The notes under the pieces: generated by a model | Told to the model about the DNA's origin: nothing | The model's database searches: none | Seen by the model: only the letters and a program-made list of their open reading frames with translations | Assembly (NCBI GenBank): GCA_033391075.1 | Contig: JAWPMV010000001.1 | Location: 2,542,001-2,606,000 of the forward strand | Length of the DNA: 64,000 nt | Origin: Bacteroidia bacterium | GTDB lineage: Bacteria > Bacteroidota > Bacteroidia > J057 | Reading direction: 5' to 3' | Made by a program: the position numbers and the translations under genes | In this document: positions 1 through 64,000 of the stretch, in pieces | Numbering within the stretch: position 1 is the stretch's first letter | How the letters are laid out: each line of letters starts with the position of its first letter

Positions 1-77
1 TGAGGATCTTCAGATAGTCGATTAGCAAGTACACAACCCGCGGAGCCAGCCCCAACGATTATATAATCAAATGTCAT
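1..77 (-). CDS. GMC-family FAD oxidoreductase, N-terminal fragment (cut by window edge)
   Basis: Reading leftwards from the ATG at 75-77, the first 25 codons include DYIIVGAGSAGCVLANRL. This is the FAD-binding GxGxxG segment found at the start of glucose-methanol-choline oxidoreductases such as choline dehydrogenase. The rest lies outside the window, so the substrate is unknown. The start overlaps the last 11 bases of the upstream symporter gene (stop at 67-69), which suggests translational coupling. Transporter and oxidoreductase may therefore handle the same substrate; that is inference from context. Confidence 0.75.
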   Translation of the reverse strand, partial: MTFDYIIVGAGSAGCVLANRLSEDP

Positions 78-1908
78 CTAATTCTTTAACTTCTGCTCTG
101 GGTAGAAATGTTTGGAAAATATATGCGAAGATCATTACCGTGAAACATCCCAAAGGAGTATACCAAAGGAAAGCCAGGGCTTTAGGCTGGAAGAAATACA
201 TATAAAGTATGATACACTCAGCCAGAATCGCCGCATAAAAAACAGCTGTTCCCTGTATCCTTTTCATAAAAAAGGCAACCATGAAAATCCCCAGGATGGT
301 ACCATATACCAAAGAGCCCAGGATATTTACTGCCTGTATGAGGTTTTCAAGTTGATCGGCAAATAGAGAGAAACCTATAGCATATACGCCCCACATAATG
401 GTAAGCCCTTTGGAGGCATTGAGATAATGATTGTCATCCTTGTCTTTCACCAACATGCGTTTATATATATCGACCACGGAAGTTGTGCCCAATGCATTCA
501 GTTCTGAGGAAGTGGAAGACATAGAAGCAGCCAGAATCATGGCGATAAGGAGACCGACTACCCCTACAGGTAGATGATCCAGGATAAAGGTGAGGAAAAT
601 TCTATCTGAATCTCGCTTCAAATTATCTTTGAGTTCCTGGATATTTGACTCCGCTTCTTTTAGTTGAAGGCTGTCGACACTATTTGCCAATTGAGACTCA
701 AGAATATATGCTTCTGCTTCTTCGTATTTTGTAATAGATTCACCTGCATTCAGCATTTCTGCTTTTGCAATCAGAATCTTTGCTTTCTCCCGCACTTCAC
801 TCAGGTTCTCATCCAGGGATTGAGCCTCTGCTTGCTTTTGCTCAACTGCAGCCTGATCATTATTATCAAGCGCCTCATCCCAGGCTTGTAGGGCATCCCT
901 TTGTCTGGCATGAATAGCCGCATAGGTATTTTCAAGCTGCTTATAAGTATCTGCATACTGGCTATTCTGGACAATTGTCGTAGAAGTCTTATTGAAGTTT
1001 ATAGGAGGACGTTCAAATTGATAGAAAACAAAGAGCAATACTCCCACTAAGAGGATAAGAAATTGCATAGGTACTTTCACCAAACCATTGAGGAGCAATC
1101 CCATCCTGCTTTCGGTAATGGATTTACCTCCCAGATAGCGTTGAACCTGAGATTGGTCTGTGCCGAAATAGGAAAGCATGAGGAAAGTTCCTGCCAGAAT
1201 CCCTGACCAGACATTATATCGGTTTTCTAAATCAAAATTGAAATCAATGACCTCCATTTTGCCCATTTTCCCCGCAATGCCCAAAGCATTGGAGAAGGAA
1301 ATATTTTCTGGCAGTTTGAGGACCAGCATCACACCGGCGATCACCATCCCAGCCAGAATCACACCCATTTGGAGTTTCTGGGTTTGGCTAACGGCCTGCG
1401 TCCCTCCTAATACAGTATAAGTAGTTACAACTACTCCTATCAATACACAGGCCCAGGTCGTATCCCAGGGAAGGACAGTGGAAAGGATAAGGGCTGGAGC
1501 ATATATAGTAAATCCAGCTGCAAGACCCCTTTGAATCAGGAATAAGATAGCTGCAACCCCTCTTGTTTTAAGATCAAAGCGTTTCTCCAGAAATTCATAG
1601 GCCGTAAATACCTTTAATCTATGATAGAGAGGAATGGCAACAATAGATAATACTACTGCAGCAATCGGCAGCCCAAAGTAGAACTGCACAAAACCCATCC
1701 CATCATCATATCCCTGACCGGGCGTTGAAAGGAAGGTGATCGCACTTGCCTGGGTAGCCATGATGGATAGACCAATGGTCCACCATTTCATGCTTTTATT
1801 GGCGAGTACATAATCACTGAGATTGCTGGCTCCCCAGCTTTTCCAAATGCCATATGCTACGATAAAGAAGGTCGTTGCCCCCAATACCATCCAGTCGATC
1901 CAACTCAT
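67..1908 (-). CDS. Sodium:solute symporter (SSS family) with long inserted helical region
   Basis: Inner-membrane sodium-coupled uptake protein of 613 residues. The N-terminal half has the family's run of hydrophobic helices and polar signatures (WWTIGLSIMATQASAITF near residue 42, YFGTDQSQVQRYL near 245). After the helix ending near residue 300 there is a charged stretch of about 130 residues, rich in Ala, Glu, Gln and Lys and probably coiled coil. Transmembrane helices then resume at about 436 with a conserved SMSSTSSELNALGTTSVVDIYKR-like segment. Ordinary SSS proteins are about 500 residues, so the insert explains the extra length. The gene sits between a 48-residue membrane protein (ATGA overlap) and a GMC oxidoreductase (11-base overlap). 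The substrate is not predictable from sequence. Confidence 0.88.
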   Translation of the reverse strand: MSWIDWMVLGATTFFIVAYGIWKSWGASNLSDYVLANKSMKWWTIGLSIMATQASAITFLSTPGQGYDDGMGFVQFYFGLPIAAVVLSIVAIPLYHRLKVFTAYEFLEKRFDLKTRGVAAILFLIQRGLAAGFTIYAPALILSTVLPWDTTWACVLIGVVVTTYTVLGGTQAVSQTQKLQMGVILAGMVIAGVMLVLKLPENISFSNALGIAGKMGKMEVIDFNFDLENRYNVWSGILAGTFLMLSYFGTDQSQVQRYLGGKSITESRMGLLLNGLVKVPMQFLILLVGVLLFVFYQFERPPINFNKTSTTIVQNSQYADTYKQLENTYAAIHARQRDALQAWDEALDNNDQAAVEQKQAEAQSLDENLSEVREKAKILIAKAEMLNAGESITKYEEAEAYILESQLANSVDSLQLKEAESNIQELKDNLKRDSDRIFLTFILDHLPVGVVGLLIAMILAASMSSTSSELNALGTTSVVDIYKRMLVKDKDDNHYLNASKGLTIMWGVYAIGFSLFADQLENLIQAVNILGSLVYGTILGIFMVAFFMKRIQGTAVFYAAILAECIILYMYFFQPKALAFLWYTPLGCFTVMIFAYIFQTFLPRAEVKELDDI

Positions 1909-2051
1909 GCGTAGTGATTACTAAACAGGTAAAACAAAACGATCAGAACTACCAGTTCGGCGATCACAAAAATGTATAGACTTTTCCAGGTCTTGAAAAA
2001 AGGAAGAACTTTCCTCAATTCTTCATCCTGGTTTTCTTCGGGCTTAGACAT
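1905..2051 (-). CDS. 48-residue single-pass membrane protein coupled to the symporter
   Basis: A short open frame starts at the ATG at 2049-2051 and ends with a TGA at 1905-1907 that overlaps the symporter ATG (ATGA junction). The product begins MSKPEENQDEELRK, continues with FFKTWKSLYIFVIAELVV, and runs into a hydrophobic segment ending near residue 43, followed by a short NHYA tail. It is a soluble N-terminus plus one membrane helix. The stop/start overlap, the sensible composition and the position between two same-strand genes support a real gene. I infer that it is an accessory or stabilising subunit of the symporter. No family was recognised. Confidence 0.6.
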   Translation of the reverse strand: MSKPEENQDEELRKVLPFFKTWKSLYIFVIAELVVLIVLFYLFSNHYA

Positions 2052-2066
2052 GTTTTTCTTTTTAGA

Positions 2067-4571
2067 TTATCGGCTCTTTTTACCGAGGGAGATCAGGTTG
2101 GCAATAAGCCTGTATGCACCGGGTACACCTGCGGGCAATTCTCTGAACCAGGAAATACCGGAATAGATCATATAACCCTCTCCGTATTTAGCAACCAGGA
2201 GAGAGCCTTGCTTAGGCGTTTCTCCTTTATCATTCATTTCCAATAAAGCTGCGTATTCTTCTCCCCATTCATTTGGGAAGTAAAGACCTCTTTCTTGTAT
2301 CCATCCATCAAAATCCTTTTCAGTGATCTTATTGGGGAAATTGAGGGCCGGATGCTCAGGTAGCAACACTTTCACTGGTGCATCTTCCTGACTCACGCGA
2401 TCCCGGGAAACTTTTAGTTCGTATGGTCCGGGAGTGAGGGCTGGGCCTCTTCGGGAGGTCGTATTATACTGGACAAGATAAGTACCTCCTTCTTTCACAT
2501 ATTCAAGGATTCTTTCTTCCAGAAAGGGCATTCGCTTGTTGGTATTGTAAACCCGAATTCCCGCAATCACAGCATCATACTGCCTTAGATTATCAAGGGT
2601 TACTTTATCATCTTCGAGGATATCTACCTGATATCCAATCTGCTCCAGGCTGACGGGTACCTCATCTCCTGATCCCATTACGTAAGCGATCTTGTTTCCT
2701 CTTTTCTCAATATTTACCTGTACCAGTTTCGCCTCAGCTCTTGGGAAGAGCATTTGAGTGGGAATATGATTGTATTCAATACTTTGTAATCCATAGGAGC
2801 TTTTTTCTCCATCTATTTCAGCTATCACAGAAAGTGTGCTTACACTTTGCTGAGCCGGAGGACTTACCAGTACCTCTACTATTTTTTCATCCCCATCTTT
2901 TTCAAATTCCAACTTCACAACTGGAGGACTAAAACTCCAACCATCTGCCGCCTGAAAACTAATTTCCGCTTGCTGCTTTCCTCCTTGAGATTTGACCAGC
3001 ATTTTCACCTTCTGCTGCTTTTGGTTAGCAAAGAGATAGACTTTCTCGGCCAAATTGATGGTTACTTTAGGGGTAATCACAAAGGGGCGAAAAAGCTCGC
3101 CTATGCCTGGATCAGCATATCTATGGATAGCAGGAATTTCAAAGGGAATCTGCACTCCATCAAAATCAAAGGTAAAAACGGCTGTGAGTGCGGGTGGATT
3201 TTCTGGCAATCCGATCAGTTCCTGATTTTTAACCTGAAAAACTCCCTGACTTTCTTTTTCTACCAACCAATAAGGCTGACTTACAGGTAGGCCTTTAAGG
3301 TCAAGGGTCTCGTTTATCGTTTCCATTTTTGCATTCGCCTGAAGCTCTTTACCGGCTTCAAACTTAAGCTCTCTGGATGGAAATTCAGTTGAAAGCCATT
3401 TGATGGGGAAATTTCCTCTCCTTAAAGCTGAAATTGCAAAATCAGCTTCAGAATCTTTAGCTGCAAAAGGTTTTTTCGAACCTGCTTCAAACCATAGTCC
3501 TGAGCAATAAATAATGAGGCTTTTCAATTCCTTCATTTTTACTTCGACCCAGGGATCCTTGAGCTTTTGCATTTCGGTATATGCCTCCAATAAATGAGGC
3601 AAAATGGCAGAAGGATCTTCTGCCTGGAATTCTTTATAAGCTTTGGCAAGTAACTGAGCTAGTTTTCCCGAACCCTTTACACGTTCCCAGGAAACATCTA
3701 CACCCTCCATTGCTTCCTTCTCCGCTTTTTCTCCATGCTCAAGGTCCAGAAATTGCAAAAGGCTTCCTCTCCATTTCAGGGTTCCAAAGGCCTGACATTT
3801 ATGCATACTGCGGGCTTCTGCTGCAATTTCCCCATAGCTTTTCCCCAACAAAGGATCATAAGCTCCAACGTCAAGTCCGAGGTATTTGGCTTTTTCTTCT
3901 TCACTGGGCTCTCCCCTCCATGAATAGGTGTTCCAAAACAATCGCTTAGGTTGCCAGGGTTCAACAAACTTCAGTTGCTCAGGATAGGCTTTAGGATCAT
4001 TGGATAATTCAAATGCTTCTTCAGCTAATAAATGAGAACTGGTATGATGACCATGACCGCCTCCTCCTTTGTCCATGCCGGGGAAACGGGTTACGATGAT
4101 ATCTGGTCTGAATTTACGGATTGCCCAAACCACATCAGCGAGTACTTTTTCTTTATCCCAAAACTTCAGGGTTTCATCTGGCGTTTTGGAATAGCCAAAA
4201 TCATAGGCTCGGCTAAACATCTGCTCTCCGCCATCAGTACGTCTGGCCTGGAGCAATTCCTGAGTTCTTAAAATGCCCAGCGCAAATCCTTTTTCATTTC
4301 CAAGTAGATTTTGACCTCCATCTCCTCTGGTTAAAGATAGATAGGCAGTTCGGTAGCCTTTCCCTTTGGCATAATAAGCTATGAGGCGGGTATTTTCGTC
4401 ATCCGGATGTGCAGCGATATATAATACACTGCCCAGAATTTGAAGCTTCTTTAATGCATGTTGGATTTCAGAAGCGCTCTTTGGAGGTAAAGGATCCTGT
4501 GCCTTTAGCCCTTGATTTGGAGATAGGATAAAAAGCAGGCAAAGGCAAAGCGCAACTACCGTATATTTCAT
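2067..4571 (-). CDS. Secreted PIG-L family deacetylase with C-terminal amidotransferase-like domain
   Basis: The start was set at the ATG at 4569-4571, which gives a clean signal peptide (MKYTVVALCLCLLFILSP, cleavage near LKAQ) and 834 residues. A start further upstream would run into the neighbouring gene and lose the signal peptide. Residues about 50-300 form an LmbE/PIG-L domain. The zinc-binding AHPDDE motif is near 54 and a GHGHHTSSH cluster is near 165-175, as in enzymes that remove N-acetyl groups from GlcNAc-containing substrates. A beta-rich middle region follows. The last 200 residues (AYVMGSGDEVPVSLEQIGY onwards) resemble a class I glutamine-amidotransferase-like fold. It probably acts in the periplasm or at the cell surface; the substrate is unknown. 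Confidence 0.8.
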   Translation of the reverse strand: MKYTVVALCLCLLFILSPNQGLKAQDPLPPKSASEIQHALKKLQILGSVLYIAAHPDDENTRLIAYYAKGKGYRTAYLSLTRGDGGQNLLGNEKGFALGILRTQELLQARRTDGGEQMFSRAYDFGYSKTPDETLKFWDKEKVLADVVWAIRKFRPDIIVTRFPGMDKGGGGHGHHTSSHLLAEEAFELSNDPKAYPEQLKFVEPWQPKRLFWNTYSWRGEPSEEEKAKYLGLDVGAYDPLLGKSYGEIAAEARSMHKCQAFGTLKWRGSLLQFLDLEHGEKAEKEAMEGVDVSWERVKGSGKLAQLLAKAYKEFQAEDPSAILPHLLEAYTEMQKLKDPWVEVKMKELKSLIIYCSGLWFEAGSKKPFAAKDSEADFAISALRRGNFPIKWLSTEFPSRELKFEAGKELQANAKMETINETLDLKGLPVSQPYWLVEKESQGVFQVKNQELIGLPENPPALTAVFTFDFDGVQIPFEIPAIHRYADPGIGELFRPFVITPKVTINLAEKVYLFANQKQQKVKMLVKSQGGKQQAEISFQAADGWSFSPPVVKLEFEKDGDEKIVEVLVSPPAQQSVSTLSVIAEIDGEKSSYGLQSIEYNHIPTQMLFPRAEAKLVQVNIEKRGNKIAYVMGSGDEVPVSLEQIGYQVDILEDDKVTLDNLRQYDAVIAGIRVYNTNKRMPFLEERILEYVKEGGTYLVQYNTTSRRGPALTPGPYELKVSRDRVSQEDAPVKVLLPEHPALNFPNKITEKDFDGWIQERGLYFPNEWGEEYAALLEMNDKGETPKQGSLLVAKYGEGYMIYSGISWFRELPAGVPGAYRLIANLISLGKKSR

Positions 4572-4629
4572 GTTTTGATGTTTAGGATCAGATGATTGAT
4601 GTTCGACCTTCGAATATAAACAAGAAAAA

Positions 4630-5214
4630 TTAATTCGCATCCACGATTCGTCGATAATCTTCATCCGTATCGACGTCCCATCCAGCTTCTTCACAAGGGA
4701 TGAGGATACTTTCTTTTTGGTATTTCTTTAAGATATATTTTGCGCCTGCTTTTCCTTCCAGTTGCAAAATCTCCTGAAAATAAATTTGGGGTATCACTGC
4801 AGGGACGCCTACGGACTTTTGATATAGGCTTGTGATTAACTTTTGATTCTCCTTGAATGAATCAAGGAGTTGCTGGTAATGAGACAGGGGAATCAGGGGT
4901 TGATCACTCAGGCAGATCAGGACTCCATCAACCTCTTTTTCCAGAGAATTTATTCCTGCAATCAAACTGCTTGACATTCCTTCTTTCCATTTGGGGTTCT
5001 CTACGATTCGGGTGTTGATTTGCGTATCCTTGATATGCTGGGATATTTTTTCGAATCTTGCCCCCAATACGGTTATGGGCTTGGAAATTCCCGCTTTTTC
5101 AAGTTTATCTATAAGTTGCTGAATAAAAGACTTATTCTTGTATTTTAGCAATTGCTTGGCTCTTCCCAATCTGCTAGAACTGCCTGCTGCCAATATGATC
5201 GCCGATATTTTCAT
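4630..5214 (-). CDS. MobA-like NTP transferase (molybdenum cofactor cytidylyl/guanylyltransferase family)
   Basis: 194 residues starting MKISAIILAAGSSSRLGRAK, the nucleotide-binding LAAGxSxRxG signature of MobA/MocA-type nucleotidyltransferases. A further conserved element is LICLSDQPLIPLSHYQ near residue 97, with the metal-binding Asp, and the GVPAVIP segment near 137. Size and motifs fit the MocA-like branch, which attaches CMP or GMP to molybdopterin. Similar proteins also act on other nucleotides or sugars, and no other molybdenum cofactor gene is in the window. The gene lies 58 bases upstream of the PIG-L gene on the same strand and may be co-transcribed with it. Confidence 0.8.
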   Translation of the reverse strand: MKISAIILAAGSSSRLGRAKQLLKYKNKSFIQQLIDKLEKAGISKPITVLGARFEKISQHIKDTQINTRIVENPKWKEGMSSSLIAGINSLEKEVDGVLICLSDQPLIPLSHYQQLLDSFKENQKLITSLYQKSVGVPAVIPQIYFQEILQLEGKAGAKYILKKYQKESILIPCEEAGWDVDTDEDYRRIVDAN

Positions 5215-5352
5215 GAATATTTAGGGTCTTTGTTTGGGATTATTGTCAAATAAATGCCTAATTTTTGGATTCCAAAAATAGATCTAAACTACATAAACCA
5301 GCGTACTAACGCTTTATTATCCTAATCTTACATTTAACCAAAGCCGATTCAA

Positions 5353-6984
5353 ATGAAAAAAATTACTCTTATTTTTTCTTTATTGTTTGTTATACTAAAT
5401 GTCCAGGGACAGAAACTCTGGAAGGGGGGACAAATTGATTATACACCTCAAAACTTTAAGCAAACTACTTCTACAGCTGAGTTAAATTCTCTTAAAGGCA
5501 ATATCAAGAATATAGATAGAAGTCTGAATATTGAGAAAACAATAGACTGTAGTACGGATACTTCTTTATTCCCATTATTTAAGGCTACAAGTCTTGGACT
5601 GGATGGAATTAGCAATGCTACTAATAGATTTGCAACTGCTTTGCAGAGATATTCTATCCCGCAAGGGGGATCAGCGGTAGTTAATGGATTTGATTTCTAT
5701 GCATTTTTTGTTTTCGATTCAACGAATGCGTCTCAAATTTCAACTACAGTAAATGCTAATATCTATGCCTCTAATGATGGAGGGGCTCCCAACTATACCA
5801 ATCCCTTGGCGACTGTTACGGTAACGGTAGATACTGCGGGAACCAATGACCCAAGTGGAAGCATTGCCTTGGCTGATACAAGGTATACAGCTGTTTTCCC
5901 AACTCCAGTTGCGGTTACCGACACCTTCTACATTGAAATTGAAGTTACTAACAATGACTTGATAGGACTTTTTAGAAATAATCTAACCGAAAACAATATT
6001 GCCGGTGATGGCCGTGGCTTTGAAGATGGCTGGGTAGTATTTGTTACTGCACAAGGAGCTGTACTAACTCCGGCAACCAATATTACTGCTAATAATGGAG
6101 CAGTTGTTTGGGATGTAGATTACCTATTGCACCCTTATATAGAATATAGCATCAGTCCTGCTTTCGAGCTCAATGATGCATCTTGTCTCGCACATGGAGA
6201 AGCGGCTATTTTTGATAACCAAAGCTCCATTATGACAGGCAATCCCTACTACAATGTTTTCGCTGCAGATGCGCTGATAAATGGTGCTCCTGATTCGACC
6301 TGGTTGTGGATTCAGAACAATGTCGATCAAAATAGCCCAACCACCTGGGGTACCCGGGATTATGTGACTGTTTATAACTCCCCACTTACCGAAGCTTTTC
6401 CAAGATTAGAGGTTTTTGAGCTGGGATATAGCCGACTATGTCAGGATAGTGCAGTGAACAGGTATGATTCCGGTCCTTTGTCATCAGCAGACTTCTCATT
6501 TTCGGTTGATACAAACCAAACGGTCATGTTTACCAATAATTCTACCGGTACTACTTTTGAATGGGATTTTGGGGATGGAAATACCTCAACAGATGTAGTT
6601 CCAACACATACCTATGCGGACGGTGGTACTTACATGGTACAACTGGTTGCCAGCCAAAACAATGGTCCTTGTTCTGATACTTTGGTACAAGAAGTAAACG
6701 TTGCTACGACTAATATTCAGGACGATCTTCTAAACGCACAGGTAATTGTATTCCCGAATCCTAGTAATGGAGTATTCTTATTGGATATAAACCTGGATAG
6801 CCCTGAAGAAGTAAGGATTGAAGTTCGTAATATGATCGGACAAACCGTTTTCGAATCTCCGGCCAGAAATATGCAGGCTGGTGAAATTCAGTTAAATCTG
6901 GAAGGACATCAAAGCGGTATTTATCTTATGACCCTTTGGGCCAATGACAGACAGATTACGCGAAAACTTTCCTTGAATAAATAG
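5353..6984 (+). CDS. Secreted PKD-domain protein with T9SS type A sorting domain
   Basis: 543 residues. The signal peptide is MKKITLIFSLLFVILNVQGQ. A unique N-terminal region of about 350 residues follows, then a PKD domain at about 376-452 with the diagnostic FEWDFGDGNTSTD motif. A C-terminal domain from about 464 begins VIVFPNPSNGVF and ends GIYLMTLWANDRQITRKLSL. That pattern (FPNPxxG, then a GxYxL strand and a basic tail) is the Bacteroidota T9SS type A sorting signal, so the protein should cross the outer membrane and be surface-anchored or released. The function of the N-terminal region is unknown. It is transcribed alone and followed by a strong terminator. Confidence 0.85.
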   Translation: MKKITLIFSLLFVILNVQGQKLWKGGQIDYTPQNFKQTTSTAELNSLKGNIKNIDRSLNIEKTIDCSTDTSLFPLFKATSLGLDGISNATNRFATALQRYSIPQGGSAVVNGFDFYAFFVFDSTNASQISTTVNANIYASNDGGAPNYTNPLATVTVTVDTAGTNDPSGSIALADTRYTAVFPTPVAVTDTFYIEIEVTNNDLIGLFRNNLTENNIAGDGRGFEDGWVVFVTAQGAVLTPATNITANNGAVVWDVDYLLHPYIEYSISPAFELNDASCLAHGEAAIFDNQSSIMTGNPYYNVFAADALINGAPDSTWLWIQNNVDQNSPTTWGTRDYVTVYNSPLTEAFPRLEVFELGYSRLCQDSAVNRYDSGPLSSADFSFSVDTNQTVMFTNNSTGTTFEWDFGDGNTSTDVVPTHTYADGGTYMVQLVASQNNGPCSDTLVQEVNVATTNIQDDLLNAQVIVFPNPSNGVFLLDINLDSPEEVRIEVRNMIGQTVFESPARNMQAGEIQLNLEGHQSGIYLMTLWANDRQITRKLSLNK

Positions 6985-7001
6985 CAGGAGATTTGCATAA
7001 T

Positions 7002-7038
7002 AAAAAAGAGGGACAGATAATTTCTGTCCCTCTTTTTT
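7002..7038. terminator. Bidirectional rho-independent terminator
   Basis: A perfect 15-bp stem (AAAAAAGAGGGACAG at 7002-7016 pairing with CTGTCCCTCTTTTTT at 7024-7038) encloses a 7-base loop. With A-runs on one side and T-runs on the other it can end transcription from both convergent genes, the T9SS protein on the left and the outer membrane protein on the right. Confidence 0.9.
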
Positions 7039-7049
7039 AATTCCTATGA

Positions 7050-8249
7050 TTAGAAGCTCCACCTCAATCGGATATATCCGCTACTTGCTGCATGCCCATA
7101 TCCTAAAGTAGGGGCGCTTGCAAATACACTTTGCGCAATCAAATCCAGGTCCCAATTCTCGACGATAGAATAGGTGAGGGTAGGGACAAGGATTGTCAAA
7201 TCATTATCAGGCGCATAAATCGTAACCATGCTAAAGGTCATCAGGGGATTTATTTGTCCTGATCCCTGACCGGCAAAAGTCCAGGTGGAGGGGAATAGAT
7301 TCTTGGCCGAAGGAAGTGCCGTGAATAGGTTGGACTGTCCTCCTAATGCATTGGCCCTTTTCGCATTGCTATTATAGAGAATCCCTCCCGTGATATAAAT
7401 CCCATTATCAAAGGAATAGTCAGCTCCCAGGGAGAAGTTAAGCGAGGAGATAGAATCTGTTGAAGGGGATAAAGGAATGAAGGCAGTTCCTTCCCCTTTA
7501 AATCCTACATTCTTTATACTACCTGCCCATCCTCCTCCAAGTGCAAGGTCGCCTCTGAAATAACCTGCCAGAGCCTGAAAGTCATAACCTTTGATATTGA
7601 ATTTATATAATGCTGCGGCCGTCGAATTTGAAAGAGTATCATCTGGTGCCCAGGCCAATTCCATACTAGAAACTGCTCCTGTATAATACTGAAAACGAAT
7701 GGCATCACTACCTGGCCTTTCTTCATAATCAAAATCCAGGAAATTCAAGGCATTGAAAAGATCATTGGGATTCCAAAAGGTATTGATTCCCCAGTTGATC
7801 CTTTGCCGTCCTACCCTCAACTCCCATTTTTCTGCAGCATAATTGACATATGCTCTGTCAAAAATAGTATGTAAGAGCAAGTCTTTACTATCAGCCCATC
7901 GGATAGACAAATCCAATAAGCCAATTTCCGGATCGATTTGATCTCCAAAGCTTGGATCCAACTTTACTTGCTCCCCCCAAAATAAACGATTTCTTGCTTC
8001 AACAGCTATGGTCCAGGAATCATTTGCATAATATTTCAGATTCAAACGATTGTGAAAAAAGCTATTTGTCAAGGGGAAAGTGCCTGTCGTATCTCCTCCA
8101 GCAAATGTGGCTATTTGTAAATATTTCACATAGCCGCCCAACTGCCATTTACTTTCTTCTTCCTGTGAGAAGCCTGATGTAGATGACAGATTTAGGCAGA
8201 GAAATACAAACAGAAACTTGCGGAAAAGGGCGCTAGTTTTTGTGTTCAT
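7050..8249 (-). CDS. Outer membrane beta-barrel protein, last gene of the ABC export operon
   Basis: 399 residues with a signal peptide (KFLFVFLCLNLSSTSGFSQ) and alternating beta-strand segments. It has the porin-like phrases YVNYAAEKWELRVGRQRINW and WNPNDLFNALNFLDFDYEE, and ends in an aromatic residue (YIRLRWSF), typical of barrels inserted by the Bam machinery. The RVGRQRINWG...NPND region resembles DUF1302-like and phosphate-selective-porin-like barrels. Its start overlaps the 3' end of the ABC ATPase gene by 17 bases (8233-8249), so it is co-translated with the export module. It may be the outer membrane partner or receiving barrel, which is inference. Confidence 0.7.
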   Translation of the reverse strand: MNTKTSALFRKFLFVFLCLNLSSTSGFSQEEESKWQLGGYVKYLQIATFAGGDTTGTFPLTNSFFHNRLNLKYYANDSWTIAVEARNRLFWGEQVKLDPSFGDQIDPEIGLLDLSIRWADSKDLLLHTIFDRAYVNYAAEKWELRVGRQRINWGINTFWNPNDLFNALNFLDFDYEERPGSDAIRFQYYTGAVSSMELAWAPDDTLSNSTAAALYKFNIKGYDFQALAGYFRGDLALGGGWAGSIKNVGFKGEGTAFIPLSPSTDSISSLNFSLGADYSFDNGIYITGGILYNSNAKRANALGGQSNLFTALPSAKNLFPSTWTFAGQGSGQINPLMTFSMVTIYAPDNDLTILVPTLTYSIVENWDLDLIAQSVFASAPTLGYGHAASSGYIRLRWSF

Positions 8250-8916
8250 CAGAAACGATTTTTCCGTCTTCGAGCGTTACGACTCTTTTGGCTCTATCGA
8301 TTACCCGCTGATCATGGGTTGAGAATACGAAGGTGATGTTTTCTTTCTCATTTAACTCTGCCATGATATCCAGCAATTGGGTGGTCGACTGAGAATCCAG
8401 GTTAGCGGTTGGTTCATCTGCCAGGACAAATTTAGGTTTGGATGCCAAAGCGCGTGCAACTGCTACCCTTTGCTGTTGCCCCCCTGAAAGCTGGTTCGGA
8501 CGGGTATTGATTTTATCTCCCAGTCCAACGGCATGTAGTAATTCCTCTGTTCTTTGCTCTCGTTCAGCTTTAGATCTTTTCTGCATGAGCATTACGAACT
8601 CGACATTCTCTTTGGCTGTCAAAACGGGGATCAAATTATAGGCCTGGAATACAAAACCGATATTTTGAAGACGAAAGTCAATCATTTGATTTTGACTCAG
8701 AGAGGATATGTCAATTGCATCAACAAGGATATTTCCAGAACTGGGTTGATCCAGACCGCCGATGATGTTGAGTAGGGTTGTTTTTCCAGAACCGGAAGGC
8801 CCAACAATGGCAGTGAATTCTCCTTCTGATATCTGAAGGTCAACTCCATTGACCGCATGAACAGGAACTACTCCTTCATATACTTTATGTAGATCGCGGG
8901 TTTCTATAATATTCAT
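8233..8916 (-). CDS. ABC transporter ATP-binding protein (LolD/MacB type)
   Basis: 227 residues with all nucleotide-binding motifs: Walker [10 protein letters not shown] near 39-47, Q-loop [13 protein letters not shown] near 89, signature LSGGQQQR near 142, Walker [10 protein letters not shown] near 161 and switch His in STHDQR. The Q-loop and signature are those of the LolD/MacB/FtsE class, which powers lipoprotein extraction or efflux through FtsX-fold permeases. Two such permeases lie directly upstream and a LolA-like gene before them. It powers this module at the inner membrane. Confidence 0.92.
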
Positions 8917-8934
8917 TGTCTTTTTTGTTAAAGG

Positions 8935-10200
8935 TTAAATGGCCCGAACTGCTTCGGATGGATTGAGTTGAAGGGCTTTGTAAGCCGGATAGATGGCTGA
9001 AAGCAAAGCGGTAAGGATCACCATAATGATGATTTCCTGATAGGAGCTGGTCGGTAGTTCAGGATAAACTATACTACTGAATCCAAATTGCTCGGAACCT
9101 TCTGTAAAGACTCCCATATCAATCCCTTTTTCGCCAAAATAGGTAATCAGTCCCCAGCCGGTAAGTAAACCTACCGGAGCACCAACGAAAGTCAGGAAGA
9201 CCGTTTCCAGCATGATCATGGAGAAAATTTTCAACTTATTCATCCCCACTGACATGAGCATACCTAGTTCACGGGTCCTTTCCAAAACAGCCATAAGCAT
9301 TGTATTTATAATGCCAAATGCCAAAGCCAATAAAATGATAAACATGACTATGCGGCTACTTGCAGCTATGGTTTCTGCAAAGAATTGGATGTCAGGTGCA
9401 ATGTCGCTCCAGGTCTCGACTTTTACCCCCTCATTACCGGCTATTGCAGGCAAAGCATTCACCTTGCTCAACTTGTCCTCTATGAATTCCTTTCTATCAT
9501 CAGTAATCAGGGCAATTTCATGGATTTCTCCCGGTATCTCCAGAATATGATCCACATCCTGTTTACGGATAAAAACCTGAGCTTCTTCCAATAAAGAATT
9601 GGCAGTTTTATAAACCCCGACAACCTTTACTCTTAAGGATGAAATTTCATTGCTGGCAGTTTGAAAGCGAAATACAAGCCTTCGTCTGAAATTGTAACTG
9701 TCTTCTCCATTTTCATCTGTTATTTTTACCCCAATCTTCTCTGCCAGTTTTCGTCCGACAACTATTCCGACTGACCTTCCTTCCTTAAAATAATCTCCAG
9801 CGACCATTCGCTCTTTAAGTAAGGTTAGTTCAGCTTCTTCTTCTGGATTTATACCGATCAATTCTACGCCAAAGTTGCCTTTGCTACTTTCCAGCATTGC
9901 AGGGATAAGAATCCTGCCACTGATTGATTTAACATAGGGTTCTTTCGCAAGTGCCTCAAAAACCTGAGGCCCGTTTTCCATTATAAATTTGGTTTCACCT
10001 CCTTTTTCGTATTGTGGGTGGTGAAGTTGTATATGAGAGATTTGAGTTTGGATGATGTCGCGCGTACGGCTTTCTAGTATCCCGAATTGGAGGGAAACCA
10101 TGAAAACGCCAGACACCAGGCCAATAGCAATCGCTAAGCCTACGATGCCGCTTCTGAGCGGATTTCTCCAAACATTCCTCCAGGCTATTAATGGTATCAT
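8935..10200 (-). CDS. ABC transporter permease, FtsX/MacB fold (second of pair)
   Basis: 421 residues. The N-terminus is LIAWRNVWRNPLRSGIVG, typical of LolC/E-type permeases, followed by one membrane helix. A periplasmic MacB-like core domain spans about 45-270. A C-terminal FtsX domain has three helices (MFIILLALAFGIINTMLMAV; then ELGMLMSVGMNKLKIF, the cytoplasmic coupling segment; the last helix ends AIYPAYKALQLNPSEAVRAI). It starts 10 bases after the preceding permease and should form a heterodimer with it. The cargo is probably a lipid or lipoprotein, by analogy with Lol systems. Confidence 0.88.
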   Translation of the reverse strand: MIPLIAWRNVWRNPLRSGIVGLAIAIGLVSGVFMVSLQFGILESRTRDIIQTQISHIQLHHPQYEKGGETKFIMENGPQVFEALAKEPYVKSISGRILIPAMLESSKGNFGVELIGINPEEEAELTLLKERMVAGDYFKEGRSVGIVVGRKLAEKIGVKITDENGEDSYNFRRRLVFRFQTASNEISSLRVKVVGVYKTANSLLEEAQVFIRKQDVDHILEIPGEIHEIALITDDRKEFIEDKLSKVNALPAIAGNEGVKVETWSDIAPDIQFFAETIAASSRIVMFIILLALAFGIINTMLMAVLERTRELGMLMSVGMNKLKIFSMIMLETVFLTFVGAPVGLLTGWGLITYFGEKGIDMGVFTEGSEQFGFSSIVYPELPTSSYQEIIIMVILTALLSAIYPAYKALQLNPSEAVRAI

Positions 10201-10210
10201 AAGTGGATAG

Positions 10211-11428
10211 TTAGGTTCGCATGGCTTTAATAGGATCCAGACGAAGTAATTGAAGAATAGGGTAAATGCTAATGAGGAGAGTAATGATTAAAACCACCAG
10301 AGCCTGAGAGGCAATAACGCCCATATCCAAAGCTGTTGGAATGATGGGAGCGATGTTAAATGCTTCATAAGCTTTGGCTGCTTCTCCTTCAAAGGTGATG
10401 GGATTGATTTGGAAATAGGTAATAATAGGTATCGCCGCTACAAATCCGGCGATTACTCCCAGGATAGCCATGATAACCATCTCCAGGGTCAGCAATTGGG
10501 CTAACTTCCCTTTTTTCATGCCTATTGCTGTCATTACCCCAAATTCATACTGACGCTCATTGATCATCATTAGCGCTGTACCAAATATCCCGAATCCGAT
10601 AATCACATAAAGGATGGCCATGAATAAATATCCACCTGCCCTGTCTCCTTCAATCATCTTGATGAGATCAGGACTTAGTTCTGTCCAGGGCATAACTTCA
10701 TATGCTTCGCTATCCAATTCTGCCTTCAATGCCTGAGCGACACTTTCAGATTGCTTGGGATTCTCAACATTGATCGCATAGGAAGTCAGGCGCTCATGTG
10801 CGACAAACATTTCTTGGGCCTCTTTAAGAGGAAGAAACATGATCCGCTTGTTGAGCAAAGGGCTGGCGTATTTAACAATCCCAATAATAGGATAGATTTC
10901 ATTAGCAGAAACCCCATGATATCCCTGTCCCAGAAGAATCAGACTATCACCTACACCCACTTTCAACTTCTCTGCAATTCCCTGGGCGATCATTAAGCCC
11001 CGATCATCAGAAGTCAGGTATCTTCCTTCTACAACTTTCTCTGCAAGATTAGTTAATTGATCCTCTTGTTCCGGTTCCGTCCCAACTATTTGGGCGATGT
11101 GAGTCTTTTCTCCCGAGGAAATTAACAAGGCAGATTCAATACGGGGAGTAGCAACCGTAACTCGCTGTTCTTCGGAGAGTGCGGTCTTGATCAACTCAAT
11201 GTCTTCGAAGCTATTGTCCAGTTTTTGTTCATCCCAGTATCCATTTTGATGAATCTGGATATAACCGGAATAAAAACTCACGGCATTCTTGATCATCTCA
11301 TTGTAACTCCCTTCTTGTAGAGAGCGCATGAAGGTAGACAAGATTACCGCTACAAATATGGAGGCTGTGGTAATCAATGTGCGCCTTTTATTTCGCCAAA
11401 GATTACGCCATGCCAATTTTAATAACAT
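10211..11428 (-). CDS. ABC transporter permease, FtsX/MacB fold (first of pair)
   Basis: 405 residues with the same architecture as the downstream permease. It begins LLKLAWRNLWRNKRRTLIT, has one helix, then a periplasmic domain (about 45-270), then the FtsX domain with coupling segment RQYEFGVMTAIGMKKGKLAQ and the ending YPILQLLRLDPIKAMRT. The two permeases are paralogous but clearly diverged, as in LolC/LolE. It lies 46 bases after the LolA-like gene, in a run of five same-strand genes. Confidence 0.88.
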   Translation of the reverse strand: MLLKLAWRNLWRNKRRTLITTASIFVAVILSTFMRSLQEGSYNEMIKNAVSFYSGYIQIHQNGYWDEQKLDNSFEDIELIKTALSEEQRVTVATPRIESALLISSGEKTHIAQIVGTEPEQEDQLTNLAEKVVEGRYLTSDDRGLMIAQGIAEKLKVGVGDSLILLGQGYHGVSANEIYPIIGIVKYASPLLNKRIMFLPLKEAQEMFVAHERLTSYAINVENPKQSESVAQALKAELDSEAYEVMPWTELSPDLIKMIEGDRAGGYLFMAILYVIIGFGIFGTALMMINERQYEFGVMTAIGMKKGKLAQLLTLEMVIMAILGVIAGFVAAIPIITYFQINPITFEGEAAKAYEAFNIAPIIPTALDMGVIASQALVVLIITLLISIYPILQLLRLDPIKAMRT

Positions 11429-11474
11429 GTGTATAGATTATGTGGTTTTGTGAATCGATAGTAGTGAATGCGAA

Positions 11475-12230
11475 TTAACGCACACGTTTCATATTCTGGA
11501 CGCTGAAAAAGTTTTCAGAAATACCGGTATCAAATTCAATGTTCTGATATTCGATCACAGTTTTATGGCCTTCATCTTCGACAGGAAGCATTTCCAGTTT
11601 GGTCGCAAAGGTTTTTCCTCCCAATGTTTTGATATTGGAAGCGACCATAACATTTATCAGGTAGTCGTCTTCGTCATAAAACTCATTTCTCAAGGTGAGA
11701 TAGTCTTGCTTATCCACCCAAACATAAACTTTGCTCCAAACTACTGCAGCATCATCATGCGGGATCATCTCGATCTTCCAACAAGGACGATCGCCAATGG
11801 TTGAATCTCCCAAGACTTTGAGGTCGTAATCCCTTATTAGAGAAGCTTCTCTTACCAGGTCATCATTGGTGAAATCAGAGCCCATCCAGGATTGGGACAT
11901 CATAGAAGGTGGGAGCTTGATGGTTCTCTCAATGCGAGGCATCCAGTTCCATACTTCCTTTACCCTTTTCAAGGTAACAGTTCCCAAATCTCTTTTTGGA
12001 GCTGTAACCAGCATGATGGCATAGTCATCTCCCTTGGACCAACTTTTCATACTCATCGTTCGAGACCAGCTTGGTCTGACAATGGTCATGGTCATTTCCG
12101 CTTTAGAACTGGTCGCTCCTCTGCGGACTTCTTCTGCTTTGGTGATGATGTCAACCGCGGATTGAGCCTGTACTTTCCCAAAAGAAAGCAATAAAGCGGC
12201 GATAAGAATAGTGAATATGTGAAATTTCAT
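11475..12230 (-). CDS. LolA-like outer membrane lipoprotein-sorting protein
   Basis: 251 residues with an N-terminal signal peptide (FHIFTILIAALLLSFGKVQAQ). The family's hallmark phrases are VWNWMPRIERTIKLPPSM, SWMGSDFTNDDLV, and a late strand KTFATKLEMLPV. Members adopt a LolA/LolB-like half-barrel that can carry an acyl chain across the periplasm. Directly following are two FtsX-type permeases and a LolD-type ATPase, so this is probably a dedicated periplasmic carrier for that transporter and not the housekeeping LolA. The gene lies 19 bases downstream of the tetR gene. Confidence 0.85.
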   Translation of the reverse strand: MKFHIFTILIAALLLSFGKVQAQSAVDIITKAEEVRRGATSSKAEMTMTIVRPSWSRTMSMKSWSKGDDYAIMLVTAPKRDLGTVTLKRVKEVWNWMPRIERTIKLPPSMMSQSWMGSDFTNDDLVREASLIRDYDLKVLGDSTIGDRPCWKIEMIPHDDAAVVWSKVYVWVDKQDYLTLRNEFYDEDDYLINVMVASNIKTLGGKTFATKLEMLPVEDEGHKTVIEYQNIEFDTGISENFFSVQNMKRVR

Positions 12231-12249
12231 TATTAGAATGTTTTAGTTT

Positions 12250-12828
12250 CTACTTACAGTACTTTTTTATCAAGTGCTCTTTCAGATCATCCAGGGGCAA
12301 TTCTTCTCCCAGCACCAGATATTGCATGCCGATCCCGTCAAGGGCAGCAGATATAGTAATAGCTTCTTCTTTTGGATCTTCTGCCCCCAAATCTTCCAGC
12401 AGCATAGTCATCAAAGGTAGAGTACCCTTGTACCTTGCCAGGATTATATCCTTCAGTTTGGGGAAATCTTCCATTTGCATTGCCAGACTTACCATTAATT
12501 TTGAATGATGTTTTTGGGTGCGAAAATAGTCGAATGAAAAATCTATCAGAAATTTGAAGCGATCCTTTGAGTTTGTCAGTCGCCCCATTTTTTCAATAAT
12601 TACATCTCCCTGCTTCATTTCTTCAAAGACAATTTGATTCATCAAGTCCTCCTTGTCGGCAAAGTAATTATATATCAGGCCTTTAGATACGCCAGCCAAT
12701 TTTCGGATTTGTTCGATGGAAGTATTGTGAAAGCCACGACTTGCAAAAAGTTCAAGAGCGGCCTCCAGAATCTTGCTTCGACTCTGTTGCCGGATGACTT
12801 CATTTTGTGCAGGAGATTTGGGACTCAT
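12250..12828 (-). CDS. TetR/AcrR family transcriptional regulator of the export operon
   Basis: 192 residues. The N-terminal helix-turn-helix spans about 15-60 (ILEAALELFASRGFHNTS, then IRKLAGVSKGLIYNYF), a textbook TetR signature. The C-terminal ligand-binding half is poorly conserved, as usual. It is the first gene of a five- or six-gene same-strand run leading to the LolA-like, permease, ATPase and barrel genes. A 20-bp imperfect palindrome sits 7 bases upstream of its start, so autorepression of the operon is likely. The ligand is unknown. Confidence 0.9.
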   Translation of the reverse strand: MSPKSPAQNEVIRQQSRSKILEAALELFASRGFHNTSIEQIRKLAGVSKGLIYNYFADKEDLMNQIVFEEMKQGDVIIEKMGRLTNSKDRFKFLIDFSFDYFRTQKHHSKLMVSLAMQMEDFPKLKDIILARYKGTLPLMTMLLEDLGAEDPKEEAITISAALDGIGMQYLVLGEELPLDDLKEHLIKKYCK

Positions 12829-12834
12829 ATATTT

Positions 12835-12854
12835 TTGGGTGACCGGTCAGTCAA
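12835..12854. promoter_or_regulatory. Candidate TetR operator palindrome
   Basis: TTGGGTGACCGGTCAGTCAA contains the perfect 10-bp palindrome TGACCGGTCA (12840-12849) with matching TTG/CAA outer arms. Sixteen of 20 positions are symmetric. It lies directly upstream of the tetR start, between divergent genes. GACCGGTC-centred palindromes are common TetR-family operators, so autoregulation and possibly control of the divergent lipoprotein operon are inferred. Confidence 0.65.
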
Positions 12855-12935
12855 TTATACGGGCCAATTTAGGAAAAAGATATAATTAGGGCTAATTTCA
12901 AGTCTCGGATTTTTGAAAAATGCTCCTATAAGCTT

Positions 12936-13514
12936 GTGAAGAAAGATTTTTTAATAAAAATAGTGCTGGGATTCTCACTTCTCTGGGCGCTTTCCTCCTG
13001 TTTTCAGGTAAGGAATGTGGAACCTCCGGGCATTGTGAGTTCGGATTGGATAAGTCCTACTGACTATGAAATTCTTTTGCAAAACCTCCAGCGATCAGTG
13101 GGTAATACCAATGTTCAGAATTACCTCCGCTGCTTTAATAATGATTCCTTGAGGTTTACTCCTGCTGCCTCTCTTTTCAATGATAATGAACCGATCTGGT
13201 TGGCCTGGTCCATACAGGATGAACAGGCTTATTTTGATAACATGATTCAGAATCTTACAGTTTCGACTGGAAATTCTTTGGTTTTGAGAGAGACAGAATT
13301 GCAGAATGTTGATGCTGATTCTCTGACCTATGTGGGAGAATATACCCTGAGAATCAATCACCGGGATACCACTTTGACCACCTTGTTCAAGGGACAAATA
13401 CAATTATTGATTAAATTGAACGAGTTTAACGAATGGGAGATCAGCCGTTGGCAGGACATTGAATTGATCCAGGACAGCAGTTGGAGCCAGTTAAAATTAA
13501 GCTTTGTTCAATAA
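12936..13514 (+). CDS. Lipoprotein of unknown function, first gene of the PAP2 operon
   Basis: 192 residues from a GTG start; no in-frame ATG precedes the signal sequence. The N-terminus KIVLGFSLLWALSSC is a lipoprotein signal with the lipobox Cys near 22. The mature part begins with a helix-rich segment (DYEILLQNLQRSV), followed by alternating strands (VGEYTLRINH, GQIQLLIKLNEFNEWEISRW). This resembles an NTF2-like cone fold, though the fold is inferred only from the pattern. It is followed after one base by a second lipoprotein of similar layout. Function unknown; probably periplasm-facing. Confidence 0.7.
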   Translation: MKKDFLIKIVLGFSLLWALSSCFQVRNVEPPGIVSSDWISPTDYEILLQNLQRSVGNTNVQNYLRCFNNDSLRFTPAASLFNDNEPIWLAWSIQDEQAYFDNMIQNLTVSTGNSLVLRETELQNVDADSLTYVGEYTLRINHRDTTLTTLFKGQIQLLIKLNEFNEWEISRWQDIELIQDSSWSQLKLSFVQ

Positions 13515-13515
13515 G

Positions 13516-14040
13516 ATGCAGAAGTTCAGGAAATTCCTCATCCTCATAAGCGCGCTAAGCAGCATAGCTGTTGGCCTGGGGAGTTGTAATCCTTTTGCAC
13601 CTGCTTATGATCCGGAAGGTCTTGCCAATGTAAATCTTCTGGGAGATCCCACCAATATTGATGGATATTTCCGCTTATTCAAAAACGCTTATGAACTAAG
13701 AGATACCTCCTTATATGGTACTCTCTTTGACGCGGACTTTATTTTTGCTTATTACGATCCTGACTTGGGACAGGAAATCCAGTGGGATCGAGATACCGAA
13801 TTGTCAACTTCCTTCAATCTCTTTCAGTCTGTCATACAGATCAACCTGGATTGGAATTATTATACACAACTGGATACCACCGAAGTAGAAGCTGCCATTA
13901 TCAGGAATTTCAACCTGAATATTGAGCAGGATGAGCAGAATGTTTTTTCGGGTTCAGGTAGAGCCAGGTTCAAATTACGTCGGGAATCTGTAGGAGATGC
14001 CTGGCGCGCATATTTTTGGTTTGATGACTCAGACTTTTAG
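13516..14040 (+). CDS. Second lipoprotein of unknown function in the PAP2 operon
   Basis: About 174 residues from the ATG at 13516, one base after the previous stop. An upstream TTG at 13504 is also in frame but adds only four residues. The signal sequence KFLILISALSSIAVGLGSC contains a lipobox Cys. The mature part (GYFRLFKNAYELRDTSLYGT, then strands such as GSGRARFKLRRESV and a WRAYFWFDD end) has the same helix-then-sheet layout as its neighbour and may be a distant NTF2-like paralogue. Its 3' end overlaps the first PAP2 gene by 17 bases. Confidence 0.7.
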   Translation: MQKFRKFLILISALSSIAVGLGSCNPFAPAYDPEGLANVNLLGDPTNIDGYFRLFKNAYELRDTSLYGTLFDADFIFAYYDPDLGQEIQWDRDTELSTSFNLFQSVIQINLDWNYYTQLDTTEVEAAIIRNFNLNIEQDEQNVFSGSGRARFKLRRESVGDAWRAYFWFDDSDF

Positions 14041-14776
14041 TTCCCGCCTAAGGCAAAATATTAAAGAATTAGGCCCATTTATGGGGACCTGCTTGCTATA
14101 TGCATTCGCTCTTGGGGGCTTGCTTATGGCTATGGGTTATTACGACAGTTTTTTATACCTAAATGCCATTCGAACCCCATTTTTGGATGCCTTTATGCCT
14201 CACTTTACCCATCTGGGGGAAGGGGTTACGATTGCTATGATCTTTGCATTTTTGATTTTTAATAGAGATCGGGCACTGGTCAATACCCTTATCGTGGCTT
14301 TACTGCTGCTGGGCATAGTCTTATGGAGTTTAAAGCAATTTGTATTTGTCGGATGGAATAGGCCCCCCAAGGTTTTTGAAAACCTTACTGATATATACTA
14401 CATCAGTTTGGGAGGAGAAAAATATAAAAGCTTTCCTTCGGGCCACAGTTCAGCCGTTTGGATGATGATGAGTTTTATGGCTTTTTATCTTCGGGATAGT
14501 AAGAAAATCTGGCAGTTTCTGGCAGCAATCATAGCCATCTCAGTAGCTTATTCCCGGGTATATATCGGCGTTCATTTTCCCGGAGACATATTGGCAGGAA
14601 GCTTTATTGGAGTCGGATTAGGTTTGCTAAGTATTAGCTTTCATTATCCTCGTATGCAGCTTAGAGAAAGGGAAGGTAGATTAAACCAGGGATACAGAAG
14701 CATTGCCTTACAAGGATTTATGGTATTTCTACTTGTAGGAAGTTTAATCCGCATGTACCAGGACTATTACATCTGA
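14024..14776 (+). CDS. PAP2 superfamily membrane phosphatase (first copy)
   Basis: About 250 residues from ATG 14024, with six likely membrane helices. PAP2 motifs are present. A Lys/Arg-Pro motif lies in FVFVGWNRPP, with spacing slightly longer than the classic KX6RP. Motif 2 is SFPSGHSS and motif 3 is SRVYIGVHFPGD, with the catalytic His. Such enzymes dephosphorylate lipid pyrophosphates or phosphates such as undecaprenyl pyrophosphate, lipid A or phosphatidate; the substrate is unknown here. The start was chosen inside the 3' end of the preceding lipoprotein gene (17-base overlap), which removes nine unlikely N-terminal residues of the longer frame. The stop overlaps the next PAP2 gene by one base. 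Confidence 0.88.
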   Translation: MTQTFSSRLRQNIKELGPFMGTCLLYAFALGGLLMAMGYYDSFLYLNAIRTPFLDAFMPHFTHLGEGVTIAMIFAFLIFNRDRALVNTLIVALLLLGIVLWSLKQFVFVGWNRPPKVFENLTDIYYISLGGEKYKSFPSGHSSAVWMMMSFMAFYLRDSKKIWQFLAAIIAISVAYSRVYIGVHFPGDILAGSFIGVGLGLLSISFHYPRMQLREREGRLNQGYRSIALQGFMVFLLVGSLIRMYQDYYI

Positions 14777-15384
14777 TGCTAGAATTACTGTTGGAATGGG
14801 ACCTTGAGTTGTTTCAGCTTATCAACTCCGCAAATCATCCTTTTTGGGATGAACTCATGTTTTACATAAGTGAAAGATTGACCTGGATTCCCGCCTATCT
14901 TTTCTGTCTGTATTGGGTAATAAAAAAAGAAAATGCCAAAGGCATACTGCTATTTTTTATAGCCATTGCATTACTCATCGCTTTTGCGGATCAATTTACC
15001 TCCGGTTTTATGAAACCTTATTTTCAAAGGTTTCGGCCATGTAGAGCAGAGGCAGCCCTGGATTTTGCCGTGCATATTGTTCATGGTCATTGTGGAGGAA
15101 AGTTTGGCTTCGCTTCTTCACATGCAGCAAATTTCTTTGCTTTGGCGAGCTTTCTGTCCTATTATTTTGCCAAAAGAAAAATCAGCATTATCCTCTTCAG
15201 TTGTGCAGCAATTGTTGCCTTTAGCCGCGTTTATTTGGGTGTCCATTATCCCGGAGATGTCTTGGTAGGTGCCCTGATAGGCATGCTGGGAGGATTTTTG
15301 ATTTCCCGCTTACATCTTTTCGCAAAAGATAAAGCCTTCAATCAAAAGATTGAAGGCTCCCATCAGCATGGCAAAAGCCATTAA
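14776..15384 (+). CDS. PAP2 superfamily membrane phosphatase (second copy)
   Basis: 202 residues, about five membrane helices. Motif 1 is canonical (KPYFQRFRP), motif 2 is FASSHAAN in place of PSGH, and motif 3 is SRVYLGVHYPGD. The SSHAxN form of motif 2 occurs in Bacteroidota undecaprenyl-diphosphatase and lipid-phosphatase-like members. The start overlaps the previous stop (TGATG). The two copies are distinct in sequence and probably non-redundant. The last 18 codons hold an 11-bp perfect inverted repeat that reads as a terminator on the other strand. Confidence 0.88.
   Translation: MLELLLEWDLELFQLINSANHPFWDELMFYISERLTWIPAYLFCLYWVIKKENAKGILLFFIAIALLIAFADQFTSGFMKPYFQRFRPCRAEAALDFAVHIVHGHCGGKFGFASSHAANFFALASFLSYYFAKRKISIILFSCAAIVAFSRVYLGVHYPGDVLVGALIGMLGGFLISRLHLFAKDKAFNQKIEGSHQHGKSH
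15321..15358 (-). terminator. Rho-independent terminator for the leftward gene, embedded in PAP2 coding sequence
   Basis: On the minus strand, AGCCTTCAATC, a TTTT loop and GATTGAAGGCT make a perfect 11-bp stem (15333-15358), followed by the T-rich stretch TTATCTTTTG. It lies 54 bases past the stop of the leftward gene at 15412-15915 and inside the final codons of the convergent PAP2 gene. Confidence 0.65.
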
Positions 15385-15411
15385 AGAAAGTAAATTATAG
15401 TATCTCGTAAT

Positions 15412-15915
15412 CTACTTGGCCATAGTAAGCTCCGCAATGAAAGACTCAGTCTTCATGCGAGGGCCATACTTACGGCTTGTACTCTTTAAGTGTACTTCAG
15501 CGCGAAAAGGCCTAGCGTTAGAGTAAATAATTACTTCCGTCATCTTATTTTCATCCACTGCAACAAAGTGCTGAACGTCTTTTGAGTTGAAAGCTTTGTA
15601 GACTTCTCCTTTGCCTTCAAGATAGGATAAACAGCCATTCAGCGCATCCTGGGCATCTTTTAGGCTGGCATAGGATCTTTTATCTTCTACAGCATATAGC
15701 TTGTCGGTCTTGAAATAATATTTTATTTCATTGATAGAATCAATTTTACTGCTGAGGATCTCGCCATCCATTTTTTCTACAAGTTCCAGGTAATCTCGGG
15801 TCTGAAGAAAGGAGTCAACCCTGGTCGAATTCTGCCCAAAATCTAGAAATAGGACATTTTGCCCGAATGTAGCCAGGGAGCAGAGCAAGAATGTAATCAG
15901 AAAAGCAAACTTCAT
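15412..15915 (-). CDS. Secreted protein of unknown function
   Basis: 167 residues beginning with a clear signal peptide (MKFAFLITFLLCSLATFGQ). The mature part is alpha/beta and fairly charged, with no motif I recognise. Strand-like phrases are HFVAVDENKMTEVIIYSN and FRAEVHLKSTSRKYGPRM. It is a single-gene unit facing the PAP2 operon, with a terminator inside that operon's last gene. A periplasmic protein seems likely; function unknown. Confidence 0.7.
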   Translation of the reverse strand: MKFAFLITFLLCSLATFGQNVLFLDFGQNSTRVDSFLQTRDYLELVEKMDGEILSSKIDSINEIKYYFKTDKLYAVEDKRSYASLKDAQDALNGCLSYLEGKGEVYKAFNSKDVQHFVAVDENKMTEVIIYSNARPFRAEVHLKSTSRKYGPRMKTESFIAELTMAK

Positions 15916-16078
15916 ATGGTAGATTTACAAGAATGAGGCCATTTATATATTTAGACGGTTTATTAATTTTTTGTAAATTACGCTTGTTCGTACTAGTTTA
16001 AAATCAACAATATCCTTAATTCTTACTTATGCCTCTTAAGGGGCTGGAAAGGCATTTGCTACAATTCCTGAAATTCAA

Positions 16079-16109
16079 TTTCAAATTCTAAAAACAGATT
16101 GTACTTTTG
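16079..16109 (+). promoter_or_regulatory. Bacteroidota-type promoter of pyrG
   Basis: A -7 element TACTTTTG (16102-16109) matches the TAnnTTTG consensus. It is preceded after 19 bases by TTTC (16079-16082), one base off the -33 TTTG. The start codon follows 26 bases downstream. Consensus matching only. Confidence 0.5.
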
Positions 16110-16135
16110 CGCTTTCGTAATCGTTTGAAATATAA

Positions 16136-17785
<1,650 letters not shown>

Positions 17786-17828
17786 GTGAATTTCTCATTG
17801 CATTCTCGCAGAATCAAAAAATAGTATG

Positions 17829-17836
17829 TACCTTTG
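17829..17836 (+). promoter_or_regulatory. Possible -7 element upstream of yidC
   Basis: TACCTTTG matches TAnnTTTG, but no good -33 TTTG is found at the usual distance, and the leader would be about 90 bases. Weak call; read-through from pyrG is an alternative. Confidence 0.3.
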
Positions 17837-17929
17837 TCCCCTGATTTTGGAGAGAAATTTAGGTCTGATAAAGTTTTGTAATTTTTCCAATATACACACG
17901 ACTAATAGGCCTGAGAATTAAATATACTC

Positions 17930-19828
17930 ATGGATAAAAATGCGATTACGGGATTGGTGTTGATGACGTTGTTGACAATAGTGTATTTCACCTATTTTGC
18001 ACCCAAACCCCCTCCACCAGAAGAAAATACCTCTACGGAAAGTCAGACAGAGCTGGTCGAAGAGGCTGATATGACGGAAAGTCCGACAGAATCAGTACCA
18101 GAACTCGATGCAGTTGCTCAGGATTCCATTAAGAAAGCCCAGAAGCTTGGCAAATTTGGATCATTCTACCAACTGACTGAAGGAGAGGCAAAAAATATCG
18201 AAATCAAGACGGATAAATTTGATCTTGGGGTCAATAGCAAAGGAGGAGCCATTAACTCGGCTTATCTGAATGATTACAAAACATTCGACTCCCTGCCTTT
18301 ACCCATGATTGATCCGAATCTGCCCAATAACTTCGATTTCTCCTTTTACAATGACAATAAGGTTATAGCCAGTTCTGATCTTTACTTTCAGGCCTCTAAA
18401 AGTAAAATCAATCTTACAGGATCTGATTCTACTAAATTGGTTCTGACTGCAAAAGTTGATGACAACAAATCGCTGGAGCAGATTTACACCTTTTACGGCG
18501 ATCGGTATGATATCGGCTATGAGATTCGGATGAAAGGCTTAAAGGATGGACTGGGAAATATCTCTTATTTCGATATCAACTGGACCAATACCCTGCCGAA
18601 GACAGAGCTTTCTGTAGAAAATATGCGCCAGAAAACCTTCTTTGCTTATAAAGAAGGCAATAGCGTAGAGAAAGCAACTGCATCAGATGAAATTACCGAA
18701 GAGGCCATTAAAAATGGATTTGACTGGCTGGCATATAAGAGTCAGTTCTTTTCTATGGTTCTGATTGGAGAAAAACCTTTCCGTTCTGGTAAAGTAAAAA
18801 TGGGAACGCCTCCCGTGGATGATGTAAACCGCATCATGGAGTCCAAGGTGAAAGTTGATATTCCTCGTTCAGATGATATCAGCAATAGCTTCCGGATATA
18901 CATGGGACCCAATGAGTACGCTACCCTCACCTCCTATGATATGGGACTGGAGAAGCAAATGGACCTCGGATGGTGGGTAATCAGTTATATCAATGTAGGT
19001 ACTACCTATATTTTCAAATTTCTTGAGAAATATATCTCGAATTACGGGATCATTATTATCATTCTGGCCCTTATCATTCGTACCATGGTATTGCCGCTCA
19101 CCTATAAGAGCTACAAGTCCATGGCGAAAATGCGGGTGCTGAATGCGACTCCGGAAATGAAGGCTTTGGATGAAAAGCACAAAGATGATCCTCAGAAGTT
19201 GCAAATGGCCAAAATGGGCATTTATAAGGAAATGGGAGTGAGTATGTTTGGAGGCTGTCTACCCATGCTATTATCTTATCCCTTTCTGATTGCCCTGTTT
19301 TTCTTCTTCCCGCAATCGGTAGAGTTGAGGCAACAATCCTTCCTTTGGGCCAATGACCTTTCCACTTACGATAGCATCTTTAACTTCGGTTTTAGTATTC
19401 CTGCATATGGAGATCACATCAGTCTCTTTACCCTGCTGATGGCGATATCGACTTTCGTTTATACTTTCTACCAACAAAAATCTCAACCGACAGCAGGTGC
19501 CAATCCAGCCATGAAGTACATCGCTTACTTTATGCCTATTGTCCTCCTGATCTTCCTGAACAACTATGCTTCAGGTCTGAGTTTGTATTACCTTACTTCC
19601 AACATCATTTCAATTTCTCAAACCCTTCTGATCCGCCGTACGATCAATGATGAAGATCTGCTAGCACAGATGAGAAATACCCAAAAGCAAATGAAAGGCA
19701 AGAAAGGGAAAAAGAAATCCAAAAGCCGTTTGGAAAAATGGGTAGAAGGGCAGCAAAAGAAGCAGCAGGATATGATGAAAGACCGCAAAAAAGCTGCAGG
19801 TCCTAACAGAAGAAGCAAAAGAAAATAG
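17930..19828 (+). CDS. yidC: Membrane protein insertase YidC
   Basis: 632 residues, the long Gram-negative form. An N-terminal membrane helix (NAITGLVLMTLLTIVYFTYF) is followed by an acidic linker and a large periplasmic beta-supersandwich domain (about 60-345). The conserved five-helix insertase core runs from about 355 to 580, with the cytoplasmic loop MAKMRVLNATPEMKALDEK and GGCLPMLLSYPFLIALFF. The C-terminal tail (590-632) is very Lys/Arg-rich, consistent with ribosome contact. It inserts proteins into the inner membrane with or without SecYEG. FtsY, which targets the same clients, is encoded about 14 kb away. Confidence 0.96.
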   Translation: MDKNAITGLVLMTLLTIVYFTYFAPKPPPPEENTSTESQTELVEEADMTESPTESVPELDAVAQDSIKKAQKLGKFGSFYQLTEGEAKNIEIKTDKFDLGVNSKGGAINSAYLNDYKTFDSLPLPMIDPNLPNNFDFSFYNDNKVIASSDLYFQASKSKINLTGSDSTKLVLTAKVDDNKSLEQIYTFYGDRYDIGYEIRMKGLKDGLGNISYFDINWTNTLPKTELSVENMRQKTFFAYKEGNSVEKATASDEITEEAIKNGFDWLAYKSQFFSMVLIGEKPFRSGKVKMGTPPVDDVNRIMESKVKVDIPRSDDISNSFRIYMGPNEYATLTSYDMGLEKQMDLGWWVISYINVGTTYIFKFLEKYISNYGIIIIILALIIRTMVLPLTYKSYKSMAKMRVLNATPEMKALDEKHKDDPQKLQMAKMGIYKEMGVSMFGGCLPMLLSYPFLIALFFFFPQSVELRQQSFLWANDLSTYDSIFNFGFSIPAYGDHISLFTLLMAISTFVYTFYQQKSQPTAGANPAMKYIAYFMPIVLLIFLNNYASGLSLYYLTSNIISISQTLLIRRTINDEDLLAQMRNTQKQMKGKKGKKKSKSRLEKWVEGQQKKQQDMMKDRKKAAGPNRRSKRK

Positions 19829-19831
19829 GTC

Positions 19832-20554
19832 TTAAATAAGATCCATAGGAGTCTTTATGAGGAGAGGGGTTTCAGAAATGAATCCTTCTCCATATAAAGC
19901 TCCCGCTCTATGACCCATATCCCGGGCACGAGCTTCCAGAAAATCCCAGAATCCCTTGCTGGAAATGTAGGTTTGTGGCTCATCCCTTTTACTTTCCGGA
20001 TCAAAAAATTGGGAACCAAAAGCCTTGATAGCTGTACATTTTCCCTCCCAATAGGGCGTAATATCAACGACGAAGTCAGGTTCGAGGGCATGATCCTGGA
20101 TATAGAAACAAAATCTTTTGGGTCGCCAGGCTGCTTGTTGCTCTCCATCCATCTCAGTTTTAATCATGCGAAGCCCACTGTAGAAAATAGCATCACGAAC
20201 GAGTTTGGAAGCTCTTCCATGATCGGGATGCCGATCCTGAGGGGCATTTGCGATTACCAGTTCTGGCTGATACTTTCTGACCATGCGAATGATTTCCTTT
20301 TGATGGGCTTCATCCTGGACAAAAAAACCATCACGAAATCCCAAATTCTCTCTTGCACTCAATCCCATGAGCTTGCTGGCCGCTGCTGCTTCTTCCATCC
20401 TGAGTTCAACCGTCCCTCTCGATCCCAGGTCTCCTTTAGTTAAATCAATTACTCCAACTTTGTAGCCATTATCTATCAATTTGAGGATAGTTCCTGAACA
20501 GCCTAATTCTGCATCATCAGGATGTGCAGCAAATACCAGTACATCTAATTTCAT
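19832..20554 (-). CDS. bshB1: Bacillithiol biosynthesis deacetylase BshB1
   Basis: 240 residues, LmbE/PIG-L fold. The start MKLDVLVFAAHPDDAELGC carries the zinc-binding AHPDDAE motif. The third zinc ligand is in RHPDHGRAS near 115. The GFRDGFF and SQFFDPES segments fit BshB1, which removes acetate from GlcNAc-malate before cysteine is added. The partner BshC gene is in this window at 38758. It starts six bases after the T9SS gene and its 3' end lies three bases from the convergent yidC stop, with no terminator between. Confidence 0.9.
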   Translation of the reverse strand: MKLDVLVFAAHPDDAELGCSGTILKLIDNGYKVGVIDLTKGDLGSRGTVELRMEEAAAASKLMGLSARENLGFRDGFFVQDEAHQKEIIRMVRKYQPELVIANAPQDRHPDHGRASKLVRDAIFYSGLRMIKTEMDGEQQAAWRPKRFCFYIQDHALEPDFVVDITPYWEGKCTAIKAFGSQFFDPESKRDEPQTYISSKGFWDFLEARARDMGHRAGALYGEGFISETPLLIKTPMDLI

Positions 20555-20560
20555 GAGGGA

Positions 20561-22471
20561 TTATTTAATATTTCCTATCAGTAGTTTCTCATTGTAAAGC
20601 AACCTTTCTCCTGAGGCATCTTGAACAATATGTTGCCAAATATACAAGCCTGACTGAATATTAGCCGGAATATCGAACTGAAACTTGTCAGAATAGGGCT
20701 CGAATGAGCGATATTCATGGATGAGGGCTCCTTTGAGGTCTAATAAGCGAGCCTCGTAAGAGATAACATTCAGTATAGGGTCTATGTTCAAATAGAGTTT
20801 TTGGGAGTTTAGGGGATTGGGATAAAGCCTGATAGAAGAAGGGAAGCTTTCTCTTAAGCTAAGGACTACTTCCGAGGTATTGAAAAACTCAGGTCGGATC
20901 ATGAGGCTACCTCCCAAATTAAAGTTTTTCCATACTCCTGCAGAATCATAATAGCATTTGGCGTCATTGTCATAACTCAGGTCATAGCCGATTCCTATAG
21001 GTAATGTATTGAGTTGCTGAATACCTACCCATATCGTACCATCTACCGGGACATTGCTATTAAGGGGAAAGCGCACATAGGTATTTGACTCATCTCCATA
21101 AGTAACCTTCATGTCATTTACCTGTTCGAAGAGAATCGAGTCTGGATGAGGAAAGCTCCAGATTCTAAATCGGAAACTCCTTCCTTCCATATAATCTATG
21201 GCATTATTGACAGGATTGAAGTTCAGGGTAGGAACGAAACTGATCCAGACTGCAGAAATCGAATCTGCTTGATCCAGATTTACCTCAACTCCCATTCCCA
21301 ATGGACGATTCAAGCCCAATCCCATGTCAGCTTCTCCATCATCATAAGCCAAAATGGAATCGACCCGAAAACTTTCTCTAAATACATTGTTTTCAGAGCG
21401 GTCATCTGAGCTATTGCTATTAACCTCGAGCTGCAGGACAGAAGGAGCGGCCAAGCTTTGGTTGGCAAAAGAGCTGAAATTAATGATGCTATTGCTATTG
21501 CTATTGGCTCCCAGACTAAGGTTCTCAGTCTGGCTGAAGGGAGGGGTCAAGGGCGTACTCAGGAAGATCTCAGAGAGGTTTGCATCGACATTTATATTTC
21601 CATTTCCAGTACCTACATTACTTATCTCTACATCAAAGCCCAGGCTATTGCCTCCCGATTGCTGAAAATGCTTTAAGGGTACTGCAGAAAAGGGGGCGAA
21701 AGGAGAACTTCTCAGGCCAACTGCAGATTGATCGTTTAATCCCAGAGAAGAGCCATTTCTATTAGGGGCCATGTAGACATAATCCAGATGCCAAACGTCA
21801 ATCGCTCCGTTTAAGGAACCCTTATTCTCAAAAGCAATTTGAAATTCCTCTACAAACCATTGAACACGATTGACAGGAATACTTACATATTGAAAATCTT
21901 CATTTCCCCCTGCACGACTATAAACCAGAAACGTATCGCTGGGGGTAAGGAATGATACCCGAAAGGAATCCGTCGCTTCCGGACTTTCGCCTAATCCACC
22001 TGCCTGTAAATAAAAGGACAGAAAGATTCCACTCGAAGCAGTAAAGCCACGTAAATCAAGGTAGTGCGTCAAAAGAAGGTCCGCTTTACCGAAAGCCAGA
22101 GATCGAATCTCATAGGGACTGCCGTCTGAATTTCGTCCATCAAAAATCAAACTCCCTCTGGAAGGGGGATTAATGGCTGCATTTCTGACTCGATCCGGAA
22201 TTCCTCGACCTTCCATCTTGGGATCATACCACAGGGCAGGATCCGGCTTTTTACTTTCCGAAGAAAAATCATCGAAAAAAGGCTGGCCGGCTGAAAAACT
22301 TAAGGTGTCTGGTCCATCCATCCGACTTTGGATGGGAGCCCTGTCTGGCCTGATCTCTGCCCGATGATTAAGGTCATTAACCAGTACAGGTATTGATTGT
22401 GCGAATAAACCGTTGACAAGAAAAAGGGGCAGAATAAAGAGGCGTATAGCCTTTTGCAGGTATAAGGTCAT
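20561..22471 (-). CDS. Large secreted protein with T9SS type A sorting domain
   Basis: 636 residues with signal peptide RLFILPLFLVNGLFAQ. The long mature region has lectin/jelly-roll-like strands (FFDDFSSESKKPDPALWYD near 65, GIFLSFYLQAGG near 148, then VWHLDYVYM). A repeat-like region and the C-terminal sorting domain follow (SIRLYPNPLNSQKLYLNI from about 544, ending LYIWQH and LLIGNIK). The DDFS...WYD phrase is common in Bacteroidota surface proteins of unknown function. Same-strand order rseP, this gene, bshB1 suggests read-through, but functional linkage is not evident. Confidence 0.85.
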   Translation of the reverse strand: MTLYLQKAIRLFILPLFLVNGLFAQSIPVLVNDLNHRAEIRPDRAPIQSRMDGPDTLSFSAGQPFFDDFSSESKKPDPALWYDPKMEGRGIPDRVRNAAINPPSRGSLIFDGRNSDGSPYEIRSLAFGKADLLLTHYLDLRGFTASSGIFLSFYLQAGGLGESPEATDSFRVSFLTPSDTFLVYSRAGGNEDFQYVSIPVNRVQWFVEEFQIAFENKGSLNGAIDVWHLDYVYMAPNRNGSSLGLNDQSAVGLRSSPFAPFSAVPLKHFQQSGGNSLGFDVEISNVGTGNGNINVDANLSEIFLSTPLTPPFSQTENLSLGANSNSNSIINFSSFANQSLAAPSVLQLEVNSNSSDDRSENNVFRESFRVDSILAYDDGEADMGLGLNRPLGMGVEVNLDQADSISAVWISFVPTLNFNPVNNAIDYMEGRSFRFRIWSFPHPDSILFEQVNDMKVTYGDESNTYVRFPLNSNVPVDGTIWVGIQQLNTLPIGIGYDLSYDNDAKCYYDSAGVWKNFNLGGSLMIRPEFFNTSEVVLSLRESFPSSIRLYPNPLNSQKLYLNIDPILNVISYEARLLDLKGALIHEYRSFEPYSDKFQFDIPANIQSGLYIWQHIVQDASGERLLYNEKLLIGNIK

Positions 22472-22569
22472 GTCTTTTAGGCTCTGGTAAGGCGCTAAAA
22501 TAGGAAAAATAGATGGCGGGAAAAACGCTAAATATTTCCCTCTCTCAGAAATGTAAAATGAGGGCTGTT

Positions 22570-24051
22570 TTATTGGTTTATTTGAATCGCATCATTGAAG
22601 AGGAAATAGACCATCAACATCAATACGATCACCATACCTATCTGCTGTGCGATCAGCCTGACTTTTACTGAGGGCTCTTTTCGAGTTACGGCTTCAATAA
22701 GGAGAAATACTACATGCCCTCCATCAAGTGCCGGAATCGGGAGGATGTTGATAAAGGCCAATACCATACTCAACATACCCGTCAAATGAATAAAGCCTTC
22801 GATGCCCTGGTTTCTGAAAATCTCTAGATAAACTTTGGCAATTTGTATAGGCCCCATGACTGATTTCGAAACTTCGACGCCGGGATTGGTCAGGTTTTTA
22901 AAACCCTGGATATTATCCGATAATCCACCAAAGGCCATTTTCGCGCCAGGACCAAATGATTCGAAAAATCCATATTCCAGGGTGTCCAGTTTAAAGAGGC
23001 TTTCCAGGGGAGCACTCAAAACACCCAGAATGGGAAGAGAATCCGTTTTTATGATGAAATCCAGGGTATCTGCCCCTCTAGTTACTTTGACCGGAATTTC
23101 TGCGAAAGTTTTGTCTTTCATAAAACCGCTTATCTCCCGGAAATAAGTAATAGGAATCGTATCCAGTTGGATGATTTTATCTCCACTTCTCAGACCTGCC
23201 GTATGAGCAGGAGAAGGAATACCTGTATCCTCTGGACTAAATTTCATGACTTCTTTTACCTCAACTACAGAAGGGTAGCCCAGGTCAAAAATACTTCGGG
23301 AGTATTCCTTGTCATTATAATAGTTCTGGATCGTAGGGGGAACATCTATACGGATGATCTTTCCATCTCTTTTTACTTCGAAATAAGCATCATCTGAAAT
23401 GATGTTTCCACCATCTCTGTACTCATTGAAGTAGGGGAGGGCTTCCCCTTTGAAAGAAACCAATGAGTCTCCTGATTTAAATCCTATTAAGCTTCCTATG
23501 CTTTGCTTCTCACCTTCTCTTACTTCAATTCCATAGCGCACTTCTTCTATGGGCAAAAGGAGATCTCCATAGAAAAACTTGATCATGGAGAAAATGAAGA
23601 TTCCCAGGAGAATATTCATGATTACCCCTCCAGTCATCACAATCAGTCTCTGCCAAACGGGCTTGGAACGAAATTCATAAGGTTGAGGTTCTGATCCGAG
23701 GTAATCGGTATCAAAGGATTCATCGATGATTCCGGAAATTTTCACATATCCTCCCAAAGGAGTTGCACCGATTTGATATTCTGTTTCTCCTTTGGTGAAA
23801 CTGAACAGTTTAGGCGGGAAACCGATAGAAAAGGTTTCCACTCGCATACCAAAAGCTTTCGCTGTCAGGAAGTGTCCCAGTTCATGTACGGTAACAAGTA
23901 TACTGATTGCAATCAGGATCAATCCAATCGCACTAAGAATATCCAGAACCAGCTGCATATTGCCAGTTAGGAAACCCAGTAATAGAGCTACCAGGATGAT
24001 CCCACCGATGATCCCAAGACGCTGAAAGCTTTTATTTCTATTTGAACTCAT
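22570..24051 (-). CDS. rseP: RIP metalloprotease RseP (site-2 protease family)
   Basis: 493 residues. The zinc motif HELGHFLTAKAFG lies in a membrane helix near 55-67. Periplasmic PDZ-like segments lie between, with AGLRSGDKIIQL near 285. The second catalytic motif NILPIPALDGGH is near 438, with the metal-binding Asp. It cleaves membrane-spanning anti-sigma factors and signal peptides. This copy is somewhat longer than the usual 430-450 residues because of an extra N-terminal helix. The ECF sigma/anti-sigma pair at 61-62 kb is a possible, unproven client. Confidence 0.93.
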   Translation of the reverse strand: MSSNRNKSFQRLGIIGGIILVALLLGFLTGNMQLVLDILSAIGLILIAISILVTVHELGHFLTAKAFGMRVETFSIGFPPKLFSFTKGETEYQIGATPLGGYVKISGIIDESFDTDYLGSEPQPYEFRSKPVWQRLIVMTGGVIMNILLGIFIFSMIKFFYGDLLLPIEEVRYGIEVREGEKQSIGSLIGFKSGDSLVSFKGEALPYFNEYRDGGNIISDDAYFEVKRDGKIIRIDVPPTIQNYYNDKEYSRSIFDLGYPSVVEVKEVMKFSPEDTGIPSPAHTAGLRSGDKIIQLDTIPITYFREISGFMKDKTFAEIPVKVTRGADTLDFIIKTDSLPILGVLSAPLESLFKLDTLEYGFFESFGPGAKMAFGGLSDNIQGFKNLTNPGVEVSKSVMGPIQIAKVYLEIFRNQGIEGFIHLTGMLSMVLAFINILPIPALDGGHVVFLLIEAVTRKEPSVKVRLIAQQIGMVIVLMLMVYFLFNDAIQINQ

Positions 24052-24113
24052 ATAATAAACTGCTCAATTCCCGTAAAAATAACACACACCTTTAGACAAA
24101 CGAAATATATTCC

Positions 24114-25238
24114 TTACTTGTTTGGTAAGCGAAAGGAGGATTCATCACTTTTTAGTTTTTCCAATCGGCTACTTTCTCTCAACATCCATTGATCCAGAAC
24201 TACCATAGCTGCCATAGATTCAACGATGGGTACTGCCCGGGGAACTACACAGGGATCATGCCTTCCTTTTCCTTTCAGGGTGATTTCTTCTCCTTCAGAA
24301 TTGATGCTTTGTTGGTCTTGCATGATGGTGGAGGTTGGCTTAAAGGCTACTCGAAAGTAGATATCTTGTCCATTACTGATACCTCCTTGTATTCCTCCGG
24401 AAAAATTGGTGCGGGTTTTTACTCGATTGTTTTCGGTATAAAACACATCATTATGCTCGGAACCCCTCAATTCTGTACCCGCGAAACCAGAGCCAAACTC
24501 AAAACCCTTTACAGCATTGATACTTATCATAGCCGCACTGAGCTGAGAGGAGAGTTTATTATAAATCGGTTCTCCTACACCTGGCGGGATACCCCTTAAC
24601 CTGCATTTTATCACCCCTCCGACTGAATCTCCTTCTTTTCTAATCTGATCAACGAATTGATACATCTTTTCAGCCATCTCAGCATCGGGACAGCGAACCG
24701 CCTTCTGAAAATCCGTTTCCAGTTTTATTGTATCTGGCTCTCCTTCATATTTGAGTTGGTGTATACTTTGTACCCATGCCTCAATTTTAACCTCGGCGAG
24801 CTGGTTCAGAACCTGTTTAGCTACAGCACCCCCGATAACTCTGGCAATCGTTTCCCTGGCTGAGGACCTGCCTCCGCCTTTATGATCTCTAGTGCCATAT
24901 TTGGCGAGATAGGTATAATCACTATGAGAGGGGCGAAAAGCAAAACTCAGATGATCATAATCTGCCGAGCGCACGTTCTCATTGGGAACAAAAAATCCCA
25001 GCGGAGTTCCGGTAGTTACATTTCCCACATGTCCGGAAAGCAATTTGAAGGTATCGGATTCTTTCCTTTGGGTAGTGATGCGTGAGGTGCCAGGCTTGCG
25101 GCGATCCAGTTCAGACTGAATGAATTCAAGATCCAATTCTACACCTGCCGGACAGCCATCAATGACCACCCCAATTCCTTCACCATGGGATTCCCCAAAG
25201 CTGGTGATTTTGTAGAGCGTACCAAATGTGTTGGACAT
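24114..25238 (-). CDS. aroC: Chorismate synthase
   Basis: 374 residues. It converts EPSP to chorismate, the last common step to aromatic amino acids. Signature segments are ITSFGESHGEGIGVVIDG at the start, the FMN-binding GRSSARETIARV near 130, and SGGIQGGISNG near 285. Length and motifs are complete. It lies 62 bases upstream of rseP and 16 bases downstream of the glycosyltransferase on the same strand. Confidence 0.97.
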   Translation of the reverse strand: MSNTFGTLYKITSFGESHGEGIGVVIDGCPAGVELDLEFIQSELDRRKPGTSRITTQRKESDTFKLLSGHVGNVTTGTPLGFFVPNENVRSADYDHLSFAFRPSHSDYTYLAKYGTRDHKGGGRSSARETIARVIGGAVAKQVLNQLAEVKIEAWVQSIHQLKYEGEPDTIKLETDFQKAVRCPDAEMAEKMYQFVDQIRKEGDSVGGVIKCRLRGIPPGVGEPIYNKLSSQLSAAMISINAVKGFEFGSGFAGTELRGSEHNDVFYTENNRVKTRTNFSGGIQGGISNGQDIYFRVAFKPTSTIMQDQQSINSEGEEITLKGKGRHDPCVVPRAVPIVESMAAMVVLDQWMLRESSRLEKLKSDESSFRLPNK

Positions 25239-25254
25239 AGTTTCGTCTTATCCC

Positions 25255-25989
25255 TTACTTATTCCATTTCTTAAACCAGGAAGCCATTTTCATGCGGATT
25301 ACTCCGAAGATTGCTTCCTTAAATATACCGGGGGACATTTTGGACTCACCCATGGTTCGATCCCTGAAAATAATGGGAACTTCCTTGATTTTGAATCCGT
25401 ATTTCCAGGCCCTAAATTTCATTTCGATCTGAAATGCATAGCCTACAAATTTTATGGGCTGGGAAAGCACTTTTTCAAGTACTTCTCTTTTGTAACATTT
25501 AAATCCTGCGGTTGTATCACGGATGGGCATACCTGTAATGGTCCTCACATAGGCACTGGCATAATAACTCATCAGTACCCTTCCCATGGGCCAGTTTACT
25601 ACATTCACTCCATTGACATAACGTGAGCCTATAGCCATATCAAAACCCTCTTCCTCACAGGCCTTCAACAAAGAAGGCAGGCTCCTGGGATTGTGGCTAA
25701 AGTCTGCATCCATCTCAAAGATATAATCATACTCTCGCTCAATGGCCCAGTTGAAGCCAAACAGATAGGCAGTTCCGAGTCCTTCTTTTCCCCCTCGCTC
25801 ATGGATAAAAAGCCTTCCTGCGTATTTATCCTCCATCAATTTTTTTACTACCTGGGCAGTACCATCAGGCGAATTATCCTCGACAATAAGCATATGGGCT
25901 TTGGGCAAAGCCTCCATCGCCTTGTTGATCAAGGATTCTATATTTTCCAATTCATTGTAGGTTGGTACAATGACCAGATATTTCACCAT
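25255..25989 (-). CDS. Polyprenol-phosphate mannose synthase-like glycosyltransferase (GT2)
   Basis: 244 residues from the ATG at 25987-25989, chosen because GGAG lies five bases upstream and the family start MVKYLVIVPTYNELENI follows at once. An ATG six codons further upstream is possible. The GT-A fold motifs are VPTYNE, EDNSPDGT, DADFSHNP (the metal-binding DxD) and DTTAGFKCYKRE, as in dolichol/polyprenol phosphomannose synthases. It makes a lipid-linked sugar donor on the inner membrane; the exact sugar is not certain. Bacteroidota use such donors in protein O-mannosylation and surface glycan synthesis. Confidence 0.87.
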   Translation of the reverse strand: MVKYLVIVPTYNELENIESLINKAMEALPKAHMLIVEDNSPDGTAQVVKKLMEDKYAGRLFIHERGGKEGLGTAYLFGFNWAIEREYDYIFEMDADFSHNPRSLPSLLKACEEEGFDMAIGSRYVNGVNVVNWPMGRVLMSYYASAYVRTITGMPIRDTTAGFKCYKREVLEKVLSQPIKFVGYAFQIEMKFRAWKYGFKIKEVPIIFRDRTMGESKMSPGIFKEAIFGVIRMKMASWFKKWNK

Positions 25990-26148
25990 ACTATCTCCAC
26001 TTGCCATATTGAGGGACAAAGAAATGGAAACCTTTTTTGTATTCAAAGGAAAAAAACGGGAATAGGCTTTCTCAGGCAATTATTTGCGCTATTCTTTTTG
26101 TTTCCCAATAAAAAACTTCGGTACTTGCCGCGCAAATTGAAAAAAGCT

Positions 26149-26958
26149 ATGGCACATAAACTACTAGAAGGAAAAACCGGAATCATTTTTGGCGCCCTTG
26201 ATGAACTTTCGATTGCATGGAAAGTTGCAGAAAAAGCCAAGGAGGAAGGAGCCAACTTTATCCTGACAAACTATGCGCTCGCCCTGCGTATGGGAAAAAT
26301 CAACGAATTGGCGGAAAAGACCGGTGCTGAAGTTGTTACAGCTGATGCTACCAATATGGAAGACATCAATGCTTTGCTGGATGTAGCAGAGCAGAAATAT
26401 GGAAAGATCGACTTCGTTCTCCATTCTATCGGTATGTCTCCCAATGTCCGTAAAAAAAGACCATATACTGATTTGAACTATGACTGGCTGCATAAGACTT
26501 ATGATATTTCAGCTATGTCTTTCCACAAAATTCTTCAGGCGCTCTACAAAAGAGATATGATGAATGAGTGGGGATCAGTATTGGCCCTTAGCTATATGGC
26601 CGCTCAAAGAACTTTTAGCGAGTACAATGATATGGCTGAAGCAAAAGCTATTTTGGAGTCTGTCGCTCGTTCTTTTGGTTATTTCTATGGCAAAGAGAAA
26701 AAAGTGCGCGTAAATACGATCTCTCAATCTCCAACTCCTACTACTGCAGGCAAAGGTGTTGCAGGTTTCGACAAAATGTTGAGCTATGGAAACAAAATGT
26801 CTCCTTTAGGCAATGCAACGGCTGAAGAATGTGCGGATTACTGCGTAATGATGTTCTCTGACTACACACGTAAAGTAACCATGCAGAATCTCTTCCATGA
26901 TGGTGGATTTTCTATGGTAGGTATTTCCGGAGATATTCTGGAAGACTTTAATGGATAA
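26149..26958 (+). CDS. fabI: Enoyl-ACP reductase (NADH), FabI
   Basis: 269 residues from the ATG at 26149, where the SDR-like core begins: LEGKTGIIFGALDELSIAW. A much longer upstream frame exists but runs over the divergent glycosyltransferase gene. The FabI-type catalytic Tyr-Met/Ala-x-x-x-x-Lys pattern is YNDMAEAK near 159-166, and SIGMSPN near 97 is the conserved NADH/substrate loop. It catalyses the last reduction in each fatty acid elongation cycle in the cytoplasm. Confidence 0.95.
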   Translation: MAHKLLEGKTGIIFGALDELSIAWKVAEKAKEEGANFILTNYALALRMGKINELAEKTGAEVVTADATNMEDINALLDVAEQKYGKIDFVLHSIGMSPNVRKKRPYTDLNYDWLHKTYDISAMSFHKILQALYKRDMMNEWGSVLALSYMAAQRTFSEYNDMAEAKAILESVARSFGYFYGKEKKVRVNTISQSPTPTTAGKGVAGFDKMLSYGNKMSPLGNATAEECADYCVMMFSDYTRKVTMQNLFHDGGFSMVGISGDILEDFNG

Positions 26959-26970
26959 GAATAAAAGGAA

Positions 26971-27010
26971 GAACAAGGAACAAGGAACAAGGAATGGAGA
27001 AGTAAGAAGT
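26971..27010. repeat. Dispersed intergenic repeat, GAACAAG type (copy 1)
   Basis: Three tandem GAACAAG units followed by GAATGGAGAAG lie in the gap after fabI. A second copy with two units and the same GAATGG continuation occurs after the branching enzyme gene at 42363. Here the inverted partner arm seen in copy 2 is missing, so this looks like a partial or decayed copy. Confidence 0.6.
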
Positions 27011-27075
27011 AGGGCTCCTTCTGCATGCTTTTCAAGCTTGTGATTTCTTTCTCGAAAAATATACATAGATTTATC

Positions 27076-27109
27076 AGGCTTCGGTCCCTAATGGCCGAAG
27101 CCTTTTTTT
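27076..27109 (+). terminator. Rho-independent terminator after fabI, ending at the next start codon
   Basis: AGGCTTCGG (27076-27084) pairs with CCGAAGCCT (27095-27103) around a 10-base loop, followed by a run of seven T (27103-27109). The ATG of the next gene begins at 27110, directly after the T-run. Confidence 0.85.
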
Positions 27110-27904
27110 ATGCGATTGATTTATTTTCTCATCCTCCTAGGACTTCCCTCGATACTATGTGGGCAGCGACTTCCTTTGTCAACAGAATCTGACTCCGCCT
27201 TGTTTTATTATGACCTTGCCTGGGATTGCGTCTTGAATAAAGGAGATTATACCGGATCTGAAAAAGCATTTCGGAAAATGGCCGACTTTGATCCTGACTT
27301 TTTGGTAGGGAAAAGTCTCTTGGGCAGGATTAGTACAAAAGCCTCAGAGCAAAGGCGGATGTATGATGAAATCGAAAGAGACCGAGGCGGATTAGCTGCT
27401 GATGAAGACAAATTGCTGGATGTATTCCAGGCTTTATTGATGATTAGGATTTTGAGGAATGAGGCTCCTGATAAGGCACCCGCTCAGGTAAAGTTTGCTT
27501 TGGAGATGGGAAAGGATAATCTGGGGTATTTGGGAAAAAAGTATCCTGGCGAGTTTTGGTACCAGGCGGAGTTCATCGAAAGTGTCAATTATATAGATGG
27601 TCCTCAGGCTGCATTGGATAGTTTGGAAAGCCTTAATCAAGAACCTTTGATTCCATTTCTGATGGGATACAAAGCTTCTCTTCTCATGAAAACGGGTGGC
27701 AAGGAGGCTGCAATGAAATTGAGCGATCAGCTTTTTCTGATTTATCCGGATGGCAATATCCCCAAGCCTTTTATGGTAAAAGCAGATTTGTATGAGCAAA
27801 TGGGAGAGAAAGAGCTGGCAAAAGCTTTTCTTGAGAAAGCCCTGAAACTAGATCCAGGAAATATTGACGGGCAAAGGATGAAGAAAAGACTGGAAGGGGA
27901 ATAA
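27110..27904 (+). CDS. Secreted tetratricopeptide-repeat protein
   Basis: 264 residues with a signal peptide (MRLIYFLILLGLPSILCGQ, possibly cleaved after CGQ). It has TPR-like helical pairs, for example ALFYYDLAWDCVLNKGDYTG near 30, DLYEQMGEKELAKAFLEKAL near 228 and ALKLDPGN near 245. Probably periplasmic or outer membrane associated, with protein-protein contacts. The ATG directly abuts the T-run of the terminator upstream, so its own promoter would have to overlap that terminator, or translation starts further in. No partner gene is adjacent. Confidence 0.7.
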   Translation: MRLIYFLILLGLPSILCGQRLPLSTESDSALFYYDLAWDCVLNKGDYTGSEKAFRKMADFDPDFLVGKSLLGRISTKASEQRRMYDEIERDRGGLAADEDKLLDVFQALLMIRILRNEAPDKAPAQVKFALEMGKDNLGYLGKKYPGEFWYQAEFIESVNYIDGPQAALDSLESLNQEPLIPFLMGYKASLLMKTGGKEAAMKLSDQLFLIYPDGNIPKPFMVKADLYEQMGEKELAKAFLEKALKLDPGNIDGQRMKKRLEGE

Positions 27905-28058
27905 TCGGTTCCGGGGTAAATTAAAAAGCAGCAGTCTTATCGGAGATTGATTTATGCATGGCTTATCTCGTGGAGAGATCAAGCAGTTAGAATTTTTCTT
28001 AAGACAAGATTTCTCGGCACACAGTCCTTCTCGCATCCAAGCCTCAAAATGACTAAAA

Positions 28059-30926
28059 TTATTTCAATAAATCCTCGAGATCACTGGCTTCAAGGGATTT
28101 ATATACTTCCTCATCTACTTGTATAATATCATCCGAAAGCTTGGCCTTCTTTCTCTGTAGATTGAGAATCTTCTCCTCAATGCTATCACGCGTGATGAAT
28201 TTATAATAGAAGACCGTTCGCGTCTGGCCGATTCTGTGAGATCGGTCAATCGCCTGATTTTCTACTGCCGGGTTCCACCAGGGATCGAGAATGAATACAT
28301 AATCAGCCGCTGTAAGATTAAGGCCAACGCCTCCTGCCTTTAAACTGATCAGGAATACTTTTATATCCTTGTCATTCTGGAAAGTATCTACGGGGGTCTG
28401 GCGGTCTTTGGTGCCTCCATCCAGGTAGTTGTACTTGATCCCTTCTTTATCCAGGTCATTGCGGAGGAGGGTGAGTACTTTTACAAACTGAGAAAAGATC
28501 AGCACTTTGGAGCGCTTTTTCCCAAGGATCTGCTTCAGCAATCTTTTTACTTCCTGGTATTTACCTGAATTTTCCAGCTCAAATTTTTCCGGCTCAATGA
28601 TTCGGGGGTGTATCGCGATCTGACGAAGCTTCTGAAGTCCAGCCAGGATATTGAGTTTATTCTTTTTCCAGGCTCCTTGCGTAATAAGATCCATGAGGTA
28701 GTTTCTGTAGGAACTACGCGTGTCTTCATAGAAATCTTTTTGCTCATCGGTCATCTCACAATAATGGAGCTTCTCGATACGTGGAGGCAATTCCTTCTCA
28801 ACCTGGTGCTTCCTTCTTCTCAGGATATACGGATAGATGATACGGCTCAGTTTTGCTGATTGCTTGGTATCAAAATTCTTCTCAATCGGCTGCACATAAA
28901 ATTTCTTGAAGAAATTATCTGAGCCCAATAAACCCGGATTGAGGAAAGACATTTGAGACCAAATATCCATGACAGTATTTTCTATAGGCGTACCAGATAG
29001 AGAAAGCCTATGCTTGGCTACCAGTTTGCGTACTGCCTTGGCCGTTTTGGATTCTGGATTTTTGATATTCTGGCTTTCGTCGAGGATGATGTAGTTGAAA
29101 GGAAAAGTCGCCAGTAATTTGATGTCTTGCCTTACCAAACCATAAGTAGTCAGGATTAGGTCATAATCAGCGAATGTTCCTGCATCCTTGGGACGATTGA
29201 TGCCCGTATGTGTAAATATTTTAAGAGATGGTGTGAATTTTTTTGCTTCGTTTGCCCAGTTGGGAATCAGAGAAGTCGGGAGGACAATTAAAGAAGGGGT
29301 GTCTATTCCATCTTCTTTTTCTTTTAACAGGAGACTTAAAGTTTGAAGGGTCTTTCCCAATCCCATATCATCCGCCAGGATGCCGCCCATATTGTGGGCC
29401 TTCATAAAATGGAGCCAATTATAGCCTGCTTCCTGATAGCTACGGAGTTTCGCTTTCAATCCTCTGGGAGTCGGAATTTCGGGGATGCCTTCTGTGTTTT
29501 TTATGCTATCAAGCATCTTGGAGTGGCCATTGTTTCCTTTTGAAGGGAAATTTAGCAAAGGGGCCTGGTATTTTTTGATTTTCAGGCTTCCCCCATCAGA
29601 TTCATCCACTTCAGAAACTTCCAACAGATGACGATAATCCGAAAACCAGTGTTCCGGCAAAATAGCAATGCTGTCATCCGGCAATTTGTACTCTCGATTT
29701 CCTTTGAGAATATGGCCCCTGAACTTTATGAAAGGGATTTCAAATTTGCCAATTCGAACGATAGCTTTTATATCAAACCAGTCCCCTGATTCCTGGGTTT
29801 TAAGTTCTATCTGAGGAATATCCAGGCTAATTTGATAGGAGGGATTTTCCTGTATAATGTTTACCCCTTTGTCCCGGATGAAATCTGCATGCTCAGAAAA
29901 CCAGGAAAGGGCCTTGTCTTTTTGAATATATTCCCAGGGGCTAAGGCTATTTTTATTTGGGGTGAATTGCTCAAAAAACTCCAGCATTTCTTTTTCCTGC
30001 TGGCATTTTCGTTCAATCCGGAAGAATCGGTATTCTTCCCCGTTTTTTTCCATGATGGACTTTACCTTGCCTTCACTTTCCAAAGGAATGCAGTGTTGAC
30101 CATATTTTACTTCACGCAAAAAGGAAAAACTGGAAGCATCATACTCTTTTACCTTAAGGATAAATTCCGGATCATAGCGGAGGGTCTTTATTTCAAACCC
30201 CTTTGCATAAACATCATATTTCTCAATGATCTGGGTAATAAATTTCCGGTAATATTCCTCTTCTTTTTCTTTGGGGATAGCAATAAAGTCCTTTCTGAGG
30301 AAAGGTCTCAATTTCTTTCCATCTACATGCTTTTTGAAGGTAAACAACTCATGATTGAGAAGCATCCAGGCAGGCTCAAGGCAGAGAAGAGCAGCTCCCG
30401 TTTTCTGGAACTTCACGATCTCTCCATTGAGTTTTACGGTAGGATAGTAGCGGGTGAAATTTTCTTTTTTGCGAAAGTGAAAGAGAGCGGTTGCTTGCTC
30501 ATCGAGTATGGTAATTTTTTGCTTGGCTGGATATCCATCATTTCCCATTTCAAAGAGGGCCTTTCCTTTGCATAAAGGAAGAATCCTGGCCATCCTTCTT
30601 TGAATGAAATTGGTAACGAGTTTTTTCGCCTGTCCTTCAAATTTTTTAGAAAAAAATTCCAGTTCGTTTCGGGGATCCCCTCCAAATTTCTTTACAATAG
30701 CTTTGGGAGTCATTTCTGAAATGAGCTTGACAAGCTCTTTGTCATCCTCATCCAACTCTTGCGAGAATTCGGCTATATTGTGGGGGTATAATCCCTGATG
30801 AACAAAACTCAGCTCTCCACTGGGAAGGATTTGAACCACATGCGCTGTCATCAGGTATCCCAAATACTCATGGTGGTAAGTAGAGTATACCGGGCAGAAG
30901 GGAAGTGTGGCGTCAACGAGGTGCAT
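28059..30926 (-). CDS. SNF2-family DNA-dependent ATPase/helicase
   Basis: 955 residues. The N-terminal half (about 1-480) is a bacterial SNF2-associated region without recognised motifs. Helicase motifs follow: ILADDMGLGKTLQTL (Walker A) near 515, DESQNIKNPESKTAKA (DExx, here DESQ), LSGTPIENTVMDIWS (motif III), then the C-terminal RecA lobe with LKAGGVGLNLTAADYV and DRSHRIGQTRTV (motif VI). These are RapA/HepA-like translocases that remodel DNA-protein complexes or stalled RNA polymerase. The gene stands alone, converging on the TPR gene with a 154-base gap. Confidence 0.92.
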   Translation of the reverse strand: MHLVDATLPFCPVYSTYHHEYLGYLMTAHVVQILPSGELSFVHQGLYPHNIAEFSQELDEDDKELVKLISEMTPKAIVKKFGGDPRNELEFFSKKFEGQAKKLVTNFIQRRMARILPLCKGKALFEMGNDGYPAKQKITILDEQATALFHFRKKENFTRYYPTVKLNGEIVKFQKTGAALLCLEPAWMLLNHELFTFKKHVDGKKLRPFLRKDFIAIPKEKEEEYYRKFITQIIEKYDVYAKGFEIKTLRYDPEFILKVKEYDASSFSFLREVKYGQHCIPLESEGKVKSIMEKNGEEYRFFRIERKCQQEKEMLEFFEQFTPNKNSLSPWEYIQKDKALSWFSEHADFIRDKGVNIIQENPSYQISLDIPQIELKTQESGDWFDIKAIVRIGKFEIPFIKFRGHILKGNREYKLPDDSIAILPEHWFSDYRHLLEVSEVDESDGGSLKIKKYQAPLLNFPSKGNNGHSKMLDSIKNTEGIPEIPTPRGLKAKLRSYQEAGYNWLHFMKAHNMGGILADDMGLGKTLQTLSLLLKEKEDGIDTPSLIVLPTSLIPNWANEAKKFTPSLKIFTHTGINRPKDAGTFADYDLILTTYGLVRQDIKLLATFPFNYIILDESQNIKNPESKTAKAVRKLVAKHRLSLSGTPIENTVMDIWSQMSFLNPGLLGSDNFFKKFYVQPIEKNFDTKQSAKLSRIIYPYILRRRKHQVEKELPPRIEKLHYCEMTDEQKDFYEDTRSSYRNYLMDLITQGAWKKNKLNILAGLQKLRQIAIHPRIIEPEKFELENSGKYQEVKRLLKQILGKKRSKVLIFSQFVKVLTLLRNDLDKEGIKYNYLDGGTKDRQTPVDTFQNDKDIKVFLISLKAGGVGLNLTAADYVFILDPWWNPAVENQAIDRSHRIGQTRTVFYYKFITRDSIEEKILNLQRKKAKLSDDIIQVDEEVYKSLEASDLEDLLK

Positions 30927-31094
30927 GGATGTTCAGAAAATACTTTTAATTTTCCCTAATTCGTTTCTCTTAGAAAAAAAGGCAAGATCAAATGTAATAA
31001 GAATTTAGATCACGGATAAAAAAATATTAAAAAAAACGTCATTTCTTTGAGAAAAAAATGCCGAAAACCGTAAAATTTCATCAAATAAGAAAAT

Positions 31095-32150
31095 ATGAAG
31101 CACTTTGTCGCTATAATCCTCATTTTCAGTGCCTTTCAGCTACAAGCACAGATTACCATTGATAATAATGATATGCCCAGTCCTGGTTATTGGGCGAGAT
31201 TGAGCGTTGCTGATACGGTCTTTCAGCCTGATTTGCAGACAGTTGGGGCAAACCTAAACTGGGATTTCACCGGAATGAATGCTGTTACCCAAAGGAAGGA
31301 CACCTTTGGCAGTGTTAATGACATTCCTATCCTGATCAGATTGCTGTTTTTAAGTTCTAATCTTGTTAGAATTCAGGAAACTCCTGATTCTTTGGGAGGA
31401 ATAGCCCTGAGTGAAGGCTATCAGTTTTTTAGAAAAACAAATTCCCGATATGAAAATAATGGTCTGGGGGGAACGATAAATGGAATACCTTTCGGACTAT
31501 CTAACAATCCTGACGATATCATCTATCGTTTTCCCTTGAACTACCAGGACGTTGATTCTTCAGAGTCATTGGCTCAATTGAATATTCCTGGAGTATTTTA
31601 TATAGAACGAAGCGTGAAAAGATGGAATGAAGTTGATGCCTGGGGGCAACTGGAAACGCCCTATGGTACCTTCAATACCTTGCGCGTTAAAACCACGATT
31701 CAGGAATCAGATTCTATCGCTGCAGATACGATTTCCTTCCGTATCAATGTGCCCACGAGAAGAGAATACAAATGGCTGGCTAAGGAAGAGAAAATTCCCA
31801 TCATGACGGTGAATACGATACTAGTTGGGGGGAATGAAGTTCCTGCCGGTATTCAATATGTGGATTCCCTGCGAAATACTGGTGGGACGACTGCTGTCGC
31901 TGAGGAGCTAAGCTCTATTGCCAAGATGTATCCCAATCCCACTTCAGACCTGCTTAATCTGGAAATCCTGGAGCAATTGGGAGAAGATGCTCGAATCGAA
32001 GTATATGACCTGAGAGGGCAAAAATTGATGGATCAAAACCTGGTTTACGGAATCAATCAGCTTATGCTGGGAAATATGCCCAGGGGCATTTATCACCTTC
32101 GGATCATCAGTAAAAAGAAAAGTTATACGGGTTCTTTATTAAGGCGATAA
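31095..32150 (+). CDS. Secreted protein with T9SS type A sorting domain
   Basis: 351 residues with signal peptide MKHFVAIILIFSAFQLQAQ. The middle part has a short conserved look (NPDDIIYRFPLNYQDVDSS, then YGTFNTLRVKTTIQES) seen in Bacteroidota secreted proteins of unknown function. The sorting domain begins AKMYPNPTSDLLNLEI near 275 and ends GIYHLRIISKKK. It converges on dnaB with three bases between stops and no terminator, so transcripts must overlap. The leader (30927-31094) is very A/T-rich. Confidence 0.83.
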   Translation: MKHFVAIILIFSAFQLQAQITIDNNDMPSPGYWARLSVADTVFQPDLQTVGANLNWDFTGMNAVTQRKDTFGSVNDIPILIRLLFLSSNLVRIQETPDSLGGIALSEGYQFFRKTNSRYENNGLGGTINGIPFGLSNNPDDIIYRFPLNYQDVDSSESLAQLNIPGVFYIERSVKRWNEVDAWGQLETPYGTFNTLRVKTTIQESDSIAADTISFRINVPTRREYKWLAKEEKIPIMTVNTILVGGNEVPAGIQYVDSLRNTGGTTAVAEELSSIAKMYPNPTSDLLNLEILEQLGEDARIEVYDLRGQKLMDQNLVYGINQLMLGNMPRGIYHLRIISKKKSYTGSLLRR

Positions 32151-32153
32151 GCA

Positions 32154-33701
32154 CTAAAAGGGAACACTGCTATCTCCGCCTCCACCTCCGCTAGCCGGAT
32201 CATTCATTTTAGAAGGCAGGGTAATGGTGTTTCCTCCACCTGCATCCATACCAAAGGCATCAAAATCAGAAGTGCCTCCCTGTGTCCAGTCTCCGAACTT
32301 ACCGTACTTGCCGATAAATTGCATATCGACATTTCCTGTAGGGCCATTTCTTTGTTTGGCTATGATAAGCTCAGCCTTTCCTAAGGTTGAGTTGCCTTCA
32401 TCATCTGTTTCAAAGCCATAATACTCTGGACGATAGAGGAACATAACGATATCCGCATCCTGCTCAATAGATCCAGATTCCCTCAAGTCACTCAATACCG
32501 GGCGTTTGTCTCCTCCCCGGCTTTCCACAGCACGACTCAACTGAGAAAGTGCGATCACACAGACATCCAGTTCTTTTGCCAATTCTTTCAGAGATCGCGA
32601 AATGGCTGCAATCTCCTGTTCACGATTACCTCCTTTATTTGAAGGTCCGGTCATCAACTGCAAATAGTCAATGATGACCATGCTGATATTTTTCTCAGCC
32701 TTAAGTCTTCGGCATTTGGCTCTAAGGTCCCAAATGGAGAGGGCAGGGGTATCATCAATAAATATTTCGGTCTTACTCAAAGATCCGATTCGAGTAATCA
32801 GCTGCTTCCACTCATAATCTTCCAGGCGACCGGTACGAACCTTTTGGGCATCGAGCTCTGCTTCTGAAACAATCAAACGTTGGGTCAACTGAACAGCCGC
32901 CATCTCCAGTGAGAAGAAAGCTACGGCTTCTCCAAAACGAAGGGAAGCATTTCTGGCCAGGGTAAGGGTGAAAGCAGTTTTACCCATTGCAGGTCTTGCT
33001 GCAATGATTACGAGGTCAGTCTTGTTGAAACCAGCCGTCATTTTATCCAGCTCAACAATACCGGATGGAATACCGGTAACACTGCTGTCTTTTCCCCTCA
33101 TTTCCTCAAGGCGCTCCAAGGTCTTCATCACCAATTCAGGCATCCCAAGGTAATTTCTCCTCAAGTTGGTTTCAGAAATTTCGAAGAGAGATTGCTCGGT
33201 TTGATCCAATAAATCAAACACATCCGTGGTTTCATTGTAGGCATCCTTTACTACCTGATCTGAAACGATGATAAGCTGCCGAAGAATAAATTTCTCAGCG
33301 ATTACACGAGCATGGTATTCAATATTGGCCGCAGAGGCTACCCGCGAGGTCAATTCTGTAAGATAAAAGGCACCTCCGGCTTCCTGTAGTTTGCCTTCTT
33401 TTTTTAAGGCATTTTTGACTGTAAGGATATCAATGGGCTCTGAATTCTGAAAAAGGGCAAGAATCTGCTCAAAAATGACCTGGTTGGCATCTTTATAGAA
33501 CATATTGGGCTTGAGGATATCCATGATCCGGTGCAGGGCATCCTTTTCCAACAATAGGGCTCCCAACACAGCTTCTTCCATATCCAGAGACTGGGGAGGT
33601 AGTTTTCCACCTAAAGGAGAAGTAGAAAGGCTTTGGACCTTACCTTGTGCAGTATTTGGGTTACTGTACTTGCTCGGAGTACGCTTGCTGTTCTCAGCCA
33701 T
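32154..33701 (-). CDS. dnaB: Replicative DNA helicase DnaB
   Basis: 515 residues, close to the usual 460-520. The N-terminal domain (about 35-150) with PPQSLDMEEAVLGALLLE binds primase. After a linker, the RecA-type ATPase has Walker A AARPAMGKTAFTL near 240, MVIIDYLQLM near 345 (Walker B) and DLRESGSIEQDADIVMFLYR near 425. There is no intein. The C-terminus is Gly- and Asp-rich. A TATATTTG promoter lies 43 bases upstream, and a DnaA-box cluster begins further upstream in the same gap. Confidence 0.97.
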   Translation of the reverse strand: MAENSKRTPSKYSNPNTAQGKVQSLSTSPLGGKLPPQSLDMEEAVLGALLLEKDALHRIMDILKPNMFYKDANQVIFEQILALFQNSEPIDILTVKNALKKEGKLQEAGGAFYLTELTSRVASAANIEYHARVIAEKFILRQLIIVSDQVVKDAYNETTDVFDLLDQTEQSLFEISETNLRRNYLGMPELVMKTLERLEEMRGKDSSVTGIPSGIVELDKMTAGFNKTDLVIIAARPAMGKTAFTLTLARNASLRFGEAVAFFSLEMAAVQLTQRLIVSEAELDAQKVRTGRLEDYEWKQLITRIGSLSKTEIFIDDTPALSIWDLRAKCRRLKAEKNISMVIIDYLQLMTGPSNKGGNREQEIAAISRSLKELAKELDVCVIALSQLSRAVESRGGDKRPVLSDLRESGSIEQDADIVMFLYRPEYYGFETDDEGNSTLGKAELIIAKQRNGPTGNVDMQFIGKYGKFGDWTQGGTSDFDAFGMDAGGGNTITLPSKMNDPASGGGGGDSSVPF

Positions 33702-33743
33702 AGAGGAATCTATGTTAGATGTTTATTCCAGGACAAAAGGGCT

Positions 33744-33775
33744 CAAATATACGAAAAGGAATATTCGACAAACAA
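33744..33775 (-). promoter_or_regulatory. Bacteroidota-type promoter of dnaB
   Basis: On the minus strand, the -7 element TATATTTG occupies 33744-33751. A -33 candidate is TTTG at 33769-33772 (17-base spacer) or TTG at 33773-33775 (21-base spacer). The start codon follows about 42 bases downstream. Confidence 0.5.
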
Positions 33776-33839
33776 TCCTTTTTCCTGAACGGTTGCTGCA
33801 TATTTTTATTCTATTACGCATTTTTAAGCAGTCCTCTTT

Positions 33840-33957
33840 TTTTCCACAAATATTGACTTTGGCATAAGCCGCCTAGCATAAGGAAATTAAGTTCGAAGGA
33901 GATTTATTCACAGTAATTCACAAGTCTGGGGAAAGAATGTGGATAAGTATTGGATAA
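33840..33957. other. Cluster of DnaA-box-like sites (candidate oriC or DnaA-regulated region)
   Basis: The gene-free stretch 33702-34146 is A/T-rich and holds several 9-mers close to TTATCCACA. They are TTTTCCACA (33840-33848), TTATTCACA (33904-33912, fits TTATNCACA), TAATTCACA (33914-33922), the exact consensus on the minus strand (TGTGGATAA, 33938-33946) and a weaker ATTGGATAA (33949-33957). Four of the five lie within 54 bases. The stretch separates leftward dnaB from rightward ftsY. It could be the chromosomal origin or a DnaA-controlled promoter region. No dnaA gene is in the window. Confidence 0.45.
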
Positions 33958-34109
33958 GTATTCTTCTTTCGCCCCCACTCAATCTGCGTGAACGGGAATT
34001 TCCTGCTTGCGCTTTATATTGTAGTAAAGATAAGAATATTAGCGAAAGCGAGCTAAATTTATTTACATGTACCCCTAAAAGACAGGCATTATTTTAAGCA
34101 CTCATTTCG

Positions 34110-34117
34110 TATATTTG
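34110..34117 (+). promoter_or_regulatory. -7 promoter element of the ftsY operon
   Basis: TATATTTG matches TAnnTTTG and lies 29 bases before the ftsY ATG. No clear -33 TTTG at the standard spacing. A 7-bp inverted repeat, ACAGGCA (34082-34088) and TGCCTGT (34120-34126), brackets the element and could be an operator. Confidence 0.45.
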
Positions 34118-34146
34118 CCTGCCTGTTTTTAAAAAGAGGAAACACT

Positions 34147-35118
34147 ATGTTTAACTTTTTCAATAAGAAAGAAAATAAGGATAAGCTCGACAAGGGCCTG
34201 GAGAAGACCAAGGTCGGCTTGATGGGAAGACTTAATCGTGCGATCCTGGGTAAATCCAAAGTCGATGAAGAGGTCCTGGATGAGCTGGAAGAGGTCTTGA
34301 TTGCGAGTGATGTGGGGGTGAAAACTACAGTTCGAATCATCGAACGTATTGAAAGCCGGGTTTCTGATGATAAGTATACCAGTGCAAAAGAACTGGATTA
34401 TATCCTGAAAGATGAAATAGAAAAACTAATTCTGGAAAACCATCCGGAAAGTCTCAACTATTTTGAAATACCTGAGATCAGGAATGAAGGCCAAAAGCAG
34501 CCCTACGTGATCATGGTGGTGGGAGTAAATGGTGTGGGCAAGACAACCACAATCGGCAAACTGGCGCACAGATGGAGAGATCAGGGGAAATCGGTCTTGA
34601 TGGGTGCTGCAGATACCTTCCGTGCCGCCGCAGTTGATCAATTGAAACTATGGGCAGATAGAGTAGGAGCTGATTTTTATTCGAAAGGAATGAATACTGA
34701 TCCTGCCGCTGTAGCCTATGAGTCGGTAAGGGAAGGCCTGAATAAAAATTCAGATGTAATCATCGTGGATACTGCCGGGCGATTACATACAAAGAGGGGC
34801 TTGATGGATGAGCTCTCAAAAATCAAGCGAAGTATGGACAAAGTTATGCCCGGAGCACCACATGAGGTCCTCTTGGTTCTGGATGCAAGTACCGGGCAGA
34901 ATGCGATTATACAAGCAGAAAAATTTACAGAAGCCACAGACGTAACCTCTTTAGCCTTGACCAAACTTGATGGGACTGCAAAAGGAGGAGTAGTCATTGG
35001 TGTTTCGGATCGATTCAAAATACCGGTGAAGTTTATTGGAGTGGGAGAAGGAATGGATGATCTCCAGACTTTTGACCCCAAGGAGTTTATTGATTCTATG
35101 TTTGAGCTAAAATCCTGA
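34147..35118 (+). CDS. ftsY: Signal recognition particle receptor FtsY
   Basis: 323 residues, the short form without the long acidic A domain; the N-terminus is Lys/Glu-rich. The NG core has VGVNGVGKTTTIGKLAHRW (G1) near 125, the DTFRAAAVDQL insertion box motif, VDTAGRLHTKRGLMDEL (G3), and LTKLDGTAKGGV (G4) near 280. It docks SRP-bound ribosomes at the membrane by paired GTP hydrolysis. It is the first gene of a six-gene rightward run; rimO starts four bases after its stop. Confidence 0.96.
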   Translation: MFNFFNKKENKDKLDKGLEKTKVGLMGRLNRAILGKSKVDEEVLDELEEVLIASDVGVKTTVRIIERIESRVSDDKYTSAKELDYILKDEIEKLILENHPESLNYFEIPEIRNEGQKQPYVIMVVGVNGVGKTTTIGKLAHRWRDQGKSVLMGAADTFRAAAVDQLKLWADRVGADFYSKGMNTDPAAVAYESVREGLNKNSDVIIVDTAGRLHTKRGLMDELSKIKRSMDKVMPGAPHEVLLVLDASTGQNAIIQAEKFTEATDVTSLALTKLDGTAKGGVVIGVSDRFKIPVKFIGVGEGMDDLQTFDPKEFIDSMFELKS

Positions 35119-35122
35119 TTGA

Positions 35123-36451
35123 ATGGTCAATAACCTTCCCAAATATAAAAAGCGACAACAAGACAAGATCAATGTGATCACCCTGGGTTGTTCCAAAAAT
35201 CTGGTAGATTCAGAGGTGCTTCTCTCTCAATTGCATGGCAATGGGATGAGTGCTACCCATGAAGCCGAACAGAGTGATGCAAATGTAGTCGTAATTAATA
35301 CCTGTGGTTTTATAGATAAAGCCAAAGAAGAATCGGTTAATACGATTTTGGATTATGTGGGTCGAAAAGAAGCAGGTGAGATTGAAAAGGTGGTCGTAAC
35401 GGGTTGCTTGTCTCAAAGATATAAGGATGACCTTAAAGAGGAGATTCCCGAGGTAGATGCCTGGTTTGGTACACAAGACATGCCGGACCTGGTAAATGAA
35501 CTGGGCGCTGATTTCAAAAAAGAATTGGTCGGGGAAAGAAATACCAGCACTGATTCTCATTATGCCTATTTGAAAATCGCGGAAGGTTGTAACAGGCCTT
35601 GTAGCTTTTGCGCCATTCCCTTGATGCGAGGAAAGCATAATTCCAGGAGTATTGAGTTTTTGGTGAAAGAAGCTGAATTTCTGGTAGCCAAAGGAGTAAA
35701 GGAACTGATGTTGATTGCACAGGACCTGACTTATTATGGCATAGACTTGTATGGCGAAAGAAAGCTTAATGAACTGTTACTTGCCTTATGTGAGGTAAAG
35801 GGACTAGCGTGGATTCGACTCCATTATGCTTACCCCAGTGGCTTTCCAGTAGAAATTCTTCCTACCATTCGAGAACAAGCAAAGATTTGCAACTACCTGG
35901 ATATGCCTTTGCAGCATATTTCAGATCCGGTTCTCAAGACTATGCGTCGAGGGATCAATTCCAAAAGAACGCGGGATCTGGTGAAGAGAATCCGGGAAGA
36001 AGTTCCAGGACTTGCCTTGAGAACTACCTTGTTGGTTGGACATCCGGGAGAGAGTGAAGAGGACCATCAGGAATTGCTGAAGTTCGTTGAAGAAGCCAGA
36101 TTTGATCGCCTGGGGGTCTTTACCTATTCTCATGAGGAAAACACCCATGCCGGAGATAAATACGAAGATCTCATCGATGAGGAAACCAAAGAACGGCGAA
36201 TGGAAGAGGTAATGGAGCTTCAGCAAGGAATTTCTCTGGAAATAAATCGTGGTTATGTAGGCAAAACCTATAAAACCATAATAGATAGAAAGGAATCCGG
36301 TTATTATATTGGCAGAACGGAATTTGATTCGCCTGAAGTAGATAATGAAGTCATCGTCCATACAGAAAAAGAACTGGAGATAGGCGCATTCTATCAGGTG
36401 GAAATCCAGGATGCCATGGAATATGACCTGATCGGCAAAGTCCTTAGCTAA
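35123..36451 (+). CDS. rimO: Ribosomal protein S12 methylthiotransferase RimO
   Basis: 442 residues. The N-terminal UPF0004 domain (TLGCSKNLVDSEVL, then VINTCGFI) holds one iron-sulfur cluster. The radical SAM centre is CNRPCSFCAIP near 157, followed by LMRGKHNSRS, which separates RimO from MiaB. A C-terminal TRAM domain covers the last 65 residues. It adds a methylthio group to an Asp of ribosomal protein S12 (Asp88 in E. coli). Second gene of the ftsY operon. Confidence 0.95.
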   Translation: MVNNLPKYKKRQQDKINVITLGCSKNLVDSEVLLSQLHGNGMSATHEAEQSDANVVVINTCGFIDKAKEESVNTILDYVGRKEAGEIEKVVVTGCLSQRYKDDLKEEIPEVDAWFGTQDMPDLVNELGADFKKELVGERNTSTDSHYAYLKIAEGCNRPCSFCAIPLMRGKHNSRSIEFLVKEAEFLVAKGVKELMLIAQDLTYYGIDLYGERKLNELLLALCEVKGLAWIRLHYAYPSGFPVEILPTIREQAKICNYLDMPLQHISDPVLKTMRRGINSKRTRDLVKRIREEVPGLALRTTLLVGHPGESEEDHQELLKFVEEARFDRLGVFTYSHEENTHAGDKYEDLIDEETKERRMEEVMELQQGISLEINRGYVGKTYKTIIDRKESGYYIGRTEFDSPEVDNEVIVHTEKELEIGAFYQVEIQDAMEYDLIGKVLS

Positions 36452-36464
36452 GACCCCCTTCTCT

Positions 36465-37631
36465 ATGAGAAAATTGCTGCTTTTTATCCTACTTGCTTGC
36501 ACCTTATTTCAGACTCGGGCACAATCCCCATGGGATTGCGCGGTGAAAAAGGGCCTGGACCTGGGCAGTAATACCCGCCTTTTTCTGGCATACAAATCCA
36601 GTTCAAACGCAAACAAAGTATTTAAAGCAGATATACGTTTCCGCCCTAAAGGAAAATACCGGGATTTTCTTCGTAAAGAAACCCGTCTGGAAACCCGGGG
36701 AGATAAAATATTTGTTTTACCCTTTAGCCTGCCAAAAGGAGAATATGAGGTAGACATTAGTATTGAAGATGTCGAGCTGGGAAATATGTACCACGTCACC
36801 CCTGATGAGGTGTATAAGTGCAGAGAGCAGGAGATCAATATCTCAGATATCTACCTTTCCTATAATCCTTCTGCAGAAAGGGCTTTCGAACAACCACTGG
36901 TAAATCTAAGCCTTGATAAAGACAAAGAACAGCTATATTATTTTATTGAACTGCAAACAGCTCGCGCATATTCCAACCTAAACATCAGTGCCTTCCTCTT
37001 TAAGGATAAGAATTCTGGAAAACTCAATCTCGAACAAATGGATACCTTTGAATCTATTTATGAGACGAGCCAGAACCTGAGTATGTATAAATTACAACAG
37101 GCTCAAATATCGGATATGCTGGAAGTAGGCGACCTCGAACCGGGAGAATACTTGCTGAGTGTGGAGGTTTTTAATGGAGCTACGCGTTTGGGAGGAGTTG
37201 ATTCTCGCTTTGTGATAGGCGGAGATATCAAAGAACTCATGCGTCAAAGGGGCTATATAGATGATGCCATTCTCATGATGGAATATATTTTGCCCATAGA
37301 AGAATTGGAAGCCCTCCTGGACAATCCGGATTATGAAGCAAAAAAGGTAGCTTTTGATAAAATCTGGTTAGAGTTATATGGAGAGGAAGCTGATATTATG
37401 ATGGAAGAATATTACTCCGCTGTAATTACGGCCAATCAATTATACAATGAGGATCTTCCCGGCAGAAAAGGCTGGCAATCAGACCGGGGGAAGATTTTTA
37501 TTGAATACGGACAGCCAGAGATTAAAAATGTGACTATCAGGGGAAAAGAATATCAAAGATGGATTTATGCCAAGTGGTCTCTATCTTTTTTATTCGAAAA
37601 ACGCAACCAAGGATATTACCTCATCGAATAA
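36465..37631 (+). CDS. GWxTD-domain secreted protein
   Basis: 388 residues with a signal peptide (KLLLFILLACTLFQTRAQ). The C-terminal domain carries GWQSDRGKIFIEYGQPE near 342, a variant (Ser for Thr) of the GWxTD motif that names this Bacteroidota/Acidobacteriota family. The preceding region is beta-rich with FEQPLVNLSLDKDKEQLYYF. Function in the family is not established. It sits 13 bases after rimO and seven bases before the DUF445 gene, suggesting envelope duty in a housekeeping operon. Confidence 0.75.
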   Translation: MRKLLLFILLACTLFQTRAQSPWDCAVKKGLDLGSNTRLFLAYKSSSNANKVFKADIRFRPKGKYRDFLRKETRLETRGDKIFVLPFSLPKGEYEVDISIEDVELGNMYHVTPDEVYKCREQEINISDIYLSYNPSAERAFEQPLVNLSLDKDKEQLYYFIELQTARAYSNLNISAFLFKDKNSGKLNLEQMDTFESIYETSQNLSMYKLQQAQISDMLEVGDLEPGEYLLSVEVFNGATRLGGVDSRFVIGGDIKELMRQRGYIDDAILMMEYILPIEELEALLDNPDYEAKKVAFDKIWLELYGEEADIMMEEYYSAVITANQLYNEDLPGRKGWQSDRGKIFIEYGQPEIKNVTIRGKEYQRWIYAKWSLSFLFEKRNQGYYLIE

Positions 37632-37638
37632 GAAGGGA

Positions 37639-38751
37639 ATGATCGATACTTTTAAAACCTATTTTCAGCGGCACTTTGCTTTTGATAGTCTTTTTGATAG
37701 CAAGGAATCGGGCAAGGCTGCAGAGGCCCCTGAAAAATACGGGCTCAACAAGAGCAAGCAGTTTTTTCTATACTTTCTGAGAGTTTCCCCTTTCCTGTGT
37801 GGATTGGGTTTTGGTTTGTCTTTTCTGGAGGCATTTGAAACCAATCATCTGTTTACCCTTGATATTTTTGGTTATCCCCTTATCCTCAATTTCGCCGGAA
37901 TCCTTAAAATTATCTGCGTAAGTGGATTGATCGGTTTTGGAACCAACTATATTGCAATCAAAATGCTCTTCAGGCCGGTGATCAAAAGACCCATTCTGGG
38001 GCAAGGACTTATACCCGCACAAAAAGACCGGATTATCTATACCCTGGCACAAGGAATTTACCGACATGTGCTCAATCAGGATTTGATTCGGAAAAGGGTG
38101 GAGGAGACAGGATTGGTGAAAAAAGTCAATAGCCTGGTCATGGATGGAGCCGTGGGACTTTTGCAGGATGATGAATTAAGAGAACACATCAAAAGTATCA
38201 TCGTCGAATCGATGAATGAATATGCAGAAAGAGAGGATGTGAGAAAGGAAATTGCCGAGATGATCGATACCCGTCTAGAGCAAAACCTGGATAAGGGCCT
38301 TAAAAAATTCTTACTGCAGACCTATAAAAAATATAACAAAGAGGATTATGAGGAGGTTATTGAGAAAATAGTGAAAGATCTTCCCCAATTGGCATTGGAA
38401 GTAATTGAGAAGCTGGAGGACCAATTGGACCGTGCTGCCGCATATATTAGAAAGGAAAAGGAAGAGACCGCGGAGAAGATTATGGACCTCTTTATAGATC
38501 TTTTAAATAAATTGGACATCACCGATCTACTGGCCAAGCAAATGGCTCACTTTAATGAAGCAGAATTAGAGCGCTTGGTCTGGGAGTCGACAAATGAACA
38601 ATTAAGATATATACAATATTTGGGTACAATATTGGGAATGCTGGGAGGATTGCTGATATGGGCACCTGAATTAATGATTACGGTATATGCCCTCTTGATC
38701 GGCATCATCGCAGGCCTTGATTCCCTGCTCTTTAGAATTGCTACTAAGTAA
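37639..38751 (+). CDS. DUF445-family membrane protein
   Basis: 370 residues from the ATG at 37639, chosen because AGAAGGGA lies just before it and it clears the previous stop by seven bases; a longer frame starts inside the GWxTD gene. Two N-terminal membrane helices are followed by GTNYIAIKMLFRPVIKRP, the conserved DUF445 (YheB-like) segment. A long helical Glu/Lys-rich region and a C-terminal helix pair ending LIGIIAGLDSLLFRI follow. Molecular function unknown. Confidence 0.85.
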   Translation: MIDTFKTYFQRHFAFDSLFDSKESGKAAEAPEKYGLNKSKQFFLYFLRVSPFLCGLGFGLSFLEAFETNHLFTLDIFGYPLILNFAGILKIICVSGLIGFGTNYIAIKMLFRPVIKRPILGQGLIPAQKDRIIYTLAQGIYRHVLNQDLIRKRVEETGLVKKVNSLVMDGAVGLLQDDELREHIKSIIVESMNEYAEREDVRKEIAEMIDTRLEQNLDKGLKKFLLQTYKKYNKEDYEEVIEKIVKDLPQLALEVIEKLEDQLDRAAAYIRKEKEETAEKIMDLFIDLLNKLDITDLLAKQMAHFNEAELERLVWESTNEQLRYIQYLGTILGMLGGLLIWAPELMITVYALLIGIIAGLDSLLFRIATK

Positions 38752-38757
38752 AGGCTT

Positions 38758-40296
38758 TTGAAAACTCCTACACCAAACATCAAGGCAGATTATCTGTCAG
38801 GCGCGGATCTCATACGCCCCTTTATCAATTATCCCCTGAATAAACTGGATTTTAAGCAGGTAGTTGCTGATAAATCCAGGGATGATATTGATAGAGCCCT
38901 TTTGCAAGAGGTCCTCAAAGAGCAATATAAAGACTTTGAGCCTTCTGAAAAGACGCAGAGAAACCTTGATATCCTTCATAAGGAAAATACCTATACCGTT
39001 ACAACCGGACATCAACTGGTTTTATTTGCGGGCCCTCTTTATACTACCTATAAAGTCTTAAGCACGGTTAAACTGGCTGAGCATATCAGCAAAGAAGTTG
39101 ATGAAGTGGAGGTTGTGCCGGTTTTCTGGATACATACCGAAGACCATGATTTTGAAGAGATCAACCATTATTACAGCAGCTTTTCTCAAAAAAATAGCTA
39201 TCCAGCCAAATTTCAAAGCCTGGTGGGAAATCATGTTCTGAGCGAGGAAATCGAAGCAATTGTTCCCTCCCAGTTCGAAGGCAAATTAAAAGAAGCATAT
39301 AAAGCCGGCCTTTCTATGAAAGAAGCCTATCGGCGTTTCGTCTTCGAATTGTTTGATGCCTATGGAGTCCTCATTCTGGATGCGAGCGACGAAAGACTGA
39401 AGGCTCGCTTTCAACGGGTTCTCAAACTGGAATTGGGGCAATCCAAATCTTTCACCGAAATCAATAAGACTTCCACCCAATTGGCAGGCCTGGGATATCC
39501 GCTACAGATCAATCCTCGCGAGATCAACCTTTTTTACATGGATGATAAGGGCAGGGACCGGATCGTGGCTGAGAACGGACATTATGAAGTCCTGAATCGG
39601 GACTTAAGATTCCAGCCCGATGAGATGGATAAACTGATTCAGGAAAATCCGGATCGCTTTAGTCCCAATGTAAGTCTGCGGCCACTCTATCAGGAAATGA
39701 TTCTGCCCAATTTAGCCTACTTTGGAGGTTGGGGAGAAATCCGGTACTGGGTTCAGTTGAAAGGAGCTTTTGATGCTTTCGGAGTAAACTTTCCCTGTGT
39801 GCTGCCACGCATGTCAGCAACTTTTGCCACCGCAGATCAGGAAAAAAGATTAGAGGAACTTGGATTGTCGCTGGCTGATATGCTGAAAAGCAGTCAGGAA
39901 TTGTATAAGATTCGCACTGCAGACCAATGGGATAGCAGGGAGTTTGAAAAACTTCAGGACCAGATCCTGGAACAAATCAATGCCTACAAAATTCATATTG
40001 AAGGCCAACTTTCAGAGACCCTGGCTCGCTCAGCAGAAGCCCTCAAAGTCAAAAGTCAGAAATACCTGAAAAATATGCGAAAAAAGGCGGAACGCGTCAT
40101 TCGCCATAAATATCCCAAAGCCTATAAAGAGATAGATCAATTAAAGTCCGAAATACAGCCAGACGGTTGGGTACAGGAAAGGATTTTGAGTTTAGCTTCT
40201 CTCGAAGGGATCATGAGTCCCAAAGATTTTGTGGAATTTGCCTACCAAAAATGTGATCCCTTAAATTTTGATCACCAATTTTGGATTTTGGGCTAA
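38758..40296 (+). CDS. bshC: Bacillithiol biosynthesis cysteine-adding enzyme BshC (TTG start)
   Basis: 512 residues from a TTG at 38758, with AAAGG just upstream. No in-frame ATG occurs before about residue 180, so a non-ATG start is required. The segments TVTTGHQLVLFAGPLYTTYK and VVPVFWIHTEDHDFEEINHY are the nucleotide-fold hallmarks of BshC. FGGWGEIRYWVQLKGAFDAF and a coiled-coil region follow. It joins cysteine to GlcN-malate to complete bacillithiol. bshB1, for the preceding step, is 18 kb to the left, so the pathway is split. Confidence 0.92.
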   Translation: MKTPTPNIKADYLSGADLIRPFINYPLNKLDFKQVVADKSRDDIDRALLQEVLKEQYKDFEPSEKTQRNLDILHKENTYTVTTGHQLVLFAGPLYTTYKVLSTVKLAEHISKEVDEVEVVPVFWIHTEDHDFEEINHYYSSFSQKNSYPAKFQSLVGNHVLSEEIEAIVPSQFEGKLKEAYKAGLSMKEAYRRFVFELFDAYGVLILDASDERLKARFQRVLKLELGQSKSFTEINKTSTQLAGLGYPLQINPREINLFYMDDKGRDRIVAENGHYEVLNRDLRFQPDEMDKLIQENPDRFSPNVSLRPLYQEMILPNLAYFGGWGEIRYWVQLKGAFDAFGVNFPCVLPRMSATFATADQEKRLEELGLSLADMLKSSQELYKIRTADQWDSREFEKLQDQILEQINAYKIHIEGQLSETLARSAEALKVKSQKYLKNMRKKAERVIRHKYPKAYKEIDQLKSEIQPDGWVQERILSLASLEGIMSPKDFVEFAYQKCDPLNFDHQFWILG

Positions 40297-40316
40297 AATC
40301 TGTCCATCTTTCGTGT

Positions 40317-42356
40317 ATGAAAAAGAATCCAGGCGCCAAAAAGACTCCCAAGAAAAAAAGTATTGCCCTCACAGAAGATGATCCCTGGTTAGAACCTTAC
40401 CTGGATGATATTCTTGCCCGGCGCAAAAGGTGCAGAGATCGCCAGGAAGAAATTACCAAAACCTATGGATCTATGCGTGCCTTTTCGAAAGGGCATGAAT
40501 ACTTTGGGATCAATTATGATGCAAAGGCCCAAGGTTGGTGGTATAGAGAATGGGCGCCTGCTGCCGAGAGATTATCTCTGGTAGGAGATTTTAATGAATG
40601 GGATAAAGAAGCCCATATATTAGAAAAGAAAGAAGGAGGAATTTGGGAAATATTTTTACCCAAAGAAGTCCTCAAGCACAAAGATAAGCTCAAGGTCCAC
40701 ATCACAGCGGCAAATGGTTCACACGACCGTATGCCAGCCTATATCAAAAGAGCGGTCCAGGACCCCAATACCTATGACTTTGCCGGTCAGATTTGGGAGC
40801 CTGAAAAGGAATTCAAATGGACAGACAAGAAGTTTAAAGTGGATCGTTCCAAGGCTCCTATGATCTATGAGTGTCATACAGGAATGGCGCAGGAAAAAGA
40901 AGGTGTCGGTAGCTGGAAAGAGTTCGAAGAAAATATTCTTCCGCGCATCAAAAAACTGGGATACAATGCGATCCAGATGATGGCTGTTCAAGAGCATCCT
41001 TATTATGGATCTTTCGGCTATCATGTTTCCAATTTCTTTGCACCTTCATCTCGATTTGGAACACCCGAAGACTTAAAATCTCTGATCAATACAGCTCATA
41101 AAATGGGTATTGCCGTAATTATGGATATTGTCCATTCACATGCGGTTAAAAACTTTGCCGAAGGGCTCAACGAACTGGATGGCTCAGATGATCATTATTT
41201 TCATTCGGGAGGAAGGGGAGAGCACGAAGGTTGGGATTCCAAACTATTCAATTATGGAAAAGAAGAAGTTCAACGCTTCCTCCTTTCCAATGTTGCCTAT
41301 TGGCTGGAGGAGTTTCATTTTGATGGCTTCCGTTTTGATGGAGTTACTTCCATCCTCTATTTCCATCATGGGGAGCATGTGAGTTTTGATCATTACGACA
41401 AATATTTCAAAGAAGGAGCAGAATGGGATGCTATCACCTATTTGCAATTGGCCAATGAACTCATCCATGAAATCCGTCCAGATGGGATCAGTATAGCCGA
41501 AGATATGAGCGGCATGCCAGGTGCCTGCAGGACAGTGGAGGAAGGAGGCCTGGGCTTTGATTTTCGCCTGGCTATGGGCATACCAGATTACTGGATTAAA
41601 ATCCTTAAACATAAGCAGGACGAGGAGTGGAACATAGAGGAGATGTGGCATACCCTCAACAATCGGAGGTATAAAGAAGCCAATATCGCCTATGCCGAAT
41701 CCCATGACCAGGCCCTGGTAGGAGATAAGACCCTGGCCTTTTGGCTCATGGACAAAGAAATGTATTGGCATATGAGGGTGGATGATCAGCATCCCGTCAT
41801 TGACAGAGGGATAGCTCTTCATAAACTCATTCGCATATTCACAGCTACCCTGGGCGGAGAAGGCTATCTCAATTTCATCGGAAATGAATTTGGCCATCCG
41901 GAATGGATCGACTTTCCCCGAGAAGGAAATGATTGGAGCTATAAATATGCTCGCCGGCAGTGGTCATTGCTAGATAGAGAGGATTTGAAATACCAATTCC
42001 TCAACAATTTCGATGCAGCCATGTTGCGTCTGCTTTCGGAAAATGATGTCCTATCTGCTTTGCCTGCCGCTCAATTGAATATGGATGAAAACAATAAGGT
42101 GATCATCTTCGAAAGGAATAACCTCATTTTTGTTTTCAATTTTAGCACCTCAGCTTCTGTCCCAGACTATAAATTCTTTGTTCCAAAAGCAGGGAAATAT
42201 AAAATTGTGCTGAATTCTGATAATAAGGACTTTGGCGGATTTGAGCGGATAGATGAAGCAGTGGAATTCTTTACTGTGGAGGATGAGCACGGCAGTAATC
42301 AGCTAAGCATTTATACGCCTAGCAGAACGGTATTGGTGTTTAAGAAAGAGGAATAG
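40317..42356 (+). CDS. 1,4-alpha-glucan branching enzyme-like protein (GH13)
   Basis: About 679 residues from the ATG at 40317, 20 bases after bshC; a longer TTG frame begins inside bshC. An N-terminal CBM48-like domain (AQGWWYREWAPAAERLSLVGD near 72) precedes the GH13 barrel. The nucleophile is in FDGFRFDGVTS near 340, the acid/base Glu in SIAEDMSGMPG near 398, and the transition-state His-Asp in YAESHDQAL near 460. This arrangement, with EFGHPEWIDFPREGN, matches the eukaryotic-type branching enzymes found in Bacteroidota. Last gene of the ftsY run; malQ is encoded at 51.8 kb. Confidence 0.9.
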   Translation: MKKNPGAKKTPKKKSIALTEDDPWLEPYLDDILARRKRCRDRQEEITKTYGSMRAFSKGHEYFGINYDAKAQGWWYREWAPAAERLSLVGDFNEWDKEAHILEKKEGGIWEIFLPKEVLKHKDKLKVHITAANGSHDRMPAYIKRAVQDPNTYDFAGQIWEPEKEFKWTDKKFKVDRSKAPMIYECHTGMAQEKEGVGSWKEFEENILPRIKKLGYNAIQMMAVQEHPYYGSFGYHVSNFFAPSSRFGTPEDLKSLINTAHKMGIAVIMDIVHSHAVKNFAEGLNELDGSDDHYFHSGGRGEHEGWDSKLFNYGKEEVQRFLLSNVAYWLEEFHFDGFRFDGVTSILYFHHGEHVSFDHYDKYFKEGAEWDAITYLQLANELIHEIRPDGISIAEDMSGMPGACRTVEEGGLGFDFRLAMGIPDYWIKILKHKQDEEWNIEEMWHTLNNRRYKEANIAYAESHDQALVGDKTLAFWLMDKEMYWHMRVDDQHPVIDRGIALHKLIRIFTATLGGEGYLNFIGNEFGHPEWIDFPREGNDWSYKYARRQWSLLDREDLKYQFLNNFDAAMLRLLSENDVLSALPAAQLNMDENNKVIIFERNNLIFVFNFSTSASVPDYKFFVPKAGKYKIVLNSDNKDFGGFERIDEAVEFFTVEDEHGSNQLSIYTPSRTVLVFKKEE

Positions 42357-42359
42357 AAG

Positions 42360-42445
42360 TAAGAACAAGGAACAAGGAATGGAAAAGGTAGAAGTGATTA
42401 TTATCAGATTTCTTCTCCAATCTGCACTCCTTGTTCCTTATTCTG
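42360..42445. repeat. Dispersed intergenic repeat, GAACAAG type (copy 2, hairpin)
   Basis: GAACAAGGAACAAGGAATGG (42363-42382) is mirrored by CTCCTTGTTCCTTATTCTG (42427-42445). The arms pair at about 17 of 20 positions around a loop of roughly 43 bases. It fills the gap between two convergent genes, where it may also act as a terminator. The left arm matches copy 1 at 26971. Confidence 0.65.
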
Positions 42446-42448
42446 CAA

Positions 42449-43693
42449 TCAGTTCCCCTGTTTCTCCCGATAAATCAGCAATAAGTCTTTCGCAGAAAGT
42501 CCCTTTTTTACATCAGCATATCTTTTCCGCAATACTTCTTCAGCAACTCCTTCAATCGGCTGATCAGGATATCCATGTTCCTGCAGGTAATGCACAAGCT
42601 TCAATACCTTAAGTCCATTAAACCATTTAAAAAATCGTTTGACAAAAGAAGCTTCATCTCTGACATGCTTCATCATTTCCTCTACATTTGCCTCAAAATC
42701 CTGTTCCTGTAAAAAAGTCCTCATCACATCTTCTATCACTGGAGCCTTTCTCCTGTATAAGTCAGGAACCTGATCAATGAAAGATTTGAGTAAATCAAAA
42801 ATTCTTGGATCATAGGCCGGATAGCTTTTTCTTTCTCCTTCCATCCATTTTATGATTGCCTTTCCTGTACCAAAGGGCACATGATCTGCCGGTCTGGGCG
42901 AGGGAAATACACTTGTTGCATTGCATTCGCTAAGCTTGCCATCTACTATATATTTCATCAGGAAGTAAAAATCTTCTCCTGCTTTCCGTCGATTCATTCC
43001 ATTTTGTTTTTCATAAGCCGATGAACGAACAGCCATAGACGAGCCTATAGTATGAAAGGCATATGGATGACCGGCATATCGGAGTCCTTCGATATAATAC
43101 CGTAGGAAAAGTTCATAATAGATAATGCCCCGATACACATCCGCTTCAAACTCATTTCCTGAAAGGGGATGTTCAAAGTAAATGGAGCAAGCTTCTGATT
43201 TTGGCTTGTTTTGAAAATGTCGATATACCGCTTCGATATAATTCTCCGCTACCGCTGAGTCGGCATCCAGGCAAAGAATAATCCCCTCTTTTTCTTCTGC
43301 CAGTTCAAATCTTCCAACAGCCTCGTCCATCCCGATTTTTCGAGCCAGCCCAACTCCTGCATGTTTCTTTGGCAAATCTTCCTTTTTTAGCAAAAAGTAG
43401 GAATGGCTTTTCTTTCCGCTTTTGATCCATTGCTCAAACTCCTTTTCCGTTTGCTGATTGAGAGCCAAAACGGCATCGGAAGCATGCTCACCTGCATTCA
43501 AAACAATTATGACTTCAGTTTCGAAGTTCTGTTTGGGGTTCTTTTCCAAAGAATTTAAGGTATCCAAAAGCCCCTTTTCTGCATAACAAGGGATAACGAT
43601 CACGACTTTTAGCCCCTTTTTTGGTGCTTTTTTTAGCACTTGCTTACAAAAGCTGTGTTTTTGCAAGTAAGTTTGGCCTGAGAAAATGGTCAT
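42449..43693 (-). CDS. Glycosyltransferase family 2 protein
   Basis: 414 residues. GT-A motifs are present: VVIVIPCYAEKGLLDTLNSL near 30, the DxD in ILCLDADSAVAENYI near 143, and AGEDFYFLMKYI near 240 (the acceptor-side ED). The C-terminal region is Lys-rich and helical. No membrane helices are evident. It transfers a sugar from a nucleotide donor to an unknown acceptor, probably in surface glycan or glycolipid synthesis. It diverges from atpD with a 75-base gap and has no co-directional partner. Confidence 0.82.
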   Translation of the reverse strand: MTIFSGQTYLQKHSFCKQVLKKAPKKGLKVVIVIPCYAEKGLLDTLNSLEKNPKQNFETEVIIVLNAGEHASDAVLALNQQTEKEFEQWIKSGKKSHSYFLLKKEDLPKKHAGVGLARKIGMDEAVGRFELAEEKEGIILCLDADSAVAENYIEAVYRHFQNKPKSEACSIYFEHPLSGNEFEADVYRGIIYYELFLRYYIEGLRYAGHPYAFHTIGSSMAVRSSAYEKQNGMNRRKAGEDFYFLMKYIVDGKLSECNATSVFPSPRPADHVPFGTGKAIIKWMEGERKSYPAYDPRIFDLLKSFIDQVPDLYRRKAPVIEDVMRTFLQEQDFEANVEEMMKHVRDEASFVKRFFKWFNGLKVLKLVHYLQEHGYPDQPIEGVAEEVLRKRYADVKKGLSAKDLLLIYREKQGN

Positions 43694-43697
43694 ATGC

Positions 43698-45277
<1,580 letters not shown>

Positions 45278-45307
45278 GTAAGATTTCAGGTAAAAATTTA
45301 GTAATAT

Positions 45308-45568
45308 ATGGCAAGTTTCGAGCTAGAGATCGTTACACCTGAAAGTAAAATCTTCAGTGGATCTGTTGAAAGTGTACAAGTACCGGGCTCTATGGGCAGT
45401 TTTCAGGTTCTTGTAAATCACGCTCCGATCATCTCTACTTTATCAAAAGGTAAAGTGAAGGTTGTAACAGAATCCGGAGAAAAACTGGATTATAATACAG
45501 AAGATGGCGTAATTGAAGTTTTAAACAACAAGGCCATCATTCTTGTTGAAAGATTATCAGAAGAATAA
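45308..45568 (+). CDS. atpC: F1 ATP synthase subunit epsilon, short form
   Basis: 86 residues: FELEIVTPESKIFSGSVESV and the beta-sandwich continuing to VIEVLNNKAIILVERL. The C-terminal helical hairpin present in the 130-140 residue enterobacterial form is absent, so the inhibitory up/down movement of that hairpin cannot operate here. Short epsilon subunits are known in Bacteroidota. It begins 30 bases after atpD and is followed by a terminator. Confidence 0.93.
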   Translation: MASFELEIVTPESKIFSGSVESVQVPGSMGSFQVLVNHAPIISTLSKGKVKVVTESGEKLDYNTEDGVIEVLNNKAIILVERLSEE

Positions 45569-45608
45569 GATCAATGTATCTATAAAGAAACTGTGTTTGT
45601 TTGTTGTA

Positions 45609-45638
45609 AAAGGGCCGGCCTGCATGGGCTGGCTTTTT
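45609..45638 (+). terminator. Rho-independent terminator of atpDC
   Basis: GCCGGCCT (45614-45621) pairs with GGGCTGGC (45626-45633, including two G-T pairs) around GCAT, followed by five T. The stem contains the octamer GGCCGGCC. A look-alike terminator follows the next gene at 51115. Confidence 0.8.
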
Positions 45639-45792
45639 CCTTTATATAGGTATAATATTTTTCATGTAAGAAAAAACAAGATTTTTAGCATTTGGGCGTT
45701 TGTATAGGGTAGGTTAAAGGTGAATTACCTCCTGTTGTTATTTCAATCCATCTTTTCCTTCAAGACATTACGAACTCAAACCCAAACTGCTT

Positions 45793-48700
45793 ATGGAAAA
45801 GCTATACTCCAGCCTTTTTTCCAAGCTATGCGCGCCTATTTTCTTGCTTCTGTTTTCCACGCTTTCTATTCAGGATGTTTATGCTACCCATGGAATGGGG
45901 GCAGACATTACTTTCTCTTGCGTAGCTCCCAATATTTATGATGTCAAGTTGACCTTTTTCAGGGACTGCTCCGGGATTGTACCCAATCCGCAGGAGATTT
46001 TAGAATACAGTTCTGTAAGTTGTGGAGTAACTGCCACAATAAATCTCACCCAGCCTGTTGGTAGCGTCATCGATGTGACGCCCATCTGTCCTTCGGCTGT
46101 GAGTAAATGTGATGACCCCGCTTCAGGGGTTTTTGGTTTTCAACAATACACCTATACCGGCAGAATAACATTGCCCACGGGCTGTGGCAATGACTGGCAA
46201 TTGGGCTGGTCTAATTGTTGTCGAAATTTTGCTATTACTACCTTAGTTACTCCCGGTAATCAGGATATGTATGTTTCCGCTAGCCTGGATAATACCCTGA
46301 GCCCCTGTAACAATAGTCCGATATTCAATAATATACCTACTCCTATTGTCTGTGTAAATCAACCCGTGATCTATAATCATGGGGTTACCGATCCAGATGG
46401 AGATAGCCTGGTATTCTCATTGACTTCCTGTGCGCAGGGTGCAGGTGTCCCCGTCAATTATGATCCCACCTTTAATGCAACAATCCCTTTACTGACTTCA
46501 GGAGGTGTAAGCATTGATCCCATGACCGGGCAATTGACATTTACTCCAAACACCGAACAAATAGGGGTCATTTGTGTACTGGTAGAAGAATATCGAAATG
46601 GAGTTAAGATCGGCCAAACGGTTCGGGATATGCAGTTCAGTGTGGTCAATTGTAATAATCAACCTCCTATAGCAAGTGGAGTAAATGGAAATGCAGGAGT
46701 ATTCGATTTAGACCTATGTGTAGGAGCAACGACTTGTTTCGATATACAAATCAGTGATCCAGATGGAAATAATGTAACTACCAGCTGGAATAATGGAATT
46801 ACTGGAGGGACCTTTGCGGTACTTAATGATGGGAGTATGAATCCCAGCGCAACCTTTTGTTGGGCACCGACTGCAGCTGATCTGGGTTCTCATTTTTTTA
46901 CGGTTACGGTAAAAGATGATAATTGCTTTCTTACTGGAGAGGCTACCTATGCTTTTACCATCAATGTAGTAGGAACCAGCAATGCCCTCAATGCTTCTGT
47001 GGATAATAGTATTTGCCTGGGAGATTCCGCAAACTTGAGTTCGAGTGGAACCGGAGCTACCAATTTTGTCTGGACACCTGCAAATGGATTATCAGATCCC
47101 AATATTGCAAATCCCCGCGTGTCTCCTTTTGTAACAACCGTATATACCGTTCAGGCACAATATCCGGACGGATGTCTGGGGGAAGCTCAGGTTACGGTGG
47201 AAGTAAATGATCCTCCGGCAGTTTCAGTGAGTCCTCCCGTATCTTTTATCTGTCCAGGAAGTTCGGCTACCTTAACTGCTAACTCTCCTACAGGCACTGC
47301 CTTTAGTTGGAGTACCACAGCTGTAGGCAATAGCATCAGTGTAAGCCCTGCCAGTTCTGCTATCTATGAAGTGTATGTGGAAGATGCGAACGGATGTAGA
47401 GACACGGCCAGCGCAACAGTAAATGTGAATACCCCCGGAACAAATCTATGTAATGTAGTATATGTTAGCCCGGGAGCAACGGGAACTGGTACAGCTGCTG
47501 ATCCGGGAGACCTTACGACTATGTTAAATCAGGTTACCTGTAATGACGTAGTTGTAAAAATGAATATTGGTTCTTATAACATAGACAATACCATTACTAA
47601 TGTTCTCGGCAATGTTACGATTGAAGGAGGCTTTGATCAAGCCAATGGCTGGCGAAAGACTAGTCAGGCTGGAGCGACAACTATAAACCGAACAACTGCC
47701 AATCCTGATGGCTTACCCAATAACCCCCGTGTATCTGTTTTTGAAATTGCCAATGCCTCTAACTTCCGCATACAAGACCTGACCTTGACTACGGATGATG
47801 CCAATCTTCCGGGTATGTCTTTGTATGGCATTCATTTGAGCAATTGCTCTGAGTATGAAATAGTCCGTTGCCAGGTCCTCGTAGGAGATGCGGGTAATGG
47901 CTCGGACGGAACTGTAGGAGCAGATGGCTTGGACGGGGAGGATGGAGTAGCAGGTTCTTATGGAGGAATAGATGATAGAGGAAATGCCGGACCTGGAGGT
48001 AAAGGGGGAGATGGAGCTGGTACAGCGGGAACCTTTGGGGTAGGTGGTGCAGGAGGAACAGATCAGAATGGAGTGGGTACTTGCTGCCTTGAAGGTGAAG
48101 CAGGAGGAGCAGGAACACTTGCAACTGATCCACGCTCAGGAGGAGGAGGAGGAGCTGGAGGTGCCGGAGGAGAAGCTAACTCTGATGGAGGAGATGGTGG
48201 AACAGGAGCTGCAAGCCCAACAGCTAATGCTGGAGGCATTGGAGGAGAATTTCATAACAGTAATACAGGAGGACGTTCAGATGGCTCTAATGGCTCCGTA
48301 GGAACCGGTGGAGCAGATGGAGGAGATGGAGCCAATGGCACAGCCGGGGCTCATGTGGCTGGATTCTGGAACCCTGGAACCGCTGGAGCAAATGGAGGAG
48401 ATGGAATAGGGGGCGAAGGTGGAGGTGGAGGAGCCGGTGGAGGTGGCCAGTGGGGATCACTAATGCTCCAGGCTTTTCAAGGCGCAGGTTCAGGCGGCGG
48501 TGGAGGTGGCGGCGGAGGAGAAGGCGGCCAGGGAGGTAATGGTGCAACTGCAGCTGGCTCAGCTTATGGCATATACGCCTTTAATAATGGCTTTAATGGA
48601 AATATCATCGACTGCTTTGTACAAGTAGGAACAGCTGGAACGGGAGGAACGGGAGGAAATGGGGGAACTGGTGGAGATGGTGGAGGTGGTGGCCTCGGGG

Positions 48701-51087
48701 ATGATACCAATGGTACCCTCTTTGAAGTGGGGCGTGGAGGTGATGGTGGACCCGGAGGAGATGGGGGAAATGGAGGAAAAGGAGGAGATGCAAGTGATGG
48801 AGAGGCCCAGGTCTATTATTTCAATGGAGGATTGGCTATGGCAAGTCTTCAGACTTCCTTTAGCCTCAGTACACAGGATGTAATCAATATGGACAACATT
48901 TCCTGTGTAAATACCAATGTGGATTTTACTGCAGGCAGTTCCGCAGCCTGGAATCTGGGAGGAGGGGCTGTAAATCCTACGCCCAGTGGGAATGCAGTAG
49001 CCAGTAGTTATACCACAACCGGAAGAAAAGATATAGTATTTAATGGCCAATCATATACAGGTTTTGGTAATATATCCCAGGATGATGCAGTAATTCCTGA
49101 TGCAGATGCCAGTGCTCCTGTCATTAATGGAGTATTCAGAATTTGTGAGGGCGAAAGTGTAGATTTCTCAGCCCTCAATGGAACCAATACCTATATCTAT
49201 CATTGGGACCTTGATAATGGCGCCATTCCCAATAATTATGATGGTACTACTTTCCAAAGCCTTAACAATATCAGTTTCAATACCGCAGACACCTTTTATA
49301 TAGAATTGAGGTACGAGACGGATTGCTGTGGGCTATCTGATCCGGATACTGTTACCCTGATTGTTGATCCGCAACCTACTCTTGCCCTTGTAGGTCCGGC
49401 TTCGTTTTGTGCAGGAGAAGGGGGAGTTAATCTCACAGCTTCGGGTTCAAGTATTTATACCTGGGCACCTGCCACTAGCCTGAATACCGGAACAGGTAAT
49501 TCGGTCATTGCTAATCCGACTTCAACTACCAAATATTATGTCACCGGCTTAAATGATAGCCAGACCTGTTCTGTAAGAGATAGTATTGTCTTAACGGTAA
49601 ATGATTTGCTCCTGGCAGAAAGCTCTACTGATGAAGGCTGTACTCCTGATGGAACGGCAAGCGTAGTGGTAAGTGGAGGTTCTGGAAGTTATGCCTATGC
49701 CTGGAATACCAGCCCTGTCCAAACGGGAGCCACTGCAACAGCCCTTGCTACTGGTAGCTATAAAGTAGTGGTAACTGATCAAACGACAGGATGTAAAGAT
49801 TCAACAGATGTCTTTGTTGATAAAACTCCTGGAAACATTACGGCCTTTACAAATGTCATAAATCCGGTTTCTTGTAACGGACTTTCAGATGGTACTGCAA
49901 GTGTTAACCCAAGTGGTGGCTCTGGAAATTATAGTTATACCTGGAGTCCGGCTGGAGGCACAGGAGCTACTTCAGCTCCCCTTGCTGCCGGAAATTACTC
50001 TGTGCGTGTAGTTGATATTACAACAGGATGTGAAACAACAGTACCCCTTAGTATACCGGAAGCTCCACCAATAGCTATTTCAGTTCTTTCCTCCACAGAT
50101 AATGATTGCCAAACCTTTGGCGAAATCAATGTAAATGCCGGAGGAGGAAATGGCCCCTTTACTTATACCTGGAATACAACACCCGCTCAAACAGGGCCTG
50201 TTTTGGATAGTGTCGCAGCTGGAGCTTATACAGTAACGGTAGAAGATCAGGATGGCTGTATAAATAATTTAGCAGTCAATATGCAAGGGGCTTCTCCTGT
50301 AGCAGTTTCTCTGGTAAATAGCCAGGATGCCACAAGTTGTGTGATCAATGATGGTTCTATTACGGTTTCAGCAGTAGGAGCTGGAACAATCACCTATAAT
50401 TGGCTAACGACTCCTCCTCAGACTGGTCCAACCATAAGCAACCTATTTCCGGGTTCTTATGAAGTGGAGGCAATTAGTAACAATGGATGTGCAGATACCC
50501 TGGGGATTACTTTGGGACCCCTTTGTCCTTTGAATAATAGCATCGTCTTGTTTAAAGCAAGTGCCCTGGAAGCCTCAGCTGCTTTGAATTGGAGAATTGC
50601 GCAAGAACATGCAGAATTCAAACTCATTCTGGAACGCTCAGAGAATGGACTTTCATTTGAAGAATTCTCTCATTTTGAATCTAGGGATCAATATGGCCTG
50701 ATCGATTATAGCTTTGAAGATCATGAGGTCCGAGCAGGTGGCAAATACTTCTACCGAATTATTATGGAAGATCTGGAAGGAAACCGACAGTTTTCTGAAA
50801 TTCGGGAAGTTAGTTTTAGTAGCGAAGAGGAAATTCAATTGATTCAGCTGTATCCAAATCCAGTACGGGATGAAATTTGGCTACAATTAAATGCTCAGCG
50901 TCCTGGAAGTTTGCATGCAGAACTCTATGATATGAAAGGAGCTCGCATATCAAGTTGGACGAAAGAATTAGAAGCAGGAGAGCAGGAACTCAAACTGGAT
51001 GTAAGTAATGCAGCTTCGGGGGTATATATTCTGATTTTGCATACAAATTCTCATTGGTCAGATAGAATAAAACTTATCAAGGAATAA
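45793..51087 (+). CDS. Giant T9SS surface protein with beta-helix-like rungs, glycine arrays and SprB repeats
   Basis: 1764 residues, with a signal peptide ending near DVYATHG. Domain order: a Cys-rich N-terminal domain (GADITFSCVAPNIYDVKLTF) common in Bacteroidota adhesins, to about 300; three Ig/cadherin-like domains to about 553; a pectate-lyase-like beta-helix region (from VVYVSPGATGTGTAADPG). Glycine arrays at about 700-920 and 944-1005 follow two similar rungs (YGIHLSNCSEYEIVRCQVLVG and YGIYAFNNGFNGNIIDCFVQVG patterns). Ig-like domains follow, then four SprB-type repeats (about 1270-1580, for example SGGSGSYAYAWNTSPVQTGA), an FN3-like domain and a T9SS sorting domain (LIQLYPNPVRDEIW). 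It is probably exported to the cell surface. SprB repeats are found in gliding adhesins; a motility or adhesion role is inference. Confidence 0.85.
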   Translation: MEKLYSSLFSKLCAPIFLLLFSTLSIQDVYATHGMGADITFSCVAPNIYDVKLTFFRDCSGIVPNPQEILEYSSVSCGVTATINLTQPVGSVIDVTPICPSAVSKCDDPASGVFGFQQYTYTGRITLPTGCGNDWQLGWSNCCRNFAITTLVTPGNQDMYVSASLDNTLSPCNNSPIFNNIPTPIVCVNQPVIYNHGVTDPDGDSLVFSLTSCAQGAGVPVNYDPTFNATIPLLTSGGVSIDPMTGQLTFTPNTEQIGVICVLVEEYRNGVKIGQTVRDMQFSVVNCNNQPPIASGVNGNAGVFDLDLCVGATTCFDIQISDPDGNNVTTSWNNGITGGTFAVLNDGSMNPSATFCWAPTAADLGSHFFTVTVKDDNCFLTGEATYAFTINVVGTSNALNASVDNSICLGDSANLSSSGTGATNFVWTPANGLSDPNIANPRVSPFVTTVYTVQAQYPDGCLGEAQVTVEVNDPPAVSVSPPVSFICPGSSATLTANSPTGTAFSWSTTAVGNSISVSPASSAIYEVYVEDANGCRDTASATVNVNTPGTNLCNVVYVSPGATGTGTAADPGDLTTMLNQVTCNDVVVKMNIGSYNIDNTITNVLGNVTIEGGFDQANGWRKTSQAGATTINRTTANPDGLPNNPRVSVFEIANASNFRIQDLTLTTDDANLPGMSLYGIHLSNCSEYEIVRCQVLVGDAGNGSDGTVGADGLDGEDGVAGSYGGIDDRGNAGPGGKGGDGAGTAGTFGVGGAGGTDQNGVGTCCLEGEAGGAGTLATDPRSGGGGGAGGAGGEANSDGGDGGTGAASPTANAGGIGGEFHNSNTGGRSDGSNGSVGTGGADGGDGANGTAGAHVAGFWNPGTAGANGGDGIGGEGGGGGAGGGGQWGSLMLQAFQGAGSGGGGGGGGGEGGQGGNGATAAGSAYGIYAFNNGFNGNIIDCFVQVGTAGTGGTGGNGGTGGDGGGGGLGDDTNGTLFEVGRGGDGGPGGDGGNGGKGGDASDGEAQVYYFNGGLAMASLQTSFSLSTQDVINMDNISCVNTNVDFTAGSSAAWNLGGGAVNPTPSGNAVASSYTTTGRKDIVFNGQSYTGFGNISQDDAVIPDADASAPVINGVFRICEGESVDFSALNGTNTYIYHWDLDNGAIPNNYDGTTFQSLNNISFNTADTFYIELRYETDCCGLSDPDTVTLIVDPQPTLALVGPASFCAGEGGVNLTASGSSIYTWAPATSLNTGTGNSVIANPTSTTKYYVTGLNDSQTCSVRDSIVLTVNDLLLAESSTDEGCTPDGTASVVVSGGSGSYAYAWNTSPVQTGATATALATGSYKVVVTDQTTGCKDSTDVFVDKTPGNITAFTNVINPVSCNGLSDGTASVNPSGGSGNYSYTWSPAGGTGATSAPLAAGNYSVRVVDITTGCETTVPLSIPEAPPIAISVLSSTDNDCQTFGEINVNAGGGNGPFTYTWNTTPAQTGPVLDSVAAGAYTVTVEDQDGCINNLAVNMQGASPVAVSLVNSQDATSCVINDGSITVSAVGAGTITYNWLTTPPQTGPTISNLFPGSYEVEAISNNGCADTLGITLGPLCPLNNSIVLFKASALEASAALNWRIAQEHAEFKLILERSENGLSFEEFSHFESRDQYGLIDYSFEDHEVRAGGKYFYRIIMEDLEGNRQFSEIREVSFSSEEEIQLIQLYPNPVRDEIWLQLNAQRPGSLHAELYDMKGARISSWTKELEAGEQELKLDVSNAASGVYILILHTNSHWSDRIKLIKE
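47890..48810 (+). repeat. DNA encoding the glycine-rich arrays
   Basis: The coding strand is dominated by GGA/GGT/GGC codons interspersed with GCN, GAT and AAT. It encodes irregular Gly-Gly-X runs (for example GGGGGAGGAGGEANSDGGDG), broken by a 24-residue non-glycine rung at about 48556-48624. G-runs on one strand make the segment strongly purine-skewed. It is not an exact tandem repeat, so the array is a low-complexity protein module and not a simple satellite. Confidence 0.8.
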
Positions 51088-51111
51088 AGAATTGTGTTGA
51101 GGTTTTGGTAA

Positions 51112-51140
51112 AAGGCCGGCCCTTTTGGGTCGGCTGTTTT
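51112..51140 (+). terminator. Rho-independent terminator after the giant gene
   Basis: GCCGGCCC (51115-51122) pairs with GGGTCGGC (51127-51134, one G-T pair) around TTTT, followed by TGTTTTATT. It contains the GGCCGGCC octamer (51114-51121), as does the terminator just upstream of the same gene. Confidence 0.78.
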
Positions 51141-51163
51141 ATTGAAATATTTATCGAAAAAAT

Positions 51164-51191
51164 AAAATCTAACACTGTTATGGGAGATTTT
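51164..51191. repeat. 27-bp dispersed intergenic repeat (copy A)
   Basis: AAATCTAACACTGTTATGGG, then AGATTTT (51165-51191), matches a second intergenic site at 60098-60124 at 26 of 27 positions. The core TAACA-C-TGTTA is a palindrome with a single central base. In this copy AAAATCT and AGATTTT form an outer 7-bp inverted repeat. It could be a regulator-binding site or the remains of a mobile element. Confidence 0.6.
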
Positions 51192-51283
51192 AGTATTTCC
51201 CCAATAATCGTCTGGTAAATCCCGAGTCTCCTGTTATATTGCCGCAGATATTTCCCCTGAATTCTTTCCATGAAATTCGCGCT

Positions 51284-51291
51284 TACCTTTG
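51284..51291 (+). promoter_or_regulatory. -7 promoter element of the small secreted protein gene
   Basis: TACCTTTG matches TAnnTTTG and lies 41 bases before the ATG at 51333. The expected -33 position reads TTCT, a poor match. Confidence 0.4.
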
Positions 51292-51332
51292 TATTGATAA
51301 ACATAGGGGAGTGGTTAATCAAAATATAGAAC

Positions 51333-51809
51333 ATGAAAAATCTTTTCGTCTTTCTTTCAATTGTGATGGGAGTATCTCATATCGCCCTTTCACAAAGTGG
51401 TACCAAAGTAAGTTTCAACGGAAAGGAGGTGGATGCAGGCGCTATGCAACATCAGATTCTGTGTCTCCAGCAAGGAGATAAATTCAGCATACAGTATACT
51501 CCAGCAAATCCGGATGAAGAAAGTCAGTACGTTATTGGTGGCCTTGAATTCTGGGCGCAGGTAAGTATGGGGCAGCCTAAAATTATCGGCAGATTGGGAT
51601 TTAGTGAGCCTGCTGCAAAGCCAGTGATCAACTTCACCCTGGCCGACTTTAAAGCTACACAAATGCTCCCTGATCAGACAGATGCTATTCGCGTAAATGT
51701 ACGTGTAGCACAGGTTCTGAAAGTCCAGGGAAAACGTATGCTGGGCTTTGAGCCCCTGGATGAACAGAAAAGGAGTTGTTCCTTCATGTTAATTAAAAGC
51801 TGTCAATAA
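51333..51809 (+). CDS. Small secreted protein of unknown function
   Basis: 158 residues with a signal peptide (KNLFVFLSIVMGVSHIALS). The mature part is mostly beta (KVSFNGKEVDAG, QYVIGGLEFWAQVSMG, INFTLADFKA) and ends SCSFMLIKSCQ. It is faintly reminiscent of the C-terminal beta domains of GldM, but I could not assign it. Its last seven bases overlap the convergent malQ stop (51803-51809), so the two transcripts must overlap. Confidence 0.65.
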   Translation: MKNLFVFLSIVMGVSHIALSQSGTKVSFNGKEVDAGAMQHQILCLQQGDKFSIQYTPANPDEESQYVIGGLEFWAQVSMGQPKIIGRLGFSEPAAKPVINFTLADFKATQMLPDQTDAIRVNVRVAQVLKVQGKRMLGFEPLDEQKRSCSFMLIKSCQ

Positions 51810-54517
51810 AGGGGATTCCTCCCACTATGCTCCAGCATTTCCTTAAGTTGGGCATTGAATTCTTTTGCGTCCATCAATTCTTCTAAAGAAAGATGTAATC
51901 TATACCTCCAGTAATGCTGAGGGTTGGCAGGAACGTTTATTCTTTCGTCTAAGGGATTTTCTCTACGCAGATTGCCATCTATAGCCAATAAATCCTGTAA
52001 GGGGAATATGGCCCACATACTCGGGCTATTCAGGTGCTGATAAATCATGGCTTTCCCTATCTCTGCTTCACAATAGTAAGGCGCAGAACCTTGTCGTCCC
52101 AGAGATTGATTGTAAAAGGCCTGGGTTTTATTTCGGTCTTCTTCCCACCAGGCTCGAATAGGAGACATGTCATGGCTGGAAGGACTTACTACACTTAAAT
52201 AGGGAGCAAGAGCCGGATCTCCAAACTCCAGATGGGTTTCTTTTGGCATGCGCTGTATTTCGAGGCTTAGAAGTCCTAATCCCTCCATAACAGAAGGAAC
52301 ACTATCCGGGACCATTCCCAAATCCTCACCACAAACCAACATCTCTGTAGCATCCACGATTGCAGGCAACTTTACCAGGGCCTGATCTTTCCAAAAGAGA
52401 TCATGTCTATGATAGAAATACGCATTGTAAATCTCATTTAAGACTTGTTTTTGATGGGCATCCAAATCTCGATAAGATTTGGTGAAATGAACTGCTATAC
52501 GTGGATGATATTTATGGGCATAATCATGATCTTCTTTGTGAAAAAGAATTTCTCCTACGAGGTTTTCGAGGCCTGTTGATATATCCTGATATTGAGCTTT
52601 GCCTTTGAGATAATTTCTCAGTTTCCTTTGACTATCAAAAACTTCTTTAAATTCATAAAAGCCAGGTCGAGTAGGGGAGTCTTGCAGAAATTCAGCTTTG
52701 ACAGATTGTGCCTGATCTCCAAAATATTCCCACAGGACATGATCCGTTATGTATGCCTTGCAGAAACGTCCTTCATCAAATTGCAGTCCTGCATACCTAA
52801 GGTCATCTGCAGAGTAGGGGAGAGCCGGATTAAAGACTCCCAATAAGCCTTGAATTTGTGCATAGGGCACTTGCCAGATGCGGAAAAAACCAAGAATATG
52901 GTCTATTCTATAGGCATCAAAATATCGGGCCATATGACTCAGCCTTTTTCTCCACCAGGCATAATCATCCTGAGCCATCACATCCCAATTATAGGTTGGG
53001 AAACCCCAATTCTGTCCTTCAATGGCAAAATCATCCGGTGGAGCGCCTGCCTGAAAATTCATATTGTATAATTCAGGTGCTGCCCATGCATCTACGCTGT
53101 ACCGGTATATTCCGATCGGAATATCTCCTTTCAAAACAACTCCCTGTTCTCTTGCATATTCGGCTGCATCACTGAGTTGTAAATGTAGATGATATTGGAT
53201 AAAGTAGTGGACAGCTATATCGTCATAATTCTCATGAGAAGCTCTTCCGAATTTAGCAATCTTTTTTTCGTCATATACGGCATGTTTTTCCCATTCCTTG
53301 AAGTTTACGCCTTTGTATTTATCCCGTAGAAAAGAGAAGACAGCATAAGGATGTAACCATTCTTTATTTTCCTTTATGAAAGCCTGAAAAGCGTTATCTT
53401 TTTTCAGTTGTTCTTTCTCCTGATCATATAATAGCTTAAAGAAGCGGGATTTAAGCTTCATCACGGCCTCATAATCAATTTCTTCAAGCTTATTGAGTTC
53501 TCTGGCTTCTCTTCGGAATACCGAAAGGAATTTTTTGTCTTTTAGCACGCCCATTTTTTCGGGAGAAAGGTATTGGGGATGCAAAGCGAAAACGGAAATA
53601 GCCGCATAGGGATAGGAGTCTACCCAGCTATGTGTAGCCACTGTATCATTGATGGGAAGGATTTGTACCAGCTTCTGTCCACTTTCTTTTGCCCAATCAA
53701 TAAAGCTTTTCAGGTCAGCAAAATCTCCTACTCCCCATGAGTTTTTACTCCTCAAGGAAAATACGGGCAAAGCTACACCAGAAGCTCGCCAATTGGCTTC
53801 GTCCTGTCTGAATATCTCATCCTGTTGAATGAATAGTTCATTGCTTCCATCGGGAATCAGGCGAATATGCCGGTTTTCTCCGCTTTCCCAGGAAATTACT
53901 TTTTTCTCCTTCTTGTCATATATCCCATATTTATACTGAATTTCCCGGGCAGCTCCCTTGAGGGCTAGCTCAGCTTCCCAGTTCGGAAAGTTTTCAGATG
54001 ACATGATCAGGGCTTTGGATTCCTCCCAACTTCCAATTTGGGGATCACTTCCGATCACACAAAGGGAGCAGTTTTTGGGTAGGCGAGCAGCCATTATGCG
54101 AAAGCTCAGAATTTGAGAGTCTTTCTTTCTTTTGATTTTCTCCGTTTTGACCCTGCGATGAAGTACACGGGTGAAGGCTGAACTTAGTAGGGCATAATTG
54201 GGATGACTTCTGGATCTCCAGTAATCTCGAATTTGTATACTTTCGAAGCGCCCTTTTTGCAAGACGACCGTTCTTCTGGGGCCCCATTCTTTATCAAAGC
54301 GACCAGAATTTTCGTCCTGTAAATAATAATTGTAGTTCAGCTCTTTCTCTTTGCCTGCTGGAATATCAAGGCTGATTCCCCAGGAGCCAGCACCCAGATA
54401 ATGAAGGGGGATTCCTTTTCCTTCATGTTCAATTGAGCAGTTATCGGCAAGCGATCCTGCTATGAAGAGTCTTTGTCCCCAATGGGTGTAGTAGTGAATT
54501 CGAATTGTAAGCGTCAT
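51803..54517 (-). CDS. malQ: 4-alpha-glucanotransferase with two N-terminal starch-binding domains
   Basis: 904 residues. Two CBM20-like domains come first (about 1-115 and 130-235, the second with GSDPQIGSWEESKALIM). The GH77 barrel follows, with FSLRSKNSWGVGDFADLKSF near 258 and KGDIPIGIYRYSVDAW near 470. The nucleophile is in FDAYRIDHILGFFRIW near 540 and the acid/base in VCGEDLGMVPDSV near 735. This tandem-CBM20 form is the plant DPE2/Bacteroidota type, which disproportionates maltose and glucans. Together with the branching enzyme at 40317 it indicates storage glucan turnover. Confidence 0.93.
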   Translation of the reverse strand: MTLTIRIHYYTHWGQRLFIAGSLADNCSIEHEGKGIPLHYLGAGSWGISLDIPAGKEKELNYNYYLQDENSGRFDKEWGPRRTVVLQKGRFESIQIRDYWRSRSHPNYALLSSAFTRVLHRRVKTEKIKRKKDSQILSFRIMAARLPKNCSLCVIGSDPQIGSWEESKALIMSSENFPNWEAELALKGAAREIQYKYGIYDKKEKKVISWESGENRHIRLIPDGSNELFIQQDEIFRQDEANWRASGVALPVFSLRSKNSWGVGDFADLKSFIDWAKESGQKLVQILPINDTVATHSWVDSYPYAAISVFALHPQYLSPEKMGVLKDKKFLSVFRREARELNKLEEIDYEAVMKLKSRFFKLLYDQEKEQLKKDNAFQAFIKENKEWLHPYAVFSFLRDKYKGVNFKEWEKHAVYDEKKIAKFGRASHENYDDIAVHYFIQYHLHLQLSDAAEYAREQGVVLKGDIPIGIYRYSVDAWAAPELYNMNFQAGAPPDDFAIEGQNWGFPTYNWDVMAQDDYAWWRKRLSHMARYFDAYRIDHILGFFRIWQVPYAQIQGLLGVFNPALPYSADDLRYAGLQFDEGRFCKAYITDHVLWEYFGDQAQSVKAEFLQDSPTRPGFYEFKEVFDSQRKLRNYLKGKAQYQDISTGLENLVGEILFHKEDHDYAHKYHPRIAVHFTKSYRDLDAHQKQVLNEIYNAYFYHRHDLFWKDQALVKLPAIVDATEMLVCGEDLGMVPDSVPSVMEGLGLLSLEIQRMPKETHLEFGDPALAPYLSVVSPSSHDMSPIRAWWEEDRNKTQAFYNQSLGRQGSAPYYCEAEIGKAMIYQHLNSPSMWAIFPLQDLLAIDGNLRRENPLDERINVPANPQHYWRYRLHLSLEELMDAKEFNAQLKEMLEHSGRNPLY

Positions 54518-54594
54518 TATCTATTGGCTCCATTAATGTAGGGAGCAAATATATAGCAAAATTCGAATAGGGAAATGCTGAAAAATGAAGATTC

Positions 54595-55377
54595 TTACCA
54601 ACTGCCGGAAGCACCTCCGCCTCCGAAGCTACCTCCACCAAATCCTCCGAAACCACCTCCGAAGCCTCCGCCTCCTCCCCAGGATCCACCTCCATTTCCT
54701 CCTGGCAGAAAAATCCATCCCCCTCCGCCTCTACGATATCTTCTTCGATAGGTCCCACCGCCTCCATCATTGCCTCCTCCTCCGCTTCCACGGCTAAGGT
54801 AAATAAAGACAACAATGATCAAAAGTAAAACGATTAGATTTGAAATATTTGAACTGGGTTCGATATTGCGCCTGGGAGAATAATAATCCCTCAAAGCTGC
54901 ATCGTCATATTCTCCTTTTACCAAACCAGCCAGAATCTGGGAAGCATTGCTAAGTCCTGTATAATAATCCTTAACCTGAAAGGAAGGTTTCATATACTGC
55001 TCCATGATATTTTTGGCAACAATATCGGGTACTGCTCCTTCCAGCCCATAGCCAACTTCTATCCTCATTTTTCTGGAATCCGGATAAACTGCGACCAAAA
55101 TACCATTGTCATTCGCAGCTCCTCCAATTCCCCAGCTCTCAGCTACCTCAAGGGTATATTCTTCCAGACTTCTTCCAGAAGGCAGATCCATGATGGCTAC
55201 TGCGATCTCATTTGAGGTGCTTTCCGCAAAATTTGTCAGATAGCTATTGAGCTGTGTCCTTTGTTGAGGACTCAGGATATTTTTATAGTCATTGACAAAC
55301 CCGACTTCTTTGGGAACCTGAGAAAATAGGAGTACAGGAAATAGAAGAAAAAGAAACCCTATGAGGCGATTTTGCAT
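54595..55377 (-). CDS. TPM-domain membrane protein with Gly-rich tail
   Basis: 260 residues. The signal peptide is RLIGFLFLLFPVLLFSQ. The TPM domain (about 25-150) begins VGFVNDYKNILSPQQRTQL and contains EVAESWGIGGAANDNGILVA, the family signature. A single membrane helix follows (LIVLLLIIVVFIYLS near 183), then a Gly/Ser-rich tail ending FGGGGASGSW. In TPM proteins such as YgcG this tail is typical. The LemA gene lies immediately upstream, a frequent genomic pairing. Confidence 0.87.
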   Translation of the reverse strand: MQNRLIGFLFLLFPVLLFSQVPKEVGFVNDYKNILSPQQRTQLNSYLTNFAESTSNEIAVAIMDLPSGRSLEEYTLEVAESWGIGGAANDNGILVAVYPDSRKMRIEVGYGLEGAVPDIVAKNIMEQYMKPSFQVKDYYTGLSNASQILAGLVKGEYDDAALRDYYSPRRNIEPSSNISNLIVLLLIIVVFIYLSRGSGGGGNDGGGGTYRRRYRRGGGGWIFLPGGNGGGSWGGGGGFGGGFGGFGGGSFGGGGASGSW

Positions 55378-55417
55378 GTTGGGGTATAAGGAGATATAAG
55401 AACTTTATATAAAGATG

Positions 55418-55449
55418 GGCAGAAAACCCATTGGGTTGGATTTTCTGCC
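55418..55449. other. Inverted repeat between lemA and the TPM gene
   Basis: GGCAGAAAA (55418-55426) pairs with TTTTCTGCC (55441-55449), a perfect 9-bp stem with a 14-base loop. No T-run follows in the direction of transcription (CATCTTTATA), so it is not an ordinary terminator. It could be an intra-operon RNA stability or processing element. Confidence 0.5.
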
Positions 55450-55461
55450 TGATCTTTAGCC

Positions 55462-56049
55462 TTAATTAAAATTTACATTAGGAGCTTGCTCAGCTCCTTC
55501 TGCTGCTTCAAAATTGGCCACTTTACTATATCCAAAGAAATTGGCGAAGAAGCTTGCAGGGAATTTTGTGATATGCACATTATAATCTTTAGACGCATTG
55601 ATATAGCGTCTTCTTTCTGTGCTAATTCTATTTTCCGTTCCTTCCAATTGTGCCATCAAATCTCTGAAGACTGTATTGGATTTGAGGTCAGGATAATTTT
55701 CCGATACAACCAGAAGTCTTGAAAGAGAAGAACCCAGGGAACTTTGAGCTTCCATAAATTCTTTCATCTTTGCTTCATCTGCCAGATCGTCGCTGCTAAT
55801 GTTGACCTGTCCAACTCTTGCTCTGGCATTGGTGATATTTTCAAGGGTTTCCTTTTCAAACTCACTATATCCTTTCACTGTCTCAACAAGATTTGGAATC
55901 AAATCAGCTCTTCTTTGATACTGATTTTCTACTTGTGCCCAATTGGCATCTACCTCACCTCTCAGTTCGGCCAGTGTATTCTGTTGTAAAATTCCACATC
56001 CTCCAACGATGGCTGCGAGGATCAGAATGATAATTATTGCTCTGCTCAT
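55462..56049 (-). CDS. LemA family protein
   Basis: 195 residues. An N-terminal hydrophobic helix (AIIIILILAAIVGGCGILQ, possibly lipidated at Cys) is followed by a long antiparallel helical domain containing VDANWAQVENQYQRRADLIPNL, the LemA signature, and SSLGSLSRLLVVSENYPDL. The C-terminus is short. LemA proteins are membrane-anchored and often encoded next to TPM proteins, as here; molecular function is not established. Confidence 0.92.
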   Translation of the reverse strand: MSRAIIIILILAAIVGGCGILQQNTLAELRGEVDANWAQVENQYQRRADLIPNLVETVKGYSEFEKETLENITNARARVGQVNISSDDLADEAKMKEFMEAQSSLGSSLSRLLVVSENYPDLKSNTVFRDLMAQLEGTENRISTERRRYINASKDYNVHITKFPASFFANFFGYSKVANFEAAEGAEQAPNVNFN

Positions 56050-56117
56050 GTTATTATTGTGTATGTTTTAAGCTAGATATTTCTTTATGGACGCCAAAAT
56101 ATCTAAAAAGTTTCTAT

Positions 56118-57020
56118 TTAAAACCAAATATCTTTCGCAAGTCGAAAGGTATTGCAGTGGGCGTCAACTATATCTCGAATATCCGGGGAATAGCCTCCGC
56201 CCAATGATATGACTAATGGGAGGCCTTTTTCGTGACAGCTTTGCATGACAAATCGATCTCTTTCTTTGCATCCAGCTTTTGTCATATTTAGTTTCCCTAG
56301 TTTATCACTTCCCAAAACATCTACCCCAGCCAGATAGAATACAAGCTCTGGTTTTTCTTCTTCCAGGAGATTGGCTAAGGTTTCCTTGAGAATGCCGAGA
56401 TACGTTTCGTCTCCACTATAGGCTGCTAAACTGATATCCAGATCTGATATTTCTTTTTTCAAGGGATAATTTGCTTCACAATGCATACTGAAAGTGAATA
56501 CCCGACTTTCCTCACGAAAAATTTCAGCGGTCCCATTTCCCTGATGTACATCGAGGTCTATGATCAGGATTTTTCTATATCTATTTTCATTGAGTACACA
56601 GGTGCTGGCAATGGCGATATCATTGAGGATACAAAAACCTTCTCCATGATCTGTATAGGCATGATGGGTGCCGCCTGCTCCATTTATGGCAACTCCATAT
56701 TCTTCTGCATAACCTACATTATCCAGAGTTCCTTGCGCAATCACTCTTCCTCTTTCCAGCAATTGAAGAGAATAGGGAAAACCGGTTTTTCGAATCTCCT
56801 TAGGACTGAGTTCTCCTCTGCAAAGTTTTCCCCAATATTCTTCAGTATGGGTAAGGAGAATAAGCTCTTCTTTCATTGCTTCTGGTCGATACAGATTCTC
56901 CTCTTCAATAGTTCCTTCATACAGCAATTGCTCGGGAATCAACTCATATTTCTCCATAGGGAATCGATGATTTTCCGGCAAAGGGTGTTTAAATAAAGGC
57001 GACCAGGCAATCTTTAGCAC
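56118..57020 (-). CDS. Histone deacetylase superfamily hydrolase (GTG start)
   Basis: 300 residues from GTG at 57018-57020. The family N-terminus (WSPLFKHPLPENHRFPMEKY) begins directly after it, so a downstream ATG would truncate conserved residues. The active site His pair is in GGTHHAYTDHGEGFC near 117, the zinc Asp/His in IIDLDVHQGNG near 150, and the catalytic Tyr in SLGGGYSPDIRDI near 272. Bacterial members deacetylate acetyl-lysine, acetylpolyamines or small amides. Substrate unknown. Confidence 0.9.
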   Translation of the reverse strand: MLKIAWSPLFKHPLPENHRFPMEKYELIPEQLLYEGTIEEENLYRPEAMKEELILLTHTEEYWGKLCRGELSPKEIRKTGFPYSLQLLERGRVIAQGTLDNVGYAEEYGVAINGAGGTHHAYTDHGEGFCILNDIAIASTCVLNENRYRKILIIDLDVHQGNGTAEIFREESRVFTFSMHCEANYPLKKEISDLDISLAAYSGDETYLGILKETLANLLEEEKPELVFYLAGVDVLGSDKLGKLNMTKAGCKERDRFVMQSCHEKGLPLVISLGGGYSPDIRDIVDAHCNTFRLAKDIWF

Positions 57021-57186
57021 AAAAAGGAATTTTTATTGGGAGATTTTTGCTCAATTGAAGGAAATGATGCGAAATTATCAGGAAATCTTCCAACCATGCA
57101 AATTGAGAAGACTCTTTTATCCATATAAATCAGCATAAAGCCAGAAATACAAGAAACACCCTAATCATTAAAGAAATACGCTAATT

Positions 57187-57921
57187 ATGAAAAATGTAAC
57201 TCAGAAGCTCAGTGCAGTGTTTATGCTTGCACTCCTGTTCAGCCTTAATGGCTGTTTTGTGAATTTCGATTCCAAAGAGAAAATGGAAGGAAATGGAGAT
57301 GTCGTTGAAATGAGTGTGGATCAGGATGATTTCGAAGGATTGAGTGTCAATGGAGTATTTGATGTGCTCTTGCATCCCGGTGAAAGTCATTCGGTAACCA
57401 TTACGGCAGATGAAAACTTGATGGAACACATCAAAATTGAAATAAAGGATGATGTTTTGCATATCACCTCTGAAAAAGATTTTAAAACCAAAGAAGCGAT
57501 CAAGGTGGATGTATATGCAGAGGAAATCAACTATGTTAGAATAGGAGGAGCTGCAAATTGTGAATCAACCGGAACCCTTGAATCCGATGAAATAGAAATG
57601 AACATTGCAGGAGCCGGAAACATAAAATTAGGCCTGGACACTGAAGACTTAAAAGTAAACATTTCAGGTGCAGGTAATCTGGAGTTGAAGGGAAATGCTG
57701 ATGAGAGCCGCTTCGGCATATCTGGCGCAGGAAATCTGCAAGCTTATGATCTCAAAACGCATAAGACTACCTTAAAAATGTCAGGCGCAGGAAATGCGGA
57801 AGTTTATGCGGATGAAGATCTGAATGTTAGCCTCAGTGGCATTGGTAGAGTTTCCTATAAAGGAAGCCCCGAAAACCTGCAAAAAAATGTGAGCGGCCTT
57901 GGCGTCGTTAGCGAGGGATAG
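57187..57921 (+). CDS. GIN-domain (DUF2807) lipoprotein, first of tandem pair
   Basis: 244 residues with a lipoprotein signal (SAVFMLALLFSLNGC). The mature part is the DUF2807 putative auto-transporter adhesin head-GIN domain. Short beta-helix turns recur around G-A-G/A-N and related motifs (IGGAANCES, IAGAGNIKLG, ISGAGNLELKG, MSGAGNAEVYADE) and end SLSGIGRVSYKG. Probably exposed at the outer membrane. A terminator follows, and a diverged paralogue is the next gene. Confidence 0.82.
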   Translation: MKNVTQKLSAVFMLALLFSLNGCFVNFDSKEKMEGNGDVVEMSVDQDDFEGLSVNGVFDVLLHPGESHSVTITADENLMEHIKIEIKDDVLHITSEKDFKTKEAIKVDVYAEEINYVRIGGAANCESTGTLESDEIEMNIAGAGNIKLGLDTEDLKVNISGAGNLELKGNADESRFGISGAGNLQAYDLKTHKTTLKMSGAGNAEVYADEDLNVSLSGIGRVSYKGSPENLQKNVSGLGVVSEG

Positions 57922-57946
57922 CTCAACATCTGTTGAACCCGCGGGC

Positions 57947-57976
57947 AAAGGCTGTTCTAAATCGAACAGCCTTTTT
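57947..57976 (+). terminator. Rho-independent terminator between the GIN paralogues
   Basis: AAAGGCTGTTC (57947-57957) pairs perfectly with GAACAGCCTTT (57964-57974) around TAAATC, followed by a T-rich tail. Confidence 0.9.
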
Positions 57977-58043
57977 ATTTTTTCGTACACTTAAAAGCGC
58001 AACCTTTTACACATTCATTTAGTCTGTAAAAGAAAAATATAAC

Positions 58044-58742
58044 ATGAAATTCAGCCACATATTTTCCGCTGTGATCCTATCCCTCTTAAGCCTATCTCTT
58101 TCAGCGCGTCCTGCAGTTGATGAAAAGGATAAAAGAGAATACAAAGTCAAGGACTTTCATAGCATAGAGCTTAATGGTAGTTATGAGGTCATCCTAACCC
58201 AGGCAGATAAATCAGAAGTTTTGATTGAAGCTTCTGACAAAGTACATGATGCCATTGAGGTTAAGGTAAAAAGAGGGGTACTGGTCTTTAGTATGGATAC
58301 CAAAAATGCTATTCTCAAAAAGACCAAGATCTATATCAGTAATCCTGAGTTCGAAGGAATTCATATTCGTGGTGCTGCTAATGTATGGAGCACTACTGGT
58401 GTGAAAAGCAAGGATTTGCATATTCTGACTTCCGGAGCGGGTGAAGTTGATTTAGATGTAAACGTAGGAAAACTGGATGCTGAAATTCACGGAGCTGGAA
58501 ATATCAAGTTGCGGGGGCATGCAGATTCTTCTTATATGAATATTGATGGAGCAGGAGGAATCAAAGCCTTTGACCTGGAAGTTGATGAGCTGGATGTGGA
58601 ATTAAATGGAGCAGGTAGTGCTCAGGTTTATGCAGAAAAAGACCTGGAGGTTGAAATCCGGGGAATTGGGAAAGTAACCTATGAGGGAGATCCTAAATTG
58701 CATAAAAACATCAGCGGTTTGGGAAGGTTAAAAAGAAGATAA
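58044..58742 (+). CDS. GIN-domain (DUF2807) secreted protein, second of tandem pair
   Basis: 232 residues with signal peptide SAVILSLLSLSLSARP; no lipobox, unlike its neighbour. It has the same beta-helix turns (IRGAANVWSTTG, TSGAGEVDLD, IHGAGNIKLRG, LNGAGSAQVYAEKDLE) and the same ending (GIGKVTYEG, then ISGLG). It is a tandem duplicate of the preceding gene with its own terminator, so the two copies probably have different anchoring (soluble versus lipid-anchored). Confidence 0.82.
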   Translation: MKFSHIFSAVILSLLSLSLSARPAVDEKDKREYKVKDFHSIELNGSYEVILTQADKSEVLIEASDKVHDAIEVKVKRGVLVFSMDTKNAILKKTKIYISNPEFEGIHIRGAANVWSTTGVKSKDLHILTSGAGEVDLDVNVGKLDAEIHGAGNIKLRGHADSSYMNIDGAGGIKAFDLEVDELDVELNGAGSAQVYAEKDLEVEIRGIGKVTYEGDPKLHKNISGLGRLKRR

Positions 58743-58764
58743 GTCTTAGTAAAATATATACTGG

Positions 58765-58793
58765 AAAACCCTGGTAGCAATATCAGGGTTTTT
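58765..58793 (+). terminator. Rho-independent terminator after the second GIN gene
   Basis: AAAACCCTG (58765-58773) pairs with CAGGGTTTT (58784-58792) around a 10-base loop, with a five-T run. Confidence 0.82.
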
Positions 58794-58862
58794 GGTATTT
58801 CAGAGATTTGGAATAATTATTATCTTAAGCATGCATTGTAAGAAATCCTAATACCTTAAACT

Positions 58863-59900
58863 GTGAAAAAAGTACTTCTGCTGATTCTCGGAGTTTTTCT
58901 CCTTTCAGCTCAAAGCCAACCTGAAGATCAAATTAAGCCTGAATCTGATCTCTTTACCTCTGATGAAGTTCTCGAAATGGTTATCAAAACCGATATAGGC
59001 GCTTTATTTAAAGACAGAGAAGAAGAAAGAGATTATCACCCTGCAGAGATTACTTATAAAGATGGAAATTCAGAAGAAGTAAGTCTCCCCTTAAAAGTAA
59101 AGGTTAGGGGAAATTTCAGAAGAAAAGGAGGGATTTGCCGTATTCCCCCCATTCGTCTCAATTTTGCCAAAGCCACTTCTGGAGGAACAATATTCGAAGG
59201 AGAGGACAAAATAAAGCTGGTAACCCATTGTCAAAAAAATCCTCCCAAATACACACAGTATTTGCTTCAGGAGTATTTGGTATATCGTATTTATAACCTG
59301 GTATCGGACTTTAGTTTTAAAGTTCGTTTGGTCAAGATCCGTTATGAGGACAATACGGGTAAATGGAAGCCGATGGATACTTATGCTTTTATGATAGAGG
59401 ATGAAGATATGATGGCTGAGAGGCTAGGTGGGACGATCAAAGAACAAGTAATGGTGCATCCTACTGGGGCTGATGCTTTTCAGACTACGCTGATGTCTGT
59501 ATTTGCTTATTGTGTAGGAAATACTGATTGGTCTATTCCTCAACTTCACAATGTGAAACTTCTCCTCAGAGAAAACCAACCATTGATACCCATCCCGTAC
59601 GATTTTGATTGGTGCGGAATCGTAAATGCTCCATATGCTGTCCCTAATCCCGCCATATTTGAAGACCTCCCCAATGTTCGTACTCGAAGATATAGAGGCT
59701 TTGAACGAGACGAAGAATTATTCCAGGAGGTGTTTAAGGTGTTTAATGAGAAGAAGGATGAGATTTATGCACTTTACAACAATTGTGAAGGCTTGATGGG
59801 TTCTCAACGGAAATTGAGTATTAAATACCTAAATGACTTTTATAAAACCATCAATTCTCCCAAACTAGCCAAAAGGAATATCTATAATCGAGCTCGCTAA
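58863..59900 (+). CDS. CotH-like secreted protein of unknown function (GTG start)
   Basis: 345 residues from GTG. Signal peptide KVLLLILGVFLLSAQSQ. The sequence then resembles the CotH kinase-like family: LPLKVKVRGNFRRKGGICRI near 78, YLLQEYLVYRIYNLVSD near 137 and VYAF-like MDTYAFMIEDEDMMAERLG near 177. Further on are VGNTDWSIPQLHNVKLLL near 218 and IPYDFDWCG near 245, where a metal-binding Asp would be expected. CotH phosphorylates spore coat proteins in Bacillus; here a secreted kinase-fold protein is a guess and the catalytic residues were not verified. Confidence 0.5.
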   Translation: MKKVLLLILGVFLLSAQSQPEDQIKPESDLFTSDEVLEMVIKTDIGALFKDREEERDYHPAEITYKDGNSEEVSLPLKVKVRGNFRRKGGICRIPPIRLNFAKATSGGTIFEGEDKIKLVTHCQKNPPKYTQYLLQEYLVYRIYNLVSDFSFKVRLVKIRYEDNTGKWKPMDTYAFMIEDEDMMAERLGGTIKEQVMVHPTGADAFQTTLMSVFAYCVGNTDWSIPQLHNVKLLLRENQPLIPIPYDFDWCGIVNAPYAVPNPAIFEDLPNVRTRRYRGFERDEELFQEVFKVFNEKKDEIYALYNNCEGLMGSQRKLSIKYLNDFYKTINSPKLAKRNIYNRAR

Positions 59901-60282
59901 GGAATTTGTCTAAATAACTAGACAATCAATAAATTTTAGTTAAGTCTAAACAGCTTTCGCATCTCGAGCCTGAGTTCAGGCTTGAGCAATTCTTATGGGT
60001 ATTGCCAGCTTTTCATATTAAATAAAAATCAAAAGCGGGATGTTTTGGGAATGACTTTCCTTAGGCTATTATTCCAGTCAGATAACTACTTGTAATTAAA
60101 TCTAACACTGTTATGGGTGATTTTTGAATTTTCTTAAGAATACACCTAAAGGACACATGCTTTTGGCAAGTGAGGTCTTGGAATCTCTGCGGATTAGATC
60201 GACTTATGAAAAATGATATGGATCGAGGTATGATTTGGAGAACTTAGGGTACAAAGTGTAAATGCATCTTAAACTCTTTGTC
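59901..60282. other. Gene-free stretch with a hairpin and a dispersed repeat
   Basis: A 382-base gap. It holds a stem-loop at 59963-59986 (CTCGAGCCTGA and TCAGGCTTGAG, one G-T pair) with only a weak T-tail, possibly terminating the CotH-like gene. The 27-bp repeat copy B lies at 60098-60124. I see no tRNA-like or conserved ncRNA fold and no credible ORF. Confidence 0.5.
60098..60124. repeat. 27-bp dispersed intergenic repeat (copy B)
   Basis: Matches copy A at 51165-51191 at 26 of 27 positions, differing only at the base before GATTTT. The TAACA-C-TGTTA palindrome is identical. Flanking sequence is unrelated to copy A. Confidence 0.6.
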
Positions 60283-60408
60283 ATGTCAAAACTCAATCTA
60301 CTTTTTCTTAGCCTTTTCTTGCTTCTTGCCTTCCATACCTCTAATGCACAAACCGCAACGGCTAAGAGAGCTCCACTCTTTGAAAATTTACAGAGTCCCA
60401 ATTCATAG
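60283..60408 (+). pseudogene. Signal-peptide ORF, probably the 5' end of a broken secreted protein gene
   Basis: A 41-codon frame from ATG 60283 encodes MSKLNLLFLSLFLLLAFHTS, then NAQ, a typical Bacteroidota signal peptide, followed by 18 residues and a TAG at 60406. Coding-like sequence continues in the other two frames to 60728 and ends in a Cys-rich segment. The simplest reading is one secreted gene with two frameshifts, but two short genes are possible. Confidence 0.45.
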
Positions 60409-60437
60409 TGGGGTAGTGGTATGGTGCAGGGAATTTA

Positions 60438-60728
60438 ATGTGCTGGGATTTTCGAAGGCAAATATCAAAGCCCTTCCAGCCAGCCAGCCAAATTAAGCAA
60501 ATGAAGGCTCCTTCAGGCTTAAGGAGATTGATGGGTCCGATTCAACTGCAATGTGAAAAGAGGTGTATGCAGATCGATTTGGCAAAGGAATGCGGAAAAA
60601 ATTGTTTACTCCTATGGAATGATGCAAATAAAGATGGGAAGTTGAATCCTAAGAGCGAATTGAAATGCTATCATGCAAAAGGGAAAGCTAACTGCGGGAT
60701 TATAGGAAAAGAGTTGAACTGTGAATAG
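60438..60728 (+). CDS. Cys-rich protein, possibly the detached C-terminal part of a secreted protein
   Basis: 96 residues, no signal peptide of its own. The distal part has seven cysteines in spaced pairs (LQCEKRCMQIDLAKECGKNC, then KCYHAKGKANCGIIGKELNC) and a DANKDGKLNP loop resembling an EF-hand. Because a signal-peptide ORF sits directly upstream in another frame, this is probably the 3' part of a frameshifted gene. Followed by a strong terminator. Confidence 0.4.
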   Translation: MCWDFRRQISKPFQPASQIKQMKAPSGLRRLMGPIQLQCEKRCMQIDLAKECGKNCLLLWNDANKDGKLNPKSELKCYHAKGKANCGIIGKELNCE

Positions 60729-60751
60729 AAATAGGATCAGAAATAAAAAAT

Positions 60752-60788
60752 AAAAAAGGAGATGAAATCAACTTTTCATCTCCTTTTT
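60752..60788. terminator. Bidirectional rho-independent terminator
   Basis: AAAAAGGAGATGAAA (60753-60767) pairs with TTTCATCTCCTTTTT (60774-60788) around a short loop, with A- and T-runs on both sides. Serves both the Cys-rich ORF and the leftward Spy-like gene. Confidence 0.88.
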
Positions 60789-60791
60789 ACT

Positions 60792-61181
60792 TTAATGGCT
60801 TGCTTCTTTGGGCTTCTTTTTATGATGTCGCTTTCTGTTAAGCCTTCGCTTTAGTTTTTCGATTTGATCTTCACTTATGTGAGGAGCCAATTCAATCGCC
60901 ATGCTATCTGTTCTAAGTCTTGCCTCATCCCAAAATCTTCTCATATGCTGATGTACACGAGGAGCGTAATCTTCCAGGATAGGTTGGACAGCAGCTTCTT
61001 GTTCAGGAGTAATTTCCATTACTCTTTTGAAATATTCTACATGCCCATCCTTTTTGCTGAATTTCTCCCGCATTTCCTTCATGCGGTTATCGTGAAGGGT
61101 TTGCCTGGTGATAAAACCTCCCGCAAATCCTATCATAAGGGTTAAAAGGATGAGTAATATGGATGTTATTTTCGGATTCAT
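60792..61181 (-). CDS. Spy/CpxP-like periplasmic protein (heavy-metal-sensor family)
   Basis: 129 residues with an uncleaved or signal-anchor N-terminus (ITSILLILLTLMIGFAGG). It has a helical region with the LTxxQ-like pattern seen in Spy/CpxP relatives (MEITPEQEAAVQPILEDYAP near 55) and a very basic His/Lys-rich C-terminus. It is the last gene after the ECF sigma factor and its anti-sigma partner. Probably a chaperone-like or sensory component. Confidence 0.72.
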   Translation of the reverse strand: MNPKITSILLILLTLMIGFAGGFITRQTLHDNRMKEMREKFSKKDGHVEYFKRVMEITPEQEAAVQPILEDYAPRVHQHMRRFWDEARLRTDSMAIELAPHISEDQIEKLKRRLNRKRHHKKKPKEASH

Positions 61182-61193
61182 CCGATTGATTGA

Positions 61194-61601
61194 TTAATTG
61201 CTAACTAAATATTCGTTTACGATTTCGTCATAAGACAGGCCGGCAACTCCAAGAAGTCCGTCCAGGCTTAAACTACCTTCAGTTCCCCAAAAAGTGAGGA
61301 TCCAGATAAATACAGCTACCATAGTTGGTAGGGAGACTCTCATGAATGCATAATTGATGCTGGAAAGTAAACCAAGGGGTTGACGAGTAACGTCAATCTC
61401 CTTCATTACCCTGCTTGAGAAAAAAGGCTTAAATCTAAAGTCCTGTGATCTTAAAACATCTCTTAGTTCCAGTAATTTCCGCTTTTCTTCCTGCAATTCA
61501 CCATCATGCTTCAATGCATCTGAAAGCATAGCTTCCTCTCCACTCTCAAGATTTTCATGTAGAGATCGATGCAATAAGTTATGTAAATGCTTTTTGTCCA
61601 T
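61194..61601 (-). CDS. Putative anti-sigma factor
   Basis: 135 residues. A charged N-terminal cytoplasmic part (MDKKHLHNLLHRSLHENLES) is followed by a region KRKLLELRDVLRSQDFRFKP, one membrane helix (VSLPTMVAVFIWILTFW near 90-106) and a short periplasmic tail. No zinc-binding HxxxCxxC is present. It lies between an ECF sigma gene (24 bases upstream) and a Spy-like gene, the standard place for a membrane anti-sigma factor. Assignment rests mainly on context and topology. Confidence 0.65.
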   Translation of the reverse strand: MDKKHLHNLLHRSLHENLESGEEAMLSDALKHDGELQEEKRKLLELRDVLRSQDFRFKPFFSSRVMKEIDVTRQPLGLLSSINYAFMRVSLPTMVAVFIWILTFWGTEGSLSLDGLLGVAGLSYDEIVNEYLVSN

Positions 61602-61625
61602 ATTGATAGATCGGTGTGTGTGTCA

Positions 61626-62183
61626 TTATTTGTTTAAGGGCTCCAGGATTGCTTTCAACTTCTTTTGAGCCCTCGATAATCTTGAGAGCACGGTTCCCAT
61701 GGGAATATCCAAAATCTCGGCCACTTCTTTGGTAGAGTAGCCCTCAATCATCCTCAGCACAATGATGCTTCTGAATTCCTTAGGCAGTTGGAGTATTCCT
61801 TTTTGTACCATTTCCTGTATATCTTTTTGTTCCGGAGTCAAACCATGATCTGGTATTTCTATTTGGTATAATTCTGTATCCTTTGAACGGAAGAGATTCA
61901 ATCTTTTGCGCTTTTTAATCGCATTTAGAGAAAGATTGATCGCAATCCGGGTCAGATATGTACCTAATGCTGATTCTCCTTTAAACTTGGCCAAAGAACG
62001 ATAAAACCGAATAAACACTTCTTGTCCTACGTCCTCTGCTTCCTGACAGTTTCCCAACATCCCTACAACTGTCCTCGCGATCTGATACTCATAGCGTTCC
62101 ACGATTAATTGGAATGCTTGCTTGTTCCCCTCTCGTACTTGAGAGATCAGTTCGATATCTGTAAGGGACTCTGTTTGCACCAA
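61626..62183 (-). CDS. ECF RNA polymerase sigma factor
   Basis: 185 residues. Region 2 is FQLIVERYEYQIARTVVGML with VGQEVFIRFYRSLAKF; region 4 is IIVLRMIEGYSTKEVAEI with IPMGTVLSRLSRAQKKL. No ATG is in frame: the coding frame opens after a TAA and begins TTG (62183) then GTG (62180), and GTG is the likelier start. Target promoters are unknown. It probably controls its own operon together with the anti-sigma and Spy-like genes. Confidence 0.93.
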   Translation of the reverse strand: MVQTESLTDIELISQVREGNKQAFQLIVERYEYQIARTVVGMLGNCQEAEDVGQEVFIRFYRSLAKFKGESALGTYLTRIAINLSLNAIKKRKRLNLFRSKDTELYQIEIPDHGLTPEQKDIQEMVQKGILQLPKEFRSIIVLRMIEGYSTKEVAEILDIPMGTVLSRLSRAQKKLKAILEPLNK

Positions 62184-62279
62184 TTTTGTAATCGTTTTCT
62201 TTTAGACATAAGAAATTCACGATATATTCCAATAACGTCATATTTTTTATCTTAGGTTCAAATCAAGACCATTTTCTTT

Positions 62280-62960
62280 ATGTGTGGCAGATATACCTTT
62301 ACCGCAAAACCTGATCCTGCATTGGTGATTCAATCCCAACAGCAGCAATTAGACCTTGTTCCCCGCTACAATATTGCCCCTACCCAAATGGCCCTTATTA
62401 GTCCTATGCACGATCCGGAGCATATGCACTTTTATCGTTGGGGACTGATTCCTCATTGGGCAAAGGATGTCAAAATCGGGTATAAAATGATCAATGCACG
62501 TTCGGAAACCATCCTTGAGAAAGCATCTTTCAAAAGTCCGATGAAGAATCAACGGTGCCTGGTATGGGGGGATGGCTTTTTTGAATGGAAGAAAGAGTTG
62601 GGCGGAAAGCAGCCGTATTATATTGGCTTGAAGGAGCATGGCTTATTTGCAATGGCTGGATTGACATCTAGCTGGACTTCACCGCAAGGGGAGGAGCTAA
62701 GGACTTTTACGATCATTACCACAGAACCCAATGAACTTATGGAGGATATACATGACCGCATGCCGGTAATTCTTCCTCCTGCTCAAAGAGATACCTGGAT
62801 GGATGCTAAAAAAGATCCTAAGGATTTATTAGAATTGCTCAGACCTTTGCCGGCAGAATATATGAAGGCCTATCCCGTAGGAAATTCTGTAGGGAATGTA
62901 CGAAATGACCATGCTCAATTGATTGAGCCATTTAGTCCTCCGCCGACATTATTTGGTTGA
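62280..62960 (+). CDS. SRAP-domain (YedK/HMCES) DNA-protein crosslink protein
   Basis: 226 residues. The start MCGRYTF places the catalytic Cys at position 2 after Met removal. The other active-site residues are in KMINARSETI (Asn), WGDGFFEWKKE (Glu) and IHDRMPVILP (His). SRAP proteins bind abasic sites in single-stranded DNA through a thiazolidine link and protect them during replication. Single gene, divergent from the sigma factor operon. Confidence 0.95.
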   Translation: MCGRYTFTAKPDPALVIQSQQQQLDLVPRYNIAPTQMALISPMHDPEHMHFYRWGLIPHWAKDVKIGYKMINARSETILEKASFKSPMKNQRCLVWGDGFFEWKKELGGKQPYYIGLKEHGLFAMAGLTSSWTSPQGEELRTFTIITTEPNELMEDIHDRMPVILPPAQRDTWMDAKKDPKDLLELLRPLPAEYMKAYPVGNSVGNVRNDHAQLIEPFSPPPTLFG

Positions 62961-62962
62961 TT

Positions 62963-63274
62963 TTATAGGAAGCCCAGTTCCAGTTGAGCCTCTTCTGACA
63001 TCATTTCTTTGTCCCAGGGCGGGTCAAAGGTGAGCTCAACTTCTACCTCCTCGATATCCTCGATGGTAAGAACCTTTTCCTTGATTTCTTCGGGGATAAT
63101 TTCTGCTGCTGGACATGCCGGTGCAGTCAGGGTCATGAGGATATGCGTTTTTTTCTCCTCGGGAAATTTAATCTCATAAATCAAGCCCAACTCGTAAACA
63201 TTTACCGGAATTTCCGGATCGTAAACGGTGCTGATTTTTTCAATTACGGCTTCCTTGCGGTCTAAATCTGTCAT
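62963..63274 (-). CDS. SUF-associated DUF59 (MIP18/PaaD-like) iron-sulfur assembly protein
   Basis: 103 residues from ATG 63272-63274, one base after the sufS stop; an upstream TTG is in frame but adds only three residues. The DUF59 signature DPEIPVNVYELGLIYEI near 17 and the Cys in LTAPACPAAEIIPEEI near 48 identify it. Such proteins help deliver iron-sulfur clusters and are commonly encoded beside sufS, as here. Confidence 0.9.
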   Translation of the reverse strand: MTDLDRKEAVIEKISTVYDPEIPVNVYELGLIYEIKFPEEKKTHILMTLTAPACPAAEIIPEEIKEKVLTIEDIEEVEVELTFDPPWDKEMMSEEAQLELGFL

Positions 63275-63275
63275 C

Positions 63276-64000
63276 TTATCCAAACATTTTCTTAACCTGA
63301 TGAATGCCTTCTACCAAACGATCGATTTCCTCGAAAGTATTGTAAAAAGCAAATGAGGCACGGACAGTACCAGGTATATCCATGAAACTCATAATAGGTT
63401 GTGTACAATGATGGCCGGTTCTGACGGCTATTCCCAAACGATCCAGAATAGTACCTGCATCATAGGGATGGATATCTCCAATTAAAAATGAGATTAAACT
63501 GGCTTTATGTTTTGCAGTACCGATGAAACGGATTCCCTCAATTTCTGACAATTTTTTTGTGCCATAGTCAAGTAATTCCTTTTCGTAGGCAGCTATATTC
63601 TTGTATCCTATCTTATGGATATAGTCTATGGCCGCTCCCAAAGCAATGGTGTCTGCAATATTGGGGGTTCCTGCTTCAAATTTATGAGGAAGACCTGCAT
63701 AAGTAGTTTTGTCAAAACTTACCAGATCTATCATATCTCCACCTCCCATATAGGGGGGCATTTCTTCCAACCACTTTTCCTTCCCGTATAAAATTCCTAT
63801 TCCTGTTGGACCAAACATCTTATGGCTGGAAAAGACCAGAAAATCACAATCCAGTTCCTGAACATCCAGGCTATCATGTGGAACTACCTGAGCAGCATCC
63901 AGCAAAACCGGAATATCCCGCTCATGGGCTTGTGTGATAATGTCTTTTACAGGATTTATGCTTCCCAAAGAATTTGAGATGTAGACGACTGATACCAGTT
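63276..64000 (-). CDS. sufS: Cysteine desulfurase SufS, 3' part (cut by window edge)
   Basis: The visible 241 codons run to the window edge and read VVYISNSLGSINPVKDI at the cut. The PLP-binding Lys is in VFSSHKMFGPTGIGILYG and the catalytic Cys in AVRTGHHCTQPIM near the end. A group II desulfurase that supplies sulfur for SUF iron-sulfur cluster assembly. The missing N-terminus lies beyond 64000, probably after sufD. Confidence 0.95.
   Translation of the reverse strand, partial: LVSVVYISNSLGSINPVKDIITQAHERDIPVLLDAAQVVPHDSLDVQELDCDFLVFSSHKMFGPTGIGILYGKEKWLEEMPPYMGGGDMIDLVSFDKTTYAGLPHKFEAGTPNIADTIALGAAIDYIHKIGYKNIAAYEKELLDYGTKKLSEIEGIRFIGTAKHKASLISFLIGDIHPYDAGTILDRLGIAVRTGHHCTQPIMSFMDIPGTVRASFAFYNTFEEIDRLVEGIHQVKKMFG

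Follow-up and report, generated by a model that had tools for sequence, protein, structure and literature searches.

A DnaA-box array upstream of dnaB in a Bacteroidia genome as a candidate extra-oriC regulatory site of the replicative helicase gene

Introduction

The extra-oriC DnaA sites of E. coli are short TTATCCACA-like arrays found at nrdA, rpoH, polA and mioC as well as at datA, DARS1 and DARS2, and DnaA prefers pairs of boxes 2-3 bp apart, according to the part of PMC11317965 that describes them; dnaB does not appear in the list of DnaA-bound sites given in that part. In Caulobacter crescentus, DnaA boxes are predicted upstream of dnaB and the gene is counted as a member of the DnaA regulon, as stated in the passage of PMC8203912 that cites Hottes 2005. 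For Bacteroidota, a non-exhaustive literature search aimed mostly at origins found no DnaA regulon. The datA and DARS sites additionally need IHF or Fis sites.

Here we describe a DnaA-box array in the divergent intergenic gap between dnaB and ftsY of a Bacteroidia genome (five contigs, 9.49 Mb), located in a 64,000-bp stretch of DNA (the window, C1:2542001-2606000) of the 8,164,022-bp contig C1. The array resembles the Caulobacter case in that the predicted boxes lie upstream of the replicative helicase gene (PMC8203912, in the passage cited above) but it belongs to another phylum, recurs across a family and is known from sequence alone. It has in common with the extra-oriC sites of E. coli that it is a short array off oriC with box pairs spaced by 2-3 bp, although dnaB is absent from the E. 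coli sites listed in that part of PMC11317965. Like a bacterial oriC, for which the thiL gap of the same contig serves as comparison, it places DnaA boxes in an A/T-rich gap, but its place is by the opposite skew pole, and neither parS-like sites nor mnmG are linked to it. We propose that it is probably an extra-oriC array in the regulatory region of dnaB, through which DnaA would modulate dnaB transcription, a function that is, by analogy, already known in kind.

Results

The DnaA-box cluster in the dnaB-ftsY gap is real (Table 1), with one exact and two one-mismatch boxes within 107 bp of the gap. An earlier note on this DNA, which took the gap for a possible chromosomal origin, had counted one exact and three near matches in 118 bases; the count holds if a two-mismatch box is accepted as near, since only two boxes have a single mismatch. 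The note had located the gap correctly between the two genes, with a length of 446 bases that is 445 bp by our coordinates, and had described it rightly as A/T-rich (64.3% A+T vs 57.7% in the whole window) and gene-free, in that no ORF of at least 100 aa lies fully within 33702-34146 and a mechanical frame of 120 aa (33505-33867) extends into it. The number of boxes across the window is at chance level (17 found, 18.1 expected). When the window was dinucleotide-shuffled 300 times, no shuffle held a triple that spans at most 107 bp and includes an exact box, and 1 held any triple at all, therefore about 0.5 triples of the latter kind would be expected per 9.5-Mb genome. When clusters were ranked by an ad hoc score over 1.65 Mb of the genome, a sample that includes stretches chosen for their exact boxes, the window array came joint fourth with two others, one of which is the thiL gap. 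A head-to-tail pair spaced by 2 bp is also present in relatives (L084, L089).

Table 1. Coordinates of the dnaB-ftsY gap, its candidate elements and the features at the thiL pole (window positions unless marked C1).
Feature	Position	Strand	Basis or remark
dnaB-ftsY divergent intergenic gap with DnaA-box array	33702..34146		445 bp
dnaB, replicative DNA helicase	32154..33701	-	TIGR00665, 549 bits, above cut-off
ftsY, SRP receptor	34147..35118	+	TIGR00064, 346 bits, above cut-off
pyrG	16136-17785	+	Pfam
yidC	17930-19828	+	Pfam
Exact DnaA box TTATCCACA	33938..33946	-	sequence match
DnaA box TTTTCCACA, 1 mismatch	33840..33848	+	sequence match
DnaA box TTATTCACA, 1 mismatch	33904..33912	+	sequence match
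Weak box TAATTCACA, 2 mismatches	33914..33922	+	sequence match
Weak box TTATCCAAT, 2 mismatches	33949..33957	-	head-to-tail with exact box, spacing 2 bp
Weak box, 2 mismatches	34059-34067	+	sequence match
TATATTTG, possible -7 element of dnaB promoter	33744..33751	-	50 bp upstream of the gene
TTTG, possible -33 element of dnaB promoter	33769..33772	-	read by eye
TATATTTG, possible -7 element of ftsY promoter	34110..34117	+	read by eye
thiL gap, gene-free, 857 bp	C1:6768550-6769406		between enoyl-CoA hydratase-family gene and thiL
parS-like palindromes TGTTCCACGTGGAACA	C1:6776046, 6776103		ybeY-mnmG gap
parS-like near copy	C1:6775989		ybeY-mnmG gap

The pyrG and yidC genes, which the note had named to the left of the gap, are upheld by Pfam. 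Its coding tilt around the gap was confirmed locally, the plus-strand share of coding being 34% to the left of position 33,900 and 71% to the right, but it carries no weight as evidence for an origin because 48.4% of the sampled coding (64 samples) lies on the leading strand of a thiL origin, a share that gives the thiL origin no support either. No Rfam match at gathering scores was found within the window, and T9SS sorting tails were found on encoded proteins.

Thirteen family genomes were compared, in 12 of which the dnaB upstream region was readable, G009 being left out as its locus comes without upstream sequence; for matches that begin within the protein, the dnaB start is an extrapolation of the alignment. 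Within 300 bp of the extrapolated start, 10 of the 12 readable genomes have one or more boxes with no more than one mismatch, and 9 of them have two or more such boxes upstream, at positions from -108 to -293 with one extra at -73, whereas none were found in G001 (278 bp upstream examined) or in G012 (broken dnaB). The broken dnaB matches of G002, G011 and G012 were read separately and excluded from the shuffle and density statistics. Shuffling gave p < 0.01 for the dnaB boxes in 7 of the 8 family genomes tested, and p 0.077 for the single box of G010. Near boxes per 320 bp upstream of dnaB number 2.71 in the family (n=9 genomes) and 1.67 in other families of the order (n=9; at least one in 8/9, at least two in 4/9), compared to 0.27 at class level (n=11, those of 18 genomes searched that yielded loci) and 0.34 among named genomes, distant relatives at no more than 60% identity (n=77, the loci out of 80 with at least 300 bp upstream). 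The background in the sampled part of the window's own genome is 0.107, a value more likely over- than underestimated, since exact boxes were the reason for choosing some of the stretches. From relative to relative the dnaB boxes differ in position and orientation, and the sequence around them aligns poorly. Boxes upstream and their recurrence with the gene in relatives, two of the features by which a DnaA-regulated promoter would be recognized, were thus both found at dnaB.

Possible promoter elements for both genes were read against a -7/-33 consensus that we presume to apply here. In five of nine family genomes the TANNTTTG motif is found at a distance of 50-87 bp from dnaB on its upstream side; it is absent from the 340 bp upstream of dnaB in three and is present only elsewhere in one. 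Head-to-tail pairs in the family dnaB arrays (n=12, permitted gap range 0-16 bp) are separated by 1-3 or 12-14 bp, which gives a box-to-box distance of about one or two helical turns for pairs that are few and non-independent, whereas the 34 pairs of the thiL arrays display a broad spread of gaps without such a pattern.

The position of the origin was examined by GC skew. Sampled 20-kb stretches have positive skew in 23 of 31 cases from 6.9 Mb via the contig ends to 2.5 Mb, and negative skew in 23 of 29 cases between 2.66 and 6.8 Mb; apart from some exceptions, the mean skew of third codon positions agrees with this division. Origin scoring over 64 samples, which presumes that the contig is circular and its poles are separated by half its length, and which takes the skew from samples rather than from the whole contig, put the best positions at 6.68-6.78 Mb, with +0.0435 for the thiL gap and -0.0433 for the window gap, and the best score was reached by 0 of 2000 shuffles. 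The thiL gap holds five boxes, exact ones at 6768774 and 6769291 and three with one mismatch in between, and three parS-like sites (C1:6775989-6776118) at 57-bp spacing are found together with mnmG (6777389) 6.6-8 kb beyond it. In a parS search of the whole genome with at most two mismatches, CACGTG-centred sites occurred only at 6776046 and 6776103, two other genomic places fitting the typed consensus with two mismatches and both without the central CACGTG; a reversed-pattern control returned 2 forward and 2 reverse matches vs 4 and 4 for the true pattern. No parS-like site was detected in the sampled stretches of 2.52-2.76 Mb (at most three mismatches, prefiltered on the centre). The SSU rRNA genes found (696482, plus; 3754483, minus) both point away from the thiL gap (2/2), and neither points away from the window gap (0/2).

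An orthologue of thiL is present in 12 of the 13 family genomes, nine of which have at least four near boxes (4-13) within 1.1 kb upstream, and the exceptions (0, 1 and 1 near boxes) are all three genomes of genus g9. Outside the family, none of 18 thiL loci has two or more near boxes in 1.1 kb, only 233 bp being available upstream of L141, and among the loci examined the thiL array is seen only in this family. The 7.54-Mb contig of G003, from a second genus, has its skew minimum at 3.77-4.15 Mb (20 samples), adjoining thiL at 3.788 Mb, and shares the gene order around thiL with the window's genome; no good parS site was found in 20 sampled stretches of G003. The region at the thiL skew pole is origin-like.

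Discussion

Read from sequence are the array, its recurrence at dnaB, its independence of ftsY and the origin-like region at the other pole. In the mechanism that we propose, DnaA would bind the boxes of the gap, some of them paired head-to-tail approximately one helical turn apart, at sites roughly 70-185 bp upstream of the likely dnaB promoter, and dnaB transcription would be modulated according to the availability of DnaA; we infer both this effect and its sign. The putative boxes do not overlap this likely promoter, therefore activation or modulation would be likelier than simple blocking, which is a guess.

We regard it as extremely unlikely that the gap is the chromosomal origin, oriC, as the earlier note had suggested. 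A box cluster in an A/T-rich gap with divergent coding around it, and with dnaA only 95 kb away, does invite this reading, and, were the skew sign inverted, the position of the gap beside one of the poles would permit it. With the usual sign, however, the skew minimum falls near 6.7-6.8 Mb and the gap lies by the maximum, the multi-box thiL gap, parS-like sites and mnmG are assembled at 6.769-6.777 Mb, and forks coming from the gap would meet both of the SSU rRNA genes found head-on; in G003 it is thiL that coincides with the skew minimum, while the box-bearing dnaB (0.892 Mb) is some 0.87 Mb from the opposite point. An origin at the gap was rejected on the skew minimum lying elsewhere and on the parS-like sites, mnmG and rRNA strands that mark the thiL pole; of the features of an oriC, the window gap has the boxes in A/T-rich DNA and lacks the skew, the linkage to parS or origin genes and the rRNA orientation. 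An additional DnaA-dependent site of initiation near the terminus, auxiliary or ancestral, would likewise bring together a helicase gene, DnaA boxes and A/T-rich DNA, and genus g9, in which thiL has 0-1 near boxes in all three genomes and dnaB has three exact boxes in G008 and G011 and none in G012, might be read in its favour, but the two-pole skew fits the samples without sign of a second origin, the boxes are few and the gap is short, which makes such a site highly improbable.

The same boxes could be imagined to act on something other than dnaB, or on nothing. Regulation of ftsY was the other half of the fallback offered by the note, DnaA control of dnaB or ftsY, and in two genomes, G004 and that of the window, ftsY does diverge from the gap that holds the boxes. 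The distance between the two genes, however, is 7.5 kb in G003 and 3.8 kb in G007, where the boxes remain with dnaB, and in other, fragmented assemblies the genes are on separate contigs. Among the 12 of 13 family genomes with sequence upstream of ftsY (500 bp), near boxes are absent from eight and single in two, and more than one occurs only in the two where ftsY adjoins dnaB. Control of ftsY was rejected, as boxes are absent or single where the genes are separated, and we give this half of the fallback hardly any credence, the evidence favouring dnaB. A chance cluster without function would agree with the box number of the window and with the triple seen in one shuffle of 300, yet it would leave to coincidence that 10 of the 12 family genomes that could be read have boxes at dnaB and that, in the order's other families, 8 of 9 genomes have one near box or more, and is very unlikely. 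It is somewhat less unlikely, though still improbable, that the array is mainly a datA- or DARS-like site for DnaA titration or nucleotide recycling with no effect on dnaB: such a site beside dnaB would look identical, other clusters exist outside the origin (C1 939183, 3142179, 3742108 and 2009050), and in the window's genome the array lies close to the presumed terminus, a location in which late replication of a titration site would be expected. A titration site would have no need to stay with dnaB, however, and the array does so at differing distances from the origin-opposite point (about 0.11 Mb here, the larger distance given above in G003).

Modulation of dnaB by DnaA may not stand by itself. 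The strongest cluster by the ad hoc score in the 1.65 Mb examined (C1:939183-939255, L045) lies upstream of a parA/soj-like gene, in a stretch that entered the sample because of its exact boxes. Counting the genome's own gene, at least one near box is found within 500 bp of the parA/soj orthologues in 11 of 11 genomes and at least two in 9 of 11, the set being the 11 of 12 genomes with matches after the best match in G004 (38%) was not taken as an orthologue; G005 gave no match. The conserved parA/soj array therefore makes a small DnaA target set of dnaB and parA plausible, and these genes provide a concrete, testable set of putative targets. The point opposite the thiL gap is at approximately 2.687 Mb, about 15-16 kb from the dnaA gene itself (C1:2670995-2672431, L029), and dnaA of G003 (C1:1-1449, L143) is about 17-18 kb from the corresponding point, distances that presume complete circular contigs; the neighbours of dnaA are partly common to the two genomes, and inspection by eye of 150 bases upstream of dnaA revealed no DnaA boxes. 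No convincing dif site was found in the sampled stretches or in a comparison with positions 1-20000 of G003, so that the terminus is placed by skew alone. It is tentatively conceivable that DnaA operates a small conserved circuit in this family, which would couple initiation to helicase supply and chromosome partition through the dnaB and parA/soj arrays, and that, with dnaA opposite the origin, the initiator and helicase genes would be replicated late, their dosage reporting completion of the round.

Boxes that are beside dnaB and near dnaA do not mark the origin here, which corrects an error that is easily made, and rotating a genome to dnaA would in this case let it begin at its terminus. 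The G003 contig starts at dnaA, which we infer to be the result of such a rotation.

Further clusters with two exact boxes each are located at C1:3742108-3742155 (L032), 3142179-3142210 (L046) and 2009050-2009081 (L008), one of the three upstream of a PhoH-like gene. In genus g9, the loci with three exact dnaB boxes are L092 and L243 (G008 and G011), and the thiL loci L121 and L124 have no near box or one; in this genus the origin may have shifted.
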